Assembly: GCA_030063045.1 (NCBI GenBank)
Contig: JAQSEB010000048.1
Span: 620,001 to 684,000 of the forward strand
Direction: 5' to 3'
Source: Pratylenchus scribneri
Taxonomy: Eukaryota; Nematoda; Chromadorea; Rhabditida; Pratylenchidae
Length of the DNA stretch: 64,000 nucleotides
Every line of letters starts with the position of its first letter. Position 1 is the first letter of the stretch. The translations under genes were made by a program, and so were the position numbers. This document shows, piece by piece, positions 1 through 64,000 of this stretch. The notes below the pieces were generated by a model. That model did no database searches. It was not told the DNA's origin and saw nothing but the letters and a program-made list of their open reading frames with translations.

Positions 1-102
1 GAATTAAAACAGGCGGAATTATTCTAAGTTCGCCAGGCGGAATTAAAACAGTCGGAATTATTCTATGTTTGCCAGGCGGAATTTAAACAGGCGGAATTAT
101 TT
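1..102. repeat. 24-bp satellite array, right end
   Basis: Repeats of about 24 bp (GGCGGAATTATTCTAAGTTCGCCA type) alternating with the side unit GGCGGAATTAAAACA. The same junction into the higher-order block recurs near 15,395, 18,236 and 21,531, so the window opens inside a higher-order repeat. Confidence 0.9.
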
Positions 103-1870
103 TAAAAGAATCTGGAAAGGATATTATATTGCCCAATTTTTTCCAAAATGAAAATTGAGAGGAAATTCAATTTATTTTGTTATAATAAATTAATTCCTCA
201 TATTTTTTAAAATTATTTTTCCCACAATGTAAAATTTATTGTTCATCATCAATTCCGCCGATCTGCCAATGCCATTCTTCCCTTCACATGGACGCCATTA
301 TAAGAACGACAAATCAGAATGGGGAATCCGCATTTTTGGCAGGGTTTGGCCAAAAAGATTTGAATGGATTGAAGAAGAACATTGTTGAATTTAAAGTTTA
401 CTCTATTGAACATTAATAATGACAATGAATTGATGATGTCAATCCCACGAAAAGGGAGTTACATTTACAGTACTTCAATATTTCCCAAATAGAGGCATGA
501 ATAGAATGCGATAGAGAATAAATTCACCAACAAAAAGGCTGATTTTAGAATTTATCCCTTTCTAATCATGATCAATTTTTATTTAATCACTAAAAAATAT
601 CTCAGGTGTTTGAAGAAGATAACCATTCAATGGAATATGCGCAGTCGATTGTTGTAATAAAAATTTGAAATCATTTAATTCAACGTAGAAATCGAAGAAA
701 ATAGATGGCGAAAGGGAGGAGGAGGTGAAGGCGAATTCATCAGCGGAATTGGTTGAATTCAGAAGCTGAAAAACTTTCATGAAGACAATTAAAATAGGAT
801 TTGGAGAGGATGACATTGTTTAGAAATGGTCAAATTATTGAATAGGAAATGTAAATCTTTATAGAAAACACAATTTTATCAGACTGAAACACTAATATTT
901 TTTAAAAAACACAAAATAATCGAAATGAAACAAACAAATTTTTCCAAGTTTAAAGTTAAATAAATAATTCATTGCATCATAAATCATTTAAAATACTCTT
1001 TATATGGAGCACTAGATTAAAATAAATTCCAATATGCTCTTATAAAAATTTAATTTTTAAAATTTTTTCTAAATATTCTTATAATTCTTCCAAAAATATA
1101 TGATTTTCTCAATCATAGATCCTTTAATCTATCCATTTTGTCTTTAGAAAAATAAAAAGTTTTATTTGATGGCCACCCTTTCCCTTCAAATTGCCCATAG
1201 GAACATTCAGTACAGTAATCGAAAATTCATTATCTGCTGCTTTTAAAAAATTATACAAAATTATTTAATTAATTTTTGAAGAAAATTGCACATAATTTCA
1301 ACCGGAAACTTTTTGAGGACATATTTTACTTTTTTTTAGAATTGTATAAAATTGTAAAATTAAATTAGTCAATTTCAATTTTAATGGGTTTTTAATGTTT
1401 TTTGAGGCTAAAATAATTTTCTATCTTTCGAATAAATCGTAATTTCATTTTTGGAAAATTCAAATTCGTCATTTCTAAGAAGAAAAAAAAACATTTTTAA
1501 AAAGATTGGTTTAAACGCAAAATTGTAGAGGCTCTTTGGCATTTTAATTGGTATATCATTATTCAATAAAATAAATAGAAATAAATTTTTTTGTATTATT
1601 TATTAATTGTTTTTTTTGTGAGTTTCATCGTTGGATAGGCGGCATTCTCTTCATAAATTTGTTACTAAAATTATCGAAATTGGTTTCCAAGAAGAATTAT
1701 TTTAAACGGTCGGAAAAAAATACAAATCTTTAAACAAAATTTAACCGGAAATTACAAATTTAACAAAAATAGACCACTAAAAAAATAAAAGAAATGAGGT
1801 AACAGGTAATCAAATTCAAATGATTAAGGAATTGAAGAGAAAGCAAACAAGCAGCGAACATGATCGAAAA
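103..1870. repeat. Higher-order repeat block, copy 1
   Basis: This block starts at AAAAGAATCTGGAAAGG and recurs near 15,395, 18,236 and 21,531. It holds a GC-richer island at about 235-420 that is almost unchanged in all four copies. Two overlapping short frames are open there (269-388 and 288-416). The rest is AT-rich and includes a segment around 1,130-1,620 that also appears, diverged, near 5,750 and 12,300. A 77-codon minus-strand frame at 583-816 survives in copy 4 but is broken in copies 2 and 3, so I do not call it a gene. Confidence 0.85.
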
Positions 1871-1877
1871 ATTCTCT

Positions 1878-2278
1878 AGCGCCTCATTTTTGCGCCTCAT
1901 TTTTGCGCCTCATTTTTTGCGCCTCATTTTTGCGCCTCATTTTTGCGCCTCATTTTTTGCGCCTCATTTTTTGCGCCTCATTTTTGCGCCTCATTTTTGC
2001 GCCTCATTTTTGCGCCTCATTTTTGCGCCTCATTTTTGCGCCTCATTTTTTGCGCCTCATTTTTGCTGCCTCATTTTTTGCGCCTCATTATTGCGCCTCA
2101 TTTTTGCGCCTGATTTTTGTGCCTCATTTTTGCGCCTCATTTTTTGCGCCTCATTATTGCGCCTCTCATTTTTTGCGCCTCATTTTTGCGCCACATTTTT
2201 GCGCCTCATTTTTGCGCCTCATTTTTGCGCCTCATTTTTGCGCCTCATTTTTGCGCCTCATTTTTGCGCCTCATTTTT
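1878..2278. repeat. 13-bp minisatellite (GCGCCTCATTTTT)
   Basis: About 30 tandem copies of GCGCCTCATTTTT with an occasional extra T. The reverse complement, AAAAATGAGGCGC, differs by about one base from AAAAATGAGGCAG, the unit of the large array at 7,284-10,414. The two arrays look like one family in opposite orientations. The 144- and 145-residue frames through it are products of the repeat. Confidence 0.95.
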
Positions 2279-2470
2279 TCCTAGTTTTTTCTGATAAATT
2301 TTTTAAAATTTTTTCTAATCTATATTTCTTAATTTTTTAAATATAAAATTTTTTGTCTATTAAAATAATTTTTAAAGCTGCTTGATGTATGCAAGAATCA
2401 GTCGTGATTGAGTAATCCTATTTGAAAATGAGTACAAAAAAATTTTTTACCGGAATAAATTTTTTCCGGT

Positions 2471-4440
2471 TTTAATTCCGCCTAGCGAACTTAGAATAAT
2501 TCCGCCTGGCGAACTTAGAATAATTCCGCCTATTTTAATTCCGCCTGGTTAATTTAGAATAATTCCGCCTATTTTAATTCCGCCTGGTTAATTTAGAATA
2601 ATTCCGCCTATTTTAATTCCGCCTGGTTATTTTAGAATAATTCCGCCCGGCGAACACAGAATAATTCCGCCTGGCGAACACAGAATAATTCCGCCTGGTG
2701 AACTTAGAATAATTCCGCCTGGCGAACACAGAATAATTCCGCCTGGTGAACTTAGAATAATTCCGCCTGGCGAACACAGAATAATTCCGCCTGGTGAACT
2801 TAGAATAATTCCGCCTGGTGAACTTAGAATAATACCGCCTGGCGAACTTAGAATAATTCCGCCTATTTTAATTCCGCCTGGTTAATTTAGAATAATTCCG
2901 CCTATTTTAATTCCGCCTGGTTAATTTAGAATAATTCCGCCCGGCGAACACAGAATAATTCCGCCTGGCGAACACAGAATAATTCCGCCTGGTGAACTTA
3001 GAATAATTCCGCCTGGCGAACACAGAATAATTCCGCCTGGTGAACTTATTAGAATAATTCCGCCTGGCGAACACAGAATAATTCCGCCTGGTGAACTTAG
3101 AATAATTCCGCCTGGTGAACTTAGAATAATTCCGCCTGGCGAACTTAGAATAATTCCGCCTATTTTAATTCCGCCTGGTTAATTTAGAATAATTCCGCCT
3201 ATTTTAATTCCGCCTGGTTAATTTAGAATAATTCCGCCCGGCGAACACAGAATAATTCCGCCTGGCGAACACAGAATAATTCCGCCTGGTGAACTTAGAA
3301 TAATTCCGCCTGGCGAACACAGAATAATTCCGCCTGGTGAACTTAGAATAATTCCGCCTGGCGAACACAGAATAATTCCGCCTGGTGAACTTAGAATAAT
3401 TCCGCCTGGCGAACACAGAATAATTCCGCCTGGTGAACTTAGAATAATTCCGCCTGGTGAACTTAGAATAATTCCGCCTATTTTAATTCCGCCTGGTTAA
3501 TTTAGAATAATTCCGCCCGGCGAACACAGAATAATTCCGCCTGGCGAACACAGAATAATTCCGCCTGGTGAACTTAGAATAATTCCGCCTATTTTAATTC
3601 CGCCTGGTTAATTTAGAATAATTCCGCCCGGCGAACACAGAATAATTCCGCCTGGCGAACACAGAATAATTCCGCCTGGTGAACTTAGAATAATTCCGCC
3701 TGGCGAACACAGAATAATTCCGCCTGGTGAACTTAGAATAATTCCGCCTGGCGAACACAGAATAATTCCGCCTGGTGAACTTAGAATAATTCCGCCTGGT
3801 GAACTTAGAATAATTCCGCCTGGTGAACTTAGAATAATTCCGCCTGGCGAACTTAGAATAATTCCGCCTGACGAACTTAAAATAATTCCGCCTGGCGAGA
3901 ATAATTCCCCCTGTTTTAATTCCGCCTGGCGAACTTAGAATAATTCCGCCTGGCGAACATAGAATAATTCCGCCTGGCGAGAATAATTTCGCCTGTTTTA
4001 ATTCCGCCTGGCGAACTTAGAATAATTCCGCCTATTTTAATTCCGCCTGGCGAAGTTAGAATAATTCCGCCTGTTTTAATTCCGCCTGGCGAGCTTAGAA
4101 TAATTTCGCCTGTTTTAATCCCGCTTGGCGAACTTAGAATAATTCCGCCTGGCGAACTTAGAATAATTCCGCCTATTTTAATTCCGCCTGGCGAAGTTAG
4201 AATAATTCCGCCTGTTTTAATTCCGCCTGGCGAACTTAGAATAATTCCGCCTATTTTAATTCCGCCTGGCGAGCTTAGAATAATTTCGCCTGTTTTAATT
4301 CCGCTTGGCGAACTTAGAATAATTCCGCCTGGCGAACTTAGAATAATTCCGCCTGTTTTAATTCCGCCTGGCGAGCTTAGAATAATTCCGCCTGTTTTAA
4401 TTCCGCCTGGCGAACTTAGAATAATTCCGCCTGTTTTAAT
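2471..4440. repeat. 24-bp/15-bp composite satellite array
   Basis: About 2 kb of the 24-bp unit TTCCGCCTGGCGAACTTAGAATAA and variants (CACAGAAT, GGTGAAC, GGTTAATT), interspersed with the 15-bp unit TTCCGCCTATTTTAA. Variants recur in blocks (for example near 2,640-2,860, 2,940-3,140 and 3,235-3,480), which shows multi-unit amplification. A 70-codon minus-strand frame inside it is repeat-derived. Confidence 0.95.
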
Positions 4441-4838
4441 TTCAAGGAGCCATGCATTTAGTTTATGTTAAATATGTCATAAAACCTTTTAAAGTCTAAG
4501 AATTAATTATTATATTTAAATGTTTTTAATATATAAATATATAATAATTTTATTCTTCGAATATCAAAAAATATGATATTTTTGCGGAATGGACAAATGA
4601 AGAATGAAAGAATTTGACAATAAGAAATATTGTATTGATGGATGGGAATGAAGTAATATTGTATGCCTGGGAGCAAAATCAAAAACATAGAATGTTAGAA
4701 TTTGGGCTTTCTAATAGCGTGAGCAGAAAAAATTCAGGAAATTGATGCGAAATAATAAATTAACCTTAAAAATTATTAAATTTACCCACAACGCAATTGT
4801 GGTCAAAAAATTTAGCCAAAGAAATGTTTGGGTTTAGC
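4441..4838. other. AT-rich spacer, no gene seen
   Basis: Plain AT-rich sequence between two satellites. I see no convincing exon, RNA gene or repeat here. Confidence 0.5.
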
Positions 4839-5340
4839 TTCCGGAAAGAATTGTGTTTCACTCCAATTAATTTGTATTTTTGATTAAATTTGTATTTTCG
4901 GAAAGAATTGTGTTTCACTCCAATTAATTTGTATTTTTGATTAAATTTGTGTTTTCCGGAAAGAATTGTGTTTCACTCCAATTAATTTGTATTTTTGATT
5001 AAATTTGTATTTTCGGAAAGAATTGTGTTTCACTCCAATTAATTTGTATTTTTGATTAAATTTGTGTTTTCCGGAAAGAATTGTGTTTCACTCCAATTAA
5101 TTTGTATTTTTGATTAAATTTGTATTTTCCGGAAAGAATTGTGTTTCACTCCAATTAATTTGTATTTTTGATTAAATTTGTATTTTCCGGAAAGAATTGT
5201 GTTTCACTCCAATTAATTTGTATTTTTGATTAAATTTGTGTTTTCCGGAAAGAATCTAACCGGAAACAATTTAATTAAAAAACTTTCCGGAAAGAATCTA
5301 ACCGGAAACAATTTAATTAAAACTTTCGGAAAATTATTAA
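4839..5340. repeat. 58-bp satellite array
   Basis: About seven tandem copies of a 57-58-bp unit containing CCGGAAAGAATTGTGTTTCA and a TTTTTGATTAAATTTG run. At the right edge it degrades into a shorter CCGGAAAGAATCTAACCGG variant. A lone degraded unit appears again near 6,835-6,900. Confidence 0.9.
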
Positions 5341-7283
5341 TTAATTAAATTGAACATATGCCCCATCTCTTTCCCCTTATCTCAATAAATTTTTTGTAAA
5401 ATGCAAATTTCCGAAGAAGCATTTGTGGCAAATATTTTAAATCTTTTGAATAAAGATTTGATTCAAGATATGTCATTTTTCTAAAATACTTAAAAACTAA
5501 TTTAATTAAAATTCTTCAAATATTTACTACAAAATATTGGGTCTTTTAAAAATTTATTAAATTTTCTTGGGAAATATTTTACTAGAAAAAAAAAAACATT
5601 GAATTTGCAGATAATTTTTTGCGTCCAAATAATTTTTGAGGCCATATAAACATGGTCATGATAATGTTAAGGCTTAAAAATCATGTATATAATTATATGA
5701 GGATTCAGTTAACAAGCTTGAAGAATAGGTATATATCTAATTTTCTCAATCATAAATCCTTCATTCTATCCATTTTGTCTTTGGAAAATTAAAAAGATTT
5801 ATTTGATGGCCACCCTTTCCCTTCAAATTGCCCAGAGGTAGATTCAGTACAGTAATCGAAAATTCATTATCTGCTGCTTTTAAAAAATTATACAAAATTA
5901 TTTAATTAATTTTTGAAGAAAATTGCACATAATTTCAACCGGAAACTTTTTGAGGACATATTTTACTTTTTTTTAGAATTGTATAAAATTGTAAAATTAA
6001 ATTAGTCAATTTCAATTTTATTGGGTTTTTTAATGTTTTTTGATGCTAAAAATAATTTCCTATCTTTCGAGTAGATCGTAATTTCATTTTTGGCAAATTC
6101 AAATTCGTCATGTCTAAGAAGAAGCAAAAAAAACATTTATAAAAAGATAGATTTAAACCCAAAATTGTAGAACTCTTTGGCATTTTAAATGGTATATGTA
6201 TCATCATTATTCAATAAAATAAATAGAAATAATTTTTTTTTGTATTATTTATTAATTGTTTTTTTTTTGTGAGTTTCGTTGTCCAACTTTTATGACCACA
6301 AAAATTGCCAATTCTTCGACATAAAATTTTTGTGAAATTTTTTGATGCAAAAATCAGCCATTTTTGCTGGCCAATTAAAATAGACCAATTTTTATTATTA
6401 AAATATGGTTAATTAAAAAGGAGCTCCTATTGCCGAGCCAACCTTCCGCAGTTTTTTTTATAATTCATCAAAGATTAAATCGTTTTTAATGATTTTAATA
6501 AAAAATTAAAGAACATATTTTAAGCTAAATAATAATACAAATTTTATTTATAAGAAATCAAAATTGATTTAATTATGACCAAAAATCAATCTAAACAATT
6601 TTACTTTGGACAATTATTTTTTGGACGCAAATTTATTGATATTGATTCCAATTCCAATCCATTTTAAATAAATTTTTATATCATTGGATAGGCGGCATTC
6701 TCTTCTTAAATTTGTTACTAATTTTAACTTGATGTATGAAAGAACAGTGGTGACGGGTGATTGAGTAAACCTATTTGAAAATCAGCACAAAAAATTTTAA
6801 CAGAATTAATTCTTTCCGGTTTTAATTCCGCCTGGATTAAATTTGTGTTTTCCGGAATAAATTGTGTTTCATTCTAAATAATTTGTATTTTTGGTTAAAA
6901 AATTTGGCCAAAGAAATATTTGGATTTAGCTTTAAGCAGTCTTATGCTATAATTGACTTTTATCTGCTAAATTTTGCCATATTTTATGGCTTGAAAATGT
7001 CGTAATTTTTCGACATCAATTTGTTGCAAAATAAATAAATTTTAACTAAAAACACAAAATGTTTTTAAACAAACTCAAACATAAAATGTTTTTTAATATT
7101 TAATTAATTGAAAAAAAAACTATCAAATTATATACAATAAAAACAAATATTTCTAATTTATTGAATAAAAAAAATAAAAAAGGCCAAACCCAATTGACAT
7201 CATACTAGAATTTATTTCCCTGATAATTTTTGAAATTTTTATTCGTCAGAATAAAATTTTTCTTAGAAAAAAATAAAAGAAGA
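5341..7283. repeat. Diverged copy of higher-order block
   Basis: The stretch 5,740-6,290 is a diverged copy of 1,100-1,620. The stretch 6,280-6,480 (GGAGCTCCTATTGCCGAGCC and flanks) also occurs near 12,830, 16,860, 19,690 and 20,220. The remainder is AT-rich filler with no supportable gene. Confidence 0.75.
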
Positions 7284-10200
7284 AAAATGTGGCAGAAAAT
7301 GTGGCAGAAAAATTAGGCAGAAAAATTAGGCAGAAAAATTAGGCAGAAAAATTAGGCAGAAAAATTAGGCAGAAAAATTAGGCAGAAAAATTAGGCAGAA
7401 AAATGAGGCAGAAAATTAGGCAGAAAACTAGGCAGAAAAATTAGGCAGAAAATTAGGCAGAAAAATTAGGCAGAAAAATTAGGCAGAAAAATGAGGCAGA
7501 AAAATTAGGCAGAAAACTAGGCAGAAAAATTAGGCAGAAAATTAGGCAGAAAATTAGGCAGAAAAATGAGGCAGAAAATTAGGCAGAAAAATGAGGCAGA
7601 AAATTAGGCAGAAAAATGAGGCAGAAAAATGAGGCAGAAAAATGAGGCAGAAAATTAGGCAGAAAAATGAGGCAGAAAATTAGGCAGAAAATTAGGCAGA
7701 AAAATTAGGCAGAAAAATGAGGCAGAAAAATTAGGCAGAAAACTAGGCAGAAAATTAGGCAGAAAATTAGGCAGAAAATTAGGCAGAAAACTAGGCAGAA
7801 AAATTAGGCAGAAAATTAGGCAGAAAAATTAGGCAGAAAAATTAGGCAGAAAAATGAGGCAGAAAAATTAGGCAGAAAAATTAGGCAGAAAATTAGGCAG
7901 AAAACTAGGCAGAAAAATTAGGCAGAAAAATTAGGCAGAAAACTAGGCAGAAAAATTAGGCAGAAAATTAGGCAGAAAATTAGGCAGAAAAATGAGGCAG
8001 AAAATTAGGCAGAAAACTAGGCAGAAAAATTAGGCAGAAAATTAGGCAGAAAATTAGGCAGAAAAATGAGGCAGAAAATTAGGCAGAAAAATGAGGCAGA
8101 AAATTAGGCAGAAAATTAGGCAGAAAAATGAGGCAGAAAATTAGGCAGAAAATTAGGCAGAAAAATGAGGCAGAAAATTAGGCAGAAAACTAGGCAGAAA
8201 AATTAGGCAGAAAACTAGGCAGAAAACTAGGCAGAAAAATTAGACAGAAAAATTAGGCAGAAAACTAGGCAGAAAAATAGGCAGAAAACTAGGCAGAAAA
8301 ATTAGGCAGAAAAATGAGGCAGAAAAATAGGCAGAAAACTAGGCAGAAAATTAGGCAGAAAAATGAGGCAGAAAAATAGGCAGAAAAATGAGGCAGAAAA
8401 ATAGGCAGAAAACTAGGCAGAAAATTAGGCAGAAAAATGAGGCAGAAAAATAGGCAGAAAAATGAGGCAGAAAAATAGGCAGAAAACTAGGCAGAAAAAT
8501 TAGGCAGAAAAATTAGGCAGAAAATTAGGCAGAAAAATGAGGCAGAAAATTAGGCAGAAAAATGAGGCAGAAAATTAGGCAGAAAATTAGGCAGAAAAAT
8601 GAGGCAGAAAATTAGGCAGAAAAATGAGGCAGAAAATTAGGCAGAAAAATGAGGCAGAAAAATAGGCAGAAAACTAGGCAGAAAAATTAGGCAGAAAAAT
8701 TAGGCAGAAAATTAGGCAGAAAAATGAGGCAGAAAAATTAGGCAGAAAAATTAGGCAGAAAATTAGGCAGAAAACTAGGCAGAAAAATTAGGCAGAAAAA
8801 TTAGGCAGAAAACTAGGCAGAAAAATGAGGCAGAAAAATTAGGCAGAAAAATTAGGCAGAAAATTAGGCAGAAAACTAGGCAGAAAAATTAGGCAGAAAA
8901 ATTAGGCAGAAAATTAGGCAGAAAAATGAGGCAGAAAATTAGGCAGAAAACTAGGCAGAAAAATTAGGCAGAAAATTAGGCAGAAAATTAGGCAGAAAAT
9001 TAGGCAGAAAAATGAGGCAGAAAAATGAGGCAGAAAATTAGGCAGAAAACTAGGCAGAAAAATTAGGCAGAAAATTAGGCAGAAAAATGAGGCAGAAAAT
9101 TAGGCAGAAAATTAGGCAGAAAAATGAGGCAGAAAATTAGGCAGAAAATTAGGCAGAAAATTAGGCAGCAAAATGAGGCAGAAAACTAGGCAGAAAAATT
9201 AGGCAGAAAATTAGGCAGAAAAATTAGGCAGAAAAATGAGGCAGAAAAATTAGGCAGAAAACTAGGCAGAAAAATTAGGCAGAAAATTAGGCAGAAAATT
9301 AGGCAGAAAAATGAGGCAGAAAATTAGGCAGAAAAATGAGGCAGAAAATTAGGCAGAAAATTAGGCAGAAAAATGAGGCAGAAAATTAGGCAGAAAATTA
9401 GGCAGAAAAATGAGGCAGAAAATTAGGCAGAAAACTAGGCAGAAAAATTAGGCAGAAAACTAGGCAGAAAACTAGGCAGAAAAATTAGACAGAAAAATTA
9501 GGCAGAAAACTAGGCAGAAAACTAGGCAGAAAAATAGGCAGAAAACTAGGCAGAAAAATTAGGCAGAAAAATGAGGCAGAAAAATAGGCAGAAAACTAGG
9601 CAGAAAATTAGGCAGAAAAATGAGGCAGAAAAATAGGCAGAAAAATGAGGCAGAAAAATAGGCAGAAAACTAGGCAGAAAATTAGGCAGAAAAATGAGGC
9701 AGAAAAATAGGCAGAAAAATGAGGCAGAAAAATAGGCAGAAAACTAGGCAGAAAAATTAGGCAGAAAAATTAGGCAGAAAATTAGGCAGAAAAATGAGGC
9801 AGAAAATTAGGCAGAAAAATGAGGCAGAAAATTAGGCAGAAAAATGAGGCAGAAAAATAGGCAGAAAAATGAGGCAGAAAATTAGGCAGAAAAATGAGGC
9901 AGAAAATTAGGCAGAAAAATAGGCAGAAAAATGAGGCAGAAAATTAGGCAGAAAAATTAGGCGGAAAAATTAGGCAGAAAATTAGGCAGAAAAATGAGGC
10001 AGAAAAATTAGGCAGAAAAATTAGGCAGAAAATTAGGCAGAAAACTAGGCAGAAAAATGAGGCAGAAAACTAGGCAGAAAAATGAGGCAGAAAAATTAGG
10101 CAGAAAAATTAGGCAGAAAATTAGGCAGAAAAATTAGGCAGAAAAATTAGGCAGAAAATTAGGCAGAAAAATGAGGCAGAAAAATGAGGCAGAAAAATTA

Positions 10201-10414
10201 GGCAGAAAAATTAGGCAGAAAATTAGGCAGAAAACTAGGCAGAAAAATTAGGCAGAAAAATTAGGCAGAAAATTAGGCAGAAAATTAGGCAGAAAAATGA
10301 GGCAGAAAAATTAGGCAGAAAAATTAGGCAGAAAAATGAGGCAGAAAAATGAGGCAGAAAATTAGGCAGAAAAATAGGCAGAAAATTAGGCAGAAAATTA
10401 GGCAGAAAAATGAG
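7284..10414. repeat. 12-14-bp minisatellite (AGGCAGAAAAATT), 3.1 kb
   Basis: More than 200 tandem units of AGGCAGAAAAATT, AGGCAGAAAAATG, AGGCAGAAAATT, AGGCAGAAAACT and AGGCAGAAAAAT. The order of variants repeats over hundreds of bases: the stretch near 8,030-8,470 recurs near 9,290-9,740. This indicates amplification by multi-unit duplication as well as single-unit slippage. Confidence 0.97.
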
Positions 10415-10696
10415 GTTACGCCTGGCGAACTTAGAATAATTCCGCCTGGCGAATAATTCCGCCTGGCGAACTTAGAATAATTCCGCCTGGCGAACTTAGA
10501 ATAATTCCGCCTGGCGAACTTGGAATAATTCCGCCTGGCGAACTTAGAATAATTCCGCCTGACGAAACTTAGAATAATTCCGCCTGTTTTAATTCCGCCT
10601 GGCGAACTTAGAATAATTCCGCCTGTTTTAATTCCGCCTGGCGAACTTAGAATAATTCCGCCTGGCGAACTTAGAATAATTCCGCCTGGCGAACTT
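10415..10696. repeat. 24-bp satellite array, short
   Basis: About ten units of the TTCCGCCTGGCGAACTTAGAATAA family, joined directly to the preceding minisatellite at AATGAGGTTACGCCTGG. The 128-codon minus-strand frame here is repeat-derived. Confidence 0.92.
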
Positions 10697-11675
10697 TGAT
10701 TCCAATCCAATTTAAATAAATTTATATATTATTGGATAGGCGGCATTCTCTTCTTAAATTTGTTACTAAAATTATCGAAATTGGTTTCCATGAAGAATTA
10801 TTTTAAACGGTCGGAAGAAAAATACAAATCTTTAAACAAAATTTAACCGGAAAATAAAATTTAACAAAATAGACCCACTAGAAAAAGTAAAAATAATTTT
10901 ATAAAACTACAATGTACCAAAAAATATAGGAAATGACAAATGAGGTATTCAAATGATGAACCCATAAGGCAAAAATACCCTAAAATGAGGGAAGGGGCAA
11001 AAATACCAGGGAAGAGGCAAAAATAACTTAAAGCAATTGCTCAAAGTGGATAAAATATTTTCCAATTAATATTTGGAACATGGAGCAAATGTTGAAACAC
11101 CGATCTGTTTTTTTGGTTCTAGGAAATTGCACAAAATATTTTAAAGAAAAATTATATAAAATTATTTAATAAATTTTTAAAGAATATTGCACATAATTTC
11201 AAAATAATCTTCAAGTAGATAACCGAAAAGTATCATTAATTTTAATTCTTCATTTTAGGCAAAATTTTAAAAAGTAATTAAAAAATATATTTTAATTCGC
11301 TGATTCAAAAGTGATAATGGCTGATTGATTGGGATATTCCATGGGAAATGTAGAGGAATGATAGTTTTAAAATGGAATAATATAAAGTGAATTTCAAGAA
11401 AATTGCACAAATATTGGTTGAATGATTTTTTGATTTGGAGGAGAATATCTGGATAAAGTATGAGGAGAATGAATAATGAATATCCGAAAGAGGTCAAAGA
11501 GATCAAGGGATTAAAAATTAAATTTGATCATCCAAAAATATAGTTTTCCCTGAAATTAGGGGGTATTTTGCTTCTTTTTTTTACCTAATAAGATATCTAA
11601 AATATGTTAGAATATATTTCCCTAATAATTTTTGGAATTTTTATCCTTCGAAATAAAATTTTTCTAAGAAAAAAA
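10697..11675. other. Repeat-block remnant and AT-rich spacer
   Basis: Bases 10,715-10,870 match the GGATAGGCGGCATTCTCTTC segment also found near 1,635, 6,690 and, inverted, 22,990-23,090. The rest is AT-rich with no supportable gene. Confidence 0.6.
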
Positions 11676-12215
11676 AAGTTCAGCGAACGGTTTAATTATT
11701 TTTTGAAATTTTTTGAAATTTCTAAATTATTTTTTCTTCCCTATTGCTAAAATATCTAAAAATATGTTAGAATTTATTTTTCTAATAATTTTTGAAATTT
11801 TTATCCTTGGAAATAAAATTTTTCTTAGAAAAAAGGAAAAACCGTTCAGTGAACGGTTTAATTATTTTATGAAATTTTTTTGAAATTTCTAAATTATTTT
11901 TTCTTCCCTATTGCTAAAATATCTAAAAATATGTTAGAATTTATTTTTCTAATAATTTTTGAAATTTTTATCCTTGGAAATAAAATTTTTCTTAGAAAAA
12001 AGGAAAAACCGTTCAGTGAACGGTTTAATTATTTTATGAAATTTTTTTGAAATTTCTAAATTATTTTTTCTTCCCTATTGCTAAAATATCTAAAAATATG
12101 TTAGAATTTATTTTTCTAATAATTTTTGAAATTTTTATCCATAAAAATAAAATTTTTCTAGGAAAAAAAGAAAAACCGTTCAGTGAACGGTTTAATTATT
12201 TTTTGAAATTTTTTT
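11676..12215. repeat. 167-bp satellite with 17-bp palindrome
   Basis: Three to four tandem units. The perfect palindrome ACCGTTCAGTGAACGGT begins at 11,841, 12,008 and 12,175, an exact 167-bp period. A first degraded unit starts near 11,676 with CAGCGAACGG. Single units with the CAGCG variant occur at about 17,113 and 20,468 inside higher-order copies 2 and 3. The period is close to a nucleosome-plus-linker length. Confidence 0.9.
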
Positions 12216-13130
12216 GTTAAAATAAATTCCAATCTACTCTTAATAAAATTTAATTTTTAAAATTTTTTCTAAATTTTCTTATAATTCTTCCAAAATATCT
12301 AATTTTCTCAATCATAAATCCTTCAATCTATCCATTTTGTCTTTAGAAAAATAAAAAAGATTTATTTGATGGCCACCCTTTCCCTTCAAATTGCCCAGAG
12401 GAAGATTCAGTACAATAATCGAAAATTTATTATTTGCTGCTTTTAAAAAATTATACAAAATTATTTAATTAATTTTTGAATAAAATTGCACATCATTTCA
12501 ACCGGAAACTTTTTGAGGACATATTTTACTTTTTTTTAGAATTGTATAAAATTGTAAAATTAAATTAGTCAATTTCAATTTTAATGGGTTTTTAATGTTT
12601 TTTGAGGAGGCTAAAATAATTTTTTATCTTTCGAGTAGATCGTAATTTCATTTTTGGAAAATTCAAATTCGTCATTTCTAAGAAGCAAAAAAAAACATTT
12701 TTAAAAAGATTGGTTTAAACGCAAAATTGTAGAGGCTCTTTGGCATTTTAATTGGTATATCATTATTCAATAAAATAAATAGAAATAATTTTTTTATATT
12801 ATTTATTAATTTTATTTTTTGTGAGTTTCGTTGTCCAACTTTTATGACCACAAAAATTGCCAATTCTTCGACATAAAATTTTTGTGAGCAAATTTATAAT
12901 TTTTGATGCTAAAGTCAGCCATTTTTGCTGGCCAATTAAAATAGATCAATTTTTATTATAAAAATATGGTTAATTAAAAAGGAGCTCCTATTGCCGAGCC
13001 AACCTTCCGCAGTTTTTTTTATAATTCATCAAAGATTACCTAAATCAATTTTAATGATTTTAATAAAAAATTAAAGAGCATACTTTAAGCTAAATAATAA
13101 TACAAATTTTATTTATAAGAAATCAAAATT
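12216..13130. repeat. Diverged higher-order block segment
   Basis: This is a further copy of the block seen at 1,090-1,620 and 6,280-6,540, including the GATGGCCACCCTTTCCCTTC and GGAGCTCCTATTGCCGAGCC landmarks. I see no gene in it. Confidence 0.75.
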
Positions 13131-13133
13131 GGT

Positions 13134-13435
13134 TTAATTATGACCAAAAATCAATTTAAACAATTTTACTTTGGAGGAGTAGCGAAACATACTTTTTTCA
13201 CATAATCCATTCCAATTGAACGGGCAGGATCTGATATTGTAAAACTTTGTCCCGGCTGTACTCTGAATAGTTCGATCGAATTTTGCCACAAATTGATTTT
13301 GACTCTCAGTGGGCAAAGAGAGAAAAACCAGCATCCTTTGGTGGGTGGAATTAAATTTACGTATTCGTATTTTTCGCATCAAGTTGAAATTAAAGCTTGT
13401 AATAAATCCATCTTAACTAAGAAATTATTATTGTT
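13134..13435 (-). other. Coding-like island between satellites
   Basis: About 250 bp of single-copy, higher-GC sequence between a repeat block and a 24-bp array. The minus strand is open for 82 codons (13,382 to 13,134). A plus-strand frame is also open but runs into the array. No family is recognised and no splice sites define an exon. It could be a captured gene fragment or chance. Confidence 0.25.
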
Positions 13436-13439
13436 TAGC

Positions 13440-14250
13440 TGGGAAATAATTTCGCCTGTTTTAATTCCGCTTGGCGAACTTAGAATAATTCCGCCTGACG
13501 AACTTAGAATAATACCGCCTGGCGAGAATAATTTCGCCTGTTTTAATTCCGCCTGGCGAACTTAGAATAATTCCGCCTGTTTTAATTCCGCCTGGCGAGA
13601 ATAATTTCGCCTGTTTTAATTCCGCCTGGCGAACTTAGAATAATTCCGCCTGACGAACTTAGAATAATTCCGCCTGGCGAGAATAATTTCGCCTGTTTTA
13701 ATTCCGCTTGGCGAACTTAGAATAATTCCGCCTGACGAACTTAGAATAATTCCGCCTGGCGAGAATAATTTCGCCTGTTTTAATTCCGCCTGACGAACTT
13801 AGAATAATTCCGCCTGTTTTAATTCCGCCTGGCGAACTTAGAATAATTCCGCCTGGCGAACATAGAATAATTCCGCCTGGCGAACATAGAATAATTCCGC
13901 CTGGCGAACATAGAATAATTCCGCCTGGCGAGAATAATTTCGCCTGTTTTAATTCCGCCTGGCGAACTTAGAATAATTCCGCCTATTTTAATTCCGCCTG
14001 GCGAGCTTAGAATAATTCCTCCTGTTTTAATTCCGCTTGGCGAACTTAGAATAATTCCGCCTGACGAACTTAGAATAATTCCGCCTGTTTTAATTCCGCC
14101 TGGCGAACTTAGAATAATTCAGCCTGTTTTAATTCCGCCTGGCGAAGTTAGAATAATTCCGCCTGTTTTAATTCCGCTTGGCGAACTTAGAATAATTCCG
14201 CCTGGCGAACTTGGAATAATTCCACCTGTTTTAATTCCGTCTGGCTCCAG
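13440..14250. repeat. 24-bp satellite array
   Basis: About 35 units of the TTCCGCCTGGCGAACTTAGAATAA family with frequent shortened units (GGCGAGAATAATTTCGCCTG) and TGTTTTAATTCCGCC side units. Confidence 0.93.
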
Positions 14251-14254
14251 CTAT

Positions 14255-14547
14255 TTCTTTTTTTGGCAAATTAAATTTATTCTCCTCTATTTGACAAATA
14301 TTCCCCTCAATTTGTTTTATGTTCATTTGCCAGAGGCAGAATTCCAAGCGGAAATTGCTACTGCCACCTGCGGCTGGAATGTAATAAAAAGCGAAGAAGA
14401 GTTGGCCGATTCCGGTTTGATGGTCATCGGCGAGGATTCTGATATTAAAAATATAAATTCTGAGGTTTTTATAGATATCATAGACCATAGAGAATATATT
14501 GGAATTTTAAAAAATAAAAAATTTCAAAAATTACTGGCAGAAAAATG
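14255..14547 (+). pseudogene. Possible captured gene fragment in satellite
   Basis: A non-repetitive island between two satellites is open from 14,291 to 14,548 (85 codons). It has even codon use and acidic content (LPEAEFQAEI, ELADSGLMVIGEDSDI) unlike the repeats. I do not recognise the protein. Its last roughly 110 bp, from AAAAATATAAATTCTGAGG on, were copied into the higher-order repeat and recur near 17,391 and 20,746, while the first part occurs only here. It is probably the source of that segment. The stop codon falls in the first unit of the following minisatellite. Confidence 0.35.
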
Positions 14548-15049
14548 AGGCAGAAAATTAGGCAGAAAAATGAGGCAGAAAAATGAGGCAGAAAATTAGG
14601 CAGAAAATTAGGCAGAAAAATGAGGCAGAAAAATGAGGCAGAAAATTAGGCAGGAAATTAGGCAGAAAAATGAGGCAGAAAAATGAGGCAGAAAATTAGG
14701 CAGAAAAATGAGGCAGAAAAATGAGGCAGAAAATTAGGCAGGAAATTAGGCAGAAAATGAGGCAGAAAATTAGGCAGAAAAATGAGGTAGAAAAACGAGG
14801 CAGAAAAATGAGGCAGAAAATTAGGCAGAAAATTAGGCAGAAAATTAGGCAGAAAAATGAGGTAGAAAAATGAGGTAGAAAAAATGGGGCAGAAAAAATG
14901 GAGCAGAAAAAATTGGGCAGAAAATTAGGCAGAAAATTAGGCAGAAAAATGAGGCAGAAAATTAGGCAGAAAAATGAGGCAGAAAAAATGGGGCAGAAAA
15001 AATGGGGCAGAAAAAATGGGGCAGAAAAAATGGGGCAGAAAAATGGGAA
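14537..15049. repeat. 12-14-bp minisatellite array
   Basis: AGGCAGAAAAATG-family units that grade at the right end into GGGGCAGAAAAAAT variants. It switches abruptly to the 24-bp array at AAATGGGAAGTTCGCC. The same transition recurs near 17,885 and 21,455. Confidence 0.95.
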
Positions 15050-15394
15050 GTTCGCCAGGCGGAATTAAAACAGGCGGAATTATTCTAAGTTCGCCAGGCG
15101 GAATTAAAACAGGCGGAATTATTCTAAGTTCGCCAGGCGGAATTTAAACAGGCGGAATTATTCTAAGTTCGCCAGGCGGAATTAAAACAGGCGGAATTAT
15201 TCTAAGTTCGCCAGGCGGAATTAAAATAGGCGGAATTATTCTAAGTTCGCCAGGCGGAATTAAAACAGTCGGAATTATTCTAAGTTCGCCAGGCGGAATT
15301 AAAACAGGCGGAATTATTCTAAGTTCGCCAGGCGGAATTAAAACAGTCGGAATTATTCTATGTTTGCCAGGCGGAATTTAAACAGGCGGAATTA
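15050..15394. repeat. 24-bp satellite array (inverse orientation)
   Basis: GTTCGCCAGGCGGAATTATTCTAA-type units, the reverse complement of the array at 2,471-4,440, with GGCGGAATTAAAACA side units. Confidence 0.95.
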
Positions 15395-17480
15395 TTTTAA
15401 AAGAATCTGGAAAGGATATTATATTGCCCAATTTTTTCCAAAATGAAAATTGAGAGGAAATTCAATTTATTTTGTTATAATAAATTAATTCCTCATATTT
15501 TTTAAAATTATTTTTCCCACAATATAAAATTTATTGTTCATCATCAATTCCGCCGATCTGCCAATGCCATTCTTCCCTTCACATGGACGCCATTATAAGA
15601 ACGACAAATCAGAATGGGGAATCCGCATTTTTGGCAGGGTTTGGCCAAAAAGATTTGAATGGATTGAAGAAGAACATTGTTGAATTTAAAGTTTACTCTA
15701 TTGAACATTAATAATGACAATGAATTGATGATGTCAATCCCACGAAAAGGGAGTTACATTTACAGTACTTCAATATTTCCCAAATAGAGGCATGAATAGA
15801 ATGCGATAGAGAATAAATTCACCAACAAAAAGGCTGATTTTAGAATTTATCCCTTTCTAATCTTGATCAATATTTATTTAATCACCAAAAAATATCTCAT
15901 GAAGAAGATAACCATTCAGTGGAAAATGCGCAGTTGATTTTTGTAATAAAAATTTGAAATCATTTAATTCAACATAGAAATCGCGAGGTGAAGGCGAACT
16001 CATCAGCGGAATTGGTTGAATGAGAAGCCGAGAAATTTTCATGAAAGACAATTAAAATAGGATTTGGAGAGGATGACATTGTTTAAAAATGGTCAAATTA
16101 TTGAATAGAAAATATAAATCTTTCTGGAAAACACAATTTAATCAGACTGAAATACTAATATTTTTTAAAAAACACAAAATAATCGAAATGAAACAAACAA
16201 ATTTTTCCAAGTTTACAATTAAAGATCAAAGCTAAATAAATAATTCATTGTATCATAAATCATTTAAAATATTATTTATATGGATCACTAGAGTAAAATA
16301 AATTCCAATCTACTCTTAATAAAATTTAATTTTAAAATTTTTTCTAAATTTTCTTATAATTCTTCCAAAATATCTGATTTTCTCAATCATAAATCCTTCA
16401 TTCTATCCATTTTGTCTTTGGAAAATTAAAAAGATTTATTTGATGGCCACCCTTTCCCTTCAAATTGCCCAGAGGAAAATACAGTACAGTAATCGAAAAT
16501 TCATTACCTGCTATTTTAAAAAAATTATACAAAATTATTTAATTATTTTTTGAAGAAAATTGCACATCATTTCAACCGGAAACTTTTTGAGGACATATTT
16601 ACTTTTTTTTTAGAATTGTATAAAATTGTAAAATTAAATTAGTCAAATTTAAAGGGTTTTTAATGTTTTTTGAGGAGGCTAAAATAATTTTTTATCTTTC
16701 GAATAAATCGTAATTTCATTTTTTGCAAATTCAAATTCGTAAAAAAAACATTTTTAAAAAGATAGGTTTAAACGTTAAACGCAAAATTGTAGAGGCTCTT
16801 TGGCATATTAAATGGTATATCATTATTCAATAAAATATAATTGTTTTTTTTGTGAGTTTCATTGTCCAACTTTTATGACCACAAAAATTGCCAATTCTTC
16901 GACATAAAATTTTTGTGAAATTTTTTGATGCAAAAATCAACCATTTTTGCTGGCCAATTAAAATAGACCAATTTTTATTATTAAAATATGGTTAATTAAA
17001 AAGGAGCTCCTATTGCCGAGCCAACCTTCCACAGTTTTTTTATAATTCATCAAAGATTACCTAAATCAATTTTAATGATTTTAATAAAAATTAAAGAGCA
17101 TATTTTAAGCTAAAACCGTTCAGCGAACGGTTTAATTATTTTTTGAAATTTTTTTGAAATTTCTAAATTATTTTTCTTCCCTATACCTAAGATAACTAAA
17201 AATATGTTAGAACTTATTTCTCAATCCATTTTTCTTTTTTTTTATCCTTCGAAATAAAATTTTTCTTAGAAAAAAGAAAAAGCGTTCACTGAACGGCTTA
17301 ATTATTTTTTGCAACCTTCCGTCGGACAGACGGTACTCATTTTTTTAGGAATAATTAAATTTTTAAGGGAATAAAATATTCAAAACGATTAAAAATATAA
17401 ATTCTGAGGTTTTTATAGATATCATAGACCATAGAGAATATATTGGAATTTTAAAAAATAAAAAATTTCAAAAATTACTG
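15395..17480. repeat. Higher-order repeat block, copy 2
   Basis: Copy of the block at 103. It lacks part of the 600-760 segment and ends with one unit of the 167-bp family (near 17,113), the motif CCGTCGGACAGACGGTA (near 17,327) and the tail of the 14.5-kb island. It is nearly identical to copy 3 about 2.84 kb downstream. Confidence 0.9.
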
Positions 17481-18235
17481 GCAGAAAAATGAGGCAGAAA
17501 ATTAGGCAGAAAAATGAGGCAGAAAATTAGGCAGAAAAATGAGGCAGAAAATGAGGCAGAAAAATGAGGCAGAAAAATGAGGCAGAAAATTAGGCAGAAA
17601 ATTAGGCAGAAAAATGAGGCAGAAAAATGAGGCAGAAAATTAGGCAGAAAAATGAGGCAAAAAAATGAGGCAGGAAATTAGGCAGGAAAATGAGGTAGAA
17701 AAACGAGGCAGAAAAATGAGGCAGAAAATTAGGCAGAAAATTAGGCAGAAAATTAGGCAGAAAAATGAGGCAGAAAATTAGGCAGAAAATTAGGCAGAAA
17801 ATTAGGCAGAATAATGAGGCAGAAAAAATGGAGCAGAAAAAATGGAGCAGAAAAAATTGGGCAGAAAAAATGGGGCAGAAAAATGGGAAGTTCGCCAGGC
17901 GGAATTAAAACAGGCGGAATTATTCTAAGTTCGCCAGGCGGAATTAAAACAGGCGGAATTATTCTAAGTTCGCCAGGCGGAATTTAAACAGGCGGAATTA
18001 TTCCAAGTTCGCCAGGCGGAATTAAAACAGTCGGAATTATTCTAAGTTCGCCAGGTGGAATTAAAACAGGCGGAATTATTCTAAGTTCGCCAGGCGGAAT
18101 TAAAACAGTCGGAATTATTCTAAGTTCGCCAGGCGGAATTAAAACAGGCGGAATTATTCTATGTTCGCCAGGCGGAATTAAAACAGGCGGAATTATTCTA
18201 AGTTCGCCAGGCAGAATTTAAACAGGCGGAATTAT
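17481..18235. repeat. 12-14-bp array followed by 24-bp array
   Basis: Bases 17,481-17,885 are AGGCAGAAAAATG-family units. Bases 17,888-18,235 are inverse-orientation 24-bp units. Together with blocks 2 and 3 they make a composite higher-order period. Confidence 0.95.
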
Positions 18236-20840
18236 TTTAAAAGAATCTGGAAAGGATATTATATTGCCCAATTTTTTCCAAAATGAAAATTGAGAGGAAA
18301 TTCAATTTATTTTGTTATAATAAATTAATTCCTCATATTTTTTAAAATTATTTTTCCCACAATGTAAAATTTATTGTTCATCATCAATTCCGCCGATCTG
18401 CCAATGCCATTCTTCCCTTCACATGGACGCCATTATAAGAACGACAAATCAGAATGGGGAATCCGCATTTTTGGCAGGGTTTGGCCAAAAAGATTTGAAT
18501 GGATTGAAGAAGAACATTGTTGAATTTAAAGTTTACTCTATTGAACATTAATAATGACAATGAATTGATGATGTCAATCCCACGAAAAGGGAGTTACATT
18601 TACAGTACTTCAATATTTCCCAAATAGAGGCATGAATAGAATGCGATAGAGAATAAATTCACCAACAAAAAGGCTGATTTTAGAATTTATCCCTTTCTAA
18701 TCTTGATCAATATTTATTTAATCACCAAAAAATATCTCATGAAGAAGATAACCATTCAGTGGAAAATGCGCAGTTGATTTTTGTAATAAAAATTTGAAAT
18801 CATTTAATTCAACATAGAAATCGCGAGGTGAAGGCGAACTCATCAGCGGAATTGGTTGAATGAGATGCCGAGAAACTTTCATGAAAGACAATTAAAATAG
18901 GATTTGGAGAGGAAGACATTGTTTAAAAATGGTCAAATTATTGAATAGAAAATATAAATCTTTCTGGAAAACACAATTTAATCAGACTGAAATACTAATA
19001 TTTTTTAAAAAACACAAAATAATCGAAATGAAACAAACAAATTTTTCCAAGTTTACAATTAAAGATCAAAGCTAAATAAATAATTCATTGTATCATAAAT
19101 CATTTAAAATATTATTTATATGGATCACTAGAGTAAAATAAATTCCAATCTACTCTTAATAAAATTTAATTTTAAAATTTTTTCTAAATTTTCTTATAAT
19201 TCTTCCAAAATATCTGATTTTCTCAATCATAAATCCTTCATTCTATCCATTTTGTCTTTGGAAAATTAAAAAGATTTATTTGATGGCCACCCTTTCCCTT
19301 CAAATTGCCCAGAGGAAAATACAGTACAGTAATCGAAAATTCATTACCTGCTATTTTAAAAAAATTATACAAAATTATTTAATTATTTTTTGAAGAAAAT
19401 TGCACATCATTTCAACCGGAAACTTTTTGAGGACATATTTACTTTTTTTTAGAATTGTATAAAATTGTAAAATTAAATTAGTCAAATTTAAAGGGTTTAA
19501 TGTTTTTTGAGGAGGCTAAAATAATTTTTTATCTTTCGAATAAATCGTAATTTCATTTTTTGCAAATTCAAATTCGTAAAAAAAACATTTTTAAAAAGAT
19601 AGGTTTAAACGTTAAACGCAAAATTGTAGAGGCTCTTTGGCATATTAAATGGTATATCATTACTCAATAAAATATAATTGTTTTTTTTGTGAGTTTCATT
19701 GTCCAACTTTTATGACCACAAAAATTGCCAATTCTTCGACATAAAATTTTTGTGAAATTTTTTGATGCAAAAATCAACCATTTTTGCTGGCCAATTAAAA
19801 TAGACCAATTTTTATTATTAAAATATGGTTAAAATACAGTACAGTAATCGAAAATTCATTACCTGCTATTTTAAAAAAATTATACAAAATTATTTAATTA
19901 TTTTTTGAAGAAAATTGCACATCATTTCAACCGGAAACTTTTTGAGGACATATTTACTTTTTTTTAGAATTGTATAAAATTGTAAAATTAAATTAGTCAA
20001 ATTTAAAGGGTTTTTAATGTTTTTTGAGGAGGCTAAAATAATTTTTTATCTTTCGAATAAATCGTAATTTCATTTTTTGCAAATTTAAATTCGTAAAAAA
20101 AACATTTTTAAAAAGATAGGTTTAAACGTTAAACGCAAAATTGTAGAGGCTCTTTGGCATATTAAATGGTATATCATTACTCAATAAAATATAATTGTTT
20201 TTTTTGTGAGTTTCATTGTCCAACTTTTATGACCACAAAAATTGCCAATTCTTCGACATAAAATTTTTGTGAAATTTTTTGATGCAAAAATCAACCATTT
20301 TTGCTGGCCAATTAAAATAGACCAATTTTTATTATTAAAATATGGTTAATTAAAAAGGAGCTCCTATTGCCGAGCCAACCTTCCGCAGTTTTTTTATAAT
20401 TCATCAAAGATTACCTAAATCAATTTTAATGATTTTAATAAAAATTAAAGAGCATATTTTAAGCTAAAACCGTTCAGCGAACGGTTTAATTATTTTTTGA
20501 AATTTTTTTGAAATTTCTAAATTATTTTTCTTCCCTATACCTAAGATAACTAAAAATATGTTAGAACTTATTTCTCAATCCATTTTTCTTTTTTTTTTAT
20601 CCTTCGAAATAAAATTTTTCTTAGAAAAAAGAAAAAGCATTCACTGAACGGCTTAATTATATTTTGCAACCTTCCGTCGGACAGACGGTACTCATTTTTT
20701 TTAGGAATAATTAAATTTTTAAGGGAATAAAATATTCAAAACGATTAAAAATATAAATTCTGAGGTTTTTATAGATATCATAGACCATAGAGAATAAATA
20801 TATTGGAATTTTAAAAAATAAAAAATTTCAAAAATTACTG
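18236..20840. repeat. Higher-order repeat block, copy 3, with 515-bp duplication
   Basis: Nearly identical to copy 2 but about 0.5 kb longer. The segment starting AAAATACAGTACAG at 19,317 starts again at 19,832, an exact 515-bp direct duplication with its junction at ATATGGTTAAAATACAG. The downstream order (GGAGCTCC segment, palindromic unit, CCGTCGGACAGACGG, island tail) is kept. Confidence 0.92.
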
Positions 20841-21530
20841 GCAGAAAAATGAGGCAGAAAATTAGGCAGAAAAATGAGGCAGAAAATTAGGCAGAAAAAT
20901 GAGGCAGAAAAATGAGGCAGAAAAATGAGGCAGAAAAATGAGGCAGAAAATTAGGCAGAAAAATTAGGCAGAAAATTAGGCAGAAAAATGAGGCAGAAAA
21001 ATGAGGCAGAAAATTAGGCAGAAAAATGAGGCAGAAAATTAGGCAGAAAAATGAGGCAGAAAAATGAGGCAGAAAATTAGGCAGAAAAATGAGGCAGAAA
21101 ATTAGGCAGAAAATGAGGCAGAAAAATGAGGCAGAAAATTAGGCAGAAAATTAGGCAGAAAAATGAGGCAGAAAAATGAGGCAGAAAATTAGGCAGAAAA
21201 ATGAGGCAGAAAATTAGGCAGAAAATTAGGCAGAAAAATGAGGCAGAAAAATGAGGCAGAAAATTAGGCAGAAAAATGAGGCAGAAAATTAGGCAAAAAA
21301 ATGAAGCAGAAAATTAGGCAGAAAATTAGGCAGAAAATGAGGCAGAAAATTAGGCAGAAAATTAGGCAGAAAAATGAGGCAGAAAAATGAGGCAGAAAAT
21401 TAGGCAGAAAATTAGGCAGAAAAATGAGGCAGAAAAAATGGGGCAGAAAAAATGGGAAGTTCGCCAGGCGGAATTAAAACAGGCGGAATTATTCTAAGTT
21501 CGCCAGGCTGAATTTAAACAGGCGGAATTA
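20841..21530. repeat. 12-14-bp array then short 24-bp array
   Basis: AGGCAGAAAAATG-family units to about 21,455, then about three inverse-orientation 24-bp units leading into block copy 4. Confidence 0.95.
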
Positions 21531-23160
21531 TTTTAAAAGAATCTGGAAAGGATATTATATTGCCCAATTTTTTCCAAAATGAAAATTGAGAGGAAATTCA
21601 ATTTATTTTGTTATAATAAATTAATTCCTCATATTTTTTAAAATTATTTTTCCCACAATGTAAAATTTATTGTTCATCATCAATTCCGCCGATCTGCCAA
21701 TGCCATTCTTCCCTTCACATGGACGCCATTATAAGAACGACAAATCAGAATGGGGAATCCGCATTTTTGGCAGGGTTTGGCCAAAAAGATTTGAATGGAT
21801 TGAAGAAGAACATTGTTGAATTTAAAGTTTACTCTATTGAACATTAATAATGACAATGAATTGATGATGTCAATCCCACGAAAAGGGAGTTACATTTACA
21901 GTACTTCAATATTTCCCAAATAGAGGCATGAATAGAATGCGATAGGGAATAAATTCATCAACAAAAAGGCTGATTTTAGAATTTATCCCTTTCTAATCAT
22001 GATCAATTTTTATTTAATCACTAAAAAATATCTCAGGTGTTTGAAGAAGATAACCATTCAATGGAATATGCGCAGTCGATTGTTGTAATAAAAATTTGAA
22101 ATCATTTAATTCAACGTAGAAATCGAAGAAAATAGATGGCGAAAGGGAGGAGGAGGTGAAGGCGAATTCATCAGCGGAATTGGTTGAATTCAGAAGCTGA
22201 AAAACTTTCATGAAGACAATTAAAATAGGATTTGGAGAGGATGACATTGTTTAGAAATGGTCAAATTATTGAATAGGAAATGTAAATCTTTATAGAAAAC
22301 ACAATTTTATCAGACTGAAACACTAATATTTTTTAAAAAACACAAAATAATCGAAATGAAACAAACAAATTTTTCCAAGTTTACAATTAAAGATCAAAGC
22401 TAAATAAATAATTCATTGCATCATAAATCATTTAAAATACTCTTTATATGGATCACTAGAGTAAAATAAATTCCAATCTACTCTTAATAAAATTTAATTT
22501 TAAAATTTTTTCTAAATATTCTTATAATTCTTCCAAAAATATATGATTTTCTCAATCATAGATCCTTTAATCTATCCATTTTGTCTTTAGAAAAATAAAA
22601 AGTTTTATTTGATGGCCACCCTTTCCCTTCAAATTGCCCATAGGAACATTCAGTACAGTAATCGAAAATTCATTATCTGCTGCTTTTAAAAAATTATACA
22701 AAATTATTTAATTAATTTTTGAAGAAAATTGCACATAATTTCAACCGGAAACTTTTTGAGGACATATTTTACTTTTTTTTAGAATTGTATAAAATTGTAA
22801 AATTAAATTAGTCAATTTCAATTTTAATGGGTTTTTAATGTTTTTTGAGGCTAAAATAATTTTCTATCTTTCGAATAAATCGTAATTTCATTTTTGGAAA
22901 ATTCAAATTCGTCATTTCTAAGAAGAAAAAAAAAACATTTTTAAAAAGATTGGTTTAAACGCAAAATTGTAGAGGCTCTTTGGCATTTTTTTTTCCGACC
23001 GTTTAAAATAATTCTTCTTGGAAACCAATTTCGATAATTTTAGTAACAAATTTATGAAGAGAATGCCGCCTATCCAACGATGAAACTCACAAAAAAAACA
23101 ATTAATAAATAATACAAAAAAATTTATTTCTATTTATTTTATTGAATAATGATATTTCAT
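21531..23160. repeat. Higher-order repeat block, copy 4, with terminal inversion
   Basis: Almost identical to copy 1 (103-1,551), including the intact 77-codon minus-strand frame at 22,014-22,247. At about 22,986 the match breaks. The next roughly 165 bp, to about 23,154, are the reverse complement of copy 1 bases about 1,553-1,720. Beyond 23,160 the satellite domain ends and single-copy sequence begins. Confidence 0.9.
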
Positions 23161-23291
23161 ATGAATTGGTTTGCAATGTCAAAAATTATTAACATAAAAA
23201 TTAAAAGAATTATGCTCTTCAAAAAATTATAAAACAATAAAATTGTTCGCTCTATTGAAATTTTGTACATTTAATTTGTCTTAAAATAAAA

Positions 23292-23423
23292 TTACATAAT
23301 TTGGTTGGTTTTGTTGCTTTTCATTTTATGTTTCTTTAAAATAATATTTTTACCGATCAGAATTAAGATATTTACACAGCTGCTGCACACAAGGATTATA
23401 GCAACAATGATGATTGTCACGAC
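23292..23423 (-). pseudogene. Orphan last exon of multi-helix membrane protein
   Basis: On the minus strand a 43-codon exon runs from 23,423 to a stop at 23,292 after a TTCAAAG acceptor. It encodes one hydrophobic helix (VVTIIIVAIILVCSSCVNIL) and a basic tail. It aligns without gaps, and in the same phase 0, with the last exon of the membrane protein gene at 27,827-28,586 (IVANIVVILVIIASSLINVA). No matching first exon lies upstream on the minus strand; a hAT-like element sits there instead. I therefore read it as the surviving end of a broken paralogue. Confidence 0.55.
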
Positions 23424-23476
23424 CTTTGAATGATCGGAGTTTCATTTTTGATAAATATTCAATTTGTACACAGAAT

Positions 23477-24285
23477 CAGGGCTGGGGTCGAAACTCAAAA
23501 AAATCGAAATCGAAATTTGCTTCGAAATCGAAACTCACATCCAAATCGAAATCGAAACGAAACTAAAACGTCGAAATTTCGACAATCGAAATCGAAAATC
23601 GAAATTTTTCAAAAAAATTTCCAAATCCTTTAAAAATTGAAAAAAAAATTCTGAAAATATAAAAAAGTGAAATTTTTATCCAAAAATAATATTCAGTGAT
23701 ATTTAAAAAATAAAATTGTAGGGTTTAGCATTTTGATGAAATAAAATAAGCGTTTTCAAATTTTGTTTTTGTTATTGACAAAATAGTTGCCAATGAAACC
23801 AATACCCAAAACCCAATCGAATTTAGCTTTTCTTTTTAAGAAATTTTTTGTTTTTTTTCATAAGGTTATATTTGATATTTTTTAAATGGCAAATTAATTG
23901 GTAGATTATTTTTCGATGATTATTTTAGGTGCGGTTTTCCATGTTACATTATTGTTTGGCCATTTCCATCAAAATAATACTATTTAAAATCTTGAACTTT
24001 TCATTTTTATTTCTATAGCAATTATAAAACATATTTTGATGATTTAATTATTAAAAAATAAATTAAAAAACTAAATATTTTGAGCAAAAATAAGGAAAAT
24101 TTTAAGTAAAAAAGGAATTCGTTTCAAAAAATATACTAAATTTTTGATTGAAACTAGCACAGGGTCCCCCCTTTGCATTTTTCGAAATTTTTTCGAAACT
24201 CGACGCTTTTCGAAATCGAATCGAAACTAAAACATCGAAATTTCGACGATCGAAATCGAAAATCGAAATTTCGACCCCACCCCTG
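23477..24285. mobile_element. hAT-like non-autonomous element (MITE), 809 bp
   Basis: The left end is CAGGGCTGGGGTCGAAA and the right end is the complement of CAGGGGTGGGGTCGAAA. The termini extend into subterminal arrays of TCGAAATCGAAA and TCGAAATTTCGA on both sides. Flanking octamers CACAGAAT (23,469-23,476) and CTTAGAAT (24,286-24,293) match at six of eight bases, as expected for an aged 8-bp target duplication. CAGGG-type ends with 8-bp duplications are typical of hAT elements. No transposase frame is present. Confidence 0.7.
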
Positions 24286-24531
24286 CTTAGAATCAAAAGG
24301 AATAAAAACAAAAATTTCCAAAATAATTGCTTTTTATCGTTTTTATGCATAAATAATATTGGTTAATGAAATAATCATAATAATTAAATTATTAAAAAAG
24401 CCATAGTCAATTATAAGTAAAGACATCTGTTTAAACAGGTATTATGAATTATTCTATAATTTTGAAAATCCTCGGTGTCGGCTTTTAAAATGGACTCTTT
24501 CTAACCCTAGTAATGATAATGAGTGATCTAC

Positions 24532-24866
24532 CATGAATTTGCGTTGGCCTACATCTCGAATTCGGTCTAAGAACTGTCCAAAATGACCATTTCCAGGATT
24601 TGTTGGCGCTGTAGATATCGTTGAATCCTCTTTTGTTTCAATATGACCTACAGAGGCTGGATTTATTGCCAATTCCATCTGATAATTAATTACAATAAAA
24701 TTATTTAATTATTTTTTCATATATTCACCTTAATATTTTCAATTTCCCCGACTGCATCATTCCCATTGCCCTCAGATTCATCAAGCCCAAAATCGGCCAA
24801 ATTCAATTGGTCCAAATCGCTGCAAATCGACCCTTCACTTTCTGCTGGCTGTTTATTATTTTCCAT
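24532..24866 (-). pseudogene. Partial paralogue of membrane/coiled-coil family
   Basis: Two minus-strand exons: 24,866-24,729 (46 codons, begins MENNKQPAESEGS) and 24,678-24,532 (49 codons, contains NPASVGHIETKEDS and FLDRIRDVGQRKFM), joined in phase 0. They match exons 1 and 2 of the gene at 30,692-31,556 almost residue for residue. No membrane-helix exon or coiled-coil exon follows; the donor ATG|GTAGAT leads into unrelated sequence and then the hAT-like element. It could still make a short soluble acidic protein ending soon after the linker, but a truncated copy is the simplest reading. Confidence 0.6.
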
Positions 24867-24902
24867 TGAAATGACAAAAATTATTGTTGGATAATTAACC
24901 AA

Positions 24903-26330
24903 TTAGTTAATATGAAAATTATTATTAGGCTATTAAAAACAATTTCAAAATTTATTTTAATTTTAAATAAAATAAATGAGAGATTTTGGTTTTTATAATT
25001 GGTGTTTTAGTTGGGTCGAGCGAGAAATTTTTTATTTTATTTTATAATTTATTTTATTCACCATCACATTTACCAGGGATAAATGTGTCCATCGTTGGTA
25101 GACTACCTAGATGAAGAATATTTTCATTTTAATTACCAACGGAGGAGGCCATACTATATCCCTCTATAATTGAATTTGCCCCTATTCAGCAATCAAAATG
25201 AAAATTTTTACTATTTTAGCAGAGAAATAAAAATATTGAGGATGGAGAATGGATAATGGAATGCTTAAAAGGCATAAGGATTATTATTTTGCATTCTCAG
25301 ATTATACTATATATGACCTGGAAAAATTGGTAGTCTACCTAGATCTTCCAAATTGGCCTTGAGCTATACGCGAATCTTTTCTTAGGTCAATTTTTAAAGA
25401 ACGTCAAAGATAAAGCGAAGAATTTCATAGAAATTTTTTCTGATATCGTTGCCCCGATTAATATTAAAAATAATAATTTTCACGCCGTTCCAAAATCGAA
25501 GGGGCCCACCAAAAAGGAATTCACTTTGCTCAGTTGGTAAATGCTTGAGTCAAAATTTTCGAGCGAAAGTTCGAATCCCACCGCCGTCCAATCATTTTAA
25601 TTACTGGTTTTTCAGTCAACTATTAATTTATTATTAATCTAATGGGTTGTAAAAGGTCTCAACAATTTTTTTAAAACATTTTTATTAATTTTAATAATAA
25701 GTCACTTTTTATGTCAGACCCATAGGGGAGATCCCTTTACTTTTTTTTTGAAAATTTTTTTCGTCGTATTGCTTTGATCTATAGTTCAATCGACGCGCAA
25801 TGGTCGATTTAGTCCGCAAAATTTCAATCCTGGCCAATTTTGAACCTTTTAAACCATTGTTTTGGCTATTGAATGTCTAAAAACCACAAAGTTTAAACGT
25901 TTAAAAAAACTGGTTAGTGTTTCAAAACTGGTTGAAAATGAAATCCTATAAAGTAAATCGACTATGCTGAATCCAATAAGCTTATTTTCGATTAAGATTT
26001 GGCCATCAGAAAATTTTTAAAAATTATATAATTTTAATAGGCAGGGAAATTTTTATTTAGGCTGGGAAAATTCTGAAAAAATTCCTAAAAATACTTTAGG
26101 GTATAAAAAATATTTTTGTAGTATGAAATTAAAATCGGTGGTATTTTACGGGAGTTATGCTCTAAGATGGCTTTTACCGACTAGAGATAATGTTAGATAA
26201 TAAAATTTAAAGAAAAAAAGAAAAATGACAATTTATACCATTTTGGTGGGGTAACACCACCATGCGCCTATCCACAATTCGCCTATCCCATCATTCGCCT
26301 ATAAATGCCAAATGGACTTTTGGCCAAAAA
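24903..26330. other. AT-rich intergenic region
   Basis: Mostly AT-rich. It contains two imperfect palindromes sharing GGTAG-CTACCTAGAT (near 25,099 and 25,331), a tRNA-like stretch (separate entry) and three short CGCCTATCC-like direct repeats near 26,262-26,303. No supportable protein gene is visible. Confidence 0.45.
25516..25596 (+). other. Degenerate tRNA-like sequence (tRNA relic or SINE head)
   Basis: GCTCAGTTGGTAAATGC resembles a tRNA D arm (A box), and GTTCGAATCCCACCGCC about 40 bases later resembles a T arm (B box) and acceptor strand. The 5' acceptor strand does not pair with the 3' one and the T stem is mostly mismatched, so this is not a working tRNA. A tRNA-derived SINE or tRNA pseudogene is likely. 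Confidence 0.4.
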
Positions 26331-27049
26331 TGTTCAAAAAATGATCATCGGCATTAAAGAGGTAAATTATCGAAAAATAGAAATAATAATGAATTTTTAG
26401 GCAATGAAAAATAACAAATTGAATGAAGATGATTGTTCAGAATATTTGACAATTTCTGATCATGGATTATTCGTCAAAGACTTTGTCCCAGTAAAAATTA
26501 AAAGGCGAAAATGGAAAAATTAAATTAAAATCTCATTTAATAATTTTAAGCATACAATTCTGTTCGAGCTCTTCTGCCAATTCCAACATTCAAATTGAAG
26601 GCTATCACAAAACCGATAATTGTCTTCTATTATGAAGTGGAAATACTCAACAGAACAGATTGATAAATTAAATTAATTTTGTTTCTTGATAATTATAAAT
26701 ACTAAAAGAATAAATTATTAAAATTTTTACATTTCTCATCAGGGAGGTCCTGAATAATTTTGAAATTTTTTTTTAGGAATTACGGCATTCGCATTGGATT
26801 TTGTGACAAACAATTTAAATTGGGAAGAAAACAACTTGGATGGGAGAATTCAATTGGAATTCGTCGCAAAATAGAAATGTTCCCATATAGCCTATGGCAA
26901 TGCCATATTAATTTATTGCAAAAAATTGCACCCATTTTTATCTGTTTTTTATTTCTAATAAAGAGGTTATTCTTCTTAATTTCCGAGAGGTCAAAATCGG
27001 TGGATTGGTATTGGATATTGGTAGAAAAAAAATATATTTATTTGTGTTA
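26308..27049 (+). pseudogene. Fragmentary gene, possibly SPRY-like
   Basis: Open stretches separated by AT-rich gaps suggest decayed exons. One ends at AAAGAG|GTAAAT near 26,361. The next starts after TTTTTAG at 26,401 and runs through DDCSEYLTISDHGLFVKDF to a possible donor at 26,491. Another starts after TTTTTAG near 26,777 and contains IGFCDKQFKLGRKQLGWENS. The last faintly resembles the IGF...GWE..S core of SPRY domains. Joins between the pieces are not all in phase and stops intervene, so I treat it as a relic. Family assignment is weak. Confidence 0.25.
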
Positions 27050-27050
27050 A

Positions 27051-27826
27051 ATGAACAGAATGAATTGCCTCAAGAAATTTCTAGTCTAAAATACAAAAAA
27101 TTGTCACATCCCACATGCCCACTGGGCATTGACAGATTCAGAGACGGGCTTCGATTGGTAGAAAAAATTTTTATTTGAATCCATAAAAAGTCCCTTACGA
27201 CTTTTAATAATTTTTTTCACCTTTTCTTAATACATTTTTTTTTGTATTTCCGATTTGCCTATGGTAATACCATATTTAATTTCATATAGAAGAATGGAGT
27301 GTAAAAATTTGCTTCAAATCAATTCATGTTATTTATCAGTTTTGAGAGTCATTTTATTCTAAAAATTGCCTAAAAATAATTAAAAATACAAAAAAATATG
27401 CCTATTCCCTTTTTTTGCGCTTTTATTTTTTCTCTATAAATGAAGGATGGAAGAAATTACAATTTTTCACCTTGGTTGATAAGAATAGTGCTTCAAAAAT
27501 TTTTGAAGTTAATCTGAAACAAAACAGAATTGATGAAAATGGAAAATGGCTGAAATTAATTGAATACATTATAAAAATAAGAATAAGTGATGAATACTTA
27601 CTCATTTTAAATTGGAAAAACTTAAAATAACTATCATGACTAATCAAAAATAAAAATTAAATCGAATGCCATAAATCCAGGATTAAAATATTTTTACGCA
27701 AATATAAATTTAAAAAATAAATTGTGTTTAATATTGCTGTGATTGAATATAGAATGAATCATATATGCTTTCAAATTTCAAAATTTTATAATCAATTCTC
27801 AATCAAAAATTCCTCTCTATTCCAAA
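27051..27826. other. Intergenic, no gene supported
   Basis: AT-rich. A 71-codon plus-strand frame (27,415-27,630) overlaps a 74-codon minus-strand frame of similar length. Neither has a recognisable domain or clear splice context, so neither is called. Confidence 0.4.
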
Positions 27827-28586
27827 TTATTTTTTTCCTTGTTCCCGATTGTCATAGTTTGATGCAAATTTTCCTCTGCAAATCATTAAAGGGATTGCGA
27901 CATTTATCAAACTGCTGGCGATGATGACCAATATAACGACAATGTTTGCCACAATCTAAAAAGGATATATGCGGATTAATTTATGGCAAATCTGTCTATT
28001 TTTAATCCACTTTTACTTTTTGCAAAAATATATGTATTTTTGACTTAAAAATTAAACTTTTTAGAACTTGTAATTTCTAATTTGCTTATTTTGATGGCAA
28101 ATTATCCGATAAAATTTTTATTTTACTTTTTACTGTAAAAATTTTGTTAAATTTCGAATTTGATGAATCCGGAGACTTTATTTTCGATTTCTATCATTTA
28201 ATTGTCCAAAAATCTATCTAAAAGTTTTTTTTGATCAAAAAATAATTTAAATAAATAAAACTTCAAAGGCAATTACAAAAATTTGCTCTTACCTCACAAC
28301 CAAAAATGATAGCAATGATGACACCAAAGGCGGCACAAGTCGCAAAACAAAATGTGATAGGTTTTTTCTCACTGATGCCAGTCACAATCATAATATCAAT
28401 TACGGTCAAAATGAAGAATGTTGAAATCAGAATCCAGTTTATATCACTGCCAACAATAATAGAAATGGTGACACTGATCACGCAGCTAATTGTAAAGGCC
28501 AATTCCTCACGAATATTGATGATTATTTCCAAAAAATAGGAGCATATTGGCAGCAAAATCCAGCCGGTTACAATTCTGCTGCCCAT
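27827..28586 (-). CDS. Small multi-helix membrane protein
   Basis: Two minus-strand exons: 28,586-28,293 (98 codons, donor GAG|GTAAGA) and 27,955-27,827 (42 codons plus stop, acceptor TTTTAG), joined in phase 0, giving 140 residues. About five hydrophobic segments are visible, roughly residues 8-27, 33-50, 53-72, 80-95 and 100-122, with short polar loops and a charged C-terminal tail ending EQGKK. I do not recognise the family. The last exon has a paralogue at 23,292-23,423. The first ATG lies only 7 bases after the stop of the coiled-coil gene on the same strand, so the two could be one locus with alternative or frame-shifted reading, and the true 5' end is uncertain. Confidence 0.6.
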
Positions 28587-28593
28587 CAGTTTA

Positions 28594-29613
28594 TCAATTG
28601 CAATGCTTAATTTTCCTTCTTTTTTCTTTCTTGGCCATTTCCTCTTTCAATTCGCTGATTTCCTTTTTAAATGTCTCTTCTTTCTTGGCCATTTCTTCTT
28701 TTAACATAATCATATCTTCTTCTAATCCTTTGATTTCTTTCTTAAATGCTTCACATCCCTCCATTTTGGCCTCTCTTAATCCTTCAATTTCCATCATCAT
28801 TGCCTCCGATTCGGACATTACATTCTCATATGTATTTGATTGCTGTTATTAATTAAATATAATTTATTAAATTTATTAATAATTTGGCAAAAAATATTTT
28901 TTATGATATTTTATTGAAATTTTTTATATTAATTCGAATCAAAAATAACTTTACGATTAAAATTTAGCAAAAATATTTTAAAATTTTAATGGATAAAATC
29001 CTCAAAAGATCTGAATGCTCTTCAGATAAGAAATTTCTTTTGAAAATTTTTCTTCTATTTTAATCCACCAAAATTTGAAATTTAAAAAATTCAAAGCTAG
29101 TTGGAATATACAGGCAGGAATATGACATTTATTCCAATACTAATTTGACCAACTTTGACCTATCCATGGAAAAAGTTGGCATTGGGCTTACCAAAATTGG
29201 CATAAAATATTGGAGAAATGGATGTCAAATTAATTCTTTTATTTTTAAAAATAAAAATATCATTCTGATTTATTAAAATTAATATTATATATCAAATTTT
29301 GGTAGACATAAACATTACAAATTCCAACTTTTCTCTTTAATTTATATTCAATTACCATATTGCTACTGCTCATCATCCAAATGGCGATCCCCAACATGCA
29401 AATGTCAAAAATGAAGAGCAGCAAATTGGAAACAGAAATGCTCAACTAGAAATAAAATTAGAAATTTAATGTTTAAAAAGGGAATAAAACCTGCAATTTA
29501 CGTTGGCCTACATTTCGAATTCGGGCTCCGAGATTGCCGAAATACCCATTTTCGGGATTGGCCATAGCCGTCGAAACATTCTCAACTTCCATATTATTTG
29601 AAGTCGGATTCAT
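28594..29613 (-). CDS. Single-helix membrane protein with coiled coil (copy 2)
   Basis: Three phase-0 minus-strand exons: 29,613-29,491 (41 codons, NPENGYFGNLGARIRNVGQRK), 29,445-29,356 (30 codons, one membrane helix around LLLFIFDICMLGIAIWMM) and 28,842-28,594 (82 codons plus stop, a charged heptad-like helix with repeated KKEE and GLREAKMEG patterns), 153 residues in all. Exon lengths and phases match the paralogue at 30,692-31,556, but the acidic first exon is missing; the start used here falls where the paralogue's second exon begins. A type II or tail-out membrane protein with a coiled-coil oligomerisation domain is likely. The function is unknown. Confidence 0.65.
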
Positions 29614-30691
29614 TTTGCAAGAATTTGCTCAGAAATTTCAACAAAGGTTTTATTATTGTCTGACAAAGAAAGAAGAAAGAAATATAAATTTTAAAATTGC
29701 ATTAAATCAATAGGAAAAATGATTTATGTTTTTGCCTAAAAATTTTGTCTTTATCCAATATTTCTTTGTTTATTGTCATTTTTATTTCGTACTTTTTATA
29801 AGTGACGTCAACTAAATTTTTAGCTTGAAAAATTTTTTATCTTCATTTGATTTGCCTGAATAAGTGAAATAATTGAAAAAATGTATTGCCTCCGGCAAAT
29901 TCTAAAAATGACATAAAAATGAAATAACTTAATATTATACTTCCATTTTTCCTCTCTTGCCAATGTCACAGGTCAATCCTCAATAGTTGATTGGTATTGG
30001 TAGCGAAAATATATAATATTTATTTTTATCAAATCTCAAATTAAAATAATTATGAAATGCATCCGACAAATTTTAAAAACAAAAAGGCAATTTATAAGTA
30101 CATTTCTGATCAACTTCTTTTTTTTTTTTAATCTGATTATGAGGGCAGAGGCGGAGATAGAGGTGAGAGCGTGAGAGGTAGATCAGCGATTGAAAAGGAA
30201 AAATATAAAATATTAGTATTTATTTTATTGAAACAATTTATTCTTACAATTACAATGCAATTAATTAATTTATATTTTGCAATTTATTTTTGCTTTTTTT
30301 TTATAACTTTTACCTTAACTAATTTTGCTATTGGTGATGCATTTTTATTTTATCATAAATTAAAATATTTTTTATCTAAGTATTTTTAGTTGCTTACCTT
30401 TTATCAGAGAAAATGCAAAAAAATAAAAAAAAAATAAGTTAAATTTAATAAATAGATAATTATCATTTGTTTTTTAAGGCTTTCATTTCAATGAATTCCA
30501 TAGGAATAATAATTTTATTAAACGAAATTCATAAAAGTCAGCTTCAAAAATATTCTTAAGCGATTCAGACTTAATATAAAAAGTAAAATTAAATTGAATG
30601 TTTTATAAATTTATCGATGAAATTATTTTAAAAATATAGAATTAATTGTGTTGATTGTTAATGTTGTTATGGATAAAAGGAAAATATCATT
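29614..30691. other. Intergenic, AT-rich
   Basis: I see no supportable gene. Runs of A/T, a (GA)-rich stretch near 30,140-30,180 and short chance frames only. Confidence 0.5.
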
Positions 30692-31556
30692 TCAATATCT
30701 CATCAAATTTAAAAATTTCCAAAATTTCTTCATCATCTTCCCAATCAAATCTTTTATTTTCCAAATTTTGGTCAAATCTTCTTCTAATTCATTGATTTTC
30801 TTTTTAAATGCCTCTTCTTTCTTAGCCATTTCCGATTTTAATTCGTTGATTTCCTTTTCAAATGTTTCGCCTTTCTTGGCCATTTCTTCTTTTAATCCTT
30901 TGATTTCCATCTTAAATGCTTCACATCCTTCCTTTTTGGCCATTTGCTCTTTTAATCCTTTGATTTCTATCTTAAATGCTTCACATCCTTCCTTTTTGGG
31001 CATTTTCTCTTCTAATCCTTTGATTTCCATCTTAAAAGAATTAAATAATTGTCAATTTGTCACTTTTCGTAGTCACTCACCATGCTGCTGTTTTTGCTCA
31101 TCCAGATAGCAATACCCAACACACAAATGGTAAAAATTAAGAGTAGCAAATTGAAAAGAGAAATGCTGATCTGTTAATATTATTAAATTTTTTTTTTATT
31201 TTTTAAAAGCTAATAAATGCCTTCAATTTGCATTGATTTCGAAATCGAGCTATGAGAGTGGCGAAATGACCATTTCCGGAATTGACTGGCAATGGCAATG
31301 TTGCCGATGGTAAATCCTCATTTTCTTCAATTTGACCTTCAGCTGCTGGATTTATTGGCACCAAGTCTATCTGAAAATTAATTAAAATTAAATTTAAATT
31401 ATTTTTTTATATATTCACCTTAATATTTTCAATTTCCCCGACTGCATCACTCCCATTGCCCTCAGATTCATCAAGCCCAAAATCGGCCAAATTCAATTGG
31501 TCCAAATCGCTGCAAATCGACCCTTCACTTTCTGTTGGCTGTTTATTATTTTCCAT
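30692..31556 (-). CDS. Single-helix membrane protein with coiled coil (copy 1, full-length)
   Basis: Four minus-strand exons, all joined in phase 0: 31,556-31,419 (46 codons, acidic, SDLDQLNLADFGLDESEG), 31,370-31,221 (50 codons, NPAAEGQIEENED then GNGHFATLIARFRNQ), 31,170-31,081 (30 codons, membrane helix FNLLLLIFTICVLGIAIW) and 31,030-30,692 (112 codons plus stop, repeated KKEGCEAFKMEIKGLKEEM heptads), 238 residues. The coiled coil is built of 15-20-residue internal repeats, each containing GCEAF or a relative of it. The intron after exon 2 appears to use a GC donor (AAG|GCATTT). This is the most complete member of the local family. Confidence 0.72.
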
Positions 31557-32244
31557 TGAAATGTCCAAAATTGTTGTTGGATGTAGATAAGTAAATTGAA
31601 ATATTAAATCGTTAAAAAAGAATTTAAAAAAAATAATAAACTGTTAATAAGTATTTAAAAATGTTATTAATTTTAAATAAAATGAATAAAATATTTTGGA
31701 CGGTTAATTGGTGTTCCCAACTTATAATAAATGGAAAAAATGTTTTCTTGACCTAGATTTTCCAACAATTTATTCAATGCCAAGATTCTCACAGAGATGC
31801 GCATTCCTATCGGGCCCAAGGGGCGAAGTTTGTTAGTATTTCCTCTAAGCAATATGATAATAAAAAATTCAATAAATTTAATCAAAAAGAAATTCAAGCA
31901 CACAAAGAAAGTTAGGATATTACAAAAAAAAATTAACGAAGTGCAATAAAATGAACTTCCCTATAAGCGGGTTAAAGAAAGGAATCGGGGAAGAGCTTAA
32001 ATATGTTAAGATGATTCATCTAAATAGGATAAATAATTTCAAAATATAACTAACAATGGTTGGAAAACAAGCATCCAAAAAGATGGTGAAAACAAAATAA
32101 GAAAACAATTTCAAAATTTTCGCTGGTAGCGATTGGAATACTGAAAAGGCTCAGGGATTATTAAATTTTCTTTTTTATTTATTTATAATAATTCTAAAAA
32201 AATGGAAATATTAAAAATAATAATTCTCATTCATTCCAGTTTAG
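31557..32244. other. Intergenic
   Basis: AT-rich. It contains a weak 76-codon minus-strand frame with no domain. No gene is supported. Confidence 0.45.
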
Positions 32245-32550
32245 CTTTGCTTACCGTTTATCCCTATGAATTTCCTATTAACTTCTGGCCCGATTTTGGT
32301 CGAAATTGGCACTATTATTTTGTCCAGTTGGCTGATGCTTTGGGCTAGTTCTAGTTTTCGTCAGCAATGGGCCAAGGATATGTTGCCAAAACGGTGGAAT
32401 TTATGGAAAAGTGATGAGAGAAAAACTACTAATAAAATTAATATAACCCGTAAATTTCTCACTCAACTTAATGAAAATAGATTAAGAATGCCACAATCTT
32501 CTCAAAATAATGTATTCCCACTTAATCCTATTTCTATTGCTCCAAGTTAA
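32245..32550 (+). pseudogene. Orphan last exon of a serpentine receptor
   Basis: After a TTTAG acceptor the frame is open for 101 codons to a TAA at 32,550. It encodes one hydrophobic helix (GTIILSSWLMLWASSSF) followed by an R/K/N-rich tail, which looks like the seventh helix and cytoplasmic tail of a receptor. No upstream exons were found within 600 bp. Its 3' two thirds are duplicated at 36,727-36,910 with a frame-breaking difference, so it belongs to the tandem duplication. It is probably the stump of a lost receptor gene. Confidence 0.45.
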
Positions 32551-33434
32551 ATAATGTTTTTCCCTTGAAGATATTTTCAAATATTTCTTATAATTTTTCT
32601 GTTCTACATTCTTTCCTATTTTTTTTCTAGTAAATGTTTTTTCGGAAAAAATGTTAATTTACCCTACTCCAGATAAGAAGAATTGGGATGGGATAGAATA
32701 GAAAATTCGAAAAATCGGTTCCAAAAATTCTGCTTCAGATATTTAAAAAAAATTTTTATTTTAATATTGTAATAAATAATCAATTAATTAAATGAAAATT
32801 GAAATGATTTTTTCTTATTAACTCAAAAAAATTTCTATCATCTATTTTGAAAAATATCCAATTTTTTTTGTGCGGTCCTTTGTCTATGGTGGAGATTCCC
32901 TGGGCTGTAATCATCCAATTTTCTTGAGAAATTTCAATTTACAATAGACAGTAATTGATGACTCTTTGACATCAAATTGAATGCTGGAATCGGCGAAATG
33001 GTATTAATACAATTAAATTATATAATTTCGATAATTCTTTTCTGGCCATTCTCCTAGTATTCTTTGTTTTGTTACCACATTTTGTATAGAAATGTAGATA
33101 GATGGATCTTCAAACAATGCTCAGAATTAAATAAATTTTGAACCCAGCAGCAGATGAATTTTCAACTCTACTAAAACCTATTCAGAGAACTCAAAAAAAA
33201 AAAAAAAACGCAAATGTCAGTCTTTCGTCTTTCCTATAGTCGAACACAACAGAGGCAGCAGCAGGTGTTTTTATTTCATTTCCATACCGAATAAAGCCAA
33301 TATCTATTTTTTTCAAAGAAAACGAGAATACATTTTCCTTTGCTTAAAGTAAGTGGGTTCGATAAAAAAATTGTTTCTTAATAATAAATTTTTATTCAAA
33401 AATCATTACTTAAAAACATAAATATTTCCAAAAA
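32551..33434. promoter_or_regulatory. Upstream region of srh gene A
   Basis: Mostly AT-rich spacer. A block at about 33,215-33,300 (CAGTCTTTCGTCTTTCCTAT, then a CAGCAGGTGTTTTTAT stretch) is preserved upstream of both receptor copies (also about 37,768-37,850) while the surrounding sequence has diverged. It may be promoter sequence or simply recently duplicated sequence. Confidence 0.4.
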
Positions 33435-36007
33435 ATGAATCCCCTTTTTGAAATCTTCCTCTTCTTCATCACTTCAATCACTTTGTTACTTCAACTTTAT
33501 TTGTTGTTTTGTGTTTTGTTAAAATCACCGAAGAAAATGCATCCATTCCGTTTTGCTCTTTGCTTATTTTTGGTGAATTTTAAATTAATCAATTTTGATT
33601 ACATTTCTATTTAAAATTATTTTTCCCAGTCATTTGATTTTGCATTTACTTTCACAATGGGTTTTATACTCGACCCGGATATACTTATCCCAAATGCAAA
33701 GGGCGCATTTGTGAATGGATTGGCAAAGTTGTTGGGAGAAGATGGAGGCAGAATAGGCGTAAGCAAATTAAAAAATGGAATATTAAAAATTAAATTTTAA
33801 TAAAAATAAAAATAAATTTTAATAAAAATAAAAATAAATTTTAATAAAAATAAAAATAAATTTTATTAAAAATAAATTTTAATAAAAATAAAATTTTAAT
33901 AAAAACGAAAATTAATTTTTGACAAAAAAAAATTTTAATAAAATAAAAATTAAATTAAAATAAAAATTAAAATTTGAAAAAAATATTATTTTAATTTGAA
34001 AATTTAAAAAATTTCAATTCTACATTATTGTTGCAGGACGGTATAAGAAATTTTTAAAAATTAAGCAATTTGGAAATTAAAAAATTTCAAAAATATTTTT
34101 GGTATTTTTGAATCCTTCTAACAGCAAAATTTCCCTGAAACCTTTAAGTTCACCATTGCAATTTTCTTTGGTGCTTGTATGATTGAAACGCAAGTTTACG
34201 GTTTGATGTTTCGCTACACTGCCGTTCAAGGCCGATGGCCCCATCTCCACAATCAATTTAATTTATGGAAGACACGGATTGGCCTCCTAATTTTTGGTGC
34301 CTTAATTGCCATTTCTTGCGGATTTGCAGCGTTTACATCGATAGCTGCGCCCTATGTAATAATTTCGAATTAAATATTTTTATAAAAAATTATTTTTGAA
34401 ATTTGCTTGATTAAAAAGATTGGGAATGAATTTTCATTATATTTAAATTTCTATGTTGCCAAAAAAAACATATTATTCTTATAGGATCTAATTCTAAGGT
34501 TGTCCAAAATTGGTTTTATACCGGGGTTTCTTATCCGGTTTTCAATTTTTAAATATTGTTTTCGGTTCATCCATTTTTAGTTTTGCCATTTGGATAATTT
34601 CATCGAATTTTGAAACCGAAACTAATTTTCGACAATTTTGGATCTTTTCATTTTTATTTATTTACCTCAATACTCAACAATTATAATAATTAATTAGTAG
34701 ATTTCCGCTAAATGCTTAATCTTATTTTGTTCTTAAAAAATATAGCATAAATCCTCTATTAGAAGACCACTCTCTAATAAAGTCCCCTTTGGTGGTTTAC
34801 TAAATTATATTAGCCTATGAGCCACAAATAAAGGATTACGGTAATTTAAAAATTTACTATTGAATTAATATTATTATAACAAAAAAAAAGTATATTAAAA
34901 ATTTCGAAAAATAAATCATAAAAATATTTTTATAAAAATTAGGAATATTCTTATTAGAAAATTAAAGCCCCAACTTACTTCTTTTAACAGGAAATTGAGG
35001 ATGTCCTCTTAAATAAGGGGCACCATTATAAAGAAATGATGGCTCTAATTCACCAAACCCATCCACCCCCTGTACTCCTTCTCTTCAACATTGACACGCC
35101 AAAGGGCAAAATCCTTCCAGCCCTTGTGTTTGGCGGCTTCACATTGTCACAATTGATGAGCTTCATCTTTTCGCTTCTAATTTATCGAACCCTGAGGGAA
35201 AATGCCTCCCGATTTTCTGCCCGAACATATCAATTGCATCGTCAATTGACTCTGCTCCTCATTTTTCAGGTGAGAATGGGAAAAAAATTTTAGAATATTA
35301 TTTAATGGTAAAAGACATTTGCCAAAAAAGATATTGAAAAAAAACGATAAAATTATTTCGGTTTATTATAGTCATGTTTTATCCGTGACCTTCGGATGCA
35401 CTTTTTGATAATGATTTTTGGCTTAGATATAACCAGTTTAAAATAATTTTTGAACCGAAACCTAAAACGGTTTAAGCGGTTTAATGCCCCTAATTTTTGA
35501 CCACACCATGATAAATTATATATCAATCAACATGTTTTGGTAAGATTTATTGATTTCATATAAGATTTTGGATTATAGTATGACAAATTATTTGACCGGT
35601 ATCGACATTTTCAATATTTTTTTTCGTGATTTTCAATGTTTTTTGCCAAATCAAATATTTCATAATTCCTAATTAATTCATTGCTGGTTGAAAAAATATT
35701 TAAAAATAATTGTTTACAGTTCTTTCTTCCATTCATTTTTGTGATGTTACCTGTCTGTTACGCTCTTTATGCCCTCATTTCCACAAAAGAAATCATTTCC
35801 GGAACTGAAATTGATAAGACTGCAGGGGACATTGGACTTCTTTTATTGAACATTTACACTCTGTGCAATTCTCTGCTTATTTTGCTGTTCATCACCCCAT
35901 ATAGAAATTACACTATGGACTTAATTCGATCAAAATTGTTGAGCCGATTTTTCAGGAATCGAGTTTCTTCATTGGAAGGAACGGCGGAAACCCAAAATAC
36001 GGATTGA
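33435..36007 (+). CDS. Seven-helix chemoreceptor, srh-like (gene A)
   Basis: Five exons, every intron phase 0: 33,435-33,572, 33,630-33,758, 34,149-34,355, 34,991-35,269 and 35,720-36,007, totalling 346 residues, the usual size for nematode serpentine receptors. Helix 1 is near residues 5-29 and is followed by LLKSPKKM. Late landmarks are SARTYQLHRQLTLLLIFQ before helix 6 and FITPYRNY after helix 7. These match the Srh/Str pattern of a Thr/Gln-rich third loop, a Q at the start of helix 6 and a PYR motif after helix 7. Such receptors detect small molecules in sensory cilia. All splice sites are canonical, so this copy looks functional. The Str versus Srh subfamily call rests on these motifs only. 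Confidence 0.8.
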
Positions 36008-36177
36008 ATTTAAATGATTTTTATTCACATTTCTATTGGATTTTTATCGTGATTGAATTAGTTAGATTTAATTTTAAAATATATTTAAATTTTCTTCCAT
36101 TTTGCTATTTTTATATTTATAGAACAATATCTCAATATCTTAATGCCAAAATACCAACATAAGGATTCATATTTTAG
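36008..36177. other. 3' flank of srh gene A
   Basis: AT-rich 3' flank with no clear feature apart from AT-rich candidate polyadenylation sequence. Confidence 0.3.
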
Positions 36178-36420
36178 CGCTAAAAATGAAATTTCCGTTA
36201 AAACTGAAATTACTTAGCTAAAACTGACTATAACACACTATCTCGCTGCAAGAAGCAGAGCTCAAACCTAACCCTAGACCCTAACCCCTAACCCTAATCC
36301 CATGCCGCCGAGCCCCTAACCCTAACCCAATACTTACTTTTTCGAAATTCCAACTTTCTCTGCTTCTCTGACGGAAATAGTTTGCTGTAGTCAGTTTTAG
36401 CGGGTAGTCAGTTTTAGCGC
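36178..36420. mobile_element. Foldback element with CCCTAA-type core
   Basis: Imperfect inverted ends share GCGCTAAAA and GCTAAAACTGACTA motifs (left about 36,178-36,245, right about 36,385-36,420 in complement), and GAAGCAGAG pairs with CTCTGCTTCTC further in. The core at 36,266-36,330 contains several CCCTAA units (ACCCTAACCCCTAACCCTAA). It has no counterpart after srh gene B. It may be a MITE that carries or captured telomere-like repeats. Confidence 0.5.
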
Positions 36421-36726
36421 CCACACATATTAATTCAATATTTTTAAAATTGATGTAATTATATTTTTATGATTTCCCTTCAAATTCAATAGGATTAAAT
36501 TTAAATTAAATTTGATATATATTTTTTACTTTATTTGTTAACATTTGCCGAATAAAAATTCATTTAAAAGAAAAATCAACAAATATTTTTTTGAAATTTC
36601 CAACAATTGTGTTTAATAATTTTCGTATCATCAATGCTTTCATCAAATGAAAAAGTTGCATGCTGCATCTCAGCATTTGACTCAATCCATTAATGGGCAC
36701 ATCAATTTTAGCCATGTATAGCCATG

Positions 36727-36910
36727 GGGACAATTGCCAAAACTGTGGAATTTATGGAAGAATGAGAGAAAAACTAATGCAAATATAAATAACGTCAATA
36801 TAATCCGTAAATTGCTCTCTCAAATTAATGGAAATAGATTTAGGATGGCATAAACTTCTCTAAATAATTTATTCCAACTTAATCCTATTCCTATCGCCAC
36901 AAGTTAAATT
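36727..36910 (+). pseudogene. Truncated copy of orphan receptor exon
   Basis: Matches about 32,376-32,556 (CAAAAC-GTGGAATTTATGG through CCTAT-CTAT-GC-CAAGTTAAAT), but the membrane-helix part is missing and stops interrupt the frame. It marks the left part of the second copy of the tandem duplication. Confidence 0.6.
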
Positions 36911-37267
36911 ATGTTTTTCCCTTGAAGATATTTTCAGATATTTGTAATAACTTTTCTTCATTTTTCATTTTTATGTATTCAAAATTTTATCTTTTTTTAT
37001 TATAGTAAACAGAAATATAAATTTGGCTTTTTGATTATATTATTGCCATTTTTAGTAGAATTTATTGAGTTGAGATAATCATATTTAATGAGTAATTAAA
37101 TTTAATGAGTAGTTAAATAAAAAATAGAATGGATCCAAAATTTTATCAATGACAAAAGTTTAAAATCAAGTATCTTATCAAAATTAAAACAGGTGAAATT
37201 AATAAGATAAAATAAAAATTTTAGACTATTATTGGCATGGCACATTTTTACTACCCTTTGCCTATTA

Positions 37268-37490
37268 TGAATATGTCCCACGCGGGGGGGAGGATACTTC
37301 TTTACTTTGTATCCTCTTTTTTGAAAAGTGCTTGGTCCCCCCTTTGGATACACGCAAGATGATTTTTATCCCATCGTATCCCTAAACCAACCTTGACTGA
37401 CCCCAACCAAAAATATAACAACAAACCTAAGAGGGATCCTTCACTTTCCAAAAAGGGGATACAAAATACAGAAGTACCCCGGGGGTAACC
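37268..37490. mobile_element. Foldback MITE, about 220 bp
   Basis: The left arm GGGGGGGAGGATACTTCTTTA then TTGTATCCTC pairs with the right arm GGGGATACAAAATACAGAAG then TACCCCGGGGG. Gene A's upstream copy of this region lacks it; the two copies resume matching at CCAATTTTCTTGAGA. It was therefore inserted in copy B after the duplication. Confidence 0.6.
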
Positions 37491-37965
37491 AATTTTCTTG
37501 AGAGATTGCTTTTCATAATAGACGGTAGGCAATCTTTTGTCAATCAAATTAAATGCTGTAATCGGCAAAAAAAATGGCACGAACAAAATTCGATAATTCT
37601 CCCCCGACTCTTTTCTTTAGAAATCTTTGTCTTTTGTTGACACATTTTGTATAAATTTGTCCATGGGTCGTCAAATATTGCAGAGAATAAATAAATTTTA
37701 AGCCCAAGCAGATGAATTTTTAACTTTGCTAACCTAATCAGCAGAGAACCCAAAAAATCACAAATGTCAGTCTTTCGTCTTTCCTATCGGCGAACATAAC
37801 AACAGTGGAAGCAGCCGGCAGGTGTTTTTATATCATTTCCTTATCGCGTAAAGCAATGTAACTAGGTATTATTCTTTTCGAAGAAAACGGGAATAGATGT
37901 TTAACTTTGACTAATAAATTGAATTTTTACATACACAATTTTTTGTTCAAATACAAATATTAACA

Positions 37966-40860
37966 ATGAACCCCCTTTTTGAAATCTCCCTCTTCTTCAT
38001 CACTTCAATCACTTTGTTACTTCAACTCTATTTGTTGTTTTGTGTTTTGTTAAAATCACCGAAGAAAATGCATCCATTTCGCTTTGCTCTTTGCTTATTT
38101 TTGGTGAATTTCTATTTTTTTTAATTTTATTAATCAATATAAAATCAATTTATTCCAGTCAATGGATTTTGCATTTACTTTCACAATGGGTTTTGTACTC
38201 GACCCTGATATGCTTGTCCCAAAGGCAAATGGCGCTTTTGTAAATGGATTGGCAAAATTGCTGGGCGAAGATGGAGGCAGAAAAGGCGTAAGCAAATTAA
38301 AAAATGGAATATTAAAAAAAATAAAATTCTAATAAAAATTAAATTTTAATAAAAAATTAAATTAAATAAAAAATAAATTTTAATAAAAATTAAAAAAATT
38401 AAATTTAAATAAAAATAAAAATTAAAATTTTATTAGTTATAAAAATTATTATTTTATTTGAAAATTTTCACAAAAATTCGACATTTTTCCTTTTAGATTG
38501 GCCAAAATTTTTTAAACAAAAATTAAACATCATAAAAATTAATAATTTTCAAAAAATTTTATAATCTTTTCGATTCCATCCATTAAAAAAATTCCCCCCA
38601 AAATCTCTTCAGTTCACAATTGCAATTTTCTTTGGCGCTTGTATGATTGAAACGCAAGTTTACGGTTTGATGTTTCGCTACACTGCGTTCAAGGCCGATG
38701 GCCCCATCTCCACAATCAATTCAATTTATGGAAGACACGGATTGGCCTCCTAATTTTTGGTGCCTCAATTGCCATTTCTTGCGGATTTGCTGCTTTTACT
38801 TCGATGGCTGCTCCCTATGTAAAACAAAATAATTATTTAATTAATATTTTTGTAAAAATTTATTTATTCAAAAATGGTTAAAATGAATTCTCATTTTTAT
38901 TTTTAACTTTGCTAAAAAATATTATTATTAGATTATTTTCATTTTTAATTTATTCCGAATAATCAGCGTTTAATTAGGAATGGTATTTAATTTGACGAAA
39001 AAAAACATTAAAAATATAGAAAAAGTAGTAAAGATGGCCAAAAATTTTAAATGTCAAAATTTCCCTCAAAATGTTTATACGTCTATTGGTAGTTGGTATA
39101 TAATTTGTTATGAAATAATAAAAAAAAATTAAAATAATAAACCGTTTAGACATCCTTTTATTTTTGGTTCACAAATTTTTAAACCTAAAAGCAAATCATT
39201 ATCAATCAAACCATACTGCGACACTTGCGGACCCGACACTTGCGGACGAAACGGTCTGGAGCCGAAAATGGTAAAGCTGGAGTGGCATTGTTTATAGCAT
39301 ATTATTAGGCATAAAATTAGCTACAAAATGACATCAAAAGCATTGGCCAATGTTGAATATTCACCGAATTATGGCCAAAAAACCGTTGATTTAATTAAAA
39401 TTGGGATTTTGTTGGTTTTTTGGCCATAATTCTATGAATATTCAACATTGGCCAAAACTTTTGATGTCATTTTGTAGCTAATTTTATGCCTAATAATAAC
39501 ATATGAACAATGCCACTCCAGCTTTACCACATTCGGCTCCAGACCATTTCGTTCGCAAGTGTCGGCCAACCTATCAAACGATGCATCTCGATGAAATCTA
39601 TCGTTTCAATATAAAGTTAGGGGATCTATGATATAATTATGAATCATTATAATCATTTTGCCATGTGTTTGCCATTTAAAATATTTGCCATTAATTAGTA
39701 TTAGTGTGATTCCCATTAAATGGTTATCTTATTTTTAAAATTGTATTATCCAGAAAATAAAACAAAGAGCATATAAAAATTAAAAATAAATAAAATAAAA
39801 AAATATATTGGAAATATTTTTTCAAAAATAAAAAAACCGATTCCTTTTTAAAGGAATTTGAGGATGTCCTCTCAAAAAGGCACTATAAGGACGAAATGTT
39901 GGCTTTGCTCCAACAGGCCCATCCACCCCTTCTTCTTTTCAACATTGACACGCCAAAGGGCAAAATCCTTCCAGCCTTTGTGTTTGGCGGCTTCACATTG
40001 TCACAATTGATGAGCCTCATTTTCTCACTTCTAATTTATCGAACCCTGAGGGAAAATGCCTCCAGATTTTCTGCCCGAACATATCAATTGCATCGTCAAT
40101 TGACCTTGCTCCTCATTTTTCAGGTGAAAAGATGGAAATAATAAAATTTTCGAATATTATTTATTTGTAAAAAAAATTAAAAATAAAAAAAAGCGAAAAA
40201 ATTATAAAGGTTTATAACTGTTCATGTTTAATTATAGACTCCAAAAAAATATGTTTAATCAATAAAATCTCGCGGAAAATGTTCATTCAATAATGATTTG
40301 TATTAGATTTAATCAATTTTAAATAAGTTTTGTACCAAAAACCGTAAAATGGTTTAAACGGTTTAATATGCTTAGTTTTTTCAAACCATGAAAAAATATT
40401 TACCTATCAATGAGTCTCTTGAATATATTTATCGATTAGATATAAAATTTTGGAAAATAGAGCAATCAATTGAAATGCAATAATCTTTTCTCAATTTTTT
40501 CCCCAATACTTTATCGTAATTTTCAATGTTTTTTCCCAAAATAAATACTAATTAATGCTGATCGAAAAAATATTTAATAATTTTTTCCAGTTTTTTCTTC
40601 CATTCATTTTTGTGATGTTACCTGTCAGTTATGCTCTTTCTGCCATTATTTTCACAAAACAAATTGTTAAGACTGCTGGAGAAATTGGACTTCTTTTATT
40701 GAACATTTACACTCTGTGCAATTCTCTACTTATTTTGCTGTTCATCACACCTTATCGAAATTACACTATGGACTTAATTCGATCAAAATTGTTGAGCCGA
40801 TTTTTCAGGAATCGAGTTTCTTCATTGGAAGGAACGGCGGAAACTCAAGATACGGATTGA
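37966..40860 (+). pseudogene. Seven-helix chemoreceptor, srh-like (gene B), frameshifted
   Basis: This is a tandem duplicate of gene A with the same five exons: 37,966-38,103, 38,159-38,287, 38,613-38,818, 39,854-40,123 and 40,591-40,860. Exon 3 is 206 bases against 207 in gene A because one C is missing in CACTGCGTTCAAGG near 38,686 (gene A: CACTGCCGTTCAAGG). The shift brings a TAA about 25 codons later, before helix 4. All other exons stay open and similar, with splice sites intact, so the loss looks recent, or it is a sequencing error. Intron 3 carries a foldback MITE. Confidence 0.75.
39233..39565. mobile_element. Long-hairpin MITE in srh gene B intron 3
   Basis: Nearly the whole 333 bp folds back on itself. 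The left end CCGACACTTGCGGACGAAAC pairs with the right end GTTCGCAAGTGTCGG, and inner landmarks (GGAGTGGCATTGTT, GACATCAAAAG, TTGGCCAATGTTGAATATTC) recur in complement around a roughly 50-bp loop. An extra 14-bp copy of the left tip (CGACACTTGCGGAC) lies just outside. No coding capacity. Gene A lacks it. Confidence 0.75.
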
Positions 40861-41816
40861 ATTTAAATGATTTTTAAAAGCAAATTTATTTATTTCTCAT
40901 TCACATTTCTGTTGGATTTTGTAGAGAATGATTTAATTTTCATATTTAAATGAATTTAAATTTTCCCCTTTTTTACTAAAAATATATGAGAGTATTTTTT
41001 ACATTTAAATTGGCGCAATCAAGCTTTTTTCCATTTCTTTTTTGGAACAAATTAGGAATATGGTTTTAATTTTTCGATTTACAAAATAAAATATTACAAA
41101 ATTGAAAATTTGATTTTAATTTAAATATTTAAGTTTTTAAAATATAATTTTAATTTTTTCAATTATTTGTACATTTGCAATTAATTAAGATAAATTTTTA
41201 ACAGCTATAAAAAAATAAAAGGAAAATTGTCATTAAAAAATATATTCGATATTTTCTGGATATGCTGCATTTACAAATAAATAACCAAATTCTATCGATT
41301 CCATTTCCTTATAATGGTAATTTTTCTAATTTTTAAGCTAATTATTCGATTTTGAGATCAGCAAAAATGACCGATATGGTAATGTAATTTTTATTTTTTC
41401 ATCAGCAGTCCAAAATAAACCAATATTCAATATAATAAAATAGAAAATTATAATCTTAACTGACATATGTAGAAGACAAAATAAAATGTTAATTGACAAA
41501 CAAAGAAAATAATTATGAAAACAAAATATATTATCATCATATATATATTTTCTTTAAAAAATGTTTGACTAATAAAAAAGATAAGTGAAAAACAAAATAT
41601 ACTATGAATTTTATATGTAAAAAATTATTTGACAAATAAAGAAATAATAATGAAAACAAAATATTCTGCTATTTTTTAAATAAAAATTATTTGACGAATA
41701 TCATTTTATATTTGTCAATGAGAATAAAATTTTATTATAAATAGTATCGCTGAATTTATTCCATTTTATATTCGCATCTTAAAATATTCATTCTAATAAA
41801 AAATTTAATAAGTGAA
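40861..41816. other. Intergenic, very AT-rich
   Basis: I see no gene. Several imperfect repeats of an ATTTGACAAATAAAGAAA-like motif occur between 41,490 and 41,730. Confidence 0.45.
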
Positions 41817-42455
41817 ATGAATTGTCAACTTTTTTCCCTTTTGATTTTGATTCTCCTGATTTTCTTAATCAATGCGGAAGAAGAAACATTAACGGAGTTT
41901 GTTTTTTTATTTTTAACTATTATATACTTTGAAGATGTTTATGTTTTCTAAAATTAAATTTATTTGATATATTATCACCTTCTATTTAAGTTTATATTCT
42001 AATAAGTAGGACTTATAAAAATAAGTTCATAGAATTTTATTAGAAAAATATAATTTTCAAACTTTTAAAGATAAAACTGGGTCAAATCAAAAATATTTTA
42101 AATATAATATAACATACTTAAACTTGAAAACAAATTGATTGTCGAAAATTAATTACCCTATATTCTTTTTTCATCTCCCCACATAACATAGTTATCTTTG
42201 AGTCACACCTATCAATTATAAATCAAAAATCAATGAGCAAAAAAAATTTTCATATTTTATAGCTCTATTAACGACGGAACAAGTGAAGAGCAAGCAACAA
42301 TTACTGGATTAGTACGTCAACGACGTTATGGTTGTACACCTAAGGGAGGGCTTTGCCATTACGCTTACCAATGCTGTTCGAACATTTGCCATTTTTCGTA
42401 TATTTTTGCCAAGAAACATCATGGACATTGTGGCACGGGTGCATGGCCATTTTGA
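41817..42455 (+). CDS. Secreted knottin-like cysteine-rich peptide precursor
   Basis: Two exons, 41,817-41,896 and 42,263-42,455, joined in phase 2 through a 366-bp intron (donor GTTTGT, acceptor TTTATAG), give 90 residues. Residues 1-20 are a signal peptide (very hydrophobic, ends INA). An acidic pro-region follows and ends in RQRR at 45-48, a furin-type site. The predicted mature peptide of about 42 residues has six cysteines spaced C-X6-C-X5-CC-X3-C-X13-C, the classic inhibitor-cystine-knot order, and a WPF C-terminus. The knottin fold is used by venom peptides, antimicrobial peptides and signalling or effector peptides. Which applies here cannot be told from sequence, and toxicity is not implied. 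Confidence 0.7.
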
Positions 42456-42960
42456 AATATGTGAAGAAAATGATGGTGTTAATAGAGATGAAATTTTTAC
42501 TTATATGATCAACACAAAATAATCGATAAATGTTTGATTTTGAATAGTAGCTTACAGTAATATGTTTTCTTGCGATAAACTCTTAATGTTCTTTTTATTT
42601 TACATTTAATTTATATATGGCCATTATGCATTAGATCACTTATTATTAAATGAGTTCTGTTCGTGTGTGTAAACATAATGCCAAAAAATTAAAAAATTTA
42701 AAAATTGGATAAAGTGTCATTTTTAATAAAAATTAAAAATTAAACAAAACTAATAAAAATGTTTGGGAAAATAAAATATTTGGTAAAAAAAAACAAAAAA
42801 TGTTTGGGGAAACAAAAAAATATTTAGATGAATAAAAAAATAACGAGAGAAAATCATAAAATTTTGGGAAAATAAAAATAGAAACTGTTTGAGAAACTAA
42901 AAAATTTGGGGAAAAAAATTGGAAAAACAAAATCTTTGAGAAAAGACAAAAATTAAATGT
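42456..42960. other. 3' flank and degenerate array edge
   Basis: AT-rich sequence that from about 42,750 contains eroded GTTTGGGAAA-ACAAAA units leading into the satellite. Confidence 0.5.
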
Positions 42961-44310
42961 TTGAGAATACAAAAACAAATGTTTGGATCAAAAAAACACA
43001 AATTCTTTGGCAAACAAAAACACAAAATGTTTGGCAAACAAAAACATAAAATGTTTGGCAAACAAAAAACAAAATGTTTGGCAAACATAACATCTTTGGC
43101 AAACAAAAACACAAAACAGAAACACAAAATGTTTTTAAGCAAACGAAAACACAAAATGTTTGCCAAACAAAAACATAAAATGTTTGGGAAACAAAAACAC
43201 AACATGTTTGGCAAACAAAAACACAACATGTTTGGCAAACAAAAACACAACATGTTTGGGAAACAAAAACACAACATGTTTAGGAAACAAAAACACAACA
43301 TGTTTGGCAAACAAAAACACAACATGTTTAGGAAACAAAAACACAACATGTTTGGCAAACAAAAACACAACATGTTTGGGAAACAAAAACACAACATGTT
43401 TGGGAAACAAAAACACAACATGTTTAGGAAACAAAAACACAACATGTTTGGCAAACAAAAACACAACATGTTTGGCAAACAAAAACACAACATGTTTAGG
43501 AAAGTAAAAACACAAAATGTTTGGCAAACAAAAACACAACATGTTTAGGAAAGTAAAAACGCAAAATGTTTGGCAAACAAAAACACAACATGTTTAGGAA
43601 ACAAAAACACAACATGTTTGGCAAACAAAAACACAACATGTTTGGCAAACAAAAACACAACATGTTTAGGAAAGTAAAAACACAAAATGTTTGGCAAACA
43701 AAAACACAACATGTTTAGGAAAGTAAAAACGCAAAATGTTTGGCAAACAAAAACACAACATGTTTAGGAAAGTAAAAACACAACATGTTTAGGAAAGTAA
43801 AAACGCAAAATGTTTGGCAAACAAAAACACAACATGTTTAGGAAAGTAAAAACGCAAAATGTTTGGCAAACAAAAACACAACATGTTTGGCAAACAAAAA
43901 CACAACATGTTTGGGAAACAAAAACACAACATGTTTAGGAAACAAAAACACAACATGTTTGGCAAACAAAAACACAACATGTTTGGCAAACAAAAACACA
44001 ACATGTTTAGGAAAGTAAAAACACAAAATGTTTGGCAAACAAAAACACAACATGTTTAGGAAAGTAAAAACGCAAAATGTTTGGCAAACAAAAACACAAC
44101 ATGTTTAGGAAACAAAAACACAACATGTTTAGGAAACAAAAACACAACATGTTTAGGAAACAAAAACACAACATGTTTGGCAAACAAAAACACAACATGT
44201 TTAGGAAACAAAACACAACATGTTTAGGAAACAAAAACACAACATGTTTGGCAAACAAAAACACAACATGTTTGGCAAACAAAAACACAACATGTTTAGG
44301 ACTTCGATAG
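42961..44310. repeat. 24-bp satellite (TTTGGCAAACAAAAACACAACATG)
   Basis: More than 50 units of 24 bp with variants GGCAAAC, GGGAAAC, AGGAAAC and AGGAAAGTAAAAACGC. The last forms a two- to several-unit higher-order pattern from about 43,500. Because 24 is divisible by 3, all frames stay open on both strands (for example the repeated KQKHNMFG), which explains the long frames here. They have no start context, signal or flanking exon that would support a gene. Confidence 0.95.
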
Positions 44311-44640
44311 CCAAAATTTTGCTTTTTAATTTAATATTAAGATCATTAAAGTTAGTTAAATTCTTGATGAGTTATTTCAAATGATTCCAAATAGGGTAGT
44401 ACTCTTCCCTTAATATTTTTTAGATGAATTTGATTTTTCCTTTGCTGTAACTATTAATATTTATATTTACAATCATTTTTTAGAGCCATTTTCATAGAAT
44501 ATACAATTTTTCATAATACAAGCAAATTAGTATCTTTTATTTTTGATCTCTTAAGCTGCATTCTGCAAACAATGTAAGCCGAAACCGGATTGTGATCGTT
44601 CTTTCCTGGAATATCTATTCTCACATCTTCACCCCTACTA

Positions 44641-45916
44641 CAGGGTGGCCGAAAAATCCGTTCCCACTTTTATTTTTATTTTATTGATTTTCATTCATTC
44701 GTGGGATTATTGAATTATAGTTCATTTTTTAGCCCAAACATTTTCCTATAATGGCTGATAAAAGAAATTCCGCTATTGCATTATTTAATTCGGGAATGGC
44801 GCCTTCAAAGATTGCAACCCAAGTTGGCCTCTCCAAAAGGGGTGTGAGCAAAATCATCAAAAAATTCCGGTAAAAAAAATTTCAAAGAAAAAGTCCAAAT
44901 AAATTGTATAGGGAATTTGGCACAATAGAGGACCTCAAAAGAAGCGGAAGACCCAAGTCAGTGAACACACCCAGAAACCGGAAAATCATCAAAATGCGAG
45001 TCAAGCGAAATTCAAGGATCTCAATGAGAAAAGTGGCCCGTGAAACCGGAATTGGAAGAACATCGGTTCGATGCATTGCAAAATCTGAACTTGGGATAAA
45101 GGCCTACAAGCTCCAAAAAGTTCAATTTCTGAATGATCAAAACAAAAGAATTAGAGTCCAAAGATGTCGACTCCTCCTTCAGCGGCACGCAGGTCCTGAG
45201 ATTCTGTTTTCGGATGAAAAAATCTTCACCATCGAGGTGGCGCATAATCATCAAAATGACAGAATATGGACAACAAAACCTCCTCTTTCTGATAAGATTG
45301 TTTCCCATTCCCAACATCCCCAACAATTAATGGTTTGGGCCGGAATTTGCTCATCGGGTAAGACTCCGCTGGTTTTTGTGGATCCGGGGGTCAAAATCAA
45401 CAAAAACTACTACCTTCAAGAAATTCTCCAGGGGGTTTTAGAACCTTGGGCCAGGACCCATTTCGGGAATAGGGAATGGATTTTTCAGCAAGACTCTGCC
45501 CCCGCCCATAAGGCCCGAGAAGTTCAGGAGTGGTGTCGGGACCATTTGCCTGGGTTCATTTCCACCGAAGAATGGCCTCCCTATTCCCCGGATCTGAACC
45601 CTATGGATTATTCTGTATGGTCCATTTTGGAGGCCAGGGCCTGTGCTAAACCACATAAAAATTTGGAGTCATTACGACAGTCCCTTCTTAGGGAATGGGC
45701 GAAAATTCCGGTCCAAGAGCTGCGTGCCATTTGCGAAAATTTCCCCAAACGTTTACGTCTATGTATCAAAGCCAAGGGTGGCCATTTTGAATCAATTTAA
45801 TTATTGTTATACCCCTTTTTTTTGTCCATCATTTGATTGTATTTTAATCCATTTATCTTTATTTGTAATAAAGTTATGATAAAAAACAAGTGGGAACGGA
45901 CTTTTCGGCCACCCTG
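44641..45916 (+). mobile_element. maT-clade (DD37D) mariner transposon, complete
   Basis: A 1,276-bp element. The 29-bp terminal inverted repeats (44,641-44,669 and 45,888-45,916; start CAGGGTGGCCGAAAA) differ at one base, and a TA target duplication is present (44,639-44,640 and 45,917-45,918). It encodes one uninterrupted spliced transposase in the plus direction. Near-perfect ends and an open frame suggest recent insertion and possible activity. Confidence 0.93.
44751..45800 (+). CDS. maT-family transposase (DD37D)
   Basis: Two exons, 44,751-44,869 and 44,912-45,800, around a 42-bp GT-AG intron (CG|GTAAAA to TATAG|G) give 335 residues, the normal length for Tc1/mariner transposases. The N-terminus carries a helix-turn-helix (IATQVGLSKRGVSKIIKKF) and then the GRPKS hook. 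Catalytic residues are the D of ILFSDEKIF, the D of FQQDSAPAHKA and the D of SPDLNPMDYSVW. The last two are separated by 37 residues, the DD37D signature of the maT clade, not DD34E of Tc1 or DD34D of mariner. No stop or frameshift was seen. The enzyme binds the terminal repeats and moves the element by cut-and-paste at TA sites. Confidence 0.9.
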
Positions 45917-46030
45917 TATTATCACAATTGTTGCGGATTCTGTGGCTACAGTTGGCTCAAAGAATGGTGCAATTCATTGAATGCCGATGACAAAATGATC
46001 TATAGCAAATTGTGCCCATCGGCGGCTTAA

Positions 46031-47457
46031 ATATGGCCAATTCATTTGTTCACTTATAATTATAATATAAATCAAAATTACATGTTACTTTTAGTTAGTC
46101 GAAAGTGATAAAGTCACTCTATGTAGTGAACATCCTGTTCATTTCCCAATTTTTACTTCCTGTTATTTTATCGGTAAATTATTTAGTAAATCAAAAACAA
46201 TTGTAGTTGTCTCTTTTTCCCAGACTGATTGAAATAAGGAATTGCATAAATACTCATTGATATGATGATGAAAGTAAAACAAATAAAAATTGATAGCCTA
46301 TGCGGAGGAAAATATTTGTTAATAATATTTGGACCATTAATTTTTTACATTAAATACAAAATTGATTTAAATTTTGAAGGCGGGATAACCAAAATAAAAG
46401 TATTAGCTTTCATTATTCTCGGTTTTGGTCATGCCCAAGATCAGTCTATTTGGTGGCAATAATATTCGCTTTCTGATAATGAATAACGATAACGGAAAAA
46501 TTAGACTATCTGAGCACTGTAGTCTGCTATGCATACTTGTTAGAATCTTTTCTTCCTAAAGTATTTCGTTGGATCATCGCATTAAATTATTCCCAACACC
46601 AATTCCGCTTCTGCTTCATGCCATTCTCTATTAATTGAAATGCCGCCGGTATTTGAATTATCGATTTCATGATGTTATTCTTCATCCACTTCCATTCTGT
46701 GTTGCTCAATTATTTTTGAATGAAATATGTAAACAAAGTCAAAATTCACTCGCATTAAAAATTTATGTTAATAGCATTTTGAAATGTAAGCAAAAAAGAG
46801 TGAATTGCCGGCTAGTCGCGATAAGAAAATCAAGCATTAAATAAAAAATCGATTTGCGAAACTATTTGTTCTTTCAATATTATAAATAACAAATATTTTC
46901 ACATTCTTAATCATTGCTTTTTTATCTTATTTAATCACTAAAATTTTAATTTTTGAAGAAAATTTCTTTATTAAAATTCAGATGGTTCTACTTTTTAATT
47001 TTCGAATCCTTTCTGGGATACTAATTAGAATATTTCTTTTAACGCTAATCATCATTCTGAAAAATTGATTTAACGATTTAACCAAATTTTGATACGTTTC
47101 ATTTAATACGGAAATTTTCTTTGAGATTTCAGATAATATTATGAAAAAAGATAGCCATTTGCCATATATTTACTAGAGAAAAATATTTGAAGCTTATTTA
47201 GCAAACAATAAATTTATCCTTATAATTGACTTTCCCAAAAGATAGAAAATAAGAAGTCCCTTTATAATTTCTCTAGAAAAATTAGACCTAGCAATTAGCT
47301 TCCTAAATTTCCTTCTTAGTGAAAATCACCTAAAGCCAAATTGTTAATATTATTAGGCAAATAAACAGAACTGTATATTATAATTATGTAATATTCATAC
47401 AAATGCAAAAAGTAGAGCTAAAAAATTTTTTTGCGTATTTAATTAATCATTAAAAAT
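46031..47457. other. Intergenic with one duplicated segment
   Basis: AT-rich. Bases 46,198-46,318 are an eroded duplicate of about 49,680-49,805 (TTGATATGATGATGAAAGT compared with TTGATATGATAATAAAAAT and flanks). Short frames at 46,262 and 46,635 have no domain or signal and are not called. Confidence 0.45.
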
Positions 47458-49377
47458 ATGTTCTCATTTGATAATTTTTTAAATGCAGATTTCAGTACAA
47501 TGATATTTTTTGCGATAATTTTATTTGCTCAAATATTTCTGAGTGAAGAATCAAATTGGAACCTCCACCTCCATCCCCTCCTAACAACTGAATCTGCAGA
47601 ACAACAACAACAACGCAATGAAACATTGCAACGACAAAACCAAAAAAGCACTGTCTTTGCATCAAATCAACCCAATCGAACTCAAGAGAAACAAAAGCTC
47701 TTCACCGGAAAAGTAAAGTGCTCTGACGGAAGTTACTGCGAGGAGGGATATTTTTGCAGCCAAATTCACATTGGCAGGTGTATTAAAATTGGCAGAATTG
47801 AATGTTCAAATTTCGTCGGCAGTTGTCCACCGGATAATTATTGCGGAAAGAGAATATGTATCCCTATTGGCCATATGGAATGCCCAAATGGCATATATTG
47901 TCTATCTAAAAATTATTCATGTGGCAAATTACATCCTGAAACATGTTTCCCAGCTGGTTACACTGAATGCCCCAATTTCGTCGGAAGTTGTCCACCTGAT
48001 TATTATTGCGGAAAAAAAATATGTGTCCCTATTGGACATGAAGAATGTTTGAATGGCGGGCATTGTCCATCTAAATATTATTCTTGTAGCAAATTACATC
48101 CTGGGAAATGCTATCCAAATAGCGGAACTGAATGTTCAAATTTCGTCGGCATATGTCAAAATGGCTTTTATTGCGGAAAGATAGGATGCATCCCTATTGG
48201 GAGTGAGGAATGTTCGAATGGCACACATTGTGACCCAAACTATTTTTGCAGCAAATTACGTCCCGGAAAATGTATTAAAAATGGTAATATTGATTGCCCT
48301 AATCGCAGCTGTCCAAACGATCATTATTGTGGAAAGGACCAATGCATCCCTATTGGACATGAGGAATGCCCAGATGGAATGTATTGTAGATCTAAAAATT
48401 CTTCTTGTGGCAAATTACATCCTGAAAAGTGCTTTCCAAAGAGTAATACTGAATGCTCTAATTTTGCCGGTAGCTGTCCAGATGACAAATATTGTGGAAA
48501 GAAACAATGCATCCCTATTGGAAGTGTGGAATGTCCGGAAGGCAGTTATTGTGATGCAAACAAGTTTTGCGGAAAATTGCATCCCGGAATGTGTTATGCA
48601 CCTGGTACCATTGAATGCCCTAATTTCGATCAAGGAAGCTGTCAAAAAGACCAATATTGCGGAAAGAAACAATGCATCCCTATTGGGTATATGGAATGTC
48701 CGGACGGCAATTATTGTGAACGAAACTATTATTGTAGCAAATTTCATACCGGAAAATGTGTTCCAAATGGCGAAATTGAATGTTCAAATTTCGTCGGCAG
48801 TTGTCCACCAGACCATTATTGCGGAAAGAGAATATGTATCCCAATTGGCCATATGGAATGTAAGGATGGCATGTATTGTCCGTTTAAAAATTATTCATGT
48901 GGCAAATTACATCCAGAAAAATGTTTCCCAGCTGGTTACACAGAATGTCCAAATTTTAACGACCACAGTTGTCCACATGATCATTATTGCGGAAAAAAAC
49001 AATGCATTCCTAATGGGCATGTGGAATGTTCAACTGGCGGGCATTGTGATCCTAATTATTTTTGCGGCAAATTACATCCCGGTAAATGTGTTCCAATTGG
49101 TACCACTGAATGTCCAAATTTCGACAACAACACCTGTTATAGTGACCAATATTGTGGAAAGAAAAGATGCATCCCTATTGGTGGTATGGAATGTCCGGAT
49201 GGCAATTATTGTGATCCAAACCATTTTTGTGGCAAATTACGTCCTGACAGATGTGTTCCAATTGGTAACACTGAATGTTCAAATTTTGTCGACAGCTGTC
49301 CACCTGACCATTATTGTGGAAAGAATAAATGCATTCTTATTGGGCATGTGCTAGTAATAATTATTTGGCCATCTTAG
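47458..49377 (+). CDS. Secreted protein of about twenty four-cysteine modules
   Basis: A single-exon frame of 639 codons. A hydrophobic stretch at residues 15-29 (MIFFAIILFAQIFLS) suggests a signal peptide, with Met15 as an alternative start. After a Q/N-rich linker (about 50-83), two roughly 28-residue modules alternate, about ten of each: type B (for example ECPDGNYCDPNHFCGKLHPG then C) and type A (ECPNF-SCPPDHYCGKKQCIPIG), each with four cysteines. The alternation implies five or more rounds of duplication of a two-module unit. The last type A module ends in ILIGHV and runs into LVIIIWPS and a stop where the next cysteine module should start, so the end looks truncated by a deletion or frameshift. 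I do not recognise a named family. It lies 517 bp upstream of the GH18-kinase gene on the same strand and could be a partner, a separate secreted protein or, less likely, part of that gene. Confidence 0.7.
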   Translation: MFSFDNFLNADFSTMIFFAIILFAQIFLSEESNWNLHLHPLLTTESAEQQQQRNETLQRQNQKSTVFASNQPNRTQEKQKLFTGKVKCSDGSYCEEGYFCSQIHIGRCIKIGRIECSNFVGSCPPDNYCGKRICIPIGHMECPNGIYCLSKNYSCGKLHPETCFPAGYTECPNFVGSCPPDYYCGKKICVPIGHEECLNGGHCPSKYYSCSKLHPGKCYPNSGTECSNFVGICQNGFYCGKIGCIPIGSEECSNGTHCDPNYFCSKLRPGKCIKNGNIDCPNRSCPNDHYCGKDQCIPIGHEECPDGMYCRSKNSSCGKLHPEKCFPKSNTECSNFAGSCPDDKYCGKKQCIPIGSVECPEGSYCDANKFCGKLHPGMCYAPGTIECPNFDQGSCQKDQYCGKKQCIPIGYMECPDGNYCERNYYCSKFHTGKCVPNGEIECSNFVGSCPPDHYCGKRICIPIGHMECKDGMYCPFKNYSCGKLHPEKCFPAGYTECPNFNDHSCPHDHYCGKKQCIPNGHVECSTGGHCDPNYFCGKLHPGKCVPIGTTECPNFDNNTCYSDQYCGKKRCIPIGGMECPDGNYCDPNHFCGKLRPDRCVPIGNTECSNFVDSCPPDHYCGKNKCILIGHVLVIIIWPS

Positions 49378-49894
49378 TAAGGGGCAATGCCAATATTTAC
49401 AAATATGTGGATCCAATCCATTGTAAATGTTGGCATTCGGCTTACTCAAGAATGGCATAGATATTGTTAAGACAAAATGAAGACTAAATTTATATATTCA
49501 TATAATTATCATATGAAAACTATTTTACAAATTAATTTCAGTAAGAAAATATTTTAATGACAAAAATTAATTTTTTGCTATAAATTTAAAAAAAATTTTT
49601 GAATAATTTTCGAGCATAATTTATTCAATTTCATCAGAAAAATATTTTCGCAAATTTCAATTTCTATTTATTAGGAAACAATTAAAAATTTAAAAGTTAT
49701 CTTTTTTTCCAAATTGACTGAAAAAAAATAGCGGAAATCTTAAATATTGATATGATAATAAAAATTATAGTTCAAATAAATAAAAATCGATAAAGGAAGA
49801 AAAAAAAATTTCGATATAACATTTCTTATTTAATTTTATGAAAATTTTTATTTTATTTTAATAAATTTAATTATTTTTGATATAATTTTTCAGA
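49378..49894. other. Spacer between cysteine-module gene and receptor kinase
   Basis: AT-rich and includes the duplicate of 46,198-46,318. It should hold the promoter or missing first exon of the receptor gene. No clear signal-peptide exon was found in it. Confidence 0.4.
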
Positions 49895-52800
49895 ATGCCT
49901 GCAAATTGTGCCAAAAGATTAATCGGTTATTTTATGGGATCTGGAAGTGGCAAGGAACAAAAGAATTTGACGAAAATTCGGGTAAATAAAAATTATTTAA
50001 TATGATACATATAATTATGAACGGTTAGATGAAGTGAAATATATGGAATTTATTTTATTAAAAAAAATTTTTTTCATAAGAATAATTAAGAATCTTTAAA
50101 ACGAATTTTGTTTCAATTTTGCAAAAAAAAATTTATTCCAATTTTTGTAAGCTCAATGCCAACATTTATCATGGATCGTTTCTTGCATATTTATAAATAT
50201 TAGCACAGCTCCTTTCCAATTGTCAAATAATATATTTATATTAAAACAAATTACCATAGAAAAATATATTTTCTGAAAAGTTTAAAGATTAATTAATTCA
50301 AATTAGAAACCCTTATTCAAATAAATTATTATGTTTATTTAAATTTCAAAATAATAGAAATTTATTATATATTTAATTAATTATAATTTAATTTTAGGGC
50401 TCCACATTAACTCATCTAATTTATTTGCATTTAATTGTTAATTTATCAAATATGAATTTGTCTTTCGAATTTCCGGAACATTTTCGCCTAATTCAAGCAG
50501 AAGCATTAAAATATGGAAATTTAAAATTCATGGTTGGCCTCTGGTTTGTCTTTTTCAAATAATCTCATAAATTAATAAAATTTATATATAAATTAAATTT
50601 CAAATTAATAAATTTAATTAAATGACTTCAATTTAAAGGCATGAAAATTCCACAGAATTTGCCAAAATTATCAAAAATTCATCAAATAGGACAAAGTTCG
50701 TCGATAAAATTGCAACATTTATAGCAGATGAAAATTTGGATGGAATCGAAATTCAATGGGAATATGAAATAAAACAATTACCAAAACATCAAATTATGGT
50801 ATGCCCATAACATAAATTAGTCATTAATCCATTTCTGTTGTACTGAAGCAATTTATAAAATTTATTGCCAAAAAAATTAAAATTGCCTTATCCAATTTTC
50901 CCAATTTTCTTAATCATAATTATTACAATTTAATATTATCAAATTGTCTAATTAATATTTTTCGTATCAATTCGATCGATTTAAGGCCATATAATAAATT
51001 TATCCAAAATTTTCTAAATTTACTATTTTGCTAGGATAAATCAAGTGGGAAAATTAATTTTCCATACCAATAATATTATATTTAATAAAAAATAAAATTA
51101 ATAAAGTAAACATTTTTAGGAACACAAGCGAGCATACATTGATTTTCTACGCGAATTACGAATTCGTTTAAACAGTTTGCCTAGACCTCAAAATTTATCA
51201 ATTGTTCTGGCCCAAAATCCTAACACATTTTTCTTTCCAAATCAATCAGAATTGGCTGAATTATCTGAAATTGTTGACTTTTTCAACGTCAAAACCTACG
51301 ATTATTATGGATTTTTGGATGAATTTATCGGCCCACCAAGTCCACTTTTTCAGAGTTTTAACTCATCTGCTGGAGAAAATGATGAAGTCAATTATATAGA
51401 CTGGACAATGAATTATTATGGATGCCGAATAAACAAATTTAAGGTATAAAATTAATGTTCTTATATGATTTCTTAAATCGCACATTTCTGAAAGTCATCG
51501 GATTTAGTTAGGCAATTTTGAATTATTTAATTCATAAATGAACTTAATAAGTAAGAAAACAGAAAATAGTTCATTGGGTTTTGGCATTCTCAACGATGAT
51601 TTTAAATTTAAAAAATTTATTAAAGCGGAGATAAACTATTAAATTCAAACAGATTTTTAAATTTAACAATGATTCAATTTTATTATCACAAACATATCAT
51701 TCTGAAATTGAAATTTCATAAATAAAATCAAAAAGAAAAAATAATCTATTTCTCCCAAAAAGTTTTTTCAATTCAAGATTTCCAAATTTTAAGTTAAATA
51801 TGGGCCTCTCGCTACTTGGCTATTTTTGGGAATCTTTCGATTTGCCATCATTGCCAATTTATAATTCAAGTCGAAATGAAAATTTTGGATTTTTGCGGAA
51901 AACAAAAGCGAATGGCCAAATATTACAATGGCGGCAAATTGAGAGCAAATTTAATCTAAACAATACAATTTTTGATGAAACAGCAATGGTCCCATATATT
52001 GAGCAAGATGGAATGTATTTAGGTTTTGAAAATGAACGGTCAATTCAGGCAAAGGTAAAAATAAATAAAAATTATTAAATGGCTGAAAATTTTTGAAAAT
52101 AAATTTAATAAAAATTTAAAATTTATTTTTCAAAATTTTTAAAATACATATGTCTATAAATATATCTGCTCGATTAAATTTATTTTAAGCTATCAAAATA
52201 TAAAAATCTTATATGATATTAGACTAAAAATAAAGTGGTTTTCTTAATTATGAATAATAAAAAATAATTAACAAATTAATTCTTAAATAGATTGATTATA
52301 TCTACGCATTTGGTATTGGTGGCCTCACAATTGATTCCATCAATTTTGACGATGACAATGAGAACATAATTAAAAATTTAATTGAACATATACACAATGA
52401 ATGGGGCAATGTAAATGAATATGAATGTCGAAATGGCAAAAAATTCCAGTAAAAAGCATTTTAAAATTTTAATAAAAATTATATTAAAAATTTTTATGTC
52501 CGGCAAAATTAAACCAAAAAATTGTGAAATACCACAACATCCAGAATGTCAAAAATTAAATGGAACATGTATGCTAAAGAATTTTTGCAATTCTGTTGGT
52601 ATGACCGATAAATGTGGATCTTCATTTGAAGATATTACGTAAATATTTTTCCAATTAAATTAAAAAAGATATATTTAAAAAAATGAGCTTTTTAAGTTTA
52701 CCTTCGTACTTTAAATTTTTTTGATATTTACTGTATTATTTCCACATTTTTAAGGGGCCAAAATTTTATTATTAAGTCCTTTAATTTTTTATGAAATTTT

Positions 52801-54994
52801 TTTACTTTGTTTAATTCCAAAAAGTATTCAAAAAAATTCGGCAACCCAAAATTAGAAATTAGAAAAAATTTTTTTAATCATTTCATTTTTTTATTCAAAA
52901 ATTTAGATGCTGCAAAATTATTGATCTTCCACAACTATACACTTCGTCGTTACCTTATTTTCATCCATCCATCCAATTTTCAATAATATTTGGACCAATG
53001 CTAATTATTATTTGTTTAATAATTTTTTTTATTATTCATAGAATAGTAAGCACTAATTTTTATATTTTTTAAATTTTAATTTAAGCGCTCTAAAAACAAA
53101 AAAGAATATGTTTCTTGTTCTTCGACTTTTTTGACCAATTTAACCGATTGTGAATTAAATAAATTAGATCCAATGGATATTGAAATTTTGAATGATCATA
53201 AAATGAAAAGAGGTGAGAGATGAAAATTTAATTTTTTAAAAATATTTTTCTCTCAAAATATTTTAAACATAAGATAATTTAATTATTAAAATTTAAAAAA
53301 AAAAATAAATTCGAATTAAAATTAAATAAAAATCAATTAACAAAATTGTATACTTTTCCTTTTCAAGGTAATGAAGGCGATGTTTTTACGGGAATTTTGA
53401 AGGACCCAACATCGACTGATAGTGAAGAACAAAATGAAAAAGTTGCCATAAAAATTTGCCGAAAGGGAAATTATCAACCCGAAGATTTGGAGAATGAAAT
53501 TCGTCTTCTAGCAATGTGTTCCCATCCGAATATTATCGAATTTCGTGGCTATTATTGCGCCCAAATTGGCACTCAAATGGAAGTGCCGCATATTGTGACG
53601 GAATTCATGGACGGTGGCACATTGGAAGAAATGTGCCAACTTAATAAAGAGGTTGAATATTTAAAGAGTCAAAACTTCAAGACTAAAATGGGATGAGAAA
53701 AGGAGGAAAATAAATAAAGAAAAATGGAAAAAATTGGCAAATTTTTTGAAATTTCAAAAATTATTTTAATTAGGAAGTAATAATAAAGGAGAAAATATTA
53801 TGCAAAAATATGCTAAAAAAATTAAAAAATTTAATGAAAAATTTTTTTCTTTGCAAGTCAGGAAAAAATATGATTAAAAAAATAAAATTATAATAAAAAA
53901 TTGTGGAAAATGAATTTTATATTCATTTCCAAAACTGCAATTTCAGCCAATTCCCGTTAGAAAATTGCTTAATATTCTGGAACAAATCGCCCAAGGAATG
54001 GCTTATTTGGCAAAATTGAATCTTGTCCACCGCGATTTAAGTCCACAAAATTGCATGTTAGTTTAATTAATTTAAAAGAAAAATGTTCAATATTTTCCAG
54101 GTTGAATTCAAGTGGAGAAATTGTGAAAATAATTGATTTTGGCCTTTGTCGTCACATTGATGAATATCGAAATGATAAATGCCGTGTTTTCCAGCCCAGA
54201 TATACAGCCATGGAATGCTTGGATTCATCCAATAAGGCATGCAAAATTTTAATGAATTTTCATATTTAGAAAATAAAAATATTTTGAAAAAATTAAAAAT
54301 TGCTTTATTGAAATAGCGAATATTATTTAGAATAGATAGTAGATTAAATTAAAATTATAAAAGATAATTTCTTTCATTTTTTATTCAAATTATTAAAAAA
54401 ATATTGATCGATCAAATAATTAAAAGTATTATAAATTGATTAAAAAAAATTTAATTACAAACTTGATCAAATTAAATATAATTAAATTTAATTTTAAAAG
54501 TTCTCGGAAAAGACGGATATTTGGTCATTTGGTGTGCTAAGCTGGCGATTGGCAACCAACAAAATTCCCTATAGCTGGCTTCAAAAAATGGATGCAGAGG
54601 CACTTCGCATTGAATTGCAAAGATTTTTGGCTGCGGGAAATAGGCTAAATTGCATCGGGCAAAGAGGCCGTCGACAACTTTGTTCACCGGAAATTTAGTA
54701 AATTTTAAATAAAAAAATATTTACAATATTGAACCAAAAAATGAAAAATTAGACCGAAATTCAGAAATATAGGTTTTTGCCATAATTTTTTTTATTAAAT
54801 TTAATAAAAAAAAATTCGAATTTAAAAATTTGGTTATTTAATTTTTTATCAACAGCAATTCTCTGATTGCTCCATGTTGGCATGTAAATCCACAAAATCG
54901 GCCAAATTTTATTCAAATGATTGAAGCGATAAAACAAATTTCCTGTGAACGGCTGCCAACTATGGAATATTTAGAGAGAGAAGAAGTTGTGTAA
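49895..54994 (+). CDS. Receptor kinase with chitinase-like (GH18) ectodomain
   Basis: Fourteen exons in one frame, 803 residues: 49,895-49,981; 50,398-50,543; 50,639-50,798; 51,120-51,443; 51,794-52,054; 52,291-52,410; 52,457-52,638; 52,907-53,045; 53,086-53,212; 53,368-53,651; 53,947-54,056; 54,101-54,236; 54,501-54,697; 54,856-54,994. Residues 8-366 are GH18-like: RLIGYFMG strand, LTHLIYLH, FMVGLW, then D112-G-I-E115-I-Q117-W-E119 at the catalytic site (family rule DxxDxDxE), FFNVKTYDYYG and LNMGLSLLGYFW. A six-cysteine stalk follows, then a membrane helix (about 451-470). The kinase has G516-N-E-G loop, K544 in VAIK, E559, HRDLSPQN (D640), DFG (D659-661), TDIWSFGVLSW and NPQNRPNF. The motifs suit a tyrosine-kinase-like enzyme with all key residues. 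The stop is at 54,994. Weak points: no signal peptide after the chosen ATG, which sits one base after a CAG acceptor, so a first exon is probably missing; the 52,411-52,456 intron has a poor acceptor; the intron after 54,236 uses a GC donor. Confidence 0.82.
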
Positions 54995-55787
54995 TGCTAA
55001 ATCAATTATAAAAAATATGATTGTTAGATTTAATTTCCTTTTGTTTTTATTTACCGGTATAAATATTTAAAAATTATGAATAATTATTTAAAATTTTCTT
55101 TTTTAATTTCCCTTCTTAGGCAATATCAAAAAATATCAATTAGCAAATGGAATTCATTTGATTTGATTATCAAGATCGGAACTAGCAATTTCTGTCTTGA
55201 TCATTTCCTTCTTAACTATTTTTCGTAGCCATGTATTAACAACTGATTAATCAATTAGATGATCAAAGCTATTTTATTATAGGTATATTGATGAGAGGTC
55301 AAATATTCATTTCAATTTTTGTTCATAAATTTGCCAAATTAAATTAAATATGAAATATTTAGGACAATTAATAGAACATTTAAAATAAAATATTTCACTA
55401 AATACGATTGGAGAAATGAAGGAAACTGAATAATCTGAATCGCAAAATAATTCAATGCCACTTTCAAATTAATTAATTCATTCGTCACATTTAATCATAA
55501 TTATCCGAAAGATAATATTTAAGAAGAAAAAAAAGACTAAAATATATTTTTTAAAGTGCATTCATACATATGTGAAAATGTTTGTTAATATTTGGAAAGG
55601 ACAAAATAAGCAGCGACATTTCGATTTTGTTTATTTGGTTTTCTTATCGCAGCCAGCCAACAATTTTTTTTCTTATTTGTCAAACAAAAGCTAATAAAAT
55701 AACTTCATTTTTTAATGTTCATAAATTTCTCTATTCCATTTACTACTATGTTTATATTCATTCACAAATAATTGAGCACAACGAATA
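54995..55787. other. Spacer between receptor kinase and STAT
   Basis: 793 bp of AT-rich sequence without a gene. It is too long for a typical nematode operon gap (about 100 bp), so STAT probably has its own promoter here. Confidence 0.45.
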
Positions 55788-58700
55788 ATGGACGAAGAAT
55801 ATAATCATCAAATTGATAATTCTAATTCTAATCTTGCCGGCATTCCAATTGATGGGGAATGGCATGAGGCAGAATTGGAATTGGCATTTAATGTAAATTT
55901 TTTTGTTGAATTTAATGTCTTAATTAACTGTTTCCGAACGATTTCAAACAAAAAGAAAGAATAATTCAAATTTTAAAATAAATTTTTAGCCTAATCCAAT
56001 TTTTAGTGTTTTTGGTCATCTTTAAACAATGTCCATTATGAAATGTCCGAAAATAATTTTAGATGCCATGAATTCATCAATGTCTGTTATAAAACATTTT
56101 CAAATCTAATAAGTAAAAAATTCAGTATTTTATTACTCTTTTTGGATGCCTAAAAAATTCCATTGAAATTGCGCAAAATTCACTGACCGAATGGAAAGAA
56201 CGGCAAAGAATCCTATCAATTGGACCATTTTTTATGCAAAATCAACATTTCCAAAAATTATCACCATTGAGAGTAAAGTAAGCGTAATTCGAAAAAAAAA
56301 TTAAAAAATTATTAAATAAAGTAAATTTTTAATTTGATAGATTTGCGAATATTCAATTCAAATTGAAGTCATTAATGGATGCATTAATGCCATATCGACA
56401 ACAAAATAATGAATTATTACAAAACGATTTTGAATATTTTGAACCAATTTGTATGCAACAACATGAACATTGCTCGGTATTATAATATATTTATTTAAAC
56501 ATTTTACTCCAAAAAAATCAAAAATTTTAAGGAAAATTTAATTAACTTGCAATACGATGAAACTAATAAGTAAATTTAAGGTTAAGGTTATATTTAAAAA
56601 GAAGTCGGATTTTAGCATGGGTCACAAATCAAAAATCTAAATTTTTGAAAAAGTTATTGTTGTCAAATTATTTTAATTTGTTTAATTTAATATTTTTTTT
56701 TGTGAACAGTAGATTTTGGTTTAGAATTGATTTCTTTTAGCATTTCAATTATTTATTTAATTTAATATAATCGATATTCGGATATTTCATTTTTTTCATT
56801 GAAATTATTGTTAAAAAATTTTCACTTATTTAATTTATTTTAGGCTAATTACATTTGATACAAAAATCACAAATTTTCTTTATTTTTTTTTCAGAATTTA
56901 TTCAATGGAATCCCACTTTTTTGCCCTCCACATTCACATGAACATTGCTTAAGCCATCACCCATTCAACAATGTTGCATTCAAATTTTATTGGTCTTTAC
57001 AGCATATTGCCACCAATTCGCTGTGGCAATCCATCGTATTCAGTCAACAACCGCCGGTCATTTTGCAAAGCAACCGAGCCGATGTGAATGCGCCAAGGGC
57101 AAGCAGAAGCAGATTTGATTTGTCCATTGAGTGAGTGGAATAAAGGAACGAAATTTCTACAGAATCATTTTTATTTATATTTAAGAAAAATAAAATATAA
57201 AAAAAGTCGTTAGATTATTCATATTCAACTACTAAAAAGTAAAAATATTTTTGGCTTCAATTTTTGACCTGATTTTTAAAAATCATTTCTTTTAAACTCT
57301 CAACTATTATCTTTAACAAAAATGAGCTTCAAAATTAGTTTTTAGAAGTAAAAATAAAAATTAATTTTTTTAATGATTAATAAATCAAACATGGCATTCA
57401 AAACATTGTTTATAAATACAATCTTGACATCTAGAATATTTTTTAAATTAATCTATATTAAATCTAAATAAATATGAAACGATATTTTAATTTTTAATAT
57501 TAATCTTTCATTTTTAGTACCAAATTTTTATCTAAAATATTCTTAAAATAAAAATTTTCCCACTCATTCAGAATTCTGGGTGCTGCTTCTTGGTTTCCTA
57601 CCAATCAAATGCATCAATTTGATCCAAATAATGGCGAAATCCATTGCTTTTTGAGAAGATTTGAAATTGGCAATACAGAGGAAAATGCAATTCAAGAATT
57701 GGAATCGTCATCCATTGAAATACAGTGAGATTAAAAACATTTTACATGATAGATTTTAAGGCCAACCAATGAGGATTTTGTTCCATCTCAATGCGAAGAC
57801 CACCCATCTTTTTCCTTCATTTTTTTGGATGATCAATTGGTGGTTTTGGCAAAATTTTCAAGATTGGTATGTTTTGATTTGAATATGTTATAAAAGTTAA
57901 AAGTTTGATATATTAAATTTGTGGATCAAATAAATTTTATACGTTAATTGAATATATAACTTTAAGTTGAGAAAATTTTGCGATTTTATAGAGAGCTCTG
58001 ATTTAGATAAGTTAAATAAGAAAAAATAATTAAAAATACAACAAATGTTTGACTAAAATGCTTCAAACTAAAACTAAAACGGAAATTTATGGGTTTTTTA
58101 TCATAATTTTCGTTTCAATTAAATATTAATCAATCATTTAATATTACAAGGTATTCTATTCTATACGTATATGTACAATAGTAAAATTGGCTCTACTAAT
58201 TGCTTTTATTAGCATATTTTTATAATATTATTTTCTAATTATCTATTTATTCAGGGCGTAAATCCTGGTCCTCAAGCAGAACGCAAAAATACTCGACGCC
58301 CATTGCAGGAAATTCGTTACAGATTTTGCTTCCAAATTTGTCTAAAATTCTCAATGGATGTTTGCTTAAATTGTTGGAAAGTGACATTGCCATTCCCAAT
58401 CACACATTGCAAAAATATTCAAATTAAAACAGAAGGCCTTTTGGAGAGGGCATTTCCCAATTTTGCCGTAAAATTTTTATTTTAGAAAATATTTCTGACA
58501 AAGGGATAAAGATGCCTTAAGCAATTTTTCATTGATTTATGCATATTTTTTAAATTGGACTTTTTATACCAAATATTACAAAATATTAGGATAATATAGA
58601 TATGATTTTTAAATTAATTCATTTTGACCATTATCATAATTACTAAATCCTCTCGGAGTAGATTGAAAATAGAATTTAATTTCGTCAATTTGCAAAGGAA

Positions 58701-60748
58701 ATTTGACACTTTCGAACAAAAGATTAATTAAATTCCTAATTTCAACTGAATATACAGGGAATATGAGCCATTGCCCAATAGTATGTTAACTGGCATTCAA
58801 TTGGGGGAGGGGAAGTTAGAAATTTTTAAAATTCATTTCCCATTTTTATTTTAGATAAACAGGGATGCAGAGATAGCCTTTGGTGAAAATGTGGCGGAAA
58901 TTTTGGATATGGCATTTCAAGTAAATTTTTTGTTAAATTGGATAAAATAAAATTTTTAAAAAATCATCAAAGGAAGAAATCCACCCAATTGATGCTAATT
59001 CCGGTATTGGTCTTTCCATTGCCAGCAAACGACATTTGCTTAATAATTTGGACTGTGCAAGCGATGGATTCGTTCTGGCAAATTTTTTTAATGTAATTTA
59101 TTAATATTCTATTTTTGGGTGTGTAAATTTCAATTTTTGTGGATTTTATTTGGGTATTTTTTTAAATAAAAATGAAGGTCTTGGAAAGTTAAAAAGGAAA
59201 ATGGCCTCCATATTGTCCAATTAATATTTATGCGATTTTGTTATTCTTGGATAAGCACCTTTTCAACATTTACTATTGAATAGGTTATACAGATTTGTAA
59301 ATAATGTCATTGCTCAATGCTCATTTTACCTAGATGGCTAAATTTGATACAAAAATAATAGGCTCATATTTAACATTTAAAAATCAAAAAAAATAACTCG
59401 AAAATTTTTTTGTTCTTTCTTGGAATTCCATATAAATTCAATTTACAGACCTCCGTTCCAAATCGTCAAATTGGCCATAATCTACGCTTCAGTGAATGGT
59501 TTTTTCGTTTGACTGATATTATTCGTGACTCGCCTAGTCTGAGACAACTTTGGGAAAATGGGTTCGAATTTTTATTTTTTTTTAAATTATTAAAAATTTT
59601 TACTGAAAATTAATTATTTGTTAACTTTTCTGGTTATATTGAAATTCAATTTTACTCGAGAATAATTAAAATTTAATTTTAGTCTAGTCTATGGATTTTG
59701 CGGGAAAAATGAAGCTGAAAAAATTTTACGTGAAAATTATCAATCCCGAATGATGCTAATCAGATTTGCCGATACCGCACTTCAAGGCGATCTCAAAGTC
59801 ACATTTGGCAAACAAAATTGTGGGTTTATTGATTTAAATTATTTTAGGAAGTTTCAGCCATTAATCATTTTTTATTATTTATTCGATTTTTTGAAAATTT
59901 GTATTATTTATGTATATGTTAGTCGAAAATTAAAAAAAATAGCCATAAAAAATTGTAATTTATTTAAAAACTCTGAACCTCTCTGAAGATGTTCAACATG
60001 CTTGCTTTGATGCCGCATTTATGGCCAAAAATAATTTGGTCATTGAATTGTTGGAAAATGATAAATTCAACCAAATTGAGTGCATTTACAATTGGCATGG
60101 ACAACCAGTGGATTTGCGTGCTTCATTGAATCAATTGCTGCGCCAAAATGAGAGCAATGGAGAACAAGGCAATGTGGAATTGGGCCAACAACAACCACAA
60201 TTCTCTGCGGCATTCGAATATGCAATGAATCAAGTGAATTTAAAATTAATTTTATTTCATATTTCATTTACATATTTTTTCTATTTATAATTTTCTGACA
60301 TTTATTAAACGAATTAATATTTTTAGGATTATTATTATTAGGGTAACAATATTTTAATATTGGAATTTCCTTAATAATGTCAGGATGATCAAATATGAGA
60401 ATGAGATAAATGAACTATTAAAATTTAGCATCGATTATTTGTTTTTTTTTTTGATAAAATAACAGTAGAAATTCCAATAAAGATTAAGTTTATTAAAAAA
60501 AATTTGACAAACGTATACATATAATTGCTATATTATTTTTATTTCATTTCTGGAAATTATTTTTTTTCGCCATTAATCAGGTACCAGCTAGTGGAAATAG
60601 CAACAGAAATATTTTCTTCAATGGAGGAGCAAAAAAGTTTTCTGAATCAAATTCCAATCCAAATTCACCGACTGTTGGAGGACGAAAAAATCGTGTTGGC
60701 GAACAGAGCAAAAATGGAAATGGTGTCATGAAGAGAGGAGGAAAATAA
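55788..60748 (+). CDS. STAT transcription factor
   Basis: Thirteen exons, 649 residues: 55,788-55,892; 56,126-56,277; 56,341-56,476; 56,895-57,130; 57,572-57,724; 57,761-57,866; 58,255-58,467; 58,855-58,920; 58,973-59,092; 59,449-59,561; 59,683-59,819; 59,989-60,233; 60,581-60,748. STATs are latent cytoplasmic factors that dimerise through phosphotyrosine-SH2 contacts and enter the nucleus. DNA-binding domain: residues about 180-365 (VFSQQPPVILQSN, like FVVERQPPQVLKTQ of other STATs, and WKVTLPFPI). Linker: NLRFSEWFFRLTD to LRQLWENG. SH2: LVYGFCGKNEAEKIL then LIRFAD with the phosphate-binding Arg at 494. C-terminal Tyr candidates lie in IECIYNW and FEYAMNQ. The short N-terminal part lacks the N-domain, as in known nematode STATs. 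The exon 2 acceptor and the 59,819 donor are the least certain joins. The tail is N/S/G-rich and ends MKRGGK. Confidence 0.8.
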
Positions 60749-61083
60749 ATTTTATTACAATATTTTTTATAGATTTAAAATTAAATTTTTCTTTTTTATT
60801 CATATAATCAGCAAAATTACATTTGTTTTAGTCTTTTCTTTTATTTACTCAATAAAGGAATTTAAATATCCAAAGAATTTGATAAAATAAGAAATTGTAA
60901 AACATTTTCCATTATATTTTATTAGCGTATGGTTCTATTGATTTTCTTCTCAACATATTTAATATTTTCAAAAAATTTTAAAGAAAAATTAACAGAGTCC
61001 CAAGAAATTAATATAAAAATTGTTTCATATTTTTTCTTTTAACAATTCCTTGAAATAAATATTAATTCGATATAATAAAATTT
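60749..61083. other. 3' flank of STAT
   Basis: AT-rich. An AATAAA overlaps the stop codon (60,744-60,749) and others follow. No gene. Confidence 0.4.
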
Positions 61084-61310
61084 TCACAAAACTTCTTCTC
61101 TCTCTAAATATTCCATTGTCGGCAATCGGTCAGAGGAAATTTGTTTGATTGCTTCGATCATTTGCACAAAATTGGGCCGAATTTGTGCATTTGCATGCCA
61201 ACATGGAGCAATCAGAGAATTGTTGAATTTAAATTTTTTTAAATTCGAATTTTATTTTTTATTAAATTTAATAAAAATTATGGCTAAAACCTATATTTTC
61301 CATAAAATGG
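61084..61310 (-). pseudogene. Inverted copy of receptor kinase last exon
   Basis: The minus-strand segment 61,222-61,084 repeats the last exon of the receptor kinase (54,856-54,994): NSLIAPCWHANAQIRPNFV through MEYLEREEV and a stop. The preceding intron half is copied too (61,310-61,223 matches about 54,765-54,855). The splice acceptor CAACAG has become TTCAA, so the exon could not be spliced. Replacement-type differences (CE to SD, NPQN to NAQI) show it is not an assembly duplicate. No other kinase exons lie nearby. Confidence 0.8.
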
Positions 61311-62008
61311 CCATTTTGCACAGTGCCATCACCAGTCGCCACTTTTGTTCTTTTTGCTTTTTTTCTTTTATAGATTTTTATTTTTTTAATCTTGACCGAT
61401 TTGCCCAATTACAATCAGTAATCAAATAGTTAATTTCTAATAAAAAAAAAACTATGCATTTTTATAATATATTAATTATTTGACATTAACTGTTTTATAT
61501 AAGGTCAATTAAATTTAGATTGCCCAAGGAATATAAAAATGCACCTAATCCAAATTAATTAAATTTCTAATACCACAATATTCCTAAAATTTTACCCTTT
61601 CCATGTTTTCGATGCACTTTTTTTCAATATGGTTTTATTTGACAAATAAATCAGCTGCTTCATTTTTTGACAAACCAGACAAAAGTGTATAAAACAAATA
61701 AAATAATAAATTCTTGCTTTTCGTTTCTATTGAATTAATGCGATCAGAGTTGAATTTCTTTATTTATATTTGACAAATAATGCATGGGCGAAAAAATTTA
61801 TTTATAATGAAAATCAAATTTTTAGTTTTAAAAGATGATAAAAATATACTTTTTTATTTGTCAAATTATACATTCATGTTTATTTTTATATCTTGTATAA
61901 AAATTTCGAGGATATAAAAATGAGATCAAACTTTCCCTATCTCACCAGCTCTTCATCAACATTTCTTTTAATATTTAATTACCCTCCATCCATATCCATA
62001 TCCAAAAA
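61311..62008. other. Intergenic
   Basis: AT-rich with runs of T and repeated TTTGACAAAT-like motifs (near 61,636 and 61,768). No gene is supported. It should contain the promoter of the next gene. Confidence 0.4.
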
Positions 62009-62786
62009 ATGCTTTTTAAAAACAAAAAAGGCTGTGGCCCTTTTAATTTTACCACCAAAAATGCGATGTTGTTAATGGTGGGCATTGCCATTTGTCTGCA
62101 AATTGTTGTTTCGGAAGCAAAACAAACTCAACAGGAGCATGATTTAAGCAAAGGTAATCCGAAATTACAAAAAACATCAAAATTGCTTTAAACAATAATG
62201 ACAAAAAATTATAGTATCAAATTCAATTTTAAATATTTTATGGGAATATTACAAAATCAATAAAGAAATAAGATATGAGAATAAAAATACATCCGCTAAA
62301 AAAATTATTTCAAATTTTTGCTAAAAAGAAATTATTTAATTGAAAAAATTTTTTTAATATTATTATTAATTTGTTAATCAATTTTTAGTCAATGATGGCT
62401 CCCACATACGAGCAAAAAGGAACTGGCCATTTAGTAGTAGTCAACATAATGCAAACATCATAAACTCGTACTATCGGACCAGGCCAGGCGACAATTGGTG
62501 GACACGTAACATCCAGAAGCCATTTGCCCGCTATGTTGGCCGTTCATTCGGTGACGAGTTCCCCTTGGTGCGCAATTCTATCATTGACTACCAGAATCGG
62601 GGCTACAACTTCTACCATGCACACATGCCTTGGACGGGATATGCCTCTAAAAATTGGAAGTTTAACAGACACAATGGCGTTGCGGAGACCATGAATCCCT
62701 ACAGTGGCCGCAATTATTATCGTGGAGCCGTCAACCACCCAATTTTCAGCCGCAATGGCAATTGGGTCATCCGCGTCGGCAAATAA
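62009..62786 (+). CDS. Secreted W/Y/N/R-rich protein
   Basis: Two exons, 62,009-62,153 and 62,389-62,786 (donor G|GTAATC, acceptor TTTTTAG, phase 1), give 180 residues. From the second Met (about residue 19) MLLMVGIAICLQIVVSEA is a clear signal peptide, so translation may start there, near 62,063. Exon 2 begins near a KR site (RAKRNW) and is rich in Trp, Tyr, Asn and Arg with few acidic residues and no cysteine. It has a much higher GC content than its surroundings, and AATAAA at 62,876 fits as the polyadenylation signal. I do not recognise the family. A secreted structural or matrix protein is possible. Confidence 0.72.
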
Positions 62787-63440
62787 TGAAAATTTTTAAG
62801 GAAATGATATTTTCCATGGAAACAAACACACAATTTTTATTTGGTCTTAAATTCGAAAATTTACATTAAAGCAGAATAAAGTTGATTTTCTTTTTACATT
62901 TCAATATGTTGACTCTCATGTATTAATTTTTTTTTGTTATCAACGGAAATGCCGAATATAATTGAAAAAATGAATGACAAAATTCTACAAAAAATTGGAG
63001 AATGTAGATAAATAATTAAATAATTTTTATTGAATTATTAAAGTGACTTTTTAAATTTATTGAAAATGCCCAACTTTAGAAGAGTTTCCCTCTCAATAGG
63101 AATACCGCTTTTATCACTATTGGGAAAATTTGGGGTATAAATATAAATCGAAATTTTTAGAATTTTTTCATCATTTTCCCCTTCCAAAAATTGATAATAA
63201 CTCTGATCTCTGGGTGGAAACTGTTGATTGTATTTTTTCTGCCCCCAATTTGTCCAATAATAGCAATTTAAATTCGATTAAAATTGGGCAGGAAGAATGA
63301 TGCCAAAAAGTATTTTTACTTGCATTGAAATTGAAGCGCAATACAATTAGGAAGGATCCATTTAATTTGTTTAATTATTAATTATTCACATTTGAATGAA
63401 TATCGTAATATTTTATAATTCCCCATACTATAATAATTCG
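62787..63440. other. Intergenic
   Basis: 3' end of the preceding gene, then AT-rich sequence. No gene supported. Confidence 0.4.
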
Positions 63441-63663
63441 ATGAAGATTTGGCTAACATTTTTATTTTCATTATTATTTTCCTCTCTTCAAGCAAATTCT
63501 TCCATTTTTCTTTTGCTCTCCGCCACAATTTTTTCGTCCTCCAGCTGGATTGCTTAAATTGCCCAAATTTGACTGGGAAAGTTTTCTTGCACTTCCACTT
63601 CCACCGAAGAAAATGTTTCCATTGCCTCCGGCAAAATTTCCATTATTCGTGCCCGGTAACTGA
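63441..63663 (+). pseudogene. Secreted proline-rich peptide, frame broken
   Basis: ATG at 63,441 opens a signal peptide (MKIWLTFLFSLLFSSLQA), but this frame stops at 63,555-63,557 after 38 codons. A second frame, open up to TGA at 63,661, reads as a proline- and phenylalanine-rich secreted tail (PPQFFRPPAGLLKLP, then LPLPPKKMFPLPPAKFPL). The two would join by a one-base change in the T run near 63,502-63,508. The joined gene is either a recent frameshift or a sequencing error. A 87-codon frame in the third register is a shadow. Confidence 0.4.
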
Positions 63664-63734
63664 CAAATGGATAAAATTCAAAATAACAAATTTAATTGCA
63701 TCCGGCTTATAAATTAAGATTACTAAAAACCAGT

Positions 63735-64000
63735 GTTTTTCTGTCCCTGCGAAGCCTGTCCTATCCCACCCTGTCTCTGTCCCTGTCTCTGTCCTGTCCT
63801 GTCCTGGCTTTGAAAGACAGAGACAGAGACAGGACAGAGTAATTTACGAGAAAGACAGGACAGGCCATCTCTCCTGTCCCGGCATTGAAAGACAGGGACA
63901 GGACAGAGACAGGACATATTTCAGGACAGATCCTGTTAGGGACAGATTTTGGGACAGATTTTTGGTCTGTCTCTGTCTCTGTCCCTGTCCTGTCTCTGTC
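63735..64000. repeat. CTGTCC/GACAGG microsatellite
   Basis: Interleaved CTGTCC, CTGTCT and their complements GACAGG and GACAGA make a GC-rich simple repeat that runs off the window end. Both strands' versions are present (GTCTCTGTCC stretches and GACAGAGACAGGACAG stretches), so long hairpins can form. The minus-strand frame over it is repeat-derived. Confidence 0.9.

Follow-up and report, generated by a model that had tools for sequence, protein, structure and literature searches.

A probable single gene for a receptor kinase with a chitinase-fold ectodomain in the nematode Pratylenchus scribneri

The DNA analysed here (the window) is a stretch of 64,000 nucleotides from contig JAQSEB010000048.1 of Pratylenchus scribneri (GCA_030063045.1). 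Exon-by-exon joining and translation of 14 exons between positions 49895 and 54994 gave a frame of 782 amino acids without an internal stop, which begins with an ATG at 49895 and ends with a TAA at 54992-54994 (Table 1). A first-pass annotation had proposed fourteen exons that span ectodomain, stalk, membrane helix and kinase up to the stop, and all of them are present. Its further statement that every splice phase agrees fails at the junction of exons 6 and 7, where exon 6 in its own frame runs into a TAA at 52450-52452. The remaining 12 of 13 introns are in phase, 11 being GT-AG and one, after exon 12, GC-AG; the exon 12/13 join aligns with KFSEKTD of a Heterodera kinase. The neighbourhood is repeat-rich and transposon-bearing, and an Srh chemoreceptor match in the window points to a nematode. 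A duplicated fragment of the last exon shows a dN/dS of 0.21 (Fisher P 0.007), which indicates that at least one of the copies has been under purifying selection since the duplication.

Table 1. Features of the locus, in positions of the window.
Feature	Position	Strand	Evidence and remarks
Exon 1, GH18 start	49895..49981	+	phases, Pfam, site scores; acceptor-like TTTTTCAG ends at 49893
Exon 2, GH18	50398..50543	+	phases, Pfam
Exon 3, GH18 with degenerate catalytic motif DGIEIQWE	50639..50798	+	phases, Pfam, structure matches
Exon 4, GH18	51120..51443	+	phases, Pfam
Exon 5, GH18	51794..52054	+	phases, Pfam
Exon 6, GH18 end	52291..52435	+	3' boundary uncertain: 52410, 52435 or 52448
Exon 7, cysteine stalk	52545..52638	+	5' boundary uncertain
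Exon 8, CCK end of stalk and membrane helix	52907..53045	+	phases, hydropathy
Exon 9, juxtamembrane segment and kinase start	53086..53212	+	phases, Pfam
Exon 10, kinase N-lobe (VAIK lysine, helix C glutamate)	53368..53651	+	phases, Pfam, structure alignment
Exon 11, kinase catalytic loop HRDLSPQN	53947..54056	+	phases, Pfam, structure alignment
Exon 12, DFG, activation-loop DEY, AME (APE-like)	54101..54236	+	GC donor after the exon
Exon 13, kinase C-lobe	54501..54697	+	phases, Pfam
Exon 14, kinase end, short tail, stop TAA	54856..54994	+	phases, Pfam
Duplicated fragment of last exon	61086..61221	-	includes adjoining intron sequence as far as about 61298; no acceptor AG

To examine the junction of exons 6 and 7, GT or GC donors in the range 52292-52459 were paired with AG acceptors before 52600 while the end of exon 7 was kept constant, which gave nine in-frame joins. 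Five of these cut the Pfam GH18 match (donors 52306, used twice, 52313, 52319 and 52322), and four spare it: GC 52406-52544, GT 52411-52456, GC 52436-52544 and GT 52411-52579, the last of which cuts the stalk. At the other 12 introns, every site outscores donor 52406 (-0.7) and acceptor 52579 (-1.6). Setting aside the joins that use these two leaves the GC-AG join 52436-52544 and the 46-nt GT-AG join 52411-52456, both with site scores inside the gene's own range. Coding scores at exons 6 and 7 are partly circular because these two exons, like the gene's other 12, were in the training set of the codon table. That the in-frame joins at this junction are weak or non-canonical was counted against a single gene.

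Exon 1 encodes no signal peptide; it could follow a trans-splice site or a further upstream exon. From 45800 on there were 270 in-frame joins to it, and those listed supply no convincing signal-peptide exon; of the top joins, the four that start after 49378 are not hydrophobic enough. A hydrophobic start together with a GT donor was present in 18 upstream joins, most of which read a cysteine-rich ORF in another frame. One candidate 5' exon is this ORF's own hydrophobic N-terminus (47500-47717) with the repeats skipped, and a second candidate starts at 46262-46268. The ORF as a whole (47455-49377) was rejected as the N-terminal part of the receptor: its own frame ends in TAG, and, by reading, joining its good donor at 49377 to the acceptor at 49893 makes a TAA.

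As the first-pass annotation had anticipated, Pfam finds both domains in the predicted protein, each far above chance. The GH18 domain (PF00704) covers residues 8-343 (E 1.3e-46, 160 bits), and PK_Tyr_Ser-Thr covers residues 489-761 (E 4.8e-55; 187 bits vs 143.6 for Pkinase); NCBIfam profiles added nothing. The intact GH18 motif DxxDxDxE is absent. In the motif present, two aspartates are replaced (by E and Q), and an acid still occupies the place of the catalytic glutamate. A YDYYG segment is present, and the tryptophan aligned at the barrel end (IMIWSID in 8hw6) is D. There is one strong membrane helix at about residues 431-449 (hydropathy 3.06). Sequons are enriched in residues 1-425 (12 vs 4.3 expected, P 0.0004) and occur as expected in residues 455-782 (2 vs 2.1). 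From this enrichment and the signal-peptide-like start of a relative described below, we infer that the GH18 part faces outside. In the kinase, VAIK, ENEI, HRDLSPQN, DFG and AME align to 9p9u (EGFR) and 7t6f (a tyrosine-protein kinase), and the glycine loop (KRGNEGDV) is, by reading, kept in part only. The catalytic-loop signature of tyrosine kinases is LAARN or LRAAN; the window's HRDLSPQN does not match it, and the Heterodera relative has HRDLATRN. The best 60 of 2635 solved-structure matches are named tyrosine kinases or EGFR.

The strongest argument that the fusion is real comes from a predicted protein with the same domain order, the hypothetical protein niasHT_026164 of Heterodera trifolii (P0077; a cluster with 4 member sequences). 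It was found with the kinase region, which gave 3731 matches, and is the one protein with both domains among the best 120; whole-protein and ectodomain searches returned no protein with both domains among the matches listed. In P0077, GH18 (34-383, 2.4e-79) is followed by the kinase (510-778, 2.9e-64), and hydrophobicity along the protein is strongest at the N-terminus and in one helix that lies between the two domains. The search for other proteins carrying GH18 and then a kinase, which the first-pass annotation had suggested, was thus productive, and the window's architecture is not unique. The annotation knew of no described animal counterpart, and the open-licence literature searched yielded no description of a receptor kinase of this build. 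By best single domain, P0077 is the window kinase's top match (129.9 bits, next 115.9) among the 78 proteins compared (P0070-P0147, of the best 120 of 3731); by whole-sequence score, seven proteins without GH18 outrank it among the best 120 of 3731, and from P0077's side the window ranks tenth among the others (134.9 vs 153.9 bits). The two kinases are 34% identical and sister in three trees, with supports of 98/94 (39 of the 78 kinase rows), 99/92 (all 78 rows) and SH-aLRT 92 (61 rows), both being long branches. Deeper placement of the pair is weak (60/69, 39-row tree); its neighbours there are one nematode kinase together with plant and algal rows. The juxtamembrane likeness (LDP..I.I) is not significant alone (BLAST E 0.22).

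The ectodomains are less alike. The GH18 motif is degenerate in both proteins, and in P0077 (DGIDVDWD) the catalytic glutamate itself is D, whereas five of five other GH18 proteins retrieved keep the full D..D.D.E. P0077, however, has an endochitinase-type GH18 (best match 6ldu) that reaches 350 bits against solved structures, compared with 124 bits for the window's domain, and the two score only 50-52 bits against each other. They look like different subfamilies. As they are not mutual nearest relatives, a single inherited fusion may not account for both proteins. P0077 also differs in its shorter stalk, its signal-peptide-like N-terminus and its few sequons (only 2 in the first 440 residues). 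It is known solely as a gene prediction and could itself be a merged pair.

Taken together, the window and P0077 support a fused GH18, helix and kinase architecture. In its favour are the window's frame, the same domain order in P0077 and the three trees; the exon 6/7 join and the 5' end speak against it. In view of these two points, a single gene is probable rather than proven. With some probability, though a low one, the locus instead holds two neighbouring genes, of which the first, chitinase-like, ends at the TAA at 52450 and the second, just downstream, encodes a receptor kinase with a very short ectodomain. An in-frame stop does lie directly after the GH18 end, a clean GT-AG join is absent, and in C. 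elegans several KIN-16 kinases lie within chil clusters, according to PMC10523662. However, the intergenic gap would be only about 40-100 bases, and P0077 holds both parts in one protein, with its strongest hydrophobic stretches at the N-terminus and helix. In its composition the stretch before the stalk resembles an intron (GC 0.06 at 52448-52495) and, by reading, it encodes hydrophobics broken by lysines, so that a separate kinase start would lack a signal-peptide-like sequence. Starts at 52415 and 52496 were rejected, both being without a credible signal sequence by reading. Slightly less probable is that the family architecture is real but that this copy of the fused gene has decayed or was mis-assembled, with loss of its signal-peptide exon and of the frame at exon 6/7. 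The missing 5' exon, the frame trouble at one join, the duplicated tail fragment and the repeat-rich, transposon-bearing surroundings fit such a copy; the other exons, however, are open, the main kinase residues are kept, and the dN/dS of the tail exon is low for at least one of its two copies. A working chitinase tethered to the kinase, a variant that overlaps in its odds with our preferred reading, is improbable: the retained acid and YDYYG stand against the replaced motif aspartates, the lost barrel-end tryptophan and the D for catalytic glutamate in P0077.

We therefore favour, with good but not full confidence, one nematode gene for a single-pass receptor kinase whose degenerate chitinase-fold ectodomain would bind glycan and not cut it. 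Glycan sensing fits the degenerate catalytic motif. Also counted in favour of this reading are the sequon enrichment, the low dN/dS of the tail exon and the position of C. elegans KIN-16 kinases inside chil clusters. The ectodomain, followed by the short cysteine stalk and one helix, would bind chitin or another GlcNAc-type glycan or glycoprotein outside the cell. Ligand-driven pairing would then let the tyrosine-kinase-like domains, which keep their main catalytic residues, phosphorylate one another; the probable site is the activation-loop tyrosine (DEY). Signalling may lead to a programme of surface defence or of the cuticle, an analogy drawn from OLD-1/FLOR-1 and the chil genes of C. elegans. 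A chitinase-like part outside and a kinase switch inside would let an animal sense sugar polymers such as chitin. Animal surface sensing of oomycete, fungal or plant wall sugars is poorly known, and in nematodes such a receptor would be a direct candidate for recognizing glycans; the genus of the predicted relative is plant-parasitic, Heterodera trifolii being a cyst nematode. More tentatively, and rather doubtfully, the two proteins may represent a nematode lineage of receptor kinases with chitinase-fold ectodomains, a single kinase and helix module having been joined to different GH18 subfamilies through two fusions or an ectodomain swap.

Among known systems, CHI3L1 and YM1 share the GH18 fold and were found as PDB matches of the window; both have a degenerate catalytic motif and are secreted without a kinase. 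Tobacco CHRK1 reportedly carries a chitinase-like ectodomain (a class V chitinase domain) on a membrane kinase. It is said to be a plant receptor-like Ser/Thr kinase, in contrast to the tyrosine-kinase-like domain here. The nearest row to the window is the nematode P0077, and the pair falls weakly (60/69) on the side of the plant kinases, which in these trees were of the STY17 type rather than receptor kinases. If real, the lineage would be an animal counterpart of the plant chitinase-like receptor kinases. In C. elegans, receptor tyrosine kinase genes of the KIN-16 family (OLD-1, FLOR-1) lie among chitinase-like genes, as separate genes rather than the probable single one here, according to PMC10523662; the names KIN-16 and OLD-1 do not occur among the matches listed in our whole-protein, ectodomain and kinase-region searches, and no KIN-16 kinase was identified among the kinases compared. 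The lineage, if real, would also be a single-gene version of the chil/KIN-16 partnership, whose members are neighbouring genes in C. elegans, and it would predict that CHIL proteins are direct ligands or co-receptors of KIN-16 kinases. A receptor kinase with a chitinase-like sensor would help to explain why these genes cluster.

The 14 exons of the predicted gene (49895-54994, +) can be joined into one frame of 782 residues that ends in a TAA stop; a single frame of 14 exons was what the first-pass annotation had proposed. The parts of the gene and their order are established. Pfam profiles match a GH18 domain at residues 8-343 (E 1.3e-46) and a PK_Tyr_Ser-Thr kinase domain at residues 489-761 (E 4.8e-55), both far above chance, which bears out the predicted domain content. 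The two domains are separated by a short stalk rich in cysteine and by a single, strongly hydrophobic membrane helix (residues 431-449, mean hydropathy 3.06). The joined exons have a GC fraction of 0.34, compared with 0.12-0.22 in the introns. This is probably a genuine receptor gene, one of a nematode family that has yet to be described.

The first-pass annotation also stated that every splice phase agrees. This holds for 12 of the 13 introns (11 GT-AG, one GC-AG). The GC-AG intron, which follows exon 12 (donor 54237), is required by the kinase frame, and the joined reading of exons 12 and 13, NKFSEKTD, matches CKFSEKTD of the Heterodera relative described below. The statement was too strong for the join of exon 6 (end of GH18) to exon 7 (stalk), where a TAA (52450-52452) closes the GH18 frame and the stalk is read in a different one. 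With the 3' end of exon 7 left as it is, GT or GC donors from 52292 to 52459 were combined with AG acceptors before 52600. Nine joins stay in frame, five of them at the cost of part of the Pfam GH18 match. The four that leave the match whole are GC 52406-52544, GT 52411-52456, GT 52411-52579 and GC 52436-52544. Splice sites were scored with a weight matrix built from the gene's other 12 introns; to obtain the gene's own range, each site was scored with itself withheld. Two sites, donor 52406 (-0.7) and acceptor 52579 (-1.6), score outside that range, and the GT 52411-52579 join cuts the stalk. Donors 52436 and 52411 score 5.9 and 5.2, against 1.8 to 7.7 for the gene's own donors, and acceptors 52544 and 52456 score 1.9 and 2.2, against 1.1 to 8.1 for its own acceptors; the matrix is small and, with one GC donor, tilts toward the GC site. 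The GT 52411-52456 join would leave a 46-nt intron, which is possible because the gene has introns as short as 40 and 44 nt. Besides the GC-AG intron at 54237, another is possible at 52436. Codon scores show the GH18 frame as coding to about 52447, 52448-52495 as non-coding (GC 0.06) and the stalk frame as coding from about 52500; these limits match neither join exactly, and they are partly circular since the gene's own exons, among them 6 and 7, served to train the codon table.

The architecture is not confined to this genome. When the kinase region was searched within its whole-protein context, 120 of 3731 hits were listed, among them P0077, a hypothetical protein of Heterodera trifolii (niasHT_026164; 802 residues, cluster of four sequences). 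Heterodera belongs to the nematode family Heteroderidae, and P0077 carries GH18 (34-383, E 2.4e-79) and kinase (510-778, E 2.9e-64) in the order for which other nematodes were to be checked. It has a signal-peptide-like hydrophobic N-terminus and one helix between the two domains. Seven of the listed hits have a higher whole-sequence score than P0077. Ranked by best single domain, P0077 is the top match of the window kinase among 78 proteins compared (129.9 bits, next 115.9); in the reverse ranking, the window kinase is tenth among the others in P0077's own list. The two kinases, both on long branches for which the tree program gives a warning, pair in three trees (98/94 with 39 rows, 99/92 with 78 rows, SH-aLRT 92 with 61 rows). 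Deeper placement of the pair is weak (60/69, 39-row tree), and no kinase of the KIN-16 receptor family was identified in the set used for the trees.

The closest solved structure to the window GH18 is 8hw6 (124 bits), with 6ldu only distant (51.9 bits). For P0077 it is 6ldu (350 bits), probably an endochitinase; the best 60 of 141 structure matches do not include 8hw6. Compared directly, the two domains score 50-52 bits (BLAST 25% identity, 301 columns, E 2e-15). Judged from sequence, they differ in kind, and therefore the shared architecture may go back to two fusions, or to a single one whose ectodomain evolved fast or was swapped. In place of the GH18 motif DxxDxDxE, the window has DGIEIQWE and P0077 has DGIDVDWD; the motif is kept in full in all five other GH18 proteins retrieved by homology searches. 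Additionally, a tryptophan aligned at the barrel end is replaced by D in the window domain, which has likely lost full chitinase activity.

The window kinase is probably active, because VAIK, the helix-C glutamate, HRD...N, DFG and the APE-type glutamate are kept; by reading, the glycine loop is kept only partly. Its HRDLSPQN differs from the signature that tyrosine kinases usually carry. A second copy of part of the last kinase exon and part of the intron next to it lies at 61086-61298 (-); identity between the copies is 84% over 45 residues, and the acceptor AG is not retained. The copies differ by 8.5 synonymous and 7.5 non-synonymous changes, giving a dN/dS of 0.21 (Fisher P 0.007), and therefore the protein tail has been under selection in at least one copy.

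The ATG of exon 1 sits one base past a good acceptor, TTTTTCAG (score 7.3), and exon 1 encodes no signal peptide. Upstream ATGs offer 270 in-frame joins to exon 1. No convincing signal-peptide exon was among the 18 listed whose start is hydrophobic and whose donor is GT: most run through the cysteine-rich ORF (47455-49377) in another frame, and one would take that ORF's own hydrophobic N-terminus, skipping its repeats. Exon 1 may be preceded by spliced-leader addition or by an unfound exon. A cytosolic ectodomain is disfavoured because N-glycosylation sequons are enriched in residues 1-425 (12 versus 4.3 by shuffling, P 0.0004) and not in 455-782 (2 versus 2.1). In P0077 there are only two sequons up to residue 440 and none beyond residue 470.

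The ORF at 47455-49377 (+), directly upstream of the GH18 exons, is a single exon of about 640 aa with many cysteine-rich repeat modules of the type ECxNFVGSCPPDxYCGKxxC, the last of which, by reading, degenerates ahead of the stop. It has no Pfam match. The open frame with the DDE_3 match is presumably, by its look, a mariner/Tc1-like transposase. The Srh exons sit in segments 34881-36107 and 39760-40978, mutual copies at 75% identity. Direct repeats are extensive (about 1-22990, plus 42742-44301), and 26-1545 is copied at 21457-22989 (98%).

Features in the neighbourhood of the probable receptor kinase gene
Feature	Position	Strand	Remarks
DDE_3 endonuclease match in open frame	44874-45800	+	E 1.7e-10
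Nematode Srh chemoreceptor exon	35666-36007	+	E 1.8e-07, above Pfam's cut-off
Nematode Srh chemoreceptor exon	39794-40141	+	E 1.1e-04, below Pfam's cut-off
Direct-repeat arrays	7281-10415, 2470-4441, 42742-44301		about 80-93% identity between shifts

We propose that the ectodomain would bind chitin or another GlcNAc glycan or glycoprotein. Binding would bring kinases together and lead to phosphorylation, likely at the tyrosine of DEY in the activation loop. Among plants, tobacco CHRK1 is the comparison for a chitinase-like receptor kinase. Searches among open-licence papers brought up, in the matches listed, no account of an animal GH18 receptor kinase. According to PMC10523662, the C. elegans KIN-16 family members OLD-1 and FLOR-1 are required for induction of chitinase-like (chil) genes upon oomycete detection, and old-1 and further genes of this family (kin-15, kin-16, R09D1.12, old-2 and R09D1.13) lie within chil clusters; PMC8662651 describes KIN16 as a nematode-specific tyrosine-kinase family. 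A single-chain gene with both kinds of domain would fit a direct link of KIN-16 kinases and chil genes.
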